Shown one piece after another: positions 1-44,209 of a stretch of DNA of 44,209 nucleotides. Location: positions 1 to 44,209 of the forward strand of contig JAFWEY010000013.1 in NCBI GenBank assembly GCA_017512675.1, in the 5' to 3' direction. The notes below the pieces were generated by a model, which was not told where the DNA came from, ran no database searches, and saw only the letters and a program-made list of their open reading frames with translations. The first letter of the stretch is position 1. The number at the start of each line of letters is the position of its first letter. This DNA comes from Clostridia bacterium. Lineage in GTDB: Bacteria > Bacillota > Clostridia > Christensenellales > Aristaeellaceae. The position numbers were made by a program, and so were the translations under genes.

Positions 1-153
1 GGGCACGTCCGAATCCCGGCAAGCGTCACGTACATCGAAATGAAGGCCTTCCACAGCTGCCCCCGGCTCGTCCTCCACGCGCCGGCGGGCTCTTATGCCG
101 CGCATTACGCCCGGGGTCATGCGCTCACCTGTATAGAGGAGGGCGAAACGTAG
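1..153 (+). CDS. C-terminal end of a leucine-rich-repeat (BspA-type) surface protein, partial
   Basis: The frame is open from base 1 and ends at TAG 151-153. The 50 visible residues read as the last unit of a BspA/LRR_5 repeat (pattern VxIPxSVTYIExxAFxxCPRL) followed by a tail of the SYAAHYARGHAL type, which commonly closes such proteins. These repeats form extracellular adhesive solenoids. The 5' part lies outside the window, so length, signal peptide and anchoring cannot be judged. No clear terminator follows before the next promoter at 193. Family assignment rests on a short stretch but the repeat pattern is characteristic. Confidence 0.7.
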   Translation, partial: GHVRIPASVTYIEMKAFHSCPRLVLHAPAGSYAAHYARGHALTCIEEGET

Positions 154-192
154 CGGAGCGTTTCGGAAGCGGACCAAATTGTAAAAGAACCG

Positions 193-221
193 TTTACTTT
201 TCCCATCACCCATGCTATAAT
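193..221 (+). promoter_or_regulatory. Promoter with extended -10 for the first FAD reductase
   Basis: TTTACT at 193-198 and TATAAT at 216-221 are separated by 17 bp, and TG at 213-214 gives an extended -10. Ribosome site AAAGGAGG follows at 243-250. The ATGCTATAATGC core is repeated at the promoter of the paralogous gene (2834-2842). Confidence 0.75.
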
Positions 222-257
222 GCAGACGGTTATTATTATGTTAAAGGAGGAGTCCAT

Positions 258-2495
258 GTGAAAAGGTTTCTGTCCCTGACACTGGTTGCGCTGATGCTCA
301 TCAGCGCGCTTCCTGTACTGGCCGAGGCCGTCTATCAGCCCGGCTTGTACACCGCCACCCAGCCGGGCTTCGGCGGCGATGTCACCGTCACCATCGAAAC
401 CGACGAAACCAGCATTCTTTCCGTGGAAATCGCCGGCGACGGCGAGACCGAACAGATCGGCGGGCGCGCTGTCGCGCAAATGTCCGGAATGCTGATGGAT
501 GCCCAGGGCAAAGTGGACGGGCTGTCCGGCGCGACCGTCACCAGCGGCGCGATACTGGCGGCCTTTGACGCTGCCCTTCTGCAGGCCAAGGGCGAGGACG
601 TGCAGGCAGCCGCCATGGTGCCCGGCACCTATACCTCTTCCAACAAAGGTTTCGGCGGCTACGTCGTGACAACGGTGGAAGTGAGTGAGGACGCCATCGT
701 GTCCATCGCTCTGGAGAACACCCAGTGCGAGAACCCCAACATCGACGAGGATGACCCGATGAAGTCCTATCCCCTCGCCATGACGTTCGAGACGCCCCAG
801 TTCTTCCGCGGCGTGGAAGAGCGGCTGCCGGCGCGCATCATCGAAAACCAGTCTGTGGCAGTGGATACCATCACCGGCGCGACCGCTTCCAGCCTCGCGG
901 TCCTCGCAGGCGTGAAGGACTGCATCGTGCAGGCGGGCGGAAGCGTCGCCGCTTTCTCGGCCCCCGTTCCCAAGCTTGACGCCACCGAAGAGTACGATTG
1001 CGATATCTGCGTCATCGGCGGCGGCACCTCCGGTTCGATCGCTTCCGGCCGGGCGGCTGATCTGGGCGCCAAGGTCGTGCTGATCGAGAAATCCGCCCGC
1101 GTGGGCGGCTGCGGTTCCTGCTCCTCCGGTCCGATGGCTCTGAACACGCAGGCGTCGCTGGAAGCGGGCAACTTCAGCAACCAGGAAGAACTGATGAAGG
1201 AATGGATGCACATCACGCACTGGTACTCCCGCGGCTCCATCATGAACATGTTCCTCGAGGAGAGCGGCAAGACCATCGACTGGATGAACGAGCACGGATT
1301 CCAGATGCGCGTCGGCCGCGGCAACGTGGATCCCTTCACCGGCAAGGATTACGGCGTAATCTCCTCCGGCTACATCGTGGATTCCAAGCCCACGCTCGAC
1401 GTGAACAACATGTACGTCGCCTGTGTGGAACAGGTGCTGGACAACGGCGGAAGCATCCTGTACGAGACCCGCGCCACCAGGCTCATCACCGACGACACCG
1501 GGGCCGTGACAGGCGTCGAGGCCGTCAAGGACGACGGCACTGCCGTGAAGGTCAACTGCAAGGCCGTCATCATCGGCACCGGCGGATACGCCGCGAACGA
1601 AGAAATGATGTACAAGTACATCGGCCACAAGCATCGCCTGTTCGGCCTGTACCAGAACGTCGGCGACGGAATCAACATGATGCTGGACGTCGGCGCTGCC
1701 ACCTGCAACCTGGACGCCGTTTCCACCCACGTCGTGGACGTCTGGGGCGAGCCCACCGGCTTTGACAGGGTGGAAGCCAATATGCCCTTCGGTCTCCTCA
1801 GCTCCTATGTGCTGATGCGCTTCAACGACCGCGGCGAACGCTTCATGCCCGAGGACGCGACGACCATCGACCTCGCCGCTGCGGGCAACTACCTGTCCGG
1901 TCAGGGCGAATGCTTCTATACGCTGGTATCCCAGGAACAGCTGGACAAGATCAAGGAGGGCGGCCTGGCGGCCCTCGGCCAGGACGTCCGCGCACACGTC
2001 GTGGAATACGTGGCCAATCCCGTCAAGCCCGATCTGACGATGCCCAATATCAACACCATCCTGGACGCCTGCGTGGAGCAGGGCCTCGCGTACAAGGGCA
2101 ACACCCTGGAAGAGCTGGCCGACAGCATGGGCATTTACGGCGAGCAGCTCAGCCGCACCGTCGCGAAGTATGACGCGATGTGCGAAAAGGGCGAAGACAC
2201 GCAGTTCTACAAAAACCCCAACTACATGGCGAAAATCGGCGAAGGCCCCTACTACGCGATCACCGGCGTGGCGGTCATCTACGGCACGCTGGGCGGCGTG
2301 GATGTGAACGACAAAATTCAGGTGCTGCGCGAGGACCATACCCCCATCAAGGGCCTGTATGCGGTGGGTCTGGATTCCACAGGCGTGCTGTACGACGGCG
2401 TTGCCTACAACGCGATCGGCGGCACCGCGCTGGGCTGGGCGATGACCTCCGGACGTCTGGCTGCGGAAAACGCGTATGCTGACATGATCGGATAA
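258..2495 (+). CDS. Secreted FAD-dependent reductase with two FMN-binding (flavinylation) domains
   Basis: A 745-residue protein. The start is GTG 258: the ATG two bases earlier runs straight into TGA, and AAAGGAGG sits 7 bases upstream. It has an N-terminal signal peptide (to about A22, no lipobox cysteine). Two FMN_bind domains follow, each with a flavinylation motif: DGLSGAT with Thr93 and DTITGAT with Thr209. From about residue 248 there is a FAD_binding_2 module with the nucleotide motif VIGGGTSGS. This is the architecture of extracytoplasmic fumarate/urocanate/methacrylate-type reductases, which take electrons through threonine-linked FMN to reduce an enoate as respiratory acceptor. Flavin attachment needs ApbE, which is not in the window. 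The substrate cannot be told from sequence. Two FMN domains in one chain, against one in the neighbour, suggests a longer electron relay. Confidence 0.85.
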   Translation: MKRFLSLTLVALMLISALPVLAEAVYQPGLYTATQPGFGGDVTVTIETDETSILSVEIAGDGETEQIGGRAVAQMSGMLMDAQGKVDGLSGATVTSGAILAAFDAALLQAKGEDVQAAAMVPGTYTSSNKGFGGYVVTTVEVSEDAIVSIALENTQCENPNIDEDDPMKSYPLAMTFETPQFFRGVEERLPARIIENQSVAVDTITGATASSLAVLAGVKDCIVQAGGSVAAFSAPVPKLDATEEYDCDICVIGGGTSGSIASGRAADLGAKVVLIEKSARVGGCGSCSSGPMALNTQASLEAGNFSNQEELMKEWMHITHWYSRGSIMNMFLEESGKTIDWMNEHGFQMRVGRGNVDPFTGKDYGVISSGYIVDSKPTLDVNNMYVACVEQVLDNGGSILYETRATRLITDDTGAVTGVEAVKDDGTAVKVNCKAVIIGTGGYAANEEMMYKYIGHKHRLFGLYQNVGDGINMMLDVGAATCNLDAVSTHVVDVWGEPTGFDRVEANMPFGLLSSYVLMRFNDRGERFMPEDATTIDLAAAGNYLSGQGECFYTLVSQEQLDKIKEGGLAALGQDVRAHVVEYVANPVKPDLTMPNINTILDACVEQGLAYKGNTLEELADSMGIYGEQLSRTVAKYDAMCEKGEDTQFYKNPNYMAKIGEGPYYAITGVAVIYGTLGGVDVNDKIQVLREDHTPIKGLYAVGLDSTGVLYDGVAYNAIGGTALGWAMTSGRLAAENAYADMIG

Positions 2496-2509
2496 CCGGT
2501 TTCTCTCTG

Positions 2510-2541
2510 ACCCCCTCACGGCAAACGCCGGAGGGGGTTTT
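2510..2541 (+). terminator. Rho-independent terminator after the first FAD reductase
   Basis: A perfect 7-bp stem, CCCCCTC (2511-2517) with GAGGGGG (2531-2537), is followed by TTTT. The rest of the 383-bp gap to the next gene holds only the promoter near 2834; 2542-2800 shows no gene or clear structure. Confidence 0.8.
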
Positions 2542-2833
2542 CTGCCGAATAGATACGGATGTGTTTCCGGTCCTGACCGTTCCTGTTCCCCGCCGCCTTC
2601 GCCGCAGCGCACACGGGAAACCCCGAATCCAGGGCAGGGTGCCGCTGCACAGGCAAAACTGCCGGGCACCGCGCGCAAACCCGTCAGGCGCGGCAGCAGG
2701 CTGTCGCCGAGAAACCGCCGACACCCCTCAACAACAGGAAGCATTCCCGAAGTTTCCGCGCACAGTCGGTCTGCCATTTGATACACTCTTCATAAAATTG
2801 TAAGATTTTTGACGAAAACAGGCATACACCGCA

Positions 2834-2842
2834 TGCTATAAT
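2834..2842 (+). promoter_or_regulatory. Extended -10 promoter for the second FAD reductase
   Basis: TGC plus TATAAT (2837-2842) is an extended -10. The nearest TTGACG (2809-2814) is 22 bp upstream, too far for a normal -35, so the promoter probably relies on the extended -10. The core matches the promoter of the paralogue at 213-221. Confidence 0.6.
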
Positions 2843-2878
2843 GCGGGCGAAAGAGAACCGTTCAAAGGAGGTTTTTTC

Positions 2879-4576
2879 ATGAAGAGAACCCTGTCTCTGT
2901 TCATCGTTCTCTGCCTGCTGGCGCTTTCGCTTTCCTTCGCGGGAGCGGAAGGGAACGCCATGAACCCCGGCACCTACTACGGCGTCGGCAACGGGCGCAA
3001 CGGCGCAATCGTCGTTGCGGTCACGGTGAGCGAAAACGCGATCGAGAACGTCCAAGTGGTCGCATCCCAGGAAACCTGGAACACCGGATCCGTGCCGGTG
3101 AAGGAATACCCGGCCCTGATCGTGGAGAATCAGTCCCTGAATGTGGACATCGTTTCCGGCGCCACGATCTCCAGCGTCGCCATGCTCAACGCGGTGCGCG
3201 ACTGCATCTCCCAGGCGGGCGGAGACCCGGCGCAGTTCAACACCCGGGTCGAGCCGGAGATTCCCTTCGGAGACTGCGAAGCGGATGTCGTCGTCATCGG
3301 CGCGGGCGGCGCGGGCATGACCGCGGCGTGCAAGGCCGCGCAGGCCGGCAAGAGCGTCATCCTGCTCGAAAAGCTGGATATTCTGGGCGGCACGTCCAAC
3401 TACTCCATCGAAGGCTTCGGCGCCGTGGAGGACAAAACGCACCTGGGCCTCGGCAGCGACACCACGGGCGATATGCTCGCAGAGAATCTGACCGCGGGCA
3501 ATCCCAACGGCACGGCTGCCGCGTTTGACGTGCTCGCGCACAACAACGGCGCCGCGGCCGACTGGCTGCGCAGCATCGGCGCGGAGCTGACGGTCGCCGG
3601 CGGGCAGACGAGCGCCGCATCGTCCCGTGAAGTGGGCGAACTCGGCGTGACCATCGTGACCGCATTGATCGCCGAGTGCAAAAAGGCCGGCGTGGACATC
3701 CGCACCGCGAGCCCCGCTACCGGGCTGGTGATGGAAGACGGCGCGGTCGCAGGCGTGAAGGTTTCCGTGCCGCAGGGCGAATACACCATCAAGGCCGGCA
3801 CCGTGGTGCTGGCAACGGGCGGTTTCGGCGCGAACAACGAAATGGTGGCGTCCTATGTGCCCTACCTTGAGGGATATAAGAATTCCTGCACTGTCGGCGC
3901 GACCGGCGACGGCCAGAAGATGGCGGAGGCCGTCGGCGCCCAGCTCGGCAACATGGACTACATTCGCGTCAACTTCACCTACACGACCCGCGAGGACGGC
4001 TACTATTACTACATGGGATGCCTGTTCAATACCGGCGCGATCTTCGTCAACGACGAAGGCAAGCGCTTCGTGAACGACCAGGGCGCGTACGGCGTCGGGC
4101 ACAAGGTCGTCGAGCAGGGCGGCTCCGGCTGGGCCATCTTCGACAACTCCATCGCGACGGGCGTCGCGGACGTAAGACACTACGGCGATCTGGGGCTGTA
4201 CGTCTGCGCTCCGACCATTGAGGAGCTGGCGGAGCAGATCGGCGTGGACGCCCAGGCGCTCAGCGAAACCGTCGAGGCCTACAAGGGCTATGTCGCCGCC
4301 GGAAAGGACGAGGAATTCGGCCGCGGCATGCTGAATATGACCTTCGACGAAGCGCCCTTCTACGCCTGCCGCATGACCTGCCGTGTGCAGGGAACCTTCG
4401 GCGGCATCACGACCAACGAGAAGGCAGAGGTCCTCACCGAAACCGGTGAGAGCATCCCCGGCCTGTATGCCGCGGGCGAATGCGCGAACGACGGCACCTG
4501 GGGCGCCAATCCCGCCGCGGTCAATATCGTATTCGGCACCATCGCCGCGCAGAACGCCGTAGAGTATCTCGGCTGA
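2879..4576 (+). CDS. Secreted FAD-dependent reductase with one FMN-binding domain
   Basis: A 565-residue paralogue of the preceding enzyme. ATG is preceded by AAAGGAGG at 2864-2871. A signal peptide (to about A23, no lipobox) leads into one FMN_bind domain with the flavinylation motif DIVSGAT (Thr96). A FAD_binding_2 domain follows from about residue 135 (VVVIGAGGAGMT, then the conserved LLEKLDILGGTSNYS region) and ends in the usual LYAAGECANDG segment. It is predicted to act outside the membrane as a fumarate-reductase-like enzyme fed by covalently bound FMN. It has its own promoter and terminator, so it is expressed separately from its neighbour and the pair may serve different acceptors. 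Substrate unknown. Confidence 0.85.
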   Translation: MKRTLSLFIVLCLLALSLSFAGAEGNAMNPGTYYGVGNGRNGAIVVAVTVSENAIENVQVVASQETWNTGSVPVKEYPALIVENQSLNVDIVSGATISSVAMLNAVRDCISQAGGDPAQFNTRVEPEIPFGDCEADVVVIGAGGAGMTAACKAAQAGKSVILLEKLDILGGTSNYSIEGFGAVEDKTHLGLGSDTTGDMLAENLTAGNPNGTAAAFDVLAHNNGAAADWLRSIGAELTVAGGQTSAASSREVGELGVTIVTALIAECKKAGVDIRTASPATGLVMEDGAVAGVKVSVPQGEYTIKAGTVVLATGGFGANNEMVASYVPYLEGYKNSCTVGATGDGQKMAEAVGAQLGNMDYIRVNFTYTTREDGYYYYMGCLFNTGAIFVNDEGKRFVNDQGAYGVGHKVVEQGGSGWAIFDNSIATGVADVRHYGDLGLYVCAPTIEELAEQIGVDAQALSETVEAYKGYVAAGKDEEFGRGMLNMTFDEAPFYACRMTCRVQGTFGGITTNEKAEVLTETGESIPGLYAAGECANDGTWGANPAAVNIVFGTIAAQNAVEYLG

Positions 4577-4606
4577 TCTCCCATTTCTTTCCAGACGGCA
4601 ATGCGA

Positions 4607-4634
4607 GCCGCCTGATCCTTCAGGCGGCCCCTTT
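4607..4634 (+). terminator. Terminator-like hairpin after the second FAD reductase
   Basis: GCCGCCTGA (4607-4615) pairs with TCAGGCGGC (4620-4628) around a TCCT loop. The tract that follows (CCCTTT) is poor, so some readthrough into the racemase-like gene is likely; no separate promoter for that gene was found. Confidence 0.65.
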
Positions 4635-4746
4635 GCGCCGGGACGTTTCCCGCTGCGGCATCGCCGCCCCGTGCAGCCTGATGCCCGCGGATCCCGGCTC
4701 CGCTGCCGCGATTGAATCCGTTTCCAATGAAAAGGAGGTTTTCAGG

Positions 4747-5424
4747 ATGAGCTCCACAAAGAAATCCCTGGGCATTATCCACGCCGCGATTTTCACCGCC
4801 AACGCCATTCAGCCGTTTGCCGACAAATATCTGCCGGGCGTTGAAATCATGCACTGCGGCGACGACACCATTCAGCGCGACAACTTCAACGCGCCTATTG
4901 GACAGATTCCCAAGCGCAACTTTCTGAAATTCGCCAACCTGGCGGACGGAATGCAGCGCGCGGGCTGCGACGCCATTCTGCTGGGATGCTCCACCTTCAA
5001 CCAGGCCGCGGAACTGGCCCAGCCGATGATCGACATCCCGATCTTTCAGATCGACCGGCCGATGATGGATATCGCGGTGGCCAACGGCAGGAAGATCGGC
5101 CTGCTGGGAACCGTTCCCACCACGATGCCTTCTTCGGAGCGGCTGCTCCGCAAGGCGGCCGCGGACGCGGGCAAGGAAATCGAGGTCGTGACCAAACTGA
5201 ACAAGGACGCCTTTGCGATCCTCCGCTCCGGCGATCCCAAAACCCACAACGACATGCTGGTTCAGGACATTCTCGACATGGAGAAGCAGGGCATCGACTG
5301 CGTGGTTCTTGCCCAGGTTTCCATGGCCATCATGGAAGAGCGCGCCGGTGATATTCACGTACCGATGCTCACCAGCGGAGAAACCTGCTTCAAATTCCTG
5401 GCGGAATACTTCAAGACCCTCTGA
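4747..5424 (+). CDS. Aspartate/glutamate racemase superfamily protein
   Basis: A 225-residue protein. The ATG at 4747 is chosen because AAAGGAGG (4731-4738) lies 8 bases upstream and the family homology starts here; the frame is open further upstream but without support. The first catalytic half-site is present as LLGCSTFNQ (Cys81). The second, normally a GCTxxP/GC-type cysteine, reads VVLAQVSM with Gln190 where cysteine is expected. A two-base racemase mechanism therefore looks incomplete, and isomerase, decarboxylase-like or substrate-binding roles are possible. It follows two secreted reductases and may process an amino-acid-derived substrate related to theirs; that link is inference from position only. 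Confidence 0.7.
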   Translation: MSSTKKSLGIIHAAIFTANAIQPFADKYLPGVEIMHCGDDTIQRDNFNAPIGQIPKRNFLKFANLADGMQRAGCDAILLGCSTFNQAAELAQPMIDIPIFQIDRPMMDIAVANGRKIGLLGTVPTTMPSSERLLRKAAADAGKEIEVVTKLNKDAFAILRSGDPKTHNDMLVQDILDMEKQGIDCVVLAQVSMAIMEERAGDIHVPMLTSGETCFKFLAEYFKTL

Positions 5425-5438
5425 CACACAGGCAGTCC

Positions 5439-5477
5439 AAAGGCGTGTCCGGCCAGCAGCCGGGCACGCCTTTTTTT
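5439..5477 (+). terminator. Strong Rho-independent terminator
   Basis: AAAGGCGTG-T-CCGGC (5439-5453) pairs with GCCGG-G-CACGCCTTT (5459-5473) with one U-G pair, followed by a run of seven T (5471-5477). It ends the reductase/racemase region. 5478-5649 holds no recognisable feature. Confidence 0.9.
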
Positions 5478-5649
5478 CTGGAACGGCGGTCTTCGAAACG
5501 CTGTATCGGCCGGTTTCCCTGCCCCGCGGCTTCGGGCGCGCGGGCAGCTCCCCTATCGTTTTATCCGCATCCGCCAAACCGAACGGGAGCCGGCGTTCAA
5601 CCGCGTTACAGGCGCACAGGGCACCGTCCGCTTCTCCGCTGCGCGCGCT

Positions 5650-6186
5650 TTACTTCACCAGATCCGGGAACATCTTCCCCGCCAGCTTGTCCAGCGTCAT
5701 GCATATCGGAAGGCTCACCAGCAGCACGACGATGTCCGCCACGAAGGCATAGACGTTTTTCGCAGCGCGCAGTGCGAACGGCTGGGCATACAGCAGGCAT
5801 TCCGTCATGGATTTCATCGCCAGGATGCCCAGCGTGGTGGCCGCGACAATCGCCGCCGCGTTGATCGCCGCCTTCAGCGGGACCTGCTTCATCGGTTTTG
5901 TCACGCGAAATGTGAGTCCCAGCAGAATCCCGATGACCAGGTTCCCCAGCGTCCACCCGGGCATGCCCCGCAGTCCGCTGATCAGCAGGCAATAGAGCAC
6001 GACGCCCAGGCAGCTGACCAGCGTGCCCGATACCGCGCCGAAGGAATAGCAGTACACTGCCGTCACCACGTACCCCAGGCACAGGTAGTAGTTTTCAAAC
6101 ACCGGAACCTGCAGGCACAGACTGAAAGCAACGAACATCGCGATGCCGACCGCCGTCACGCAAATCCACTTCGTCTTCACAGACAT
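5650..6186 (-). CDS. ECF transporter S component (substrate-binding membrane protein)
   Basis: A 178-residue, very hydrophobic protein with about five to six membrane segments. Features such as GYVVTAVYCYSFGAVSGTLVS and GMPGWTLGNLVIGILLG are typical of the ECF riboflavin-transporter-like S family (ECF-ribofla_trS/DUF3816). S components capture a vitamin or other small molecule and dock onto a shared EcfAAT energising module, which is not encoded here. ATG 6186 overlaps the upstream gene by 10 bases and has AAGGAGG six bases ahead, so the pair is translationally coupled. The substrate cannot be inferred with confidence; coupling to a CYTH triphosphatase-like regulator hints at a phosphorylated or nucleotide-related metabolite. 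Confidence 0.75.
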   Translation of the reverse strand: MSVKTKWICVTAVGIAMFVAFSLCLQVPVFENYYLCLGYVVTAVYCYSFGAVSGTLVSCLGVVLYCLLISGLRGMPGWTLGNLVIGILLGLTFRVTKPMKQVPLKAAINAAAIVAATTLGILAMKSMTECLLYAQPFALRAAKNVYAFVADIVVLLVSLPICMTLDKLAGKMFPDLVK

Positions 6187-7469
6187 GACAATCCTCCTTG
6201 CCCGATTGCCGCCAAAGCGGCGTTCCTGTAGTTCTCGTCCGACGTAACCTCACGGATCACCCTGAGCATTCCGGGAAGGCGCACCGTTTCCTCCTCGTCC
6301 GCCAGCTCCACCTCCACAATTGCCCGGTCGTTCCAGAACGGATAGAGATCGATTTCAAAGCAGCGGCCGTTTTCTGTCAGGCAGTAGCGCGTTTTCCGGA
6401 TTGCCCGTCTGCCGGGATCGGCCTCCATCAGCAGCTGCAGGTACTCGTCGCGGCTGATCCTGCGCTCGATCTCCATGCGCTTCAGATCAGACACCGGCCG
6501 CTTCGTCGTTTCGAAGAAGGTGTAATTCCCGTCCTCGCCGCGCTGCCGCACCCGGCGTTCCCAGCCCTCGAGCGCCTTCAGATACGTCTGAATGATCTCC
6601 GAGCGCCGGCAGTTGGACATCTGCTCCAGCCTGCGCAGATCCGGGTATTCGATCAGGTATTTCTTCTCGATTTCCAGCGGTTCGGGCTCGCCCAGGAAGG
6701 CTGCTGTTTCCCGCATAAGGCGTTTCATTCCGTCCTCCCGATCCGGCGCGCCGATCATCCGAAGGTGACCGTGCCCGGTCCACGCGGCTATGATTTTTCC
6801 GCCTTCAGAGGCTTTCGGGCCGCCCGCACAGCCGTGCGCTGAATCCTCATATCCGGCGCAGGGCATCAGGCAGAACACCGCGTCGTAGCTGTCGCGAAGC
6901 TCCACGCCGCTTTTCCCGAGATCCCTGAGCAGCTGTGCGAATTCCGCCGGCGCCGCAAACGCCCCGACGTCCGGAGCCCCGCCATTGCATACGATCAGAA
7001 CCCTGTCCGCGTTCATCTGCTTCGCCGCTTCCGTGAACAGCGCCTCCCGCTGAAGCTGCAGGAGCAAATGACAGCGCAGAAAGCCGCCGCAGTTCTGCGG
7101 GCTGATCCCGGCCGCGGCCAGTTCTTCCGCGGTTTCTGGCACGAAAAGCACCTGCCAGCCCCGGTCCTCAAAGGCACCGCGAATCCGGCTGATCGCCGCG
7201 GATCTGTCATCGCGCGAGCCGCCGGTTATCGCGATCTTTACCACGCGCGGTTCCGGTTCCGCCTTGCGCAGCTGCAGAAGCTCCTCAACCGATACGCCGA
7301 ATATCCCCGACAGCTTTCTCAGCGCGTCGGTCGTGGGCTTGGCCCTTCCGTTCTCCCACTTCGATACCGCCTTGTCCGTCACGCCCAGCAGCTCCGCCAG
7401 CTCCTTCTGGGACAGCTTCGCTTCGCTGCGCAGTTCATACACGCGGTTGCCGAAATCGTAATCGTTCAC
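6177..7469 (-). CDS. XRE helix-turn-helix regulator fused to a degenerate P-loop domain and a CYTH domain
   Basis: A 430-residue protein starting at GTG 7469; GGGAGG lies 5-6 bases upstream and the HTH begins at once, while upstream extension of the frame is unsupported. Residues 7-62 form an XRE HTH (LSQKELAELLGVTDKAVSKWE). Residues 78-260 resemble the AAA_28-type P-loop domain often paired with CYTH, but Walker A reads GGSRDDRS where GGPxxGKS/T is usual, so the lysine is lost, and the CDRG-like motif is CNGG. From residue 264 a CYTH domain carries the ExExK signature (E266, E268, K270) plus many conserved Arg/Lys/Glu. CYTH proteins bind or hydrolyse triphosphates. A DNA-binding protein that senses a triphosphate and controls the adjacent transporter is a reasonable inference. 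Confidence 0.75.
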   Translation of the reverse strand: MNDYDFGNRVYELRSEAKLSQKELAELLGVTDKAVSKWENGRAKPTTDALRKLSGIFGVSVEELLQLRKAEPEPRVVKIAITGGSRDDRSAAISRIRGAFEDRGWQVLFVPETAEELAAAGISPQNCGGFLRCHLLLQLQREALFTEAAKQMNADRVLIVCNGGAPDVGAFAAPAEFAQLLRDLGKSGVELRDSYDAVFCLMPCAGYEDSAHGCAGGPKASEGGKIIAAWTGHGHLRMIGAPDREDGMKRLMRETAAFLGEPEPLEIEKKYLIEYPDLRRLEQMSNCRRSEIIQTYLKALEGWERRVRQRGEDGNYTFFETTKRPVSDLKRMEIERRISRDEYLQLLMEADPGRRAIRKTRYCLTENGRCFEIDLYPFWNDRAIVEVELADEEETVRLPGMLRVIREVTSDENYRNAALAAIGQGGLSCL

Positions 7470-7491
7470 GCCCGCACCTCCCTGCAGCTTT

Positions 7492-7531
7492 ATGATATAA
7501 CAATCCCCGCGGGATTTCAAGGCCCGCGGGG
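7492..7531 (-). promoter_or_regulatory. Promoter of the XRE-CYTH gene overlapped by a 9-bp palindrome (probable operator)
   Basis: On the minus strand TTGAAA (7515-7520) and TATCAT (7492-7497) are 17 bp apart. A perfect 9-bp inverted repeat, CCCCGCGGG (7505-7513) and CCCGCGGGG (7523-7531), flanks the -35 box. This placement fits autoregulation by the encoded XRE protein. The 279-bp gap to the next gene (7470-7748) holds nothing else certain. Confidence 0.6.
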
Positions 7532-7748
7532 TTGAAGGACGGTAGAACTTCTGCCGCATAAGGCGCCGATTGACATCGGAACCGGAATTGTTTCCAGTTA
7601 TGGCAGATCCGGATCGGCAGGCAGTATGTGAGCACGCAGAGAAACATATGGACCTTTTCATTTCCGGTGGTGCTGACGCATGAAAAGAACCGTACCGGCG
7701 GCTGTGCGGCGGTCAGACAGAAACCCGGCCGTATGGACGGCAGGATTG

Positions 7749-8018
7749 TTATTCCCCGCAAATATCAGGAGATTGAGCTTCCTCCGGTCTTTCAGTCGCC
7801 CTCTGTTTCCCATCCCTCCCGCAGGCGCGGGAGCATCCCCTGCTGAAGAACGTCTCCGGCTCCGACAAAGAATCCCTCCCGCAGGCGCGGGAGCATCCAC
7901 CGCAGGAACCGGAGCAGCAGGCCTGGCCGCATTTGCCGCCGCGTTTTTTGACGCGCAGCGCCGCGCGCCAGACCAGCACCGCCACCGCGGCGAGAATCAG
8001 TATATCCCAGAAATTCAT
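7749..8018 (-). CDS. FeoB-associated Cys-rich membrane protein with repeat-derived tail
   Basis: An 89-residue protein. One N-terminal membrane helix (residues 3-20, FWDILILAAVAVLVWRAA) is followed by a basic stretch and a Cys-rich region (KCGQACCSGSCGGCSRAC), which is the FeoB_associated family pattern. It lies 10 bp after feoB on the same strand, as the family usually does, and probably assists ferrous iron uptake at the inner membrane. The family is normally about 50-60 residues; here the tail is longer because a 27-bp palindromic DNA repeat occurs twice in frame, each copy encoding GCSRACGRD. Start ATG 8018 has GAGGGT upstream. Confidence 0.8.
   Translation of the reverse strand: MNFWDILILAAVAVLVWRAALRVKKRGGKCGQACCSGSCGGCSRACGRDSLSEPETFFSRGCSRACGRDGKQRATERPEEAQSPDICGE
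7812..7898. repeat. Two identical 27-bp palindromic repeats, 60 bp apart
   Basis: Copies lie at 7812-7838 and 7872-7898 and are identical. Each contains an inverted repeat, CTCCCGC-AGGC-GCGGGAG, able to form a 7-bp hairpin. Both lie inside the 3' end of the FeoB-associated gene in the same reading frame. They look like a REP-type interspersed element; no further copy was noticed in the window. Confidence 0.75.
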
Positions 8019-8028
8019 GCCGTTACCC

Positions 8029-10368
8029 TCATCCGATTCCCGCCGCCAGCAGGATCACGCGAACAAGAAGCGCCGCTATCCAAGCTATTGCGCACTGCCA
8101 GAAAACCACATAGAACGCCCATCGGGCTCCCATTTCCCGCCTGATGGAAGCGATGGCGGCAACGCAGGGGGTGTACAGCAGGCTGAACACCAGCAGCGAA
8201 GCCGCCGTCACCCTGCCGATCGAAGCCACGCCGCCCGCAAACAGCATTTCCATCACTGAAACCACGCTCTCCTTTGCCATGAAGCCGCTGACCAGCGAGG
8301 TGACGATGCGCCAGTCGCCCAGGCCGACAGGCCTCATAACCGGCGATACAAACCCGGCGATCGCCGCAAGAATGCTCTGGTGCGAATCCGTCACCAGGTT
8401 GAACCGGAAATCAAAGCTTTGCAGGAACCATACCACAATCGTCGCGATCAGGATTACTGAAAAAGCGCGGTGCAGGAAATCCTTCGCCTTCTCCCACAGA
8501 AGCAGCCACACGTTTTTGGGGCTTGGCAGCCGGTAGTTCGGCAGTTCCATCACGAACGGCACGGCTTCGCCCTTAAACAGCGTCTTCCGGTAAATCAGCG
8601 CCACCAGCACACCGGCCACAATGCCCAGCAGATAGAGCCCGGTAATCATCAGCCAGCTGTGCTTCGGAAAGAACGCGCTGACGAAGAAGCTGTAGATCGG
8701 CAGTTTCGCGGTGCAGGACATAAACGGCGTCAGCAGGATCGTCATGCGCCGGTCGCGGTCGCTGGGCAGCGTGCGGGTCGACATGACGGCGGGCACCGTG
8801 CAGCCGAAGCCGATCAGCATCGGCACGATGCTCCGGCCGGACAGCCCGATGCGGCGGAGCATCTTGTCCATGAAGAAGGCCACGCGGGCAATGTAGCCGC
8901 TGTCCTCCAGCAGCGAGAGGAAAAAGAACAGCGTCACGATCAGCGGCAGGAAGCTGAGTACGCTTCCTACGCCCTCAAAGATACCGTTCAGCACCAGGCT
9001 CTGGATGGTTTCGTTGACCTGCCCGGCCTGCATCGCCTTTTCCGCCAGCCCGCCCAGCGCTTCTATTCCTCCGGCAAGCAGATCCTGAAAGAACGGACCC
9101 ACCAGGAAGAACGTCAGGAAGAACACCAGCGCCATAATGCCCACGAACAGCGGAATGGCCGTGTATTTTCCGGTCAGCAGCCTGTCGATCTTCTGGCTGC
9201 GCAAATGCTCCTTGCTCACCCGCGGGTGGATGACGCAGGCGCGCGACACCTTTCCGATGTACTCAAAGCGCATGTCCGCCATGGCTGCGCTGCGGTCCAT
9301 GCCCCGCTCCTTTTCCATCTGCAGGACGATATGATCCAGCATTTCCCGTTCGTTCTGGTCCAGATCCAGCTGCTCCAGAATCAGGCTGTCGCCCTCAAGC
9401 AGCTTGCCGGCTGCGAAGCGGACCGGAAGGCCGGTGCGCACCGCGTGGTCCTCGATCAGATGCGTGACCGCGTGCAACGCCCTGTGCACCGCGCCGCCGT
9501 GGTCCTCCGCGCTGCAGAAATCCTGACGGAGCGGCTTCTCCTGGTATTTGGCGATGTGGACCGCGTGACGGACCAGTTCATCCACGCCTTCGTTTTTCGC
9601 GGCGGAGATGGGCACCACGGGCACGCCCAGCATGGCTTCCATCGCGTTGATGTCCACCGTGCCCCCGTTGCCCCGCATCTCGTCCATCATATTCAGCGCG
9701 ACCACCATCGGCACGCCCATTTCCAGCAGCTGCATGGTGAGATACAGGTTGCGCTCGATATTTGTGGCGTCCACGATGTTGATGATCGCTTTGGGCTTGT
9801 CGTTCAGAACGAAATTCCGGGATACCAGTTCCTCGCTGGAATAAGGGGACATCGAATAGATGCCCGGCAGGTCCGTAATCAGCGTATCGCTGTGGCCGCG
9901 AATGACGCCGTCCTTCCGGTCGACCGTCACGCCGGGAAAATTGCCCACATGCTGGCTGGATCCGGTCAGCTGGTTAAACAGGGTCGTCTTGCCACTGTTC
10001 TGGTTTCCCACCAGCGCGAAGGTCAGCGTGGTGCCGTCCGGCAGCGGATCGCCGCTGCCCTTCGGATGGAACTTCCCTTCTTCGCCGAGCCCGGGATGGC
10101 TGTGTTTTTTGCGCCGCGCCGGCCTGGCGCCCTCCAGGGCCGGCTCCGCCGGCGTAACGGTGATCTTCTCCGCGTCTGCCACCCGCAGCGTCAGCTCGTA
10201 ACCGTGCAGCCGAAACTCCATCGGATCCCCCATCGGAGCCAGCTTGACCAGCATAATCTCCGCGCCGGGAATGACCCCCATATCAAGAAAGTGCTGCCGC
10301 AGCGCGCCTTCCCCGCCCACCTGACCGATCCGGGCAGACTGACCGGTTTTCAACTCATTCAGCTTCAT
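8029..10368 (-). CDS. feoB: Ferrous iron transporter, FeoA-FeoB fusion
   Basis: A 779-residue protein. Residues 1-75 are a FeoA SH3-like domain (MKLNELKTGQSARIGQVGG... GVIPGAEIMLVKLAPMGDP), normally a separate protein. After a charged linker the FeoB G domain has G1 GNQNSGKTT (121-129), G3 DLPG and G4 NMMD. The C-terminal half is the polytopic Fe(II) channel with two Gate regions and FeoB_C (for example SIVPMLIGFGCTVPAVMSTRTL). It imports Fe2+ across the cytoplasmic membrane with GTP hydrolysis as regulatory step. ATG 10368 is chosen because the FeoA homology starts there and CAGGAG lies 10 bases upstream; the longer frame upstream is unsupported. It is followed at 10 bp by the FeoB-associated protein. 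Confidence 0.93.
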   Translation of the reverse strand: MKLNELKTGQSARIGQVGGEGALRQHFLDMGVIPGAEIMLVKLAPMGDPMEFRLHGYELTLRVADAEKITVTPAEPALEGARPARRKKHSHPGLGEEGKFHPKGSGDPLPDGTTLTFALVGNQNSGKTTLFNQLTGSSQHVGNFPGVTVDRKDGVIRGHSDTLITDLPGIYSMSPYSSEELVSRNFVLNDKPKAIINIVDATNIERNLYLTMQLLEMGVPMVVALNMMDEMRGNGGTVDINAMEAMLGVPVVPISAAKNEGVDELVRHAVHIAKYQEKPLRQDFCSAEDHGGAVHRALHAVTHLIEDHAVRTGLPVRFAAGKLLEGDSLILEQLDLDQNEREMLDHIVLQMEKERGMDRSAAMADMRFEYIGKVSRACVIHPRVSKEHLRSQKIDRLLTGKYTAIPLFVGIMALVFFLTFFLVGPFFQDLLAGGIEALGGLAEKAMQAGQVNETIQSLVLNGIFEGVGSVLSFLPLIVTLFFFLSLLEDSGYIARVAFFMDKMLRRIGLSGRSIVPMLIGFGCTVPAVMSTRTLPSDRDRRMTILLTPFMSCTAKLPIYSFFVSAFFPKHSWLMITGLYLLGIVAGVLVALIYRKTLFKGEAVPFVMELPNYRLPSPKNVWLLLWEKAKDFLHRAFSVILIATIVVWFLQSFDFRFNLVTDSHQSILAAIAGFVSPVMRPVGLGDWRIVTSLVSGFMAKESVVSVMEMLFAGGVASIGRVTAASLLVFSLLYTPCVAAIASIRREMGARWAFYVVFWQCAIAWIAALLVRVILLAAGIG

Positions 10369-10447
10369 TTGCCTGATGCTCCTGTTCTCTCGATCCTGCC
10401 CGGCCCGCACGGATTCCGGGCGCGGAACCGGCAGAAATTCCAATGAT

Positions 10448-10477
10448 ATTGTAATCCTGCAGCTGCCGGTCTGGCAA
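10448..10477 (-). promoter_or_regulatory. Probable feoAB promoter
   Basis: On the minus strand TTGCCA (10472-10477) and TACAAT (10448-10453) are 18 bp apart, 80 bp ahead of the feoAB start. The -35 is embedded in an inverted repeat. Confidence 0.5.
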
Positions 10478-10508
10478 GACCGCATATGTTATTTCATAAC
10501 GAATATGC
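10467..10508. promoter_or_regulatory. Two inverted repeats upstream of feoAB (candidate iron-regulator operators)
   Basis: CGGTCT-GGCA-AGACCG occupies 10467-10482 over the predicted -35. Directly beside it, 10482-10508 holds a nested AT-rich palindrome: GCATAT/ATATGC outside, GTTAT-TTC-ATAAC inside, with a 2-nt offset. The AT-rich element resembles Fur-family or other metalloregulator half-sites in composition but does not match a textbook Fur box. Confidence 0.45.
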
Positions 10509-10615
10509 TGCCCTCCGCTCGGAGCTCCCGGCAGCGGGACCCCCTGCACCGTCCGGTGCCGCTGCTGCGCCCGGCGAAGACATCAAACTTTACATTCCGC
10601 CTGTTTCTTTTCGTC

Positions 10616-10643
10616 TTGACAACGCGGGCGAAACCCGTATAAT
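10616..10643 (+). promoter_or_regulatory. Promoter of the aroF-tyrA leader
   Basis: Consensus TTGACA (10616-10621) and TATAAT (10638-10643) with a 16-bp spacer. Transcription should start near 10650, upstream of the leader peptide. Confidence 0.85.
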
Positions 10644-10677
10644 GTTCACAACACCTTTGACGGAGGACACGAGGCAC

Positions 10678-10755
10678 GTGAAACGGATCGCCTTCTTTCA
10701 AACCCTGTATTATTGCTTTATCGAAGCGCTCGATAAAGTGTTTTGCTGTGCCTGA
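10678..10755 (+). CDS. Leader peptide rich in Phe and Tyr (aromatic amino acid attenuator)
   Basis: A 25-codon reading frame starting at GTG 10678 behind GGAGGA (10662-10667) and ending in TGA 10753-10755. It holds four Phe and two Tyr codons, including tandem FF (10693-10698) and YY (10708-10713). A 9-bp hairpin (10716-10738) starts just after the YY codons. It lies between a consensus promoter and a strong terminator ahead of DAHP synthase and prephenate dehydrogenase, exactly where a ribosome-stalling leader should be. An in-frame ATG at 10642 overlaps the -10 box and so cannot be transcribed. No protein function beyond sensing charged tRNA-Phe/Tyr is expected. Confidence 0.8.
   Translation: MKRIAFFQTLYYCFIEALDKVFCCA
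10716..10738 (+). promoter_or_regulatory. Pause-type hairpin of the aromatic attenuator
   Basis: CTTTATCGA (10716-10724) pairs perfectly with TCGATAAAG (10730-10738) around AGCGC. A competing pairing is visible: GTGTTTT (10738-10744) with AAAACAC (10794-10800), extended by CTGTG (10746-10750) with CCGCAG-side bases 10787-10791. That pairing would sequester the terminator's 5' arm and act as antiterminator. Confidence 0.6.
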
Positions 10756-10780
10756 TCGTCAAAGGGAAACGGAACGCCGT

Positions 10781-10814
10781 CGGCTCCGCAGTGAAAACAC
10801 TGCGGAGCCGTTTT
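10781..10814 (+). terminator. Attenuator terminator upstream of aroF
   Basis: A 13-bp perfect stem: CGGCTCCGCAGTG (10781-10793) and CACTGCGGAGCCG (10798-10810) with an AAAA loop, then TTTT. It lies 20 bp before the aroF start, so it must be bypassed for the operon to be transcribed. Confidence 0.9.
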
Positions 10815-10833
10815 CACAAAGGAGGAACAGCCC

Positions 10834-11853
10834 ATGATCATCCTGCTCAAGGAGAACGCGAACCCCAAACAGGTGGAAAACCTGACGAAGTTCCTGAAGA
10901 ACAAAGGCTTCGATCTGCATATGTCCCAAGGCACGGAACACACCATCATCGGCCTGATCGGCGATACCTCGACAGTGGATATCGACCTGATCTCGTCTCT
11001 GGATGTGGTGGAAGCCGTCCGGCGCATTCAGGAGCCCTATAAAAACGCCAACCGGAAGTTCCACGCGGCGGATACGGTGGTGGACGTTGCCGGCGCAAAA
11101 ATCGGCGGCGGGCATTTCATGATGATCGCCGGGCCGTGTTCGGTGGAAAACAGGGATCAGATTATCGGCGTGGCCGAATCGGTGAAGGCCTCCGGCGCAA
11201 ACGTGCTGCGCGGAGGCGCCTTTAAGCCCCGCACTTCTCCGTACGCGTTCCAGGGACTGCATGAGGAAGGACTGCGGCTGCTCAGCGAAGCCAAAAAGGT
11301 GACCGGACTTCCGATCATCACCGAACTGATGGACATCAACCATCTCCCCCTGTTCGGGGATGTGGATATCATCCAGGTGGGCGCCCGGAACATGCAGAAT
11401 TTTGAACTGCTCAAGGAACTGGGGCAGATCCGCAAGCCGGTCCTGCTCAAGCGCGGCATGGCCAATACGCTGCAGGAGCTCCTGATGAGCGCCGAATACA
11501 TCATGGCCGGCGGAAACGAGAACGTGATCCTGTGCGAGCGCGGCATTCGAACCTTCGAAACCGCGACCCGCAACACGCTGGATCTCTCCGCCGTGGCAGT
11601 GCTGAGAAAGCAGACCCACCTGCCGATCGTGGTGGATCCCAGCCATGCCACCGGTATCAACGAATACGTGCCGCCGATGGCCCTCGCCGCGGCGGCTGCC
11701 GGTGCGGACGGGCTGATCATCGAAGTGCACAACGATCCCCCGCATGCCCTATGCGACGGCAAGCAGTCATTGACTCCGGAGCAGTTTGACAGCCTGGCGA
11801 AGGCGGTTCGCGCGATCCTGCCCTTCGCCGCAAAGGAGCTGGTGTGGGAATGA
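10834..11853 (+). CDS. aroF: 3-deoxy-7-phosphoheptulonate (DAHP) synthase
   Basis: A 339-residue enzyme that condenses phosphoenolpyruvate and erythrose 4-phosphate, the first step of the shikimate pathway. It is the KDO8P-synthase-like (AroA-beta) type: an N-terminal ferredoxin-like/ACT-like regulatory segment (residues 1-75, [20 protein letters not shown]) as in Thermotoga DAHP synthase, then the TIM barrel with [27 protein letters not shown] and VDPSHATG motifs for substrate and metal binding. ATG 10834 has AAAGGAGG at 10818-10825. It overlaps tyrA and is controlled by the upstream Phe/Tyr attenuator; allosteric feedback by Phe or Tyr through the N-terminal domain is likely from the family. 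Confidence 0.93.
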
Positions 11854-12713
11854 ACATCGGCATCATCGGACTGGGCCTGATCGGCGGTTCCCTTGCCAAG
11901 AGCATCAAGCGTCATTCCGGACACGACGTGTGGGGCTTCGATATCGACCCGGAAGCAGTCACAAAAGCGCTGATGAGCGGCGCCATCGACGAAGAGCTGA
12001 CGGACGATATGCTGCCCCGCGCCGACGTCGTGCTGGTGGCGCTATACCCGTCGCTGTGCGTCGATTACATACTCTCCCACGCCGGCCGTTTCGGCAGCGG
12101 CGCGCTGGTGGTGGACTGCGCCGGCGTGAAGCGCGCCGTGTGTCCGGAGCTCTTCGCGGAGGCGAAAAAGCGCTCCTGGACCTATATCGGCGGGCATCCG
12201 ATGGCCGGGCGCGAGTTCTCCGGTTTCGACTATGCCCGGGGCAGCCTGTTCGAGCGGGCTTCGATGATCCTTGCGCCGGACCCGGACACCCCGGTCGAAA
12301 CGCTGGAACGGGCAAAGCTGTTCTTTCTGTCCATCGGGTTTCAGTCGGTGCGGATCACCACGCCTGACGAACACGACGACATGATTTCCTATACCTCCCA
12401 GCTGGCGCACATCGTGTCCGGCGCGTATGTAAAGAATCCGCTGTCCGCCCGGCACAAAGGCTTTTCCGCCGGAAGCTTTCTGGATATGACCCGCGTGGCC
12501 AGGCTGAACGAAACCATGTGGACCGAGCTGTTTCTGGACAACGCGGATCTTCTGGTGCCCCAGATCGACGATCTGGTCTTCCGCCTTTCCCAGTACCGGG
12601 ACGCTCTCGCCGCCCGGGATGCGGATCGGCTCAAAAGCATTCTGCGGGAAGGAAGAGAAATGAAAGAAGCGCTGGACGAGCCGAAAACCGGGCGCAGGCA
12701 AAGCGACAAATGA
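11850..12713 (+). CDS. tyrA: Prephenate dehydrogenase
   Basis: A 287-residue cytosolic enzyme that oxidatively decarboxylates prephenate to 4-hydroxyphenylpyruvate for tyrosine synthesis. The N terminus is a Rossmann nucleotide-binding motif ([16 protein letters not shown]), followed by the family segments [16 protein letters not shown], with the GHPMAG active-site histidine, and a helical dimerisation domain ([15 protein letters not shown]). ATG 11850 overlaps the aroF stop (ATGA); an in-frame GTG at 11844 is nearer to AAAGGAG (11832-11838) and is an equally possible start. There is no ACT domain, so feedback control probably lies with DAHP synthase and the attenuator. Confidence 0.92.
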
Positions 12714-12715
12714 GA

Positions 12716-12867
12716 GCCGCTTCAGGGCGAACCCGCTGCGGCAGGCGGATGCCTTACCGCGGGATCCGTCCCGAAAGCAGGCGAAAGCGCGGTCTCCCCT
12801 GAAGCAGCGCGCACCGGCATCCGTTTCGCGATCGGAAGGGTCCCGTCCGCCGGTCCGACGGATCGCG
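12716..12867 (+). promoter_or_regulatory. Structured intergenic region upstream of the radical SAM gene
   Basis: GCTTCAGGG (12719-12727) and CCCTGAAGC (12797-12805) form a 9-bp long-range helix, extendable with one mismatch, that encloses smaller hairpins. A second helix, CGCGATC (12827-12833) with GATCGCG (12861-12867), follows. The region lies between tyrA and the radical SAM gene. It may be a structured leader of the latter; no known riboswitch class was recognised. Confidence 0.4.
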
Positions 12868-12907
12868 GGAAGGCCGGCATTCACGAATGAAGGAGAAGAA
12901 ACCGGAC

Positions 12908-13924
12908 ATGCGCACACGCGGGCACGACACTTTGCAAAAACTCTATATCGAGCCGTCCTCAAAGTGCAACCTGAACTGCGCCATGTGTTTCAGGAACGGG
13001 TGGATCGGGGAACAGCAGGGATTCATGGAGGACGCTGTTTTCGATCGGATCCTCGCGTCGCTGCGGGCGATGCCGCCCGTTCGCGTGCTGTTCGGCGGCA
13101 TGGGCGAGCCGCTTCTTCATCCCCGCCTGCCGCAGTGGATCGCCGGCCTGCACGAAGCTTCCTGCCGGACGGAGCTGATCACCAACGGAACACTGCTCGA
13201 TCCGGCGCTGAGCCTGGAGCTGCTGCGCTGCGGGCTCGACAGGGTATGGGTTTCCATGGAAGGCTTTTCCCGGGAAGCCTGCGGGCGCGACCGCAGAGGA
13301 AGCACCCTGAACGGATTGACTGCCAATCTCGAGGGCTACAATCGGGCAAGGGAGCGCTGCGGAAGAGGGGAACTTGGCATAGCCTTCGTCATGCTGCCGG
13401 AGAACATGACGGAACTGAATCGCATCAACGCGTTTGCCGACCGGTACGGAGCGGACGCGCTCAACATCAGCCATGCGATCCCCGCAGGACCGGTCAGCAG
13501 GGAGGAGGCCCTGTTCCGGGACAGGTACCCCGTCGGGGAAATGGCGCGCTGGCGCAGCGATTTTTCGCCGCCAAAGGCCGATTATTGCCGCTTTGTATCG
13601 GAAGGCAACTGCTTTGTCCGCTGGGACGGGGACGTCGCGCCGTGCATGCAGCTGCTGCATGAGTGCAGCACTTACCTGTTCGAAGAGAAGCGGCGCGTTC
13701 ACCGGCGCAGCTTCGGCAGCATCCGGCACAGCAGCCTGCGGGAAATCTGGGAGTCCGAAGAATACTCGCTGTTCAGAGCGAGGGTAAAGGCATTCGATTT
13801 CCCCTCCTGCATTCATTGCGACGGCTGCGACGACCGCCTTTCCAACATGACCGACTGCGCCTTCAATCCGTTCCCGACCTGCGGCGCGTGCCTGTGGGCA
13901 CAGGGAATCATCTTCTGTCCGTAG
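12908..13924 (+). CDS. Radical SAM/SPASM protein resembling tungsten-cofactor (AOR) maturases
   Basis: A 338-residue protein from ATG 12908 (AAGGAG 12 bases upstream; ATG 12887 is in frame but has no ribosome site). The radical SAM cluster motif is CNLNCAMC (Cys20, Cys24, Cys27). The barrel has GGMGEPLLHP and ITNGTLL motifs. The C-terminal SPASM-type region is Cys-rich (CIHCDGCDD, then NPFPTCGACLWAQGIIFCP). The closing PTCGxCLWAQGxIxCP is what I recall from the radical SAM maturase of tungsten-containing aldehyde ferredoxin oxidoreductases (Cmo/W_rSAM_matur). No AOR is present in the window, so it would be an orphan or act in trans. The last 17 bases overlap the convergent response-regulator gene. 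Confidence 0.7.
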   Translation: MRTRGHDTLQKLYIEPSSKCNLNCAMCFRNGWIGEQQGFMEDAVFDRILASLRAMPPVRVLFGGMGEPLLHPRLPQWIAGLHEASCRTELITNGTLLDPALSLELLRCGLDRVWVSMEGFSREACGRDRRGSTLNGLTANLEGYNRARERCGRGELGIAFVMLPENMTELNRINAFADRYGADALNISHAIPAGPVSREEALFRDRYPVGEMARWRSDFSPPKADYCRFVSEGNCFVRWDGDVAPCMQLLHECSTYLFEEKRRVHRRSFGSIRHSSLREIWESEEYSLFRARVKAFDFPSCIHCDGCDDRLSNMTDCAFNPFPTCGACLWAQGIIFCP

Positions 13925-15548
13925 ACGGGCTCTCCCTCTCTTCCTCCTCGTCGTCGGAGCCGTCAAACCGCAGGTTGTGGCGCTCGCAGAATTCCCTCGG
14001 CGTCATACCGGTATAACGCTTGAAAATCCGGAAAAAGTAAGTATAGGCTTCGAATCCGCAGCGCGCGGCGACGGTCTTGACGTTCGGCTGGTCGATGGCG
14101 AACATCGCTTCGGCGCGCTCGATCCGGAAGCGGTTGATGTATTCGGAGATGCCCATGCCCACCTCGGCCTTGAAGCACCGGCTGAGATGTGACGGGCTGA
14201 CGTGGATTGTCTCCGCGACGACGTTCAGCGACAGGGTCGGCATCGCGTAGTTTCTGCGAATGACGTCCAGCGCTTCCTGGACAAATCCCTGGTACGCTTC
14301 GGCCCGGTTTGCGCGCGCTTGCCCGTACAATCCGGAAAACAATTCGGTGACGTATGTCTGCATCTCCGCCGGGGAGCAGTCCGTGTCCGGCAGCTCCCAA
14401 AAGCTCAGGCCGGCATTCGGAACCTCGCCTTTCAGATCGAGCAATACAAGGTACAGCGCCATCGTAAGCTGCGCGTAATGCAGCTGCCGGTAGCCCAGCC
14501 TCCTGCCGTCCTCATAGTAACGCGCGATACAGCGCCGCGTATCCTCGACGCCGGGGGCCTTCAGGCTGCGCCGCAATGCGCTGAGCGCGCGCGAGCGAAC
14601 CGCGCCGAAATCGATCGGGACAGGGTTTTCCTCCTCCGCTGCGGGACGGATGCCGGCGGTGCGCAGCATTTCCAGATACCCCTGATGAATATCCCGCACG
14701 TCCCGCACGATCGGCGACGCACAGCTCGAGCAATCCACATTGAAATACATTTTCATCATGCTTTCAACCTGGCTGATGTACATTCCCCGAATGCGCTCCA
14801 GCATGCGCGGATCCTTCAGTATGCTGCCGCCGAGAATCGTATAAAAGCAGGCGTCGCTTTCGCTGTGAAAAACCGCCCCGTCCGCCAGATGCTCCAGCAT
14901 ATTGCGCATCATTGAGCATATGGAGCGCAGGATGTATTTGAGCTTGCTCATCTCCTGATATTTTCTGCGAAAGCCCTCATAGTCCCGAAGACTCGTGCGC
15001 ACGATCAGCAGGTTTTCGGAAAGATGCGGAAGTCCCATCGAATCCCACAGCCGGTAATCCCCGTGATCCTGAACATACACTCCTTCCAGCAGCGCCGACA
15101 GGAACGCGCCCGTGCGCTGGTCATCCGAGCCGGAGCCGTTCGAATCCCGCGCGGGAACGGTTTCTCCGTTTTCGCCGCGCCGGCGGAGAAAATCCGACAG
15201 AATGCGCTGCATTTCCTGCCGGTTGAGACAGTGCTTCAGAACATAATCGCACGCGCCGAGCCGGAAGCTCTCCTTGACAAAATCGAAATCGTCATAATTG
15301 CTCAGCGCGACGCACTGCACGCCGGGGAAGTTCGACGCAATATAACCGATCAGTTCCGGCCCGTTCATTCCCGGCATGCACATATCGACAAACACGAGGT
15401 CTATCTGCCGCCTGTGCAGGATTTCAATCGCGGCGCTGCCGCTTCCGGCGCACGCGTCAAAGGAAAACCCGCTGGCCGCCCAGTCGAAGTTTCCCTCAAA
15501 TACGGAAGCAAAAAAGGCGTCGTCATCGACGATCATGATCTTATACAC
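13908..15548 (-). CDS. YesN-like response regulator, receiver plus AraC-type DNA-binding domain
   Basis: A 546-residue protein starting at GTG 15548 with AAGGAGG six bases upstream, inside the end of the kinase gene (8-bp overlap, so translationally coupled). Residues 1-120 form a receiver: acidic pocket DDD (8-10), phospho-acceptor Asp55 in VFVDMCMPGMNG. A long linker domain (about 130-430) follows, then an AraC/HTH_18 domain near the C terminus (MPTLSLNVVAETIHVSPSHLSRCFKAEVG... YTGMTPREF). It is the output partner of the neighbouring YesM-like kinase. Such pairs usually control sugar ABC importers, and a sugar-binding lipoprotein gene lies divergently next to the kinase. The gene end overlaps the convergent radical SAM gene by 17 bp. 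Confidence 0.9.
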   Translation of the reverse strand: MYKIMIVDDDAFFASVFEGNFDWAASGFSFDACAGSGSAAIEILHRRQIDLVFVDMCMPGMNGPELIGYIASNFPGVQCVALSNYDDFDFVKESFRLGACDYVLKHCLNRQEMQRILSDFLRRRGENGETVPARDSNGSGSDDQRTGAFLSALLEGVYVQDHGDYRLWDSMGLPHLSENLLIVRTSLRDYEGFRRKYQEMSKLKYILRSICSMMRNMLEHLADGAVFHSESDACFYTILGGSILKDPRMLERIRGMYISQVESMMKMYFNVDCSSCASPIVRDVRDIHQGYLEMLRTAGIRPAAEEENPVPIDFGAVRSRALSALRRSLKAPGVEDTRRCIARYYEDGRRLGYRQLHYAQLTMALYLVLLDLKGEVPNAGLSFWELPDTDCSPAEMQTYVTELFSGLYGQARANRAEAYQGFVQEALDVIRRNYAMPTLSLNVVAETIHVSPSHLSRCFKAEVGMGISEYINRFRIERAEAMFAIDQPNVKTVAARCGFEAYTYFFRIFKRYTGMTPREFCERHNLRFDGSDDEEEERESPSTDRR

Positions 15549-17337
15549 GGGATCCCTCCTTCAGCTGACCTGGGAGGCGGATGGTCACGCGGGTGAATCT
15601 GCCCATCTCGCTTTCGACGGTGAGCCCGTACGCCGCGCCGTAAGCCAGGCGCAGGCGCTGGTCGATGTTTTTGAGCCCTATGCTGCTTCCGCGGGTGATT
15701 TCCGAGCGGGAGGCGTCATCCCGGGGCAGCAGCCCGGGCAGCTTCTCCGCCGGAATGCCGCAGCCGTCGTCTTCGATTGAAATGCACAGCGCGGCGCCGT
15801 CCCGGTACGCGCGCAGACGAATGTTCAGGAACACGGTCTTTTCGTCCATCCCGTGCTGCAGCGCGTTTTCCAGAAGCGGCTGCAGCACCGAACGCGGAAC
15901 AAAGGTCGTTTCCGGGATTTCGATGTCGTAGGAAACCTGAAAACGATTGAAATAGCGGTACTGCATGATCAGCGTATAATCCCTGAGGAACCCCAGTTCC
16001 GCGGAAAGCGGCGCTTCGAATTCGTCGCTGCGCAGCATATTCTGCATCAGCCGGCTGAGCGCCTTGCAGAAGGCACGGATGTTGTCCGCGCCCTGCAGCT
16101 CGGCCAGCAGCGTCACGGAATTCAGCGCGTTCATCAGAAAATGCGGGTTCATCTGCGCGTGAAGCGCCTGAAGCTGAAGCCGGTACTTATCCTTTTCATT
16201 TTCGCGAACCGTAGAAAACATGTGATCCAGCAGCTGAATGGTATAGTTCAGCGATTCCTGTATGGTCGCCAGCTCGTCCCGGAAGGATTCGATCGGTTCC
16301 TGGGTAAAATCGCCGGTCTCCACGCGGTGCAGCGTAACCAGAATCTGGCGCATCGGCTTGTCCAGGCTGTGGGCAATGCTCCTGGCCACGTAAGCGTGAA
16401 TCAATGAGATTGCGAGGATCAGGATCAGCAGCGACAGCACGATCAGCGCAACGCCTCTGAGGATCGTCCGGAAGGAGACCGCGGAGACCACATGCCAGTT
16501 CAGCACCGGAATGGCGCGGACAGAGCACAGAGCCGGCAACGGGCCGAGCCCGGAGAGAAACGCAAAGAAGCTGCTCTCCCCTTTCCCGATGTGACGGCTG
16601 ATCTCCTTCAGATCCCCATCCTGATCCATGGAACCGGCAATAAACGCCTTCCCCGCTTCGACCACGCAGCGGTGCTCCAATGAACCGGCGTCCGTGATTC
16701 CGAACAGCTTATCCTTGTTGAGATAAACCAGGATATATCCGATGCCGAAATAGTTCCGCGTATCGGTCACGCGCTTCAAATAGACGATGCCGCTGCGGTT
16801 GACCGGGCGGTTCGAACTCGCGTAGTCCTGCGGATTCACGATCACGGTGTTGGCGTTGGAAGAAAGAGAGTTGTTCGCAAGCCCGATATAATCGAACTCA
16901 TCGATGCTGAAATCGTCATGCGGGCCCCGGTAGACCTGCACGGTGCGGTGATTCCGGGAAATCATCACCACGTCCGTCACGGAATCGATCATGTGCAGCT
17001 GTTCCACGACCAGGCGGGTCACCTCGTCCGCCGCGGCGTAGCGTTCGTATTCGGACATGGCGGCATAGTTGGAGAGAAGCGACTGGGTCCGGTCGTTCTG
17101 CGAAATGGTGATGATGCGGTCATCCAGATAATACAGGGAATTGGTGATGCTGTCGGAATAGGAGGCAAGGGATTCATCCTCAACGGAACGGTAGCGGTCC
17201 AGGGTCTGCGTGATGTAAATGCTGGAAAACACCGCGGTCAGCAGGACGAGAGAAACCGCCGCCACAATGAGATTGCTGCGGTAGACGCGCCGGTAGATAT
17301 TCATGTTCCGGAAAAAGTGATATACCCGCTCCTGCAT
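15541..17337 (-). CDS. YesM-like membrane sensor histidine kinase
   Basis: A 598-residue protein. The first membrane helix is at about 22-43 and the second at about 294-317, bracketing an extracytoplasmic sensor domain of about 250 residues (dCACHE-like). HAMP follows (about 318-370). The His_kinase motif is LHAQMNPHFLMNALNSV with phospho-acceptor His399, and a HATPase_c domain follows (LLENALQHG N-box; DDGCGIP G-box; SSIGLKNIDQRL). It senses an external ligand and phosphorylates the coupled AraC-type regulator. ATG 17337 has GAGAGG upstream. A TATAAT-like element on the minus strand around 17447-17452 could be its promoter, but no convincing -35 was found. Confidence 0.9.
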   Translation of the reverse strand: MQERVYHFFRNMNIYRRVYRSNLIVAAVSLVLLTAVFSSIYITQTLDRYRSVEDESLASYSDSITNSLYYLDDRIITISQNDRTQSLLSNYAAMSEYERYAAADEVTRLVVEQLHMIDSVTDVVMISRNHRTVQVYRGPHDDFSIDEFDYIGLANNSLSSNANTVIVNPQDYASSNRPVNRSGIVYLKRVTDTRNYFGIGYILVYLNKDKLFGITDAGSLEHRCVVEAGKAFIAGSMDQDGDLKEISRHIGKGESSFFAFLSGLGPLPALCSVRAIPVLNWHVVSAVSFRTILRGVALIVLSLLILILAISLIHAYVARSIAHSLDKPMRQILVTLHRVETGDFTQEPIESFRDELATIQESLNYTIQLLDHMFSTVRENEKDKYRLQLQALHAQMNPHFLMNALNSVTLLAELQGADNIRAFCKALSRLMQNMLRSDEFEAPLSAELGFLRDYTLIMQYRYFNRFQVSYDIEIPETTFVPRSVLQPLLENALQHGMDEKTVFLNIRLRAYRDGAALCISIEDDGCGIPAEKLPGLLPRDDASRSEITRGSSIGLKNIDQRLRLAYGAAYGLTVESEMGRFTRVTIRLPGQLKEGSRV

Positions 17338-17477
17338 GACGGCCTCTCATTCTCCGGCCCGGAAACACATTGCGCCTGTTATCCGGGCCCTTTCCTGCGC
17401 GCTTTTCAGACGCGGCTGAAAAGCGGATTCATCGCGTTCGCCATTCATTATAATACAAAACCCAGCAAAAGAAAAGC

Positions 17478-17506
17478 TTGCAAATCCGCCCGCCGGATCC
17501 TATAAT
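17478..17506 (+). promoter_or_regulatory. Promoter of the sugar-binding lipoprotein gene
   Basis: TTGCAA (17478-17483) and TATAAT (17501-17506) with exactly 17 bp between, 67 bp before the start, in the divergent intergenic region beside the kinase gene. Confidence 0.75.
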
Positions 17507-17572
17507 GAAGAAGCAGGCGGCACTCGCATTCGACGCATGCCCCGCGGACGGCTTCTGCCGGAAAGGAGCAAC

Positions 17573-18391
17573 ATGTTCCGAAAACTGTTTTGCGCGATCG
17601 TCGCGCTGGCGCTGCTGAACGGCTGCTGCACGGCAGAGGACGTCACGGCGCTGGCCTTCTGGACCGATTCCTCCGAGCGGGCGGAGGAAATGCGCTCCGC
17701 GGCGGCGCTGTGGAACGAGGCGCACCCGGATCAGGCGCTGAGTATTTCCGCGACGGTGTTCCAATCGGATATCATCGACGACAAAATGTGGACGGCTCTT
17801 CACAGCGGGGTGCTGATGCCCGGCATGCAGCAGCCGGATATCGCGGATATCGATTACGCGCACTTTTCCCGCTATGTCAATCCCCAGATCTGGCTGCTGT
17901 GTCCGCTGAACCGCTGGATCGGGGCGCAGCCCGGAACCGCTTACGCCGCGTTTACCTACGGCGGCATCTGCATGGGAATTCCCACGGGCTCGGGTGAAAT
18001 GAGCGCGATTTACAACGCCAAGGCGCTGGAATCGGCAGGAATCGACGCGGAATCCATTCGCACATGGGAGGATTTTCTTGCCGCCGGACGGCTGTACCAC
18101 CGTGAAACCGGCTGCGCCTTTCTGGCTGTGGACATGGACAGCTATCTGGTGTTCCTGACGCTCTACCAGCAGCTCGCCGCCGAAGACGGCGCGGAAACCG
18201 GCCTATATTCCCGAACCCTCGCTTTTCTGACCTCCCTGTTCGACGCCAACATCGCCTGCATCATGCCGGGAGGCAGATCGGACAGCCGCTCCTTCCGCGA
18301 GGCCTTCGCGAGCGGCACAGCCGCGTGCACGTTCCTGCGGCGCGGGAGGCCGGCGGGCTGGACGGGCAGGTATGCCCCCTTCCCGCGATGA
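17573..18391 (+). CDS. Sugar-binding lipoprotein of an ABC importer, broken by a frameshift (N-terminal part)
   Basis: ATG 17573 (AAAGGAG at 17562-17568) begins a 272-residue frame. The signal peptide ends in a lipobox (LNGC, Cys18), so the product is a lipid-anchored extracellular solute-binding protein (SBP_bac_1-like: TALAFWTDSSERAEEMRSAAALWNEAHPD, later AFTYGGICMGIPTGSGEMSAIYNAKAL). Family homology continues to FREAFASGTAACTFLR and then jumps to another frame (18325-18600), where the final section lies. The break is near 18330-18350 and is equivalent to loss of one base. As written the frame ends in unrelated residues at 18391. The intact gene would encode about 340 residues. The divergent YesMN-like pair probably regulates it. 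Confidence 0.75.
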   Translation: MFRKLFCAIVALALLNGCCTAEDVTALAFWTDSSERAEEMRSAAALWNEAHPDQALSISATVFQSDIIDDKMWTALHSGVLMPGMQQPDIADIDYAHFSRYVNPQIWLLCPLNRWIGAQPGTAYAAFTYGGICMGIPTGSGEMSAIYNAKALESAGIDAESIRTWEDFLAAGRLYHRETGCAFLAVDMDSYLVFLTLYQQLAAEDGAETGLYSRTLAFLTSLFDANIACIMPGGRSDSRSFREAFASGTAACTFLRRGRPAGWTGRYAPFPR

Positions 18392-18600
18392 ACGGCGAGG
18401 CAGGCGTATGGATTCCCGGACGCGCCCTGTGCGTCACGACCTTTTGCGAGAATATCGACCTGGCGGCCGCGTTTATCGAATTCGCCGCGGGCACCGTTAA
18501 GGAGCCTGCCCCCGGGGTGTTCTTTCCGGGAAACACCGAAAAGACCCTCGGTTTCATCGAGGGATACAAGCTGGATCTTGCCAAGATGATTCTTCAGTGA
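18325..18600 (+). pseudogene. C-terminal part of the frameshifted sugar-binding lipoprotein
   Basis: This reading frame continues the preceding protein: GLDGQVCPLPAMNGEAGVW is the usual 'plain-text' segment before the C-terminal lobe of such binding proteins (RALCVTTFCENIDLAAAFIEF, ending at TGA 18598-18600). It has no start of its own or ribosome site. It is best read together with 17573-18391 as one gene with a one-base lesion, either real decay or a sequencing error. Confidence 0.7.
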
Positions 18601-18605
18601 ACCTT

Positions 18606-18633
18606 CGGCTGTTCCCGATGGGACAGCCGTTTT
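18606..18633 (+). terminator. Rho-independent terminator after the binding lipoprotein gene
   Basis: CGGCTGTTCC (18606-18615) pairs with GGGACAGCCG (18620-18629), one G-U pair, then TTTT. Confidence 0.85.
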
Positions 18634-18720
18634 CGCGCGCTTTTGAGCCGCGTTTCCCCCGCCGCGGGGCAGCGCCGGTATTATTTGACAAAATAAGATA
18701 GCTTTCAAAAAAAGTTGCAG

Positions 18721-18749
18721 TGGACAACCCTCCGAGAATGCGTTAAAGT
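18721..18749 (+). promoter_or_regulatory. Candidate promoter of the ABC importer/QueG-like operon
   Basis: TGGACA (18721-18726) and TAAAGT (18744-18749) are spaced by 17 bp. TTGACA at 18685-18690 has no good -10 at the right distance. A strong ribosome site (AAAGGAGG) follows before ATG 18783. Confidence 0.45.
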
Positions 18750-18782
18750 AAATACAGTAAAATTAACAAAGGAGGGTTTTCC

Positions 18783-19775
18783 ATGAAGAAACGGTTTGCA
18801 CTGATCCTTGCCCTGTGCCTGCTCGCGGTGAGCGTGGCCGGCATCGCCGAAGATCTCGACTACAACTTCACGGTCGGCTTCTCTTCGCTGGGCAACTACA
18901 ACGCGTTCTGGGTAACCGCCAACGAGAGTCTCGTAAAAGCGGCTGAGGAAATGGGCGTCGAGCTGCACTGGACCATCGACGACCGCGACGCGTCCAAGAT
19001 GAAAACAGCCATTGACACGTTTGTCATGCAGGGCGTGGACATCATCGTGGACGGCACCGTGCTGACCGAGACCGGCACCGCCATCGCCGCGGAACTGGCG
19101 AAGGAAGGCATTCCGATGCTTTCCATCGACTGCCTGTACGAAGGCGCGTACTTCTTCGGCATCAACAACGCGGAAGTCGGCAGGACGATCGGCCGCTTCA
19201 CCCAGGAGTGGCTGGAAGCCAACTGGGACGGCAAGCTGGACGCCGTGCAGGTGCTGTTCAACGAAGCGAACGGCGAGGAGAACAAACTGCGCTGCTCCAA
19301 GGACGCGGATCTTCTGATCGAGGCGGGCATCGTGGATGAAGCCAACGTGGTTTACACCAACATCAACTCCTCCGGCGCCACGGTAACCGACGTTTCCTAT
19401 GTGCGTTCCCTGGTTGTCGACTATCTGACAGCCCATCCCGACGATCATCACATCCTGATCATCGCCCAGACCGATGACCAGGGCACCGCTGCCAACTCCG
19501 CCGTTCTGTCTTCCGATCGCGTGGACGACGTCATCATCACGTCCATCAATGCCGATGCCGCGGTCATCGCGATGCTCCAGGAAAAGAGCGGTTCCATCAT
19601 CGGCACCTTCAACGCGAATCCCGCCGGCTACGGCCCGCAGGTCATCGAAGCGTGCGCCAAAATCCTGGCTGCGAAGAAATCCGGTGAAGAGATTCCCACC
19701 GTGTTCAACAACGCCGGCCTGGTCGTAAGCCGCGAGAATGTCTGGGACTACTATCCCGAGAAGGTCGAAGGCTGA
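18783..19775 (+). CDS. Sugar-type ABC importer, substrate-binding protein (RbsB-like)
   Basis: A 330-residue protein with a signal peptide cleaved after about residue 21 (VSVAGIA-ED) and no lipobox cysteine. The mature part is a Peripla_BP_4-type binding protein (FTVGFSSLGNYNAFWVTANESLVKAAEEMGVEL; later QGVDIIVDGTVLTETGTAIAAEL and NPAGYGPQVIEACAKILAAKK), the family that delivers pentoses, hexoses, nucleosides, autoinducer-2 and similar compounds. It is the first gene of an operon with ATPase, permease, a U32-like protein and three QueG-like proteins, so its ligand may be the precursor or substrate of that Fe-S chemistry. A free rather than lipid-anchored binding protein is unusual for a classical Gram-positive. 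Confidence 0.88.
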   Translation: MKKRFALILALCLLAVSVAGIAEDLDYNFTVGFSSLGNYNAFWVTANESLVKAAEEMGVELHWTIDDRDASKMKTAIDTFVMQGVDIIVDGTVLTETGTAIAAELAKEGIPMLSIDCLYEGAYFFGINNAEVGRTIGRFTQEWLEANWDGKLDAVQVLFNEANGEENKLRCSKDADLLIEAGIVDEANVVYTNINSSGATVTDVSYVRSLVVDYLTAHPDDHHILIIAQTDDQGTAANSAVLSSDRVDDVIITSINADAAVIAMLQEKSGSIIGTFNANPAGYGPQVIEACAKILAAKKSGEEIPTVFNNAGLVVSRENVWDYYPEKVEG

Positions 19776-19798
19776 TCGGTCAATCTCTCAGCATTCCA

Positions 19799-19832
19799 GC
19801 GGGGCCGTCCCTGGGTTACGGGGCGGCCCCGC
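19799..19832 (+). promoter_or_regulatory. Stable intercistronic hairpin between binding protein and ATPase genes
   Basis: GCGGGGCCG (19799-19807) pairs with CGGCCCCGC (19824-19832), with further pairing inside. No T run follows, so it is more likely an mRNA-stabilising or partial-attenuation hairpin, as often found after binding-protein genes that are made in excess. Confidence 0.65.
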
Positions 19833-19852
19833 AAATCAGGAGGGATCAACGA

Positions 19853-21340
19853 ATGGAAGCAGCCCTGAGAATGGATCAAATCTACAAGGCCTTCCCCGGC
19901 GTCGTCGCGGTCAACAAGGTTGACATCGAGGTCAACCCCGGCGAAACCGTCGCGCTGATCGGCGAAAACGGCGCGGGCAAGAGCACCCTCATCAAAATCC
20001 TCTCCGGCGCTTACAAATGCGATTCTGGAAAGATTTATATCGAAGGCCGCGAAATATCGGACTACACGCCCAAGCAGGCGATCGACCTCGGCATCTCGGT
20101 CATCTACCAGGAACTCAACTACCTGAACTATATGACGGTTGCGGAAAACATCCTGCTCAACGAGTTTCCCCGCCGGAAGAACGCCCGCTTTCTGATCGAC
20201 AAAAAGGCGATGTTTGCCCGCTCCCTGGAGATTCAGCGTCAGGTCGGCATCGACTATATCGATCCTGCCTCGCCGATGAGCCGGCTGACGGTCGGCGAAA
20301 AGCAGCTGGTGGAAATCGCCAAGGCCTACGCCCGCGATCTGAAGGTTCTGGTGCTGGATGAACCCACCAGCGCGCTGAACGACCGCGAATGCGAAAAGCT
20401 CTTCCAGCTGATGGACAGGCTGCGCGCAGAAGGCAAAGCCATTATATACATCTCCCATAAACTGGACGAAGTGCTGCGCGTGGCGGATCGCGTCGTCGTG
20501 ATGCGCGACGGCAAGCGGGTCGGCAGCATGCCGATTGCCGAGGCCACGAAGGACGAAATGATCCGTCTGATGGTCGGGCGGGAAATCGGCGAGATGTATC
20601 CGATACACAGCCGCGAATTCGGCGATACGCTGCTGGAAGTGGAAGGCATGAGCAACGGCATGCTGAAGAACGTGTCCTTCCGCCTGCGCCGCAGCGAAAT
20701 CATCGGTTTCTTCGGGCTGATGGGATCGGGGTGCGACGAGATCGTGCGAGCCCTCTTCGGCGCCATGCCCGCGGAAAAAACCGTGCGCGTCAACGGAAAA
20801 CCGGTCGGCATCCGCTGTACGGCGGACGCGATGCGGCAGGGGATGGCCTATGTGCCCGCCGAGCGCAAGAGCGAAGGGCTGATTCTGATGCACTCGGTAA
20901 AGCGCAACGCGACGCTTCTGAGACTTCGGCAGCTGCAGAAGGGTATCGGCTTTGACAAGCGGGCAGAAGAAAGCCTGACCGGCGAATGGATCGACCGCCT
21001 GCGCATCAAAACCCCTTCGACCGAAACCGTGGTGGAATCGCTGTCCGGCGGAAACCAGCAGAAGGTCGTGCTCGCGAAATGGATGATGAACCAGCCGGAA
21101 ATCCTGATCCTGAACGACCCGACCCGCGGAATCGACGTCGGCGCAAAAGCCGAAATCTACCAGCTGATCGAGAACTTCTGCAACCAGGGGCTCGGCGTCA
21201 TCATCGTTTCCCCCGAAATGGCCGAGGTCATGTCGGTGGCGGACCGCATTTACGTGGTGTACCAGGGCGCGATCACCGGCGAGTTCACCCGGGAGGAAGC
21301 GACCCAGGAACTGATCATGCAAAAAGCGATAGGAGAATAG
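19853..21340 (+). CDS. Sugar-type ABC importer, double ATP-binding protein (RbsA/MglA-like)
   Basis: A 495-residue cytosolic ATPase with two fused ABC domains. The first is canonical: Walker A GENGAGKST, Walker B VLVLDEPTSAL, switch His in IYISHKLDE. The second has the degenerate Walker A typical of this family (FGLMGSGCDE), with signature SLSGGNQQKVVLAKW and Walker B EILILNDPTRGID. It energises the adjacent permease for uptake of the ligand captured by the binding protein. The ribosome site AGGAGG is just downstream of the intercistronic hairpin. The next gene starts 3 bp after the stop. Confidence 0.92.
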   Translation: MEAALRMDQIYKAFPGVVAVNKVDIEVNPGETVALIGENGAGKSTLIKILSGAYKCDSGKIYIEGREISDYTPKQAIDLGISVIYQELNYLNYMTVAENILLNEFPRRKNARFLIDKKAMFARSLEIQRQVGIDYIDPASPMSRLTVGEKQLVEIAKAYARDLKVLVLDEPTSALNDRECEKLFQLMDRLRAEGKAIIYISHKLDEVLRVADRVVVMRDGKRVGSMPIAEATKDEMIRLMVGREIGEMYPIHSREFGDTLLEVEGMSNGMLKNVSFRLRRSEIIGFFGLMGSGCDEIVRALFGAMPAEKTVRVNGKPVGIRCTADAMRQGMAYVPAERKSEGLILMHSVKRNATLLRLRQLQKGIGFDKRAEESLTGEWIDRLRIKTPSTETVVESLSGGNQQKVVLAKWMMNQPEILILNDPTRGIDVGAKAEIYQLIENFCNQGLGVIIVSPEMAEVMSVADRIYVVYQGAITGEFTREEATQELIMQKAIGE

Positions 21341-21343
21341 GTT

Positions 21344-22342
21344 ATGAGCGAAAAGAAGAACGGCTTTACCGGGAAGAGCAGGATGAGGCGATTCCTCAGC
21401 GGGCACGCTTCAGAAATCAGTATCGCCACCGCGCTGCTGATCATCTGCGTTGTCCTGTCTTTCTGCTCGCCTTATTTTCTGCAGATCCGAAACCTGAAGA
21501 ACATTCTGTCCTATGTATCCATCGCCGGCGTCATGTCCGCGGGCTTGACCGTGGTTATGCTGATGGGCTGCATGGACCTGTCGCAATACGCCGTCATGGC
21601 CATGATCGGCATGTTCATCGCTTCCATGATGAAGCAGGGTCTGCATCCGCTGCTGGCGATCGTGATCGCGCTGCTGATGGGAGCGGCAGCCGGCGGGGTC
21701 AACGCGTTCACTGTGACAAAGATGCACATCGTACCGATCATCGCGACGATCGGCATGCAGCTGATCTGCCGCTCGATCGCGTACCTGTCCACCGGCGGCA
21801 TCTACATCATGGTGGATAACGACATCTTTTACAACATCGGATACAAGGAGATCGCGGGACTCCCCTATCTGGTCTGGGCGCTGCTGATTACGAACTTCGG
21901 GCTGGCGTTCGTGCTGTCCAACACGGCCTTCGGGCGCAAGGTGTTCGCGGTGGGCGGAAACGCTCAGGCGTGCCGTCTCTCGGGCATCTCGGTCGAGAAG
22001 ATGCGCCTGGCAGGCTACCTGATTTCCGGCATTACCGCCGGACTGGCCGCGGTGCTGTGCACCACCCAGGTGTCCGCAGCGTACCCGACCGCCGGCAACG
22101 GACAGGAAATGGACTGCACCGCCGCGGTGTTCCTCGGCGGCCTGGCGGTCGGCGGCGGCAAGGGCTCCATCATCGGCACCTTCATCGGCGTGACCCTGAT
22201 TGCCGTGCTGCTCAACGGCATGACGCTGCTCAGCATCAACGCCTATTACCAGGTGCTGCTCAAGGGCCTCGTGCTGATATTTGCCGTGTACATCGACCAG
22301 GTGCGACAGCTGCGCAGCGCAAAGAAGGTACAGGCAGGATGA
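21344..22342 (+). CDS. Sugar-type ABC importer, permease (RbsC-like)
   Basis: A 332-residue integral membrane protein of the BPD_transp_2 family with eight to ten hydrophobic helices and the family's conserved segments (AGLTVVMLMGCMDLSQYAVMAMIGM, and the cytoplasmic loop GRKVFAVGGNAQACRLSGISVEKMR that contacts the ATPase). It forms the channel of the importer. The ribosome site AGGAG lies within the 3' end of the ATPase gene. The stop overlaps the start of the U32-like gene (ATGA), so transporter and Fe-S enzyme genes are translationally coupled. Confidence 0.92.
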   Translation: MSEKKNGFTGKSRMRRFLSGHASEISIATALLIICVVLSFCSPYFLQIRNLKNILSYVSIAGVMSAGLTVVMLMGCMDLSQYAVMAMIGMFIASMMKQGLHPLLAIVIALLMGAAAGGVNAFTVTKMHIVPIIATIGMQLICRSIAYLSTGGIYIMVDNDIFYNIGYKEIAGLPYLVWALLITNFGLAFVLSNTAFGRKVFAVGGNAQACRLSGISVEKMRLAGYLISGITAGLAAVLCTTQVSAAYPTAGNGQEMDCTAAVFLGGLAVGGGKGSIIGTFIGVTLIAVLLNGMTLLSINAYYQVLLKGLVLIFAVYIDQVRQLRSAKKVQAG

Positions 22343-23370
22343 ACCTGATTGTCGGCTACCAGGCCCGGCCGGATGACCGGCTGATCCGGGCCGTTCTGGA
22401 TCACAGAGACGCGATCGGAGAGGTGTATTTCGCCTGGCCGGGCATCGCCAACGGAAGGAGCACCGTTCCGCCCGAAACAGGCCTGACCGAATGGGAACAG
22501 ATCGGGCGGCAGCTTTCCGACCTGGAGCGGCTGAACGAAGCCGGGTTCCGTTTCAACCTCCTGCTCAACGGCAATTGCTATGGGCCGGAGAGCCTGTCCC
22601 GCAGCCTGCATTCCCGGATCGGCGATCTCGTGGACTGGCTCGGGGAACGGATCTCCCTCTGCTCCGTCACCACCGCCTCGCCGGTCGTCGCGCGGTTCAT
22701 CAAAACCAACTTTCCCGGGCTCGAGGTGCGCGCTTCCGTCAACATGGAAATCGGCACCCGCGAGGGAATCGAATACCTTGCGGACGTGATGGACGGCTAT
22801 TACGTGAAGCGCGAAATGAACCGTTCGATCGATCAGGTTCGCACCTTCGCCGAAGCCTGCAGATCGCTCGGCAAGAAGGTGTATTTGCTGGCGAACAGCG
22901 GATGCCTGAACTACTGCAGCGCAAGAACCTTCCATGACAACCTGGTCAGCCACGAGGCGGAGCTGGTGAAAATGGACAACGCCTTTGATTTCAACGGGGT
23001 CTGCAGGGCATTTCTTGCCCGGGAGGGCACGGCGCGCCGGATCCTGCAGCTGTCGAACTGGATCCTGCCGCGGGATCTCGCGCGTTATGAGGGAATCGTT
23101 GACGGCTTCAAGCTGGCGACGCGGGTATCCCGCCATCCGGAGATGATCGTCCGCGCGTACGCGACAGGTCAGTTTTCCGGCAATCTTCTGGAGCTGACGG
23201 AGCCGGATTTTTCCGGGCTTTTCCGGCCCGGCATCCTGAGCGCGTCCCGGATGCCGGAGGACTTCTTCGAGGTGACCTCCTGCTGCGGGCGCGACTGTAC
23301 GCGCTGTGATTACTGTCTTCGGGCGTACGACGCCGCACGGGAAACACTCGCGGACGACGTGCTCGTTTGA
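22339..23370 (+). CDS. U32 peptidase-like Fe-S protein (UbiU/UbiV/TrhP-like superfamily)
   Basis: A 343-residue protein. ATG 22339 overlaps the permease stop and is chosen over a longer upstream frame for that reason. Residues 75-200 show the U32-family barrel pattern (LCSVTTASPVVARFIKTNF..LEVRASVNMEIGTREGIEYL), and Cys-rich sites follow: SGCLNYC in the middle and CCGRDCTRCDYC near the end. U32 members such as UbiU/UbiV and TrhP use four cysteines to hold a 4Fe-4S cluster and take part in oxygen-independent hydroxylation of quinone precursors or tRNA. The exact role here is unknown. Coupling with an importer and three QueG-like reductases suggests an anaerobic pathway acting on the imported compound. 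Confidence 0.6.
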   Translation: MNLIVGYQARPDDRLIRAVLDHRDAIGEVYFAWPGIANGRSTVPPETGLTEWEQIGRQLSDLERLNEAGFRFNLLLNGNCYGPESLSRSLHSRIGDLVDWLGERISLCSVTTASPVVARFIKTNFPGLEVRASVNMEIGTREGIEYLADVMDGYYVKREMNRSIDQVRTFAEACRSLGKKVYLLANSGCLNYCSARTFHDNLVSHEAELVKMDNAFDFNGVCRAFLAREGTARRILQLSNWILPRDLARYEGIVDGFKLATRVSRHPEMIVRAYATGQFSGNLLELTEPDFSGLFRPGILSASRMPEDFFEVTSCCGRDCTRCDYCLRAYDAARETLADDVLV

Positions 23371-23469
23371 ACCCTGCTCCGGCGGAACGGTTCTTTGGGA
23401 CCGGTCACCTGCACAGGCGTTCCGATTTCGATGGGCAGCGGCAGGGCCCGGCCCCGCAGGGTTGCCGGA
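23370..23469 (+). promoter_or_regulatory. Possible structured RNA between U32-like and first QueG-like gene
   Basis: AACCCTGC (23370-23377) and GCAGGGTT (23456-23463) can close a domain. Inside it GGAACG/CGTTCC, a CGGTTC-TTTG-GGACCG hairpin and CCTG-CA-CAGG can form. TCCGGC (23378-23383) and GCCGGA (23464-23469) offer an alternative pairing. It does not match a riboswitch class I recognise. Confidence 0.35.
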
Positions 23470-23493
23470 AACAACTACTAAGGAAGGGATTCT

Positions 23494-24576
23494 ATGCTTA
23501 CGAGTCAGAAAATCAAGGAAACCGCTCTGGCGGCCGGAGCCGACCTGTGCGGCATCGGGCCGATGAGCCGGTTTGAAGGCGCGCCGGTCGAGATGGATCC
23601 GCGTTACCTGTTTCCGGAAGCGAAAAGCTGTATCGCGTTCGCGTTCCGGATTCCGCGGGGCGTACAGCGCGGCATCGAGCAGGGTACCCAGTTTTATCAG
23701 TATCCCTCCATGGCTTACGGCGGCATCAACGAGATTTTCGCCCCCAGCGTTCTGTACCACGTGGGAAAGCTGATCGAGGACGAGGGCTTCGAGGCCTTCC
23801 TTTACCGAAATACCGGCGCCCGCGGCTCCGTTTCCGATATGGACGGCGCGCCCGGCAACACGATCTCGCCCGAGGAACAGATCAACAACAACGAGCACGA
23901 CAAGAACAAAACGGCGCACCACCGCACGGTGCAGTTCACCCGCGCCACGCGGCCGGAAAACACCGCGCCGGATCTGCAGTTTCACTTCCGCCTGGCGGCC
24001 GTCATCTGCGGGCTGGGGGAAATCGGCTGGAGCAAGATGTTCCTGTCCCCGGAATTCGGCCCGCTGCAGCGCCTCGCCTTCATTTTCACCGACGCGGAAC
24101 TCGAATACGACGAGATGTATTCCGGCAAGCCTCTCTGCCGCCGGTGCGGGGCCTGCGTGCGGGAATGCCCTGGCCACCTGATTCCCAAGCTGGGCGATGA
24201 ATCCCGCACAGTACGGATCAATATCGCGGGAAAGACCATCGAATGGGGCGATACCGATTTCTGGAAGTGCTACGCCTACTACACGCATACCGGCCGCTAT
24301 TACAACCCGTTCGTCCCCAAGGCCGTCTGGGATGAAAACAAAAACGGCGATCTGGATCTGTTCGAAGGCGTGACCGACAAAGCGGACGAGAAGACGGTGG
24401 TGCGCGCTTATACGGCGCTGGAAAACTACTTCCCGACCTGGGTGGGCTACAATATGGCCAAGTGCGGCGGATGCATTCGCGGCTGCGTAAGCGCGCTGGA
24501 AAGAAAAGGCGGCTGCATGGAAACCCGCTTCAAAAAGCCGCTGCGCACAGGCAAGGCCTGGAAAATGGACAGATAG
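23494..24576 (+). CDS. QueG-like 4Fe-4S protein, first of three tandem paralogues
   Basis: A 360-residue protein with AAGGAAGGG ahead of ATG. The N-terminal two thirds resemble the cobalamin-binding, nitroreductase-fold domain of epoxyqueuosine reductase/reductive dehalogenases (IKETALAAGADLCGIGPMSRF; CIAFAFRIPRG). The ferredoxin part has CRRCGACVRECPG and a second, incomplete-looking set, CGGCIRGC. This copy has an extra segment of about 40 residues (130-170, rich in N, H and K) that the other two lack. A corrinoid-dependent reductive reaction on a small molecule is possible, but true tRNA epoxyqueuosine reduction is unlikely for three adjacent paralogues in a transport operon. Neither B12 binding nor substrate can be confirmed from sequence. 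Confidence 0.65.
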   Translation: MLTSQKIKETALAAGADLCGIGPMSRFEGAPVEMDPRYLFPEAKSCIAFAFRIPRGVQRGIEQGTQFYQYPSMAYGGINEIFAPSVLYHVGKLIEDEGFEAFLYRNTGARGSVSDMDGAPGNTISPEEQINNNEHDKNKTAHHRTVQFTRATRPENTAPDLQFHFRLAAVICGLGEIGWSKMFLSPEFGPLQRLAFIFTDAELEYDEMYSGKPLCRRCGACVRECPGHLIPKLGDESRTVRINIAGKTIEWGDTDFWKCYAYYTHTGRYYNPFVPKAVWDENKNGDLDLFEGVTDKADEKTVVRAYTALENYFPTWVGYNMAKCGGCIRGCVSALERKGGCMETRFKKPLRTGKAWKMDR

Positions 24577-24612
24577 GGCTCATCTGCCCGGACAAGAGGT
24601 GAAAATACAGAT

Positions 24613-25569
24613 ATGGCGCTCACCAGTGAATTGATCAAACAGCGGGCGGCGGAACTCGGTGCGGATCTCTGCGGAATCGCGGACATCCGGCATTTCGGAG
24701 ACTGTCCGCCGCAGCGGGATCCCAGGCAGGTGCTGCCCGACGCGACCTATGTCATCGGTTTCGGCTTCCGGGTGCCCCGGGCGCTGTACGAGCAGATGGC
24801 CCGCGGCAAACAGTATTATAACTACACTTCCCTCGGCGTAAAGTACATCGACGAAGAATTCGTGCAGATGTTCCTGCTGCGGATCGCCGCGATGATCGAA
24901 AACGAGGGCTACGACGCCTGTGTACAGCGCAACACTTCCAACATACGCATCCAGGGCGACAAGACCCAGAATCCCGAGCTCTTCGACACGTACGAGCTGA
25001 AATACGCCGAAGCGGTCGCGCCGGGAAAGCCCGTGCCGGACATCATTCTGGATTTTCCAAAGGCGGCACAGGCCTGCGGGCTGGGAAGCATCAGCATGAA
25101 GGGGAACGTTCTGACCCCCCGCTTCGGCCCGCGGGTGCGGTTCGCCTTTATCATCACCGACGCGCCGCTCGAAACGGATCCCCCGTTTGAAGGAAACCTG
25201 TGTGACGGGTGCGGAGAATGCGTAAAGGCGTGTCCCGGTCACGCGATCCGCGAGGACGGGACCGTCAACACCTGGAACTGCAGCATCTGCTATCGGGGCG
25301 GGTTCCGCGGCAGCCCCTACATGACGGACGACGTGCTCAGGGACGTGCCGGACCGCGACGCGATTCTGGACGGGAAAAAGGAATTCGATGCCGAATCGGC
25401 GCGCGCTCTTTACCGGCAGCTGGATTTCCTGCCCTACAGCATCAACGGCTACGTCGGATGCCTGTGCGGCAAAGCGTGCGACACCGCGTGCTACAGGCAC
25501 CTGGAGCGCATCGGGGCAATTTCCGGCCGGCCGGACCGCGAAGGCGGCTGCGTGCCCGGAGAGGAGTGA
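24613..25569 (+). CDS. QueG-like 4Fe-4S protein, second paralogue
   Basis: A 318-residue protein in the same family (IKQRAAELGADLCGIADIRHFGD; TYVIGFGFRVPRAL). It has a canonical cluster motif, CDGCGECVKACPG, and a C-terminal CLCGKACDTACYRHLE that is shared with the third paralogue but not with the first. The ribosome site is weak (AAGAGG, 12 bases upstream), so expression may depend on readthrough from the preceding gene. It ends 6 bp before the third copy, whose ribosome site lies in its 3' end. Presumed cytosolic redox enzyme; substrate unknown. Confidence 0.65.
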   Translation: MALTSELIKQRAAELGADLCGIADIRHFGDCPPQRDPRQVLPDATYVIGFGFRVPRALYEQMARGKQYYNYTSLGVKYIDEEFVQMFLLRIAAMIENEGYDACVQRNTSNIRIQGDKTQNPELFDTYELKYAEAVAPGKPVPDIILDFPKAAQACGLGSISMKGNVLTPRFGPRVRFAFIITDAPLETDPPFEGNLCDGCGECVKACPGHAIREDGTVNTWNCSICYRGGFRGSPYMTDDVLRDVPDRDAILDGKKEFDAESARALYRQLDFLPYSINGYVGCLCGKACDTACYRHLERIGAISGRPDREGGCVPGEE

Positions 25570-25575
25570 AGCACA

Positions 25576-26517
25576 GTGCAAAATGATCTGAGGGAAAGAA
25601 TCGTCGCCTGCGCGAAGCGGTTCGAGGCGGATATCGTCTGCTTCGGCGGGATCGGCCGCTTCGGGGGAACGCGCGTGAGGGAAATCTTCCCGGAAACGAA
25701 AACCGTGATCTGCCTCGCTTTCCGCGTCCTGCGCGGGGTGTTCCGCGGCATCGAAGAGGGAACCACCTATTACCAGTACTGCACCAACGGCGTGGAAGTC
25801 ATCGAAGAGACCGTCATGCCCCGCGCGCTTCTGCGGGTTTGCGCGCTGCTGGAGGACGAAGGGTTCCTGGCACTGCCGCAGCGCCGCCACCAGTGCGTGA
25901 TGGAAGCGGAAGAAGGGCACAATTTCGAAATGCACTACGAGGAAATCTACCACGGCCGAAAGACCGAACCGCAGCTGGAATTCGAGGATGCCGCCGTTCG
26001 CTGCGGGCTCGGGGAAAAGAGTTTTTACGGCACCGTGCTCACGCCGCAGTTCGGGCCGATGCAGCGCTGGTGCTTCGTGCTGACCGATGCAGTGCTGGAG
26101 GAAACCCCGCTGCCCGAGCCGCGCCTGTGCGACGGCTGCCGTGACTGCGTTCGCGCCTGCCCGGGGCACGCGATCTCCGACTGCGGCGTTCGCAGCGTAT
26201 GGCAGTGCGGCCCCTATTACCGCGGCGCGCGAATGGCGAAGAACCCGTTCATGCCGCCGGACGCGTTCCCGGATCTCCCGAACCGGAAGGAAATCATGGA
26301 GGGGAAGGCGGAACTGACTCCGGAAGAAAGCATCCGCGTGATGGAAGGCTGCATCTATTACCCGCCGATCAAGCAGGGATACGCCTCCTCGATCTGCGGC
26401 AAGGCCTGCGACATGGCGTGCTACATGCATTTGGAAAAGCAGGGAAAGCTCAACCGCAGCTTCCATGAGCCGTTCCGCCGGCGCGGGGAATGGTTCCTGG
26501 AGATGCCCGAAGAATAA
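25576..26517 (+). CDS. QueG-like 4Fe-4S protein, third paralogue
   Basis: A 313-residue protein starting at GTG 25576, with GAGGAG nine bases upstream overlapping the end of the second paralogue. Same architecture: N-terminal QueG-like domain (ACAKRFEADIVCFGGIGRFGG; VICLAFRVLRGVF), cluster motif CDGCRDCVRACPG, and the C-terminal ICGKACDMACYMHLEK. It is the last gene of the operon. Paralogues two and three are closer to each other than to the first, consistent with successive tandem duplication and functional divergence, possibly as subunits of one heteromeric complex (inference). Confidence 0.65.
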   Translation: MQNDLRERIVACAKRFEADIVCFGGIGRFGGTRVREIFPETKTVICLAFRVLRGVFRGIEEGTTYYQYCTNGVEVIEETVMPRALLRVCALLEDEGFLALPQRRHQCVMEAEEGHNFEMHYEEIYHGRKTEPQLEFEDAAVRCGLGEKSFYGTVLTPQFGPMQRWCFVLTDAVLEETPLPEPRLCDGCRDCVRACPGHAISDCGVRSVWQCGPYYRGARMAKNPFMPPDAFPDLPNRKEIMEGKAELTPEESIRVMEGCIYYPPIKQGYASSICGKACDMACYMHLEKQGKLNRSFHEPFRRRGEWFLEMPEE

Positions 26518-26522
26518 ACCTT

Positions 26523-26550
26523 CGCGGACCCCGTCTTCGGGGTCCGCGTT
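26523..26550 (+). terminator. Hairpin at the end of the importer/QueG-like operon
   Basis: An 11-bp perfect stem, CGCGGACCCCG (26523-26533) with CGGGGTCCGCG (26538-26548), TCTT loop. Only TT follows, so termination strength is uncertain. Confidence 0.65.
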
Positions 26551-26695
26551 CGCATCCGATTCCCGGGCCTGTCGGCAGGCGGTTCGGATAAATCTCAAGA
26601 CCGTTGGGATCGATAGCTCCAAAGCTTTGAAATCCACCGCGGCGGCCTGTGCCGGATTAAGCGTCCGGCTCTCTTCATTTTGCTCGCCCCGCCGC

Positions 26696-26719
26696 AAGCC
26701 CCACCCTCGGGTGGGGCTT
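26696..26719 (-). terminator. Hairpin downstream of the giant surface-protein gene
   Basis: AAGCCCCACC and GGTGGGGCTT form a 10-bp stem with a CTCG loop, 55 bp after the minus-strand stop at 26775. It is nearly symmetrical and could act for both convergent units. The T runs are short on either side. Confidence 0.6.
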
Positions 26720-26774
26720 TATCAAGGGCATTCGCAGGCCGTCGTATGCGCCAGACGATCCAGAGCTTCGGCGG

Positions 26775-29700
26775 TTACTTCTTCTTTTTCTTCCTGAAGG
26801 CAACGCCCGCCGCGGCGAGCAGCAGCACGACGACCGCGGCGATCGCCGCCGATCCGCTCCTGCCGAATACACTGCCGGCTTCACTCGGCGCTTCCTGCAC
26901 CGGCTCAGCGCTTTCCCCGGCGTCTTCCAGTTCGATTTCGGTTCCGCTCTCCGCGTCGGCCGGCACGTTCTCCACAGAGCCCTCCTCCAGGCTGAGGCCC
27001 TCGCTGAGATCCAGCTCGTTTTCCGGCGCCCCTTCGCCGCTTTCGGCCGGTTCCTCAACCGGTTCGGTTCCGGCTTCTTCCGTCACGGCATTCTCGTCGA
27101 ACAGCCACAGCGCCGTCGCCGTCACGTCCCCGCTGACCGTAATCGCATCTCCCGCTTTCGCGACAAAGGTTCCATCGTTCCCGCTGATTTCCCAGCTGTC
27201 GAACGTGGCGCCTTCGAGCGAATAACCGGCGTCCGGCAGCACGTATAAGCTCCCGCCCGCTGCCTGTACGGGTTCCATCTCCCCGTCCGCGCCGCCGCCG
27301 TCGAACGTGACGGTGTACGCCGCCGCGGGTTCGACGGGCTTCTCTTCGGCGGTCTCCTCCTCTGCCTGCTGTTCCGTCTCCGCTTCATGCGCGTCTTCCC
27401 TGGGCTGCTCGGACACCGGCGGCTCTTCCGTTTCGGCTGCCGTCTCCGCCTCAGGCTCCGCGCTCTCCGCTTCTTCGGGCTGCTCGAATACCGGCGGCTC
27501 TTCCGTTTCGGCTGCCGTCTCCGCTTCGGGCTCCGCGCTCTCCGCTTCTTCGCTTTGTTCTGCCTCAGGTGTGTTCCCGCTCTCCTCGGTTTCTGCTTCG
27601 GCTTCTTCCTCCGCCGGCACTGCTACCGCCGTCTGCCATTGCGCGGTCACCACCGTATCCCCTGCCACCGTGATGGCCTCGCCGGGCTGCAGAATTTCCC
27701 CGCCGACCAGCCAGCCCGCGAATTCCATGCCTTCCGGTGCGGTGAACCCGTTCGCCGGCAGCGAATAGCTGCCATTCTCATCCGGTTCTGCCGCATCCAT
27801 CCCGCCTTCGCCGCCGTTCGCGTCGAAGGCGATGAAAACAGGCGCCGCTGCTTTCTGCCACAGCGCGGATACGGTGGTATCGGAGGCGACAGAGATCACA
27901 TCATTCGGCTGTGCGATCACAGCTTCGGCGTTGCCGACGGTCACTGACCATCCTGAAAAGACCGAATCCTCCGCGGTGAAGCCGCATGCGGGCAGCATAT
28001 AGGCGCTTCCGGAAGCGAGGGTAACGGAAGCCATGCCTCCATCCGCATTCTCAAGGCCGGATGCAAAGGTGACGGTCGCGGGTACGCCCAGGAAGGCCTC
28101 GCCGTCTGTATTGACGCCTACGACATAGTCCGGTTTATCGCTGGAGAAGCCCGCGGCCGCGTCTGTGTCGGAAAGGCCGGAAGCGAACACGCCATTGCTG
28201 CCGCCCGCTTTGGTAACGCCGATTTTCGCTCCATCGGTCAGGGGACCGGTCACGCTGATCTTTGACGAGATGACGCTTCCCGAATCGTCGTACAGATAGA
28301 CGTTATACCCCTTGTTTACATCGTTCCCGGTGAGCGAATTGTCTTTCACCACCGGGCGGCCGGAGACGTTCAGGGTGCCGCCATTGCAGATTCCGCCGCC
28401 CTGCTTCTTGGAGACGTTTCCCGTTATCGTGCCGCCGTACAGATTCAGCGTCGCGCTGGTGCCGTCCCGGGAGCCGATATAGATCGCGCCGCCGTTGCTG
28501 TCGGCCATATTCCTTGTGATCCTGCCGCTGTTGATCGTGATCGTTCCCGCGTGCGCCGAGATTGCGCCGCCGCTCTTGACGGACGAGTTCATACTGAGCT
28601 CGCCGCCGTTCATATTCAGCGTACCGCTGTTATAGATCGCGCCGCCGTCCTTGGTGGTCAAATTGTCCTTTATCGTTACATTCGTCAGATTCAGCGTGCC
28701 GTTGTTGATGATCGCGCCGCCGTTTTCGATATTCATTCCGCCCGTGACGGTGCCGCGGCCGATCAATTCCAGCGTGCCTTCGTTGGTGAACACGTTTCCG
28801 TCGACCAGTACCTCATTGAGATTGCGGTCGATGGTGTGATTCTGCAATTCGATCACGATATGCTTGCCCGCAGGAATCACGATCGGGACATCATCGGCTG
28901 CGGCGGTAACGTCGCGTGACAATTGGATCACAGAGGGCTCTCCGTCGGGCTTTGCGCTGATCTCCTCCTGAAGCGCTTTCCAGTGATAAATTTTCTTGCT
29001 TTCGGTGTAGGTCTCGCCGTCAACGGCCACGCTCGCGGTATATTCGGTTTCTGTTGCGGTCTCAATTGCCTCTGTATCGTCGTCTGTGCGGGTGCCTTCC
29101 GCGCCGCCGCTGAAACTGCAGGTGCCGCCGCAGTCAAACACAGCGGCCGCGCTGCTGTAATCCGCAGACCAGGTCCAGACCGGCTCCCTGTGCCTGTCGG
29201 TGGGCACAAACTGACATTCGTAGTATGCGGCGATGCCGCAAAGGGCGCTGCCGTGCGGGCCGCGGAATACGACGCCGGTGCCCGGATCGAAGGATTCCTC
29301 CGGCCCGGATTCATATATGTAATGCGAGTAGGAGATCGACCCGGTCGACGTGGAGGCAAAGGTCTCCAGAGCGGTGCAGCCCTTGAACGCGTCGGTGCCG
29401 ATATCTTTCAGGCCGCTGCCGATCGTTACGGTCTTCAGCCCGGTGCACCCCTCAAACGCGCTTCTGTAGATGCCGGTAAGGCTGTCGCCTGCCGTCACGC
29501 TTGTCAGAGCGGTATTGTCCTTGAATACCTCAGAATCGATCGATACGACCGCTCTGCCGACCATACCGCTTTCGACATAGCCCTCGGGAATCGTATCGGG
29601 AATGACGATATCGGCGTCTGTGCCGTTGTATTCGTATATCGTGCACAGATTCGCGTATCCCGGGATCGGGTTGCCCCGGAAGCGGAAATACGGAACGAGA

Positions 29701-31601
29701 AGCTCTGACGCTGCCGTGCGCTCAAGCGCGCCTCCGTTTTCGACAAAGTCCCAGCCGCAGATCGGGCAGGAATAGTATTCCACATTGCCGTTGATGTAGC
29801 TGCCGGCAACGGGGTCATTGGCCGGCGGAACAGCCGCATGATGCGTCGTAGTCGCCACATCGTGCGCGTGGGCCTTCCTCAGCGTTTTGCCGGCCATGGC
29901 GGCGAGATCGGTTTCGAAAAGAGTGCCGGTATACTCCCGTTCATAGTCGGTCAGGGCCTGCCCGTCGGCGATTTTGGCGATTCCGTCATCGAAAGCAATG
30001 CTGCCCAGGAAGATACGGTCGTCGTCATCGGCACAGCTGAGCGTGAGCAGCCCTTCCTCGATCGTCAGGCTCGCTATGTTTGTGACGCCGGAGGTGATTT
30101 CCAGCGAACCGCAGCTCACTTCCCCGGCAACCGTCAGCGAACCGTTCCGGACGCTGAGCGCACTGCCGGCGCTGTTGATCGTATTGACCTCGTATTGCGC
30201 GCCGCAAACGTTGAGTTCACTGCCGCTGAAGGAATCGGAAACGAGTTTGCCGGTGCCGTTTGTCTGCCCGTAAATGCTCATCTTGCCGCCGCTGATCCCG
30301 CTCTGTACGGTGATCGTCGCGCCGTCAGCGACGATGATGCGCACGTCGCCGTTCAATTCGATATTGCGCGGGAACGATTTGTCGTGATAATAGTTGACGT
30401 TCTCTTTCACCACATACCAGGCAGGCTCATCGCCGTCGCTGCCGAGGGGAGTGTAGTAATAAAAACCGCTGCTCGTCAGCCGGTAGTTCTCCTGTTCAAA
30501 TCCGGTGAGAACCCTTGCCTCGACCGTAAGGGGGCTGCCGTTCTCATCGATACAGCTGACGGACTCGGTCGGGCTCGAGGGGGCAAACCGGGTGAAGATC
30601 CCCGTGCGCTCGGCGGGCATCGCAAAGGTATAGGAATCGTTCAGGATGTCGCTTATATGATTGTGCTCATGATAGCTGCTGTCTTCCAAATAGAACATAT
30701 CGACGCACCCGTTCTCCGCCGGAGAGAAGGTGACGGTGACCGTATCGCCGGTCCTGACGCCGCTGATGGGGAAAGAGCCGTCCGACGATACGGAAACGGG
30801 TTCACCGCCGTTGACAGCGACCGTATAGCTGCCGTATCCCGCTCCGGAGAGTACGGCGCGCAGCTCCTGCTCCACCGCCTCAAACTCTGCGGCAACGGCA
30901 ACCGCGGAGGCCGGCATGGTGAATTCGAAATCCTCGGATACTTCAACGGCCTGCCCTTCCGAATCGGTGACCGTCAGCGATACCAGACGGCAGCCGGCCT
31001 CAGGCGTTACCGTCAGGGCGACGGTCTCCCCCATATCCGCTGTTTCGGGAGCTGTGACCGTACCCGGTCCGGTTTGGCTGACTTCGACGGCATAGATGTT
31101 GCTCAGGAATACCGCTTTCACGACGGCCGAGGAGCCGGGCATGAGGAACGATCCGTTTGAAACAGTGACCGGATTGCCGCTGTGGTCGGTGACCGTAACG
31201 GAGTCCAGACGGCAGCGCGCCTTCGGGGTGGCGGTAAAGGTGATCCCGTCGCCCTCGTGCGCCATCGGCAGGCTGGTCGTGACGGTTCCCAGGGTTTCAT
31301 CACAGTCGGTAAAGACGGGATACACAGGGGCTGCGTTCTCTTTCTGCTTCACAAAGATATTATAATTGTAGTTGGAGGCCAATCTTCCGTTTTCGTCCAG
31401 ACTTACCCCCTGGATCTTCATGCTGCTGTCAAGATGGATGCTGCCGGCATAATGATCGCCGTCCCCGGCGCCGATCGGAGGCCAGACAAGGTCTTGATGT
31501 GATGCATTGTAACCGCCCGTTATGTTCAGGGAACTGCCGTAAAAAGAGATGTCGTTCATGGTCCCGGAGCCGCTCGCGCCGATCCCGGGAGCGCCGGGCA
31601 C
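26775..31601 (-). CDS. Giant repeat-rich surface protein, main part (gene frameshifted near 31825)
   Basis: This frame holds 1608 residues from its first Met and is open further upstream to about 31850, where it continues the N-terminal frame 31736-32170; the intact protein would have about 1800 residues. Domains in order: glycine/asparagine beta-helix segments; Flg_new_2/InlB-like repeats (for example GDGITFTATPKARCRLDSVTV); a BspA-like LRR block (SAFEGCTGLKTVTIGSGLKDIG); a right-handed beta-helix with repeated GGAIxNxGTLNxxG units; two more InlB B-like repeats; a Glu/Pro-rich spacer with a 25-residue tandem duplication; a last InlB-like repeat. It ends in a membrane helix plus RKKKKK. There is no LPXTG, so anchoring is probably by this helix. 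Likely adhesin or matrix-binding protein. Confidence 0.8.
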   Translation of the reverse strand: MPGAPGIGASGSGTMNDISFYGSSLNITGGYNASHQDLVWPPIGAGDGDHYAGSIHLDSSMKIQGVSLDENGRLASNYNYNIFVKQKENAAPVYPVFTDCDETLGTVTTSLPMAHEGDGITFTATPKARCRLDSVTVTDHSGNPVTVSNGSFLMPGSSAVVKAVFLSNIYAVEVSQTGPGTVTAPETADMGETVALTVTPEAGCRLVSLTVTDSEGQAVEVSEDFEFTMPASAVAVAAEFEAVEQELRAVLSGAGYGSYTVAVNGGEPVSVSSDGSFPISGVRTGDTVTVTFSPAENGCVDMFYLEDSSYHEHNHISDILNDSYTFAMPAERTGIFTRFAPSSPTESVSCIDENGSPLTVEARVLTGFEQENYRLTSSGFYYYTPLGSDGDEPAWYVVKENVNYYHDKSFPRNIELNGDVRIIVADGATITVQSGISGGKMSIYGQTNGTGKLVSDSFSGSELNVCGAQYEVNTINSAGSALSVRNGSLTVAGEVSCGSLEITSGVTNIASLTIEEGLLTLSCADDDDRIFLGSIAFDDGIAKIADGQALTDYEREYTGTLFETDLAAMAGKTLRKAHAHDVATTTHHAAVPPANDPVAGSYINGNVEYYSCPICGWDFVENGGALERTAASELLVPYFRFRGNPIPGYANLCTIYEYNGTDADIVIPDTIPEGYVESGMVGRAVVSIDSEVFKDNTALTSVTAGDSLTGIYRSAFEGCTGLKTVTIGSGLKDIGTDAFKGCTALETFASTSTGSISYSHYIYESGPEESFDPGTGVVFRGPHGSALCGIAAYYECQFVPTDRHREPVWTWSADYSSAAAVFDCGGTCSFSGGAEGTRTDDDTEAIETATETEYTASVAVDGETYTESKKIYHWKALQEEISAKPDGEPSVIQLSRDVTAAADDVPIVIPAGKHIVIELQNHTIDRNLNEVLVDGNVFTNEGTLELIGRGTVTGGMNIENGGAIINNGTLNLTNVTIKDNLTTKDGGAIYNSGTLNMNGGELSMNSSVKSGGAISAHAGTITINSGRITRNMADSNGGAIYIGSRDGTSATLNLYGGTITGNVSKKQGGGICNGGTLNVSGRPVVKDNSLTGNDVNKGYNVYLYDDSGSVISSKISVTGPLTDGAKIGVTKAGGSNGVFASGLSDTDAAAGFSSDKPDYVVGVNTDGEAFLGVPATVTFASGLENADGGMASVTLASGSAYMLPACGFTAEDSVFSGWSVTVGNAEAVIAQPNDVISVASDTTVSALWQKAAAPVFIAFDANGGEGGMDAAEPDENGSYSLPANGFTAPEGMEFAGWLVGGEILQPGEAITVAGDTVVTAQWQTAVAVPAEEEAEAETEESGNTPEAEQSEEAESAEPEAETAAETEEPPVFEQPEEAESAEPEAETAAETEEPPVSEQPREDAHEAETEQQAEEETAEEKPVEPAAAYTVTFDGGGADGEMEPVQAAGGSLYVLPDAGYSLEGATFDSWEISGNDGTFVAKAGDAITVSGDVTATALWLFDENAVTEEAGTEPVEEPAESGEGAPENELDLSEGLSLEEGSVENVPADAESGTEIELEDAGESAEPVQEAPSEAGSVFGRSGSAAIAAVVVLLLAAAGVAFRKKKKK
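27405..27554 (-). repeat. 75-bp tandem repeat coding for a Glu/Pro-rich 25-residue unit
   Basis: Two near-identical 75-bp units (period set by ACCGGC at 27415 and 27490) encode AESAEPEAETAAETEEPP plus a short variable end. They form a stalk-like low-complexity spacer; such units vary easily in copy number. Confidence 0.75.
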
Positions 31602-31735
31602 GTTATCCTTTCCGTTACAGCCGTACGCGGTGATGTTGCCGCCGTTGATGGTTATGACGCCGCTGTCGTGTCCGCAGCTGCCGAGGCCCGGCGCGCCATT
31701 GCCGCCTTCCGCAACGATCTTTCCGCCGTTGATCG

Positions 31736-32170
31736 TCAGATTTCCGGAATCCCCGCTTGTTGCATCGCCGCCGATCCCGGGGCGGTAATCAGTTTTGCCG
31801 TTTGCTCGCAGATAGCTCTGCCGCCGCTCTGCCCCCAGATGATCAGGTGCGAACCCGGATTGAGAACGATGCCGGCGTCTGCGGTAAAGTTGTTACAGTC
31901 GTCACAGATGATCAGATTCACAGTGCCGTTGACATAAAAGGTATTGTTGCTAAGGCCGCCGTACCTGAACGCGTACCAGCCGTTCGACCAGTTCGTGACA
32001 TCCTTCGTGACCCGTATGCAGGACCGCATACCCATGTCCTCGCCCGCCGCGTTCACGTAGGCGACGTCGACTCTTCCATCGGCCGCGCCGGCAGCCGGGG
32101 CCATTGCGAACACCCCGATCATCATCGTAACGGCCAGCAGGATATTCATTGCCTTTTTCAGATTCCGCAT
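31736..32170 (-). CDS. N-terminal part of the giant surface protein, with signal peptide
   Basis: ATG 32170 has AAGGAGGCGCC upstream (the rc of 32171-32183). The signal peptide runs to about residue 29 (FAMAPAAGA-AD). The mature start (VNGTVNLIICDDCNNFTADAGIVLNPGSHLIIWGQSGG) is the start of a beta-helix. In this frame the sequence then drifts into unrelated residues and stops at 31736. The other frame reads QSYLRANGKTDYRPGIGGDATSG, the natural continuation. The lesion, equivalent to one missing base, is therefore near 31819-31830. The two frames are one gene. Confidence 0.75.
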   Translation of the reverse strand: MRNLKKAMNILLAVTMMIGVFAMAPAAGAADGRVDVAYVNAAGEDMGMRSCIRVTKDVTNWSNGWYAFRYGGLSNNTFYVNGTVNLIICDDCNNFTADAGIVLNPGSHLIIWGQSGGRAICEQTAKLITAPGSAAMQQAGIPEI

Positions 32171-32211
32171 AAGGCGCCTCCTTATTCATCATCGCGTATC
32201 GTATGCGAACT

Positions 32212-32244
32212 GCCTGTCCGCTGCTGAAACGCGGCCGGACAGGC
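32212..32244 (-). promoter_or_regulatory. 9-bp hairpin in the leader of the surface-protein mRNA
   Basis: GCCTGTCCG (32212-32220) pairs perfectly with CGGACAGGC (32236-32244). It lies between the predicted -10 and the ribosome site, without a T run, so it is a leader structure rather than a terminator. Confidence 0.5.
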
Positions 32245-32253
32245 TTGACTTTC

Positions 32254-32296
32254 ATTGTCACTTATTATAACAGACAATGTCCACTGATTGTCCACT
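32254..32296 (-). promoter_or_regulatory. Promoter of the surface-protein gene with tandem TGTCCACT repeats
   Basis: On the minus strand TGT-TATAAT is an extended -10 (TATAAT = 32264-32269). The -35 region holds two direct repeats, TGTCCACT on the plus strand at 32278-32285 and 32289-32296, with an 11-bp period, and an imperfect third (TTGTCACT, around 32255-32262) downstream of the -10. Same-face repeats replacing a good -35 suggest an activator site. The 412-bp gap 32171-32582 also holds the alcohol dehydrogenase promoter; 32300-32500 shows nothing else. Confidence 0.5.
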
Positions 32297-32503
32297 AAAA
32301 CGCCTTGATTCTTCACCATTTGCGGATTTAATGATAAATTAATATTTCAGCCGAAGTCCTGTCTCCCGCACGATCGACTGTGGTCCGTAAGAACCGCGCG
32401 GCAGGCGGCCTGAACGGAGGGGCCGTCACCGTGACAGCTGCGGCGACAGGAAGGCCGCATAGATCCGCCGGAGATAAAGGCAGATTCAGCGAGAACCGTT
32501 TGC

Positions 32504-32533
32504 TTGACAATCCTCCCCCGCCTGCGGTAAACT
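32504..32533 (+). promoter_or_regulatory. Promoter of the zinc alcohol dehydrogenase gene
   Basis: TTGACA (32504-32509) and TAAACT (32528-32533) with an 18-bp spacer, 50 bp before the start codon. Confidence 0.7.
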
Positions 32534-32582
32534 CTTTTGGGGCGCCGCGCAAACCGGCGCCGGCGAAGAAGGAGGATTTAAA

Positions 32583-33611
32583 TTGAAAAGCGTCCGCATC
32601 CTGCGGCCGGGCGTGGTTCGGCTGACAGAGGAGGAGATTCCGGTTCCGAAGCAGGGCGAGGCCCTGATCCGGATGCGCCGCGTGGGCATCTGCGGAACGG
32701 ATCACAACATCTTTCGGGGCGAATTCTCCGAACGGGTGAATTTCCCGCTGCGGCCGGGACACGAATGGTCCGGGGAAATCGCCGCGCTGGGCGAAAACGC
32801 TGCCGGTTATTCCGTCGGGGACTGCGTGACCGGCGAGGCGATGGTCGCCTGCGGCAAATGCCCTGACTGCATCCGGGGCGATAAGTACGCGTGCAGGTTC
32901 CGGCGCTCGGTGGGAACGGTCAACGCCTGGGACGGCGCGATGTGCGAATACTTCGTGTTTCCCGTTCGCGATCTTCTTCCGCTGGGCGGGAATACCGATC
33001 TGGACGCGGCCGCGATGGTGGAACCCGCCTCCAACGCGCTGATGGGGGTAGAGGGCGCCGGGATCCGGGTGGGCAGCACCGTCGCTGTGATGGGCACCGG
33101 GCCGATCGGCCTGGCCGCCGTCGCCATCGCGAGGATCTACGGCGCGGCCACAGTCATTTCAGTGGGCCGCAGTGAATACAAGCTGGAGATCGCGCGCGGG
33201 CTCGGCGCCACCCATACCGTCAACACCAAAAACGAAGATGCGGCCGAGCGCATTCTCGAAATCACGGGCGGGCTCGGCGTCGACGCGTCGCTGGAAATCT
33301 CCGGCGCGGAAACCCTGTTCAGGGCTGCCATCAAATCGACCAGAAAGCAGGGAAGCATCGTCCTGATCGGATTTCACGATCATCCCATCACCCTGAATCT
33401 GAACGATCTGATCTTCCCGCTGTTCACCATCAAAGGTGCCGGCGGCGGCTGGGGCGGATACGCGCCGAAGGTTCTTCGCCTGATGGACCGCGGCGTGCTG
33501 AATCTGGACGTTCTGATCACGCAGCGCTGCACTCTGGATGAAGCGCCGGGTTGGATTGAAAACCTGAAGACGGACAGCGCGCGCACGGTCAAGGTGATGA
33601 TCTGCGGATGA
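32583..33611 (+). CDS. Zinc-dependent medium-chain alcohol/polyol dehydrogenase
   Basis: A 342-residue MDR-family enzyme. The start is TTG 32583, with AAGGAGG seven bases upstream and no other suitable start before the conserved core. Catalytic zinc ligands are visible as Cys37 (GICGTDH), His60 and Glu61 (GHEW). The structural zinc loop is CGKCPDCIRGDKYAC (Cys90, 93, 96, 104). The NAD(P) site is VAVMGTGPIGLAAVAIA. It resembles sorbitol/threonine/galactitol-1-phosphate dehydrogenase-like enzymes; the exact substrate is not clear. It stands alone between its own promoter and terminator, next to remnants of a sugar uptake locus, so sugar-alcohol metabolism is plausible. Confidence 0.88.
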   Translation: MKSVRILRPGVVRLTEEEIPVPKQGEALIRMRRVGICGTDHNIFRGEFSERVNFPLRPGHEWSGEIAALGENAAGYSVGDCVTGEAMVACGKCPDCIRGDKYACRFRRSVGTVNAWDGAMCEYFVFPVRDLLPLGGNTDLDAAAMVEPASNALMGVEGAGIRVGSTVAVMGTGPIGLAAVAIARIYGAATVISVGRSEYKLEIARGLGATHTVNTKNEDAAERILEITGGLGVDASLEISGAETLFRAAIKSTRKQGSIVLIGFHDHPITLNLNDLIFPLFTIKGAGGGWGGYAPKVLRLMDRGVLNLDVLITQRCTLDEAPGWIENLKTDSARTVKVMICG

Positions 33612-33617
33612 CGCGAC

Positions 33618-33652
33618 GAACCCGCCGGTTTCTGTCTGCCGGCGGGTTCTTT
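33618..33652 (+). terminator. Rho-independent terminator after the alcohol dehydrogenase gene
   Basis: GAACCCGCCGG (33618-33628) pairs with CCGGCGGGTTC (33639-33649), followed by TTT. Confidence 0.85.
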
Positions 33653-33683
33653 GATGTGCAGCGCACAGCCGCGGTTGCCCAAA

Positions 33684-33928
33684 TCAATCGTAGCGGGTGT
33701 TCACCTGCATGCTCGCAGGGGTGTACTGCATAAATTCCACTTCATTCCCCTCCGGATCCTGCACCCAGGCAGTATAGGATCCGCACGGCGCGATTTCCGG
33801 ATCGCATATGTAGGGCTTCCGGATGAAGTAACGGTTGGCGGAAGGCCCTTTTGTCAGAAGAACGCCCTTTGCCTCCAGGGCTTTCGCGTGGGCGAACATG
33901 TCGGGCACCGTGATCGCGATGTGGCTGC
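33684..33928 (-). pseudogene. C-terminal half of a VOC (glyoxalase-like) protein, fragment
   Basis: The last 80 residues of this frame (SHIAITVPDMFAHAKALEAKGV; later AWVQDPEGNEVEFMQY) are the second beta-alpha-beta-beta-beta half of a vicinal-oxygen-chelate protein with the metal-ligand Glu in EVEFMQY. The N-terminal half is missing. Upstream of about 33926 the DNA instead encodes a sugar-binding protein in another frame, so the gene is cut at a junction. Not expected to be functional. Confidence 0.7.
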
Positions 33929-34572
33929 AGCCAGTTCTCCATGCAGGCCTGGCCTTTTTCAGTGTCCCAATCGCAGGGCTGGGAAGCGAGCACGGTGATG
34001 CGATCGCCGTAGTTCTCCTGCAGCAGCGCCACGCAGCTGTCAACGCGGACCAGCTGGGCGGTCTGGGCGGCGGAGCCGTACAGCAAGCCGATGTTCAGCT
34101 TCAGATCGGGATTGGCGTCGAGCTGCGCAGCCAGATAGCTGAACATGTTCTCGCCCATCACGTTCTCGTCGCCGATCTTCAGGTTCAGAATGCCATCGAT
34201 GTTCGCGCCGCGAACTTCCATGACCTTCACGCCCTGCTCCAGGCAGGTCTGAACCGCGGGAAAGATGCCCACCGGATCGACGCCCTGAATCACGATCGCC
34301 TTCGCGCCCATGGCCAGCATGGTGTCGATATCGGCAAGCTGACGCTGCATGTCGCTCTCAGCCGTCGCGGTGGTGGTTTCGATTCTCGGCGTATTGCCGG
34401 CTTCGTTCCAGGCTTCCGCGGCATCGCAGAACGCCTTCATCTGGCGCAGACTGTTCTCATCCGAGTTGTGATTCGCGTAAGCGAACAGCCAGGTCTCACC
34501 CTCCGCCATCGCTCCGCACAGCAGCGCCGCCGCCATTGTCAGAGCCAGAACCAGACATACGATCCTCTTCAT
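33742..34572 (-). CDS. 5'-part of a sugar-binding protein gene fused out of frame to a VOC fragment
   Basis: ATG 34572 with AAGGAGG seven bases upstream starts a genuine secreted Peripla_BP_4-type protein: signal peptide cleaved near AMA-EG, then WLFAYANHNSDENSLRQMKAFCDAAEAW and AIVIQGVDPVGIFPAVQTCLEQGVKVMEVRG. Homology runs to MENWL (about residue 215, base 33928). The remaining 61 residues are VOC-gene DNA read in the wrong frame. A whole protein would have over 300 residues, so the C-terminal lobe is lost. It probably gives no functional binding protein. The neighbours (truncated LacI regulator, VOC fragment) suggest a collapsed sugar-uptake locus or a misassembly. Confidence 0.7.
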   Translation of the reverse strand: MKRIVCLVLALTMAAALLCGAMAEGETWLFAYANHNSDENSLRQMKAFCDAAEAWNEAGNTPRIETTTATAESDMQRQLADIDTMLAMGAKAIVIQGVDPVGIFPAVQTCLEQGVKVMEVRGANIDGILNLKIGDENVMGENMFSYLAAQLDANPDLKLNIGLLYGSAAQTAQLVRVDSCVALLQENYGDRITVLASQPCDWDTEKGQACMENWLQPHRDHGARHVRPRESPGGKGRSSDKRAFRQPLLHPEALHMRSGNRAVRILYCLGAGSGGE

Positions 34573-34640
34573 GTTCTTTCCTCCTTATTTTTACGGCCGC
34601 TTACAGGCCGCTGGATACCACCCGAATTTATTACGGTTCG

Positions 34641-35471
34641 GTGCTTCGGGGCAAAGCGACACGGCAGTTGTATGTGTACTGTCCGGAGCTGGTCAATCCC
34701 TTCTTCTTACACGTGTACTTCGGAATGGAAGAGTACGCGCTCGGCCATGATTATCAGATCTTCCTGACCCGCACCTTTGACCGCGGCATGATCTGTCAGG
34801 GCCGGTTTGACGGGTTTCTGTTTCCGGTCTACAATTCTTCCGAAGTGATGGACGGAATCCATTTCCTGCGCGATATGAACCTTCCGTTCGTCATATCGGA
34901 TTTCCAGGATATCCTCCGGAACGATATTCCGACGGTGAGCGTAAACGTGGAGGGCGCCGGCTGGAAAGCGGCCGACCACCTGCTCGAGCTGGGGCACGAC
35001 GATATCCTGTTCGCGACCGCGACGATCGACCCCAAATGGGTCGGCATACAGCGCTGCTGCGCCAGCCGCGGCCGGCGCGCCTCGCTGTTTCTTTTCAGCA
35101 ACGGGGAAGGCAAAATCCGCAACTACTTCAATCTGGGCGCCCAGTGCGCGCAGGACATCGCCCGCATGGCAAAGGTTCCCACCGCGATTATCGCGGCGAA
35201 CGACGAAATCGCCGCCGGTCTGATCAACGGCCTCACGCGGCTCGGCTACCACGTTCCAAACGACATTTCCGTCATCGGGTTCGACGACGCCTATATCGCC
35301 GCCTATTCCAATCCGTCGCTGACGACCATTCACTATCCCAAGACGAGAATCGGAATGGAGATGGCCAAAATGCTGATCGGCACCATCACCGGCGCGCCGG
35401 TCGATACCTATGTACAGTTCGAAACGGAATTCGTATTGCGCGAGAGCACCGCTTCTCCCCGCAACCCGTAA
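34641..35471 (+). CDS. LacI-family regulator lacking its DNA-binding domain (truncated)
   Basis: Homology starts abruptly at the hinge (VLRGKATRQLYVYCPELVNPFF) and covers the periplasmic-binding-protein-like effector domain to the end (TAIIAANDEIAAGLINGLTRLGYHVPNDISVIGFDDAYIA). The N-terminal helix-turn-helix of about 55 residues is absent. The frame is open to 34536, but that part is antisense to the binding-protein signal peptide. GTG 34641 is only a nominal start, with no ribosome site. The break lies between about 34586 and 34607, beside the ribosome site of the divergent fragment. Without HTH it cannot repress in the normal way; most likely a remnant. Confidence 0.7.
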   Translation: MLRGKATRQLYVYCPELVNPFFLHVYFGMEEYALGHDYQIFLTRTFDRGMICQGRFDGFLFPVYNSSEVMDGIHFLRDMNLPFVISDFQDILRNDIPTVSVNVEGAGWKAADHLLELGHDDILFATATIDPKWVGIQRCCASRGRRASLFLFSNGEGKIRNYFNLGAQCAQDIARMAKVPTAIIAANDEIAAGLINGLTRLGYHVPNDISVIGFDDAYIAAYSNPSLTTIHYPKTRIGMEMAKMLIGTITGAPVDTYVQFETEFVLRESTASPRNP

Positions 35472-35528
35472 CCGCCGGCGGGCACCGGCTTCCCTCAGGA
35501 AAACCGCGGCCTTCCGGCCGAACGCACA

Positions 35529-35567
35529 CGCACCCGGGCAGGGGTCCTGTCCGGGTGCGGCGATTTT
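35529..35567 (+). terminator. Terminator-like hairpin upstream of the SH3/NHLM operon
   Basis: CGCACCCGG-G-CAGG (35529-35542) pairs with CCTG-T-CCGGGTGCG (35546-35559), one G-U pair, followed by GCGATTTT. It isolates the SH3 operon from the truncated LacI gene. Confidence 0.75.
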
Positions 35568-35681
35568 CACGGGCAAGAAAACCGCCGTCTCTGCGGCGCC
35601 GGAAACCGCCCGCGGGATTTGACTTGTCTGTTGCAGAACATTTAATAGACAGGTTTCGTTTATTACAAATTGCACAAATGC

Positions 35682-35711
35682 TTGCGCCGTTCCGATTTCG
35701 TATGCTATACT
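35682..35711 (+). promoter_or_regulatory. Promoter of the SH3/NHLM export operon
   Basis: TTGCGC (35682-35687) and TATACT (35706-35711) are 18 bp apart and TG at 35703-35704 makes an extended -10. Just upstream, TGTCT and AGACA (around 35626-35652) form a loose inverted repeat that might bind a regulator. Confidence 0.65.
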
Positions 35712-35785
35712 TATCCACAAGCTGCGGTATACGTTCGCAGGCAAAGCTTTGTGCCCAATGATCGAATCACGAAAGGAGAAGCAGT

Positions 35786-36058
35786 ATGGAAAACATTGAA
35801 AGCACGCTGGAGCTCAGCAACGAGGAATTGGAACTGATTTCAGGCGGCAAGAAGCAGGTATTCGTGAAGACAAGCGAAGGCGCCACGGTGCGCATTCGTC
35901 CCGGCCGTGACCAGCAGGTCATCGGCAGGCCGAAGCCCGGAACCCTGCTGTGCTACCTGGGCGAGACGAAAAAGACCAGCGACGGCCTGAGCTGGGCCAA
36001 GGTCAACTTCGAAGGATTCGAAGGCTGGGTCTCTTCGAAATTCTCCAAGTTCGCCTGA
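35786..36058 (+). CDS. Double-glycine-leader SH3-domain protein 1 (exported cargo)
   Basis: A 90-residue protein with AAAGGAG seven bases ahead. Residues 1-21 are a typical double-glycine leader (LELSNEELELISGG) of the sort cut by C39 peptidases. The remaining 69 residues are not a short peptide but a full bacterial SH3 domain (SH3_3 pattern: ATVRIRPGRDQQVIGRPKPGTLLCYLGE, then SWAKVNFEGFEGWVSSKFSKF). It has no cysteine in the lanthionine sense and no modification enzyme nearby. SH3b domains bind cell-wall peptides or proteins, so the mature product may target a cell wall (its own or a competitor's). First gene of the operon, directly behind the promoter. Export by the C39-ABC protein downstream is inferred from leader and linkage. 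Confidence 0.8.
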   Translation: MENIESTLELSNEELELISGGKKQVFVKTSEGATVRIRPGRDQQVIGRPKPGTLLCYLGETKKTSDGLSWAKVNFEGFEGWVSSKFSKFA

Positions 36059-36178
36059 CAGAGGCAAGCATTCTCTGGCGGCGAAGGGAACGAAGATCCA
36101 AAGCGCGCGTAACGGGGTTCTCAGCCCGGAAGCGCATATGCGGATCGCAGCATTTCAATGCGCAAAGGAGATGTGAAT

Positions 36179-36463
36179 ATGGATATCAACGAGAATCTGG
36201 AGAACGCGATTGAACTGAACGAAGAAGAACTCGTGGAAGTCGCGGGTGGAAAATCCGCGGGGCAGAAAGTCGAAGCGACGGGCAGCGCGAACGTCCGGCA
36301 AAAGCCGAACCTGAAAGGCGCCATTCTGGGCACTGTGAGCAAAGGCACGAAGCTGAACTTCCGCGGCATTGCAAGCTATGATTCCCGCGGAGTGGCATGG
36401 TACAAGGTCGATTTCAAGGGACAAATCGGCTGGATTTCCTCCAAGTATTCGAAGATCGTTTAA
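36179..36463 (+). CDS. Double-glycine-leader SH3-domain protein 2 (exported cargo)
   Basis: A 94-residue paralogue of the preceding protein. ATG 36179 is chosen (AAAGGAG eight bases upstream); an in-frame ATG 21 bases earlier lies ahead of that ribosome site. The leader is IELNEEELVEVAGG with the cut expected after Gly24. The mature part is an SH3 domain (SANVRQKPNLKGAILGTVSKGTKLNF; AWYKVDFKGQIGWISSKYSKI). The two cargo proteins share fold and leader but differ in much of the surface, as in two-component bacteriocins or a toxin/partner pair. A strong terminator follows 12 bp later, so both are probably made in large excess over the export proteins. Confidence 0.8.
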   Translation: MDINENLENAIELNEEELVEVAGGKSAGQKVEATGSANVRQKPNLKGAILGTVSKGTKLNFRGIASYDSRGVAWYKVDFKGQIGWISSKYSKIV

Positions 36464-36474
36464 TCTGAATGCTG

Positions 36475-36517
36475 AAAACCGCTCTGTCTCGGCACTAAAC
36501 CGAAACAGAGCGGTTTT
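36475..36517 (+). terminator. Intra-operon terminator between cargo and export genes
   Basis: AAAACCGCTCTGT (36475-36487) pairs perfectly with ACAGAGCGGTTTT (36505-36517), with CGG/CCG pairing inside; 13 bp, ending in four T. No promoter is evident between it and 36601, so export genes likely depend on readthrough. Confidence 0.85.
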
Positions 36518-36600
36518 GCGCGGATACGGAATCCGGAATCAACGGAATGCGCGGCATCTTTCAGAAAACCAGGCGCTTCCGAAAAACTGGAGAGGTTTTG

Positions 36601-37032
36601 ATGCAGGAGAGACTGTTCAGAAAAAAGAGCATCGAAAGGATATCGTCCCCCGAGCAGCTGAACGATTATATGCAGGTGACCAATCCGGGCATCTGGATGG
36701 TTCTTGCCGCCGTGATCATTCTGCTGGCGGGCCTGATCGTTTCATCCGCTCTGGCGACGCTCCAATCCACAATTCCCGCGCAGGGCGAAGTGCTCACAGA
36801 CGGCAGAAGCATTTCCGTGGAGCTCCCGATTTCCCGGAAAGACGCCATCTCCCCCGGCATGCCGGTGAAGGCGGCAGGCTTGTCCGCGCACGTCGAATAC
36901 ATCTATCAGAACAACGACGTGCTGAACGTAATCGTTCTGCCGGACGACGGGGATGCCTCTCTGCCCGCAGGAATCTACGATGTGGAGATCATTGAAGAAA
37001 CCATCGCTCCCATCAGCTTTCTGCTGAACTGA
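36601..37032 (+). CDS. Miniature NHLM-type HlyD-like secretion protein
   Basis: A 143-residue protein; ATG 36601 follows GGAGAGG. The N terminus (RLFRKKSIERISSPEQLNDYMQVTNPGIWM) and one membrane helix (about 38-60, VLAAVIILLAGLIVSSAL) match the start of NHLM bacteriocin-system HlyD proteins. A short beta-barrel-like segment follows (IPAQGEVLTDGRSISVELPI). The family usually has 250-450 residues with lipoyl and coiled-coil hairpin domains; these are absent, although the gene ends cleanly 15 bp before the exporter. It is probably a membrane-anchored accessory of the exporter, reduced because there is no outer membrane to span. Family assignment rests on the N-terminal third. Confidence 0.65.
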   Translation: MQERLFRKKSIERISSPEQLNDYMQVTNPGIWMVLAAVIILLAGLIVSSALATLQSTIPAQGEVLTDGRSISVELPISRKDAISPGMPVKAAGLSAHVEYIYQNNDVLNVIVLPDDGDASLPAGIYDVEIIEETIAPISFLLN

Positions 37033-37047
37033 GGAAGGGAGTGAGCC

Positions 37048-39237
37048 GTGTTGCGCAACAGCCGGAATGCCGTAAAATCGCCCGTCAGGAAGGGCGTGGC
37101 CAAAGTGCCCGTGGTCATGCAGATGGAAGCGCTGGAATGCGGCGCCGCCTGCCTTGCCATGGTGATGGCGTATTACAGGAAATGGGTGCCGCTTGAACAG
37201 GTTCGGCTGGACTGCGGCGTTTCCCGCGACGGTTCCAACGCCAGAAACGTTCTGCGGGCGGCAAAGAATTACGGGTTTGAAACCCACGGCTACCGGATGG
37301 AGCTGGAAGCCCTGAAGAAACAGGCCGCCTTTCCCTGCATCATTCACTGGGAATTCGATCATTTTGTCGTCCTGGACGGTTTTCAGGGCGGAAAGGCCGT
37401 AATCAACGACCCCGCCCGGGGCATCGTCAAGGTTCCGATGCAGCAGTTCGATCAGTCCTTTACCGGGATTTGCCTGACCTTTCAGCCCGGGGAGGATTTT
37501 GTTCCCTCCGGCCGGCGGAAAAGCACGCTGGAGTTCGCCCGCAGGCGCCTGGCGGGAACCGGGCCGGCAGTGGTCTTCGTGGCGCTCACCACGATCATCG
37601 CCTATCTGTTCGGTGTCATCAATCCGGTCATGTCCCGGATTTTCTACGACCGTCTTCTGACCGGCCGCAATCCGGAGTGGCTGCAGCCGTTCATTCTGGT
37701 CATGTCGGGCCTGTGCGTTCTGGAATTGACCGTGGACTGGGCGCAGACGGTTTACAGCCTCCGAATCAACGGAAAAATGTCCGTCATGGGCAGTACATCC
37801 TACATGTGGAAGGTACTGCGCCTGCCGATGGAATTCTTCTCCCAGCGCATGACGGGAGACATTCTGCAGCGGCAGTACACAAACGCGTCCATCGCGGAAA
37901 CGCTGGTGGAAACGGTGGCTCCCCTTGCGCTCAACACCGTCATGATGCTCTTCTATCTGGTGCTGATGCTGCGCTACAGCCCGGTGATGACGATGATCGG
38001 CCTGGTTTCCATTCTGTTGAATCTGATCATCGCGCGCATTCTGTCCGAAAAGCGCGTGAACCTGATGCGCGTGCAGGTGCGGGACGAAGGCAAGCTGGCT
38101 TCGGCGACCCTGGCGGGCATCAGCCTGACGGAAACCATCAAGGCCTCCGGGGCGGAAAACGGCTTTTTCCGCAAATGGTCCGGGTATCAGGCCTCCGTCA
38201 ACGCACAGAACACCCGCTTCGCAAAAATGAACGCCTGCCTGGGAATCATCCCGTCCTTCATCGAGGCCGCTGCCAATTACATGGTTTTGTTCTTTGGCGT
38301 GCGCTTCGCGATGGACGGAAACTTCACGCTGGGCATGATCACCGTTTTCCAGGGCTTCCTGACTTCGTTCATGAGCCCGGCCCAGACCCTGATCGGCGCC
38401 GGGCAGACGATCCAGGAGATGCGCACGCAAATGGAGCGGGTCGAGGACGTAATGCAGTACCCTTCCGATCCGTACGTGCGCGAAAGCGATCCCGAAGAGA
38501 ACGCGGATTACGCGAAGCTGAAAGGCCGGGTAGAACTGAAGGACGTGACCTTCGGCTATTCCCGGCTGTCCGCGCCGGTGGTACAGGACTTCTCGATGCG
38601 GCTGGAACCCGGAAGCAAGATCGCCATCGTCGGCAGCAGCGGCTGCGGAAAATCCACCATCTCAAAGCTGATTTCCGGTCTGTATCAGCCCTGGAGCGGA
38701 GAGATCCTGTTTGACGGGAAGCCGATCGGGAAGATCCCCCGGGAGGTGTTCACCAGTTCGGTGGTCGTCGTGGATCAGGACATCATCCTGTTCGAGGACA
38801 CCATCGCCAACAACATCCGCATGTGGGATCCCTCCATCGAGGATTTCGAAGTGATTCTCGCCGCCCGGGACGCCCAGCTGCACGACGACATCATGCGCCG
38901 TCCCGGCGGCTACCAGGCCCGCCTCACCGAAAACGGAAAGGACCTGTCCGGCGGCCAGCGGCAGCGGCTGGAGATCGCGCGGGTGCTGGCACAGGATCCG
39001 TCGGTCATCATTCTGGACGAAGCGACCAGCGCGCTCGACGCCAAGACGGAGTACGACGTGGTGCGCGCGATACGGGACCGCGGAATTACCTGCATCGTAA
39101 TCGCGCACCGGCTGTCCACGATCAGGGACTGCGACGAAATCATCGTGCTGGAAAAGGGCCGGGTTGCGGAGCGCGGCACGCACGACGAATTGTTCGCGAA
39201 GGGCGGGGTCTACGCCGAACTCGTAACCAGCGAATGA
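37048..39237 (+). CDS. NHLM-type ABC exporter with N-terminal C39 leader peptidase
   Basis: A 729-residue protein starting at GTG 37048 (AAGGGAG six bases upstream; TTG 37051 is possible). Residues 15-150 are a C39 cysteine peptidase: catalytic Cys31 in MEALECGAACLAMV, His in the FDHFVVLDGF strand, Asp in INDPARG. This domain cuts double-glycine leaders. A six-helix exporter domain (about 160-440) and an ABC ATPase follow: Walker A GSSGCGKST, signature LSGGQRQRLEIARV, Walker B VIILDEATSALD. It matches the NHLM_micro_ABC1 group (peptidase/permease/ATPase). It should process and export the two SH3 proteins. It works in the cytoplasmic membrane, probably with the mini-HlyD and the second ABC protein. 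Confidence 0.92.
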   Translation: MLRNSRNAVKSPVRKGVAKVPVVMQMEALECGAACLAMVMAYYRKWVPLEQVRLDCGVSRDGSNARNVLRAAKNYGFETHGYRMELEALKKQAAFPCIIHWEFDHFVVLDGFQGGKAVINDPARGIVKVPMQQFDQSFTGICLTFQPGEDFVPSGRRKSTLEFARRRLAGTGPAVVFVALTTIIAYLFGVINPVMSRIFYDRLLTGRNPEWLQPFILVMSGLCVLELTVDWAQTVYSLRINGKMSVMGSTSYMWKVLRLPMEFFSQRMTGDILQRQYTNASIAETLVETVAPLALNTVMMLFYLVLMLRYSPVMTMIGLVSILLNLIIARILSEKRVNLMRVQVRDEGKLASATLAGISLTETIKASGAENGFFRKWSGYQASVNAQNTRFAKMNACLGIIPSFIEAAANYMVLFFGVRFAMDGNFTLGMITVFQGFLTSFMSPAQTLIGAGQTIQEMRTQMERVEDVMQYPSDPYVRESDPEENADYAKLKGRVELKDVTFGYSRLSAPVVQDFSMRLEPGSKIAIVGSSGCGKSTISKLISGLYQPWSGEILFDGKPIGKIPREVFTSSVVVVDQDIILFEDTIANNIRMWDPSIEDFEVILAARDAQLHDDIMRRPGGYQARLTENGKDLSGGQRQRLEIARVLAQDPSVIILDEATSALDAKTEYDVVRAIRDRGITCIVIAHRLSTIRDCDEIIVLEKGRVAERGTHDELFAKGGVYAELVTSE

Positions 39238-39343
39238 TTCCCGCCGCCGGCGGCTGAAGCGTTCCCGCGAATGCCGGGTCCGCCGGGAAATCCGTCGAAC
39301 GCGCCGCCTGTCACGGCCTGTTCGCGTTGAAAGGGGTAACCGA

Positions 39344-39661
39344 ATGGGATGGGTTAACGACCAGATCCGGGAGCGCATGGAGAGCGACCAGGAGATTTTT
39401 GAAGAGTCTTTTGTGCGCGTGGCAGGCGCCGTGCTTGGAAGCCATGTCGCGGAGCGGCTGGAAGACGAGCGTCAGGTCGCAAAGGCCGCGCTGTCCGAGA
39501 TTCTCAAATACTACCGGTTCAAGGCGGTGGAAGTTCCGGATTCCGTCAGTGACATAAACGAACAGATCGAATACGTACTGCGGCCCACCGGCCTGATGAC
39601 CCGCAACGTGCGGCTGGAAGAGGGCTGGTACAAAAACGCGTTCGGTCCCATGCTGGGCTAA
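39344..39661 (+). CDS. N-terminal part of the second NHLM ABC exporter, ended by an in-frame TAA
   Basis: A 105-residue frame, ATG 39344 with AAAGGGG upstream. It matches the beginning of NHLM_micro_ABC2 proteins (FVRVAGAVLGSHV; later RPTGLMTRNVRLEEGWYKNAFGPMLG). The stop TAA (39659-39661) is in the same frame as the following gene, and the family sequence continues across it (GPMLG, stop, LNDGTAVALLPGRISGY). A single-base change from a Tyr codon (TAC/TAT) would create this stop. It is either a true nonsense mutation, a site of readthrough, or a sequence error. Confidence 0.75.
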   Translation: MGWVNDQIRERMESDQEIFEESFVRVAGAVLGSHVAERLEDERQVAKAALSEILKYYRFKAVEVPDSVSDINEQIEYVLRPTGLMTRNVRLEEGWYKNAFGPMLG

Positions 39662-41533
39662 TTGAACGACGGAACCGCCGTGGCGCTGCTTCCGGGGCGG
39701 ATCAGCGGATACTGGTTCAAGGATCCGAACACCGGAAAACGGACGCGGGTCGGCAGAAAGACCGCGCAGATGTTCGATGAAGACGCCATGTGCTTCTATC
39801 GCCCGCTGCCGATGAAAAAGCTCGGCATTCCGGATCTGCTGATCTTCATGCAGAAATGCATCACCCGCGGGGACCTGATCCTGATCGCCCTGGCGACCCT
39901 GGCGGTGAACCTGGTTTGCATGATCGAGCCCAAACTGTATGCGGGCATCACGGGGCCGGTGCTGAAGAGCAGAAACGTTTCCCTTTTGATCGGCATGGCG
40001 ATATTCCTTCTGAGCTCCAATCTCGCCAGTCAGATGATCGAGGCCGTGCGGAGCCTGCTGATGGATCGCATTTCCGTCAAAACCTCCCTAGCAGTGGAGG
40101 CTTCCGTCATGATGCGGATTCTGTCGCTGCCGGTGAGCTTTTTCCGAAAGTATTCCTCCGGCGAGCTTTCAAACCGGGCGAACTCCGTCGATTCCCTGTG
40201 TACGATGCTGCTGGACAACATCCTTTCCACGGGGCTTACCTCGCTGATGTCGCTTCTGTTCATCACGCAGATTTTTCAGTTCGCGCCTACGCTGGTGTGG
40301 CCTTCCATCGCGATCATCCTGGCAACGGTGCTGCTGAGCCTGTTCGCTTCGATGATGCAGATCGGGATCTCGCGAAAAGAAATGCAGATTTCCGCGCGGG
40401 AATCGGGCATGAGCTACGCGATGGTCGGCGGAATTCAGAAGATCCGTCTGGCCGGCGCCGAAAAGCGCGCCTTCGCCCGCTGGGCAAAGCTGTACGCGGA
40501 AAACACCGAGCTTCAGTACAATCCGCCGGCGTTCCTGAAACTGAACGACGTGATTCTGAAGGGCATTTCCCTCGTGGGCACCATCGTACTGTACACGCTC
40601 GCCGTGAAAACCGGGGTGGAGCCCAGCAGCTATTTCGGCTTCACCGCCGCGTACGGACATCTGCTGAGCGCGTTTTCCTCGCTGGCCGGAATCGCCATCT
40701 CCGTGGCTTCGATTTCTCCGGTGCTGGAAATGGCGGAACCGATCCTGAAGACGGAGCCCGAAGTCACCGCCGAAAAGGAAGTCGTCACCGACGTGACGGG
40801 AAACATCGAAATCAACCACGTTTCCTTCCGGTACGGCAAAAACACGCCCTGGGTTCTGCAGGATCTGTCGCTGAAAATCCTCAGCGGCGAATACGTCGCC
40901 ATCGTCGGGCGAACCGGCTGCGGCAAATCCACGCTGGTTCGGCTTCTGCTGGGATTTGAAAAACCGCAGCAGGGCGCGATCTTCTACGACGGACGAGATC
41001 TGAACGGGATCGATCCCCGTTCGCTGCGCAAAAAGATCGGCGCGGTGACCCAGAACGGGCAGCTGTTCCAAAGCGACATATTTTCCAACATCACGATTTC
41101 CGCGCCGCATCTGACCCTAGAAGAGGCCTGGGAAGCAGCAGAGATCGCCGGAATCGCCCAGGACATCCGGGAGATGCCGATGGGCATGCAAACTCTGATC
41201 TCCGAAGGGCAGGGCGGCATTTCCGGCGGCCAGAAGCAGCGGCTTATGATCGCGCGGGCCATCGCGCCCAAGCCGAAAATCCTGATTTTCGACGAGGCCA
41301 CCAGCGCGCTGGACAACAAAACCCAGAAGCAGGTATCCGAAGCGCTGGACAAGCTCCGCTGCACCCGCATCGTGATTGCGCACCGCCTGTCCACCATCCG
41401 CAACTGCGACCGCATCCTGGTGATGGATCACGGTGCGATCATCGAAGAGGGCAATTACGAAGAACTGATCGAAAAGAAGGGCGTATTCGCGGATCTGGTC
41501 GCCAGGCAGCGCCTGGACAGAAACCCGGATTGA
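39662..41533 (+). CDS. Second NHLM ABC exporter (permease/ATPase), main part
   Basis: A 623-residue frame that opens with TTG directly after the TAA of the preceding part, in the same phase. No ribosome site is visible, so expression would need readthrough or stop-coupled reinitiation at TAATTG. It lacks a peptidase domain. The N-terminal segment (LLPGRISGYWFKDPNTGKRTRV) belongs to the NHLM_micro_ABC2 pre-domain, then a six-helix exporter domain, then an ABC ATPase: Walker A GRTGCGKST, signature ISGGQKQRLMIARA, Walker B ILIFDEATSALD. In NHLM clusters this protein accompanies the C39 exporter, perhaps as heterodimer partner. The joined protein would have 729 residues. A strong terminator follows. 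Confidence 0.88.
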   Translation: MNDGTAVALLPGRISGYWFKDPNTGKRTRVGRKTAQMFDEDAMCFYRPLPMKKLGIPDLLIFMQKCITRGDLILIALATLAVNLVCMIEPKLYAGITGPVLKSRNVSLLIGMAIFLLSSNLASQMIEAVRSLLMDRISVKTSLAVEASVMMRILSLPVSFFRKYSSGELSNRANSVDSLCTMLLDNILSTGLTSLMSLLFITQIFQFAPTLVWPSIAIILATVLLSLFASMMQIGISRKEMQISARESGMSYAMVGGIQKIRLAGAEKRAFARWAKLYAENTELQYNPPAFLKLNDVILKGISLVGTIVLYTLAVKTGVEPSSYFGFTAAYGHLLSAFSSLAGIAISVASISPVLEMAEPILKTEPEVTAEKEVVTDVTGNIEINHVSFRYGKNTPWVLQDLSLKILSGEYVAIVGRTGCGKSTLVRLLLGFEKPQQGAIFYDGRDLNGIDPRSLRKKIGAVTQNGQLFQSDIFSNITISAPHLTLEEAWEAAEIAGIAQDIREMPMGMQTLISEGQGGISGGQKQRLMIARAIAPKPKILIFDEATSALDNKTQKQVSEALDKLRCTRIVIAHRLSTIRNCDRILVMDHGAIIEEGNYEELIEKKGVFADLVARQRLDRNPD

Positions 41534-41588
41534 TCTGCAGGGACCGCGCGGAAGGCGTTTCCCGCGAGCCCTTGAAACCGTCCAAAAG

Positions 41589-41643
41589 CGGCACCGCACA
41601 GGCCCGCGCCGAATTCTCCGGCGGCCTTGTGCGGTGCCGTTTT
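41589..41643 (+). terminator. Terminator at the end of the SH3/NHLM operon
   Basis: CGGCACCGCACA (41589-41600) pairs with TGTGCGGTGCCG (41628-41639), further GGCC pairing inside, followed by TTTT. It is placed between convergent genes and can serve both. Confidence 0.85.
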
Positions 41644-41676
41644 CTTCCTGTGCCGTGCCCGGGATGCCCGCGCGCT

Positions 41677-43047
41677 CTACGGGTTCTCCCCTTCGCCGTC
41701 ACGCCTTCGCACCCGCACAATCAGCAGCGTTTCCCCGATCATCATCGCAACCCAGCCGACGGCGCAGGCCCGAGGCACCGCGACCAGTCCCATCCTTCCG
41801 ATCAGCAGATATGTACAAACCGCCCGGATCGACATCTGCGAATAGGTGACGATCATCGTCAGCTTCATTTTGCCGATCGCGCGCAGATATCCCTGCAGGC
41901 CGTTGGTGATGCCCGGCAGGAAATAGAACAGGCCCATCAGCCGCAAATACCGAACGCCCAGCTGAATGACCTTCTCCTCGCCGGTTCGCACGAACAGGCG
42001 CATCAGCGGGCCTGCGAAGGCGAACACCGCCAGCGAGATCAGCGCGCCGTAAACCGCTTCCAGCACCACTGCGACCTTCAGGCCTTTTTCCATGCGGTCG
42101 TATTTCCCGGCCCCGTGGTTCTGGGCGATCAGCACCGTTTCCCCGTTGGCGACGTCCCGCTGCGGAATCAGCGCGTAATCGTCGATGCGGTTGACCGCCG
42201 TAAAGGCAGCGGCGGCGTCCACCCCCAGCGGGTTCACCATCGACTGCACCAGCAGCTTGCCCACGTAGATGCCGGCCTGCTGAAGCGCCGTCGCGTAGCT
42301 GAAGCTCAGCGTCCTGCGCAGCAGCGATCGATCCAGCCCAAAGTCGCTCCGGTCCGCAAAGAAGATCCGCTCGTTCCGTTTCAGCAGCGCCGCGCAGAGC
42401 AGCGCCGATACCCCCTGGGAAATGACCGTCGCCCAGGCAGCGCCGACGACGCCGAACCCGAGCCCTGCGACAAAGATCAAATCCAGCACCACGTTGACGG
42501 CGGACCCCGCGATCAGGCAAAGCAGCGGGGTCGTCGCGTCCCCGACCGAACGCGAGGCCGCCGCCAGAGTATTGTACAGCGCGGTCAGGAGCATTCCCAG
42601 CGCCACGATGCGAAGGTATCCGCAGGTCTGATCGAAGATCTCCGGCGGCGTGTGCACCAGCCGAAGCAGCGGATTCGCCAGCAGGAGCATTCCGATTCCA
42701 ATGGCGCCGGAGATCCCGACCGACAGAATCAGCGTGGTAAAGAACTCCCGGCGCATCGCCTTCCCGTTGCCGGCGCCGTAGAATTCGCTCATCAGCACCG
42801 ACGCGCCGATCCCCAGGCCGATGATGAAAAACATCGCGACGCTCATCAGCGGGCTGGCGATGCCCACCGCCGCGAGCGCGGAAGCGCCCGCATAGCGCCC
42901 CACGATGATCGAATCCACCGTGTTGTAGGTCACCTGAAAGAGGTCCCCCAGAATCGCGGGAATCGCGTACAGAATCAGATGCTTTGCAATACTGCCGTCC
43001 GTCATCGGCCGAATCGGCCGGCGAAGATGCAAACCGGAAATGCGCAT
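41677..43047 (-). CDS. MATE family multidrug/cation antiporter
   Basis: A 456-residue polytopic protein with about 12 membrane helices in two homologous halves (AIPAILGDLFQVTYNTVDSIIVG in the first; FSYATALQQAGIYVGKLLVQSMVN in the second), typical of the DinF/NorM-like MATE superfamily. Such proteins export drugs or metabolites using a sodium or proton gradient. ATG 43047 has CGGAG eight bases upstream; Met15 is an alternative. It is convergent with the NHLM operon and has its own promoter, so a role in self-protection against an exported product is possible but unproven. Confidence 0.9.
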   Translation of the reverse strand: MRISGLHLRRPIRPMTDGSIAKHLILYAIPAILGDLFQVTYNTVDSIIVGRYAGASALAAVGIASPLMSVAMFFIIGLGIGASVLMSEFYGAGNGKAMRREFFTTLILSVGISGAIGIGMLLLANPLLRLVHTPPEIFDQTCGYLRIVALGMLLTALYNTLAAASRSVGDATTPLLCLIAGSAVNVVLDLIFVAGLGFGVVGAAWATVISQGVSALLCAALLKRNERIFFADRSDFGLDRSLLRRTLSFSYATALQQAGIYVGKLLVQSMVNPLGVDAAAAFTAVNRIDDYALIPQRDVANGETVLIAQNHGAGKYDRMEKGLKVAVVLEAVYGALISLAVFAFAGPLMRLFVRTGEEKVIQLGVRYLRLMGLFYFLPGITNGLQGYLRAIGKMKLTMIVTYSQMSIRAVCTYLLIGRMGLVAVPRACAVGWVAMMIGETLLIVRVRRRDGEGENP

Positions 43048-43114
43048 GGTTCAAACTCCGATGAACAAAATCAGTGCCCGCAGGTCGGAAATACCGCCGG
43101 CACGCGCGCCGGAA

Positions 43115-43140
43115 TCCGCCGTCGTCTCCGACGCGGCGGA
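43115..43140 (-). promoter_or_regulatory. Hairpin in the 5' leader of the MATE gene
   Basis: TCCGCCGTCG (43115-43124) pairs with CGAC-GC-GGCGGA (43129-43140) with a two-base bulge. It lies in the roughly 105-nt leader between the MATE promoter and ATG. Low certainty of function. Confidence 0.35.
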
Positions 43141-43160
43141 CAGCGCGCAGACCTGTTTGG

Positions 43161-43189
43161 ATTATAGCACCTGCGTTCCGTCCTGACAA
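43161..43189 (-). promoter_or_regulatory. Promoter of the MATE gene
   Basis: On the minus strand TTGTCA (43184-43189), a 17-bp spacer and TATAAT (43161-43166) preceded by TGC, i.e. an extended -10. The rest of 43190-43380 holds no recognisable gene. Confidence 0.8.
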
Positions 43190-43385
43190 GAGAGCCGGGG
43201 AAATTTGCCCGAAGCGGCGCCGCCGCATCGGCGGTTTTTCCGTTCGATGGACGGCGGAATCGATGCCGGGCGGTTTTGCGGGCGCGCTGACGGGCGGCAC
43301 GAATCCTGCATCGAACGAATCCCGTCGGGGGTCGGCGTAGGGCGAAGGCGAGCGCCCGCAGCCTGTGCCCGCGCATACTAATGAT

Positions 43386-44209
43386 AGTGGATGTTATTTA
43401 TTCATTGGTGCCGATTCTAACAATGGGGTAAGGATAAACACGAATCCTTCTGCTGGTATGGAATGGTCCGTAGTCAATAATTACCTTTCGGCGACGTATA
43501 CGGCAGGTACAGCGCGTTATCTGGGAGTTTACACAACAAAACCAGATTGGCGCTGCTACAACAACACAACAGGGAATACTGCAAATCAGACCCTTAAGTT
43601 CTGGGAACTTGAGTCAGGCGGAGAGGCAGAACAGCCCGTTGCTTACTGGCCTTTGATCGAAGATGACATTGTCGATGGAGCCATCGTAGTCATCTATCAT
43701 CCTGATTCAGGTACCACCCTTTCAAGAAATGCTGCTGGCGCAAAACTTATGGGAGTGTCGACTACGTTCAATGACAACGATGAACTGGGTCTCACGAATT
43801 CCATGGTACAGCTGGATGTCAGGGAAGAGAACGGACTCTTCACATTCGTTACTACGGATGAAAAGTACCTCACCTGTCCTGCTACAGGAAATGGGCTTTC
43901 CTTTACTGACAAAGAGAGCGATTACACCAAGTGGACTCTGGAGAAGCAGACAGACGGCACTTGGTACATCATAAACAATGCGGCTGTATACAATGGCAGC
44001 CAGCAGGATCTTGAGTACTACAGCGGATTCACAACATTCGGTGTGAAGGATAACGATGCTGCATACAAGTTCGAATTCTACGGCGACAACGGCACACCGG
44101 TAGATCCTCCTCAGGGACCCTTCACTGTCACCGTTCAGCAGGCTGAACACGGAACCATCACGGCTTCCAAGACAGAGAACATTGCATACAACGAAGAAAT
44201 CACCATCAC
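43386..44209 (+). CDS. Extracellular multi-domain protein, 5'-truncated and running off the window
   Basis: One plus-strand frame is open from 43341 to the end of the window, but the coding character (and AT-richer composition, with many ACA, AAT and CTT codons unlike the rest of the window) begins near 43380. No start codon with ribosome site exists; the first in-frame ATG is 43458. The product (about 275 visible residues) has a segment LSATYTAGTARYLGVYTTKPDWRCYNNTTG then NQTLKFWEL, seen in secreted nucleases and surface proteins. A second domain follows (DDIVDGAIVVIYHPDSGTTLS), and at the end an InlB-like/bacterial repeat begins (FTVTVQQAEHGTITASKTENI). Function unknown; probably extracellular. 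The abrupt onset suggests a junction. Confidence 0.65.

What the first reader, a model, noticed from the sequence alone, without database searches (positions are those of the whole stretch)
35786..41533. NHLM/C39 export operon whose cargo is two double-glycine-leader SH3-domain proteins
Seen: two small genes, each with a classical double-glycine leader (ends ELISGG and EVAGG) joined to a complete bacterial SH3 domain, followed by mini-HlyD, C39-ABC and second ABC genes. Known: NHLM clusters normally export modified peptides or class II bacteriocins; SH3b domains bind cell walls. Inferred: a C39 exporter here secretes small folded wall-binding proteins as a pair, with no modification enzyme, immunity gene or lanthipeptide synthase next to it. 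This combination is not one I recognise as described. It could be a wall-targeting bacteriocin pair, a wall-remodelling signal or an adhesion module.
Basis: partly seen in the sequence, partly recalled or inferred. Interest (0 to 1): 0.87.

Follow-up and report, generated by a model that had tools for sequence, protein, structure and literature searches.

The report
Peptide-type exporter carrying wall-binding SH3 pairs
A gut Clostridia genome encodes two small SH3-domain proteins that carry the double-glycine tag of an exporter encoded beside them, and relatives repeat the pattern with SH3 or LysM domains, so these exporters likely ship out small proteins predicted to bind bacterial cell walls, not only antimicrobial peptides.

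Summary
Window 35786-36058 (A) and 36179-36463 (B) each encode a canonical double-glycine (GG) leader plus one SH3_3 domain. A mini-HlyD, a C39 peptidase-ABC (TIGR03796, above cut-off) and a second ABC follow; the second ABC is interrupted by an in-frame TAA. It is a family: 92 of 120 listed homologues are short GG-SH3 proteins; 12 of 12 inferred same-contig pairs are one A plus one B. In the best-sampled related genus, GG-SH3 was found in 13 of 28 genomes, all 13 with a TIGR03796 exporter (6 of the other 15 have one). Most copies lie away from the exporter, so export in trans is likely. None of nine exporter-less genomes showed a GG-SH3 leader; their SH3 relatives start with Sec-like signals. 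The AlphaFold model has a disordered leader and a confident SH3 barrel. The same leader type also precedes single LysM domains (38 of 308 family genomes, 33 with TIGR03796). Two unrelated wall-binding folds behind one leader favour non-catalytic wall binding over a bacteriocin. Cleavage, secretion and binding are untested. Exporter and SH3 domain are known; I found no description of this cargo class in the papers searched.

The parts
35786..36058 (+). SH3 cargo A, 90 aa: 21-aa double-glycine leader (35786-35848) + SH3_3 domain
   Evidence: SH3_3 34.5 bits, residues 32-86; leader profile match E 3e-7 (A's leader is one of the 20 in the profile)
36179..36463 (+). SH3 cargo B, 94 aa: 24-aa double-glycine leader (36179-36250) + SH3_3 domain
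   Evidence: SH3_3 54.3 bits, residues 36-91; AlphaFold2 model mature part pLDDT 96-98; leader profile match E 7.5e-10 (B's leader is one of the 20 in the profile)
36475..36517 (+). strong RNA hairpin between cargo and exporter genes; likely a terminator that lets cargo be made in excess
   Evidence: -33 kcal/mol for the 67-nt stretch, z -6.3; function inferred
36601..37032 (+). truncated HlyD-type adaptor, 143 aa, one apparent membrane segment (start ATG 36601 preferred over 36547)
   Evidence: TIGR03794, 24.4 bits; similar size in relatives
37048..39237 (+). C39 peptidase-ABC exporter (NHLM_micro_ABC1, TIGR03796), 729 aa
   Evidence: 923.6 bits vs cut-off 853.3; Peptidase_C39 122.1 bits; C39 domain 101 of 138 residues identical to LahT150 (PDB 6mpz)
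39344..39661 (+). N-terminal piece of the second ABC protein (NHLM_micro_ABC2), ends at in-frame TAA
   Evidence: 19.5 bits to TIGR03797 positions 7-65
39662..41533 (+). C-terminal piece of the second ABC protein, same frame, permease + ATPase
   Evidence: TIGR03797 688.3 bits, cut-off 709.4, positions 70-685; one-piece homologues of 728 aa or more at 17 of 20 loci

Best explanation
The two genes encode small SH3-domain proteins with double-glycine leaders, which the neighbouring C39 exporter likely cuts off while exporting the 69- and 70-residue SH3 domains, predicted to bind the cell wall. Shown by calls: leader and SH3 domain in both genes, their recurrence as A+B pairs and as dispersed copies, co-occurrence with the exporter, and a predicted SH3 barrel that starts just after GG. 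Inferred from the studied relatives LahT150 and PCAT1: the C39 domain recognises the leader, cleaves after GG, and the ABC part moves the ~7.6 kDa domain across the membrane; a domain of that size could fit the exporter cavity, but whether it passes folded is unknown. Inferred: further copies elsewhere in the genome are exported in trans by the same machine. Inferred: the products carry no catalytic domain and act by occupying wall sites (they are strongly basic, pI about 10), most likely on the producer's own envelope, where they decorate the wall or steer Sec-exported surface proteins and wall hydrolases encoded beside some copies. In this particular genome the second ABC gene is split by a stop codon, so export here may be impaired.
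For: SH3_3 and exporter models. 92 of 120 listed homologues are under 115 aa with a GG leader, 89 of 92 fitting a strict -12/-8/-7/-4 pattern. Leader-only profile in this genome at E up to 10: 3 matches, all GG-SH3. Genus g16, 28 genomes: GG-SH3 in 13 at the search threshold, all 13 with TIGR03796, versus 6 of the other 15 (Fisher p 0.0008; relatedness not corrected; one of those 6, G266, has a divergent GG-SH3). Leader-only profile in all nine exporter-less g16 genomes: no GG-SH3; three of them (G256, G257, G276) have a GG leader with only 8 or 19 residues after it. In eight of those nine I fetched the best SH3 hits: those complete at the N-terminus begin with Sec-like signals. Exporter 75-79% identical in 16 of 28 g16 genomes. 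Model of B: leader 1-24 pLDDT under 50, barrel 96-98; among the solved matches are wall-associated SH3 domains, e.g. 2krs rmsd 1.2 over 60 residues, 4krt endolysin 1.6 over 62, 8b2f muramidase wall-binding domain 2.0 over 61. A+B pairing 12 of 12. Convergence: GG-LysM matches in 38 of 308 genomes, 33 with TIGR03796 versus 107 of 270 others; one GG-LysM gene lies 36 bp from an exporter ABC2 gene. Wall-related neighbours of orphan GG-SH3: Big_2 surface proteins 37-180 bp downstream at 3 loci, one with a GH25 muramidase domain. C39 domain 73% identical to LahT150, which removes GG leaders from diverse peptides (PMC6363468, abstract and passages).
Confidence: 0.6

Rival explanations
1. A two-component bacteriocin: A and B are released together and bind and disturb the walls of competing bacteria, like a class IIb pair but with folded wall-binding domains.
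For: A+B pairing, GG leaders and C39 exporter typical of bacteriocins, basic products, weak match of B to Bacteriocin_IIc (19.3 bits, below cut-off 27.1), strong hairpin after the cargo genes.
Against: Mature parts conserved, not hypervariable (mean identity 0.54). Some copies lie beside the producer's own surface proteins.
Confidence: 0.2
2. The mature SH3 proteins are secreted signals: they are sensed at the wall by neighbours or self, and regulate population behaviour.
For: GG peptides of C39 exporters include signals in other Firmicutes (PMC7018657, abstract in the search listing). Several copies per genome.
Against: No receptor or two-component gene was recognised directly beside the pair; I scanned 15 other window ORFs against Pfam or NCBIfam, not every ORF. 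The one response-regulator-like AraC-type ORF seen (13908-15548) is about 20 kb away. A whole folded wall-binding domain is an unusual signal.
Confidence: 0.1
3. The leader is not used for export: the SH3 proteins stay inside or leave otherwise, and their place beside an exporter in this window is coincidence or a decayed locus.
For: Second ABC gene interrupted; most GG-SH3 genes read in relatives are away from the exporter.
Against: The 13 leader residues up to GG are the best conserved part (mean identity 0.63 against 0.34 upstream and 0.54 for the mature part); GG-SH3 tracks exporter presence; the same kind of leader sits on LysM proteins with the same co-occurrence.
Confidence: 0.1

Closest known systems
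NHLM/NHLP export cluster (TIGR03794, TIGR03796, TIGR03797; Haft et al. 2010, PMC2887384, passages read)
   Same: C39-ABC above the TIGR03796 cut-off, second ABC of the TIGR03797 family, HlyD-like adaptor; cargo with Gly-Gly leaders, partly encoded away from the exporter
   Different: Cargo described there has long leaders (GG at average position 83 and 70) and Cys/Ser/Thr-rich cores linked to modifying enzymes; the word SH3 does not occur in the text held. Here the leader is 21-24 residues and the cargo a whole SH3 domain; the adaptor is a third of the model length
LahT of Lachnospiraceae C6A11 (LahT150 structure 6mpz; PMC6363468, abstract and passages read)
   Same: C39 domain 101 of 138 residues identical; tolerant double-Gly protease
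   Different: Its native substrates are Nif11-type lanthipeptide precursors, not folded domains
PCAT1/CtA of Clostridium thermocellum (PMC6959990, passages read)
   Same: C39 exporter with a 90-residue substrate, 24-residue leader plus 66-residue cargo, the same size as A and B
   Different: More distant: window C39 domain scores 62.6 bits to the PCAT1 chains and 236 to LahT150; the CtA cargo was flexible in the complex
Sec-exported tandem SH3 proteins of related Clostridia
   Same: SH3 repeats 36-51% identical to B over the matched part (28 of 120 listed hits)
   Different: Sec-like signal, two or more domains, found also in genomes without the exporter
Class IIb two-peptide bacteriocins (recalled)
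   Same: Two adjacent GG-leader products, C39 exporter
   Different: Folded conserved SH3 domains, no recognised immunity gene, dispersed copies

Membership tests
NHLM_micro_ABC1 exporter (TIGR03796) | score above curated cut-off over the whole protein | tested here: met
   923.6 vs 853.3 bits, positions 1-709 of 710
NHLM_micro_ABC2 (TIGR03797) | score above curated cut-off | tested here: not met
   C-terminal piece 688.3 vs 709.4 bits; the gene is split by a stop, N-terminal piece 19.5 bits
NHLM_micro_HlyD (TIGR03794) | score above curated cut-off over 421 positions | tested here: not met
   24.4 vs 156.2 bits, positions 1-58 only
NHLP/Nif11 precursor families of the NHLM cluster | long nitrile-hydratase- or Nif11-related leader | tested here: not met
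   no NHLP or Nif11 model among the matches to A or B at E up to 0.1; leaders of 21 and 24 residues
C39/PCAT double-glycine substrates | leader with hydrophobic -12, -7, -4 and GG at -2/-1 | tested here: met
   sequence of A and B; 89 of 92 relatives fit
C39/PCAT double-glycine substrates | cleaved after GG and exported | not testable with these tools
   needs protein chemistry
Bacterial SH3 domain (Pfam SH3_3) | score above gathering cut-off | tested here: met
   34.5 and 54.3 vs 27 bits; model of B matches solved SH3 domains
Wall-binding SH3b | binds peptidoglycan or wall polymer | not testable with these tools
   only similarity to wall-associated SH3 domains
Class IIb two-peptide bacteriocin | two short unmodified GG-leader peptides | tested here: inconclusive
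   pair present but products are 69-70-residue SH3 domains; Bacteriocin_IIc 19.3 bits for B, below cut-off
Class IIb two-peptide bacteriocin | dedicated immunity gene beside the pair | tested here: inconclusive
   none recognised among the ORFs listed beside the pair; no recurrent immunity-like neighbour family seen, membrane segments not computed

The most novel reading that the evidence does not exclude
Gut Clostridia run a secretion route used in part for naked wall-binding domains: C39/NHLM exporters take single SH3b or LysM domains that have swapped the Sec signal for a short double-glycine leader, made as A+B pairs and from dispersed copies, and release them as a modular coat that targets separately Sec-exported surface proteins and muramidases, a split-lysin-like arrangement in which binder and enzyme leave by different doors.
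Probability: 0.3. Interest if true: 0.85.

Novelty: new variant of a known kind. Interest (0 to 1): 0.72.

Why it matters
C39 exporters are mined mostly for short antimicrobial or modified peptides. A recurrent class of GG-leader cargo that is a complete wall-binding domain, SH3b in this genome and a sister genus and LysM in other genera of the same family, would widen what these exporters are for, would explain exporters without peptide genes beside them, and makes a mechanistic point testable: whether a C39 exporter can move a folded ~7.6 kDa domain. It also offers a short portable leader for exporting small domains.

Tried and rejected
The terminator scan did not list the hairpin after B; folding showed it. 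The structure of a third GG cargo family beside exporters (HDLKNF type, 5 sequences) was poor (pLDDT 50.5), so it is not called SH3. A test counting that family as GG cargo was dropped, because it had been sought only beside exporters; the later whole-genus search found close copies only in G258, G263, G266, G273 and G275. Ten paper searches for SH3 or LysM with double-glycine leaders or C39/NHLM exporters listed nothing describing this cargo; passages of PMC13289728, PMC2887384, PMC3482391 and PMC11322243 were checked. Only open-licence papers are held, and no supplements were read, so this is not proof of absence. The A/B classes were defined by motifs chosen after seeing the sequences (A 38, B 43, unclassed 11 of 92), and 'same contig' was inferred from identical longest-contig length (12 coincidences; 1.3 expected on average, at most 7 in 2000 trials). 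One search read the SH3 hits of eight of nine exporter-less genomes (G269 not fetched); three of those hits are cut by contig ends at their start (L219, L221, L224). The family-wide GG-SH3 list was capped and mixes Sec-type proteins, so GG-SH3 outside this genome and genus g16 was recognised only in G006 (L217) and may be undercounted. TIGR03796 searches scored three candidates per genome, so copy numbers are lower bounds.
Full report
Observation. Two small genes, A (35786-36058) and B (36179-36463), each start behind an AAAGGAG motif and encode a classical double-glycine leader followed by one SH3 domain. Pfam gives SH3_3 at 34.5 and 54.3 bits against a cut-off of 27. Leader residues follow the C39 rule: A has L-12, E-8, L-7, I-4, GG; B has L-12, E-8, L-7, V-4, GG. 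Downstream lie a 143-residue HlyD-like adaptor, a C39-ABC protein above the TIGR03796 cut-off (923.6 vs 853.3 bits) and a second ABC protein of the TIGR03797 family. The second ABC gene is interrupted by an in-frame TAA at 39659-39661; at 17 of 20 exporter loci of relatives it is one ORF of 728 aa or more. I cannot tell a real mutation from an assembly error. A 13-base-pair stem with an inner stem lies between B and the adaptor (36475-36517; z -6.3), so the cargo pair probably has its own short transcript.

A family, not a one-off. Searching with B alone gave 4 proteins, itself included; a profile of five GG-SH3 proteins gave 168, of which 120 are listed. Of those 120, 92 are under 115 aa with a GG leader and 28 are longer without it; 27 of the 28 are 157-165 aa and start with what looks by eye like a Sec signal, and one (P0045) is cut at its start. 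In the 92, the 13 residues up to GG are more alike (mean pairwise identity 0.63) than the residues upstream (0.34) or the mature part (0.54). Mature parts are 66-73 residues with median pI about 10; Sec-type relatives are also mostly basic (median 10.0, wide spread), so charge does not set them apart. Twelve pairs of clusters share the same longest-contig length, and in all 12 one is A type and one B type (caveats under Tried and rejected).

This genome. The MAG has 206 contigs and is 83% complete. Besides the window pair it holds another complete A-type gene at the end of contig C28 and B-type 3' ends at the ends of C9, C112 and C204, which suggests at least two A and four B copies. A leader-only profile finds three matches at E up to 10, all GG-SH3. 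The profile was built from such leaders, these three included, and the MAG is incomplete, so other cargo may exist.

Exporter and leader go together. In the 308 genomes of the family, 140 have a TIGR03796 match at E 1e-200, 135 above cut-off. In the best-sampled genus (g16, 28 genomes) full-length GG-SH3 was found in 13 genomes and TIGR03796 in 19; all 13 are among the 19 (Fisher p 0.0008). A 14th, G266, has a divergent GG-SH3 and also an exporter. With the stricter criterion of an exporter at least 75% identical to the window's, GG-SH3 is in 12 of 16 genomes with it and 1 of 12 without (p 0.0006; G260 is the exception). These tests ignore relatedness, and exporters of other genera reach 75% too. 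The nine exporter-less genomes were all searched with the leader profile at E up to 0.1: none gave a GG-SH3; G256, G257 and G276 gave a GG leader with only 8, 19 and 19 residues after it. In eight of the nine I fetched the best SH3 hits: no GG leader, and those complete at the start begin with Sec-like signals.

Adjacent or in trans. Among the 16 genomes with the close exporter, GG-SH3 is beside it in G252, G258 and G266 and very likely in G268, where cargo plus HlyD end one contig and the C39 gene starts another; in G263, G273 and G275 only a third GG cargo family of unknown fold was recognised beside it; in the other 9 no GG cargo was recognised beside it although all nine have GG-SH3 genes elsewhere. 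Around 38 GG-SH3 genes at 31 loci of 14 genomes, recurring neighbours include Big_2 surface proteins 37-180 bp downstream at three loci, one of them with a GH25 muramidase domain, and a roughly 220-residue Sec-type protein in five genomes.

A second wall-binding fold uses the same door. At a related exporter in G195 a GG-leader protein 36 bp from ABC2 is a single LysM domain (Pfam 45.7 bits, cut-off 20.9). Its relatives match in 38 of 308 genomes and 10 genera, none in this window's genome. At the 20 loci fetched (20 genomes, 8 genera) 23 of 24 matching ORFs have the GG leader; the other is an unrelated frame. Matches outside those 20 loci were not checked for the leader, and some run across a stop codon. 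Of the 38 genomes 33 have TIGR03796, against 107 of the other 270 (p 3e-8; relatedness not corrected). Other cargo of these exporters is a zinc-ribbon-like protein (25.4 bits, just below its model's cut-off of 27) and Cys-rich peptides, so the exporter is a general GG machine with wall-binding domains as one cargo class.

Mechanism. The C39 domain is 101 of 138 residues identical to LahT150, a protease shown to remove diverse double-Gly leaders with little regard to what follows (PMC6363468). PCAT1 handles a 24+66-residue substrate, is thought to select it through the leader only, and has a cavity estimated at 15,000 cubic angstroms against about 9,000 for its cargo (PMC6959990). A and B (21+69 and 24+70) are of that size. 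Export is therefore likely; folded passage is open. For function I commit to non-catalytic wall binding, most likely on the producer's own envelope, because two unrelated wall-binding folds share the leader, the mature domains are conserved, and wall-related genes sit next to some copies.

Novelty. Every part is known; I did not find the cargo class in the papers searched (calls listed under Tried and rejected). I file it as a new variant of a known kind.

Noticed in passing
39344-41533: Second ABC gene carries an in-frame TAA at 39659-39661 followed directly by TTG; intact relatives exist.
   Followed up: partly
L271:438-2876 (+) and L272:4236-6464 (-), genome G274: The same kind of GG leader starts two proteins of 812 and 742 aa without any Pfam match above cut-off; in L272 the order is large GG protein, GG-SH3, Big_2+GH25 protein, all on one strand.
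   Followed up: partly
L185:9618-9932, L189:8947-9240, L196:10639-10983, L198:6931-7332, L273:8489-8890: A third, very conserved GG-leader cargo family (HDLKNFVTA...) beside close relatives of the exporter; fold unresolved.
   Followed up: partly
L278:615-875, L282:291-551, L283:5081-5341; also L323 and L327: GG-leader small protein with a zinc-ribbon-like domain beside the same exporter clade in other genera, nearly identical in three genomes; other GG proteins with paired CxxC motifs in G275 and G266.
   Followed up: partly
L246 (G257), L247 (G276), L320 (G256): GG-leader-like ORFs with only 8 or 19 residues after GG in genomes without a TIGR03796 hit; G257 and G276 copies share the tail FS(R/W)EDIL(E/G)FFLTGAQGVRD.
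   Followed up: no
window 33684-34572 (-): A sugar-binding-protein-like ORF (Peripla_BP_4) seems to run into a different reading frame with a glyoxalase-like end; possible deletion or chimeric assembly.
   Followed up: no
window 34536-35471 (+): LacI-family-like protein with only the ligand-binding domain recognised, just upstream of the cargo genes; no DNA-binding domain matched.
   Followed up: no
window 26775-31601 (-): 1608-residue repeat protein with InlB B-like (Flg_new_2) and BspA leucine-rich repeats.
   Followed up: no
window 12887-13924 (+): Radical SAM protein resembling the tungsten-cofactor oxidoreductase maturase (257 bits, cut-off 380).
   Followed up: no
contig ends of C112 and C204 in G000 (L215, L214): Near-identical B-type 3' ends followed by the same strong inverted repeat at two contig ends: recent duplications that probably break the assembly.
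   Followed up: partly
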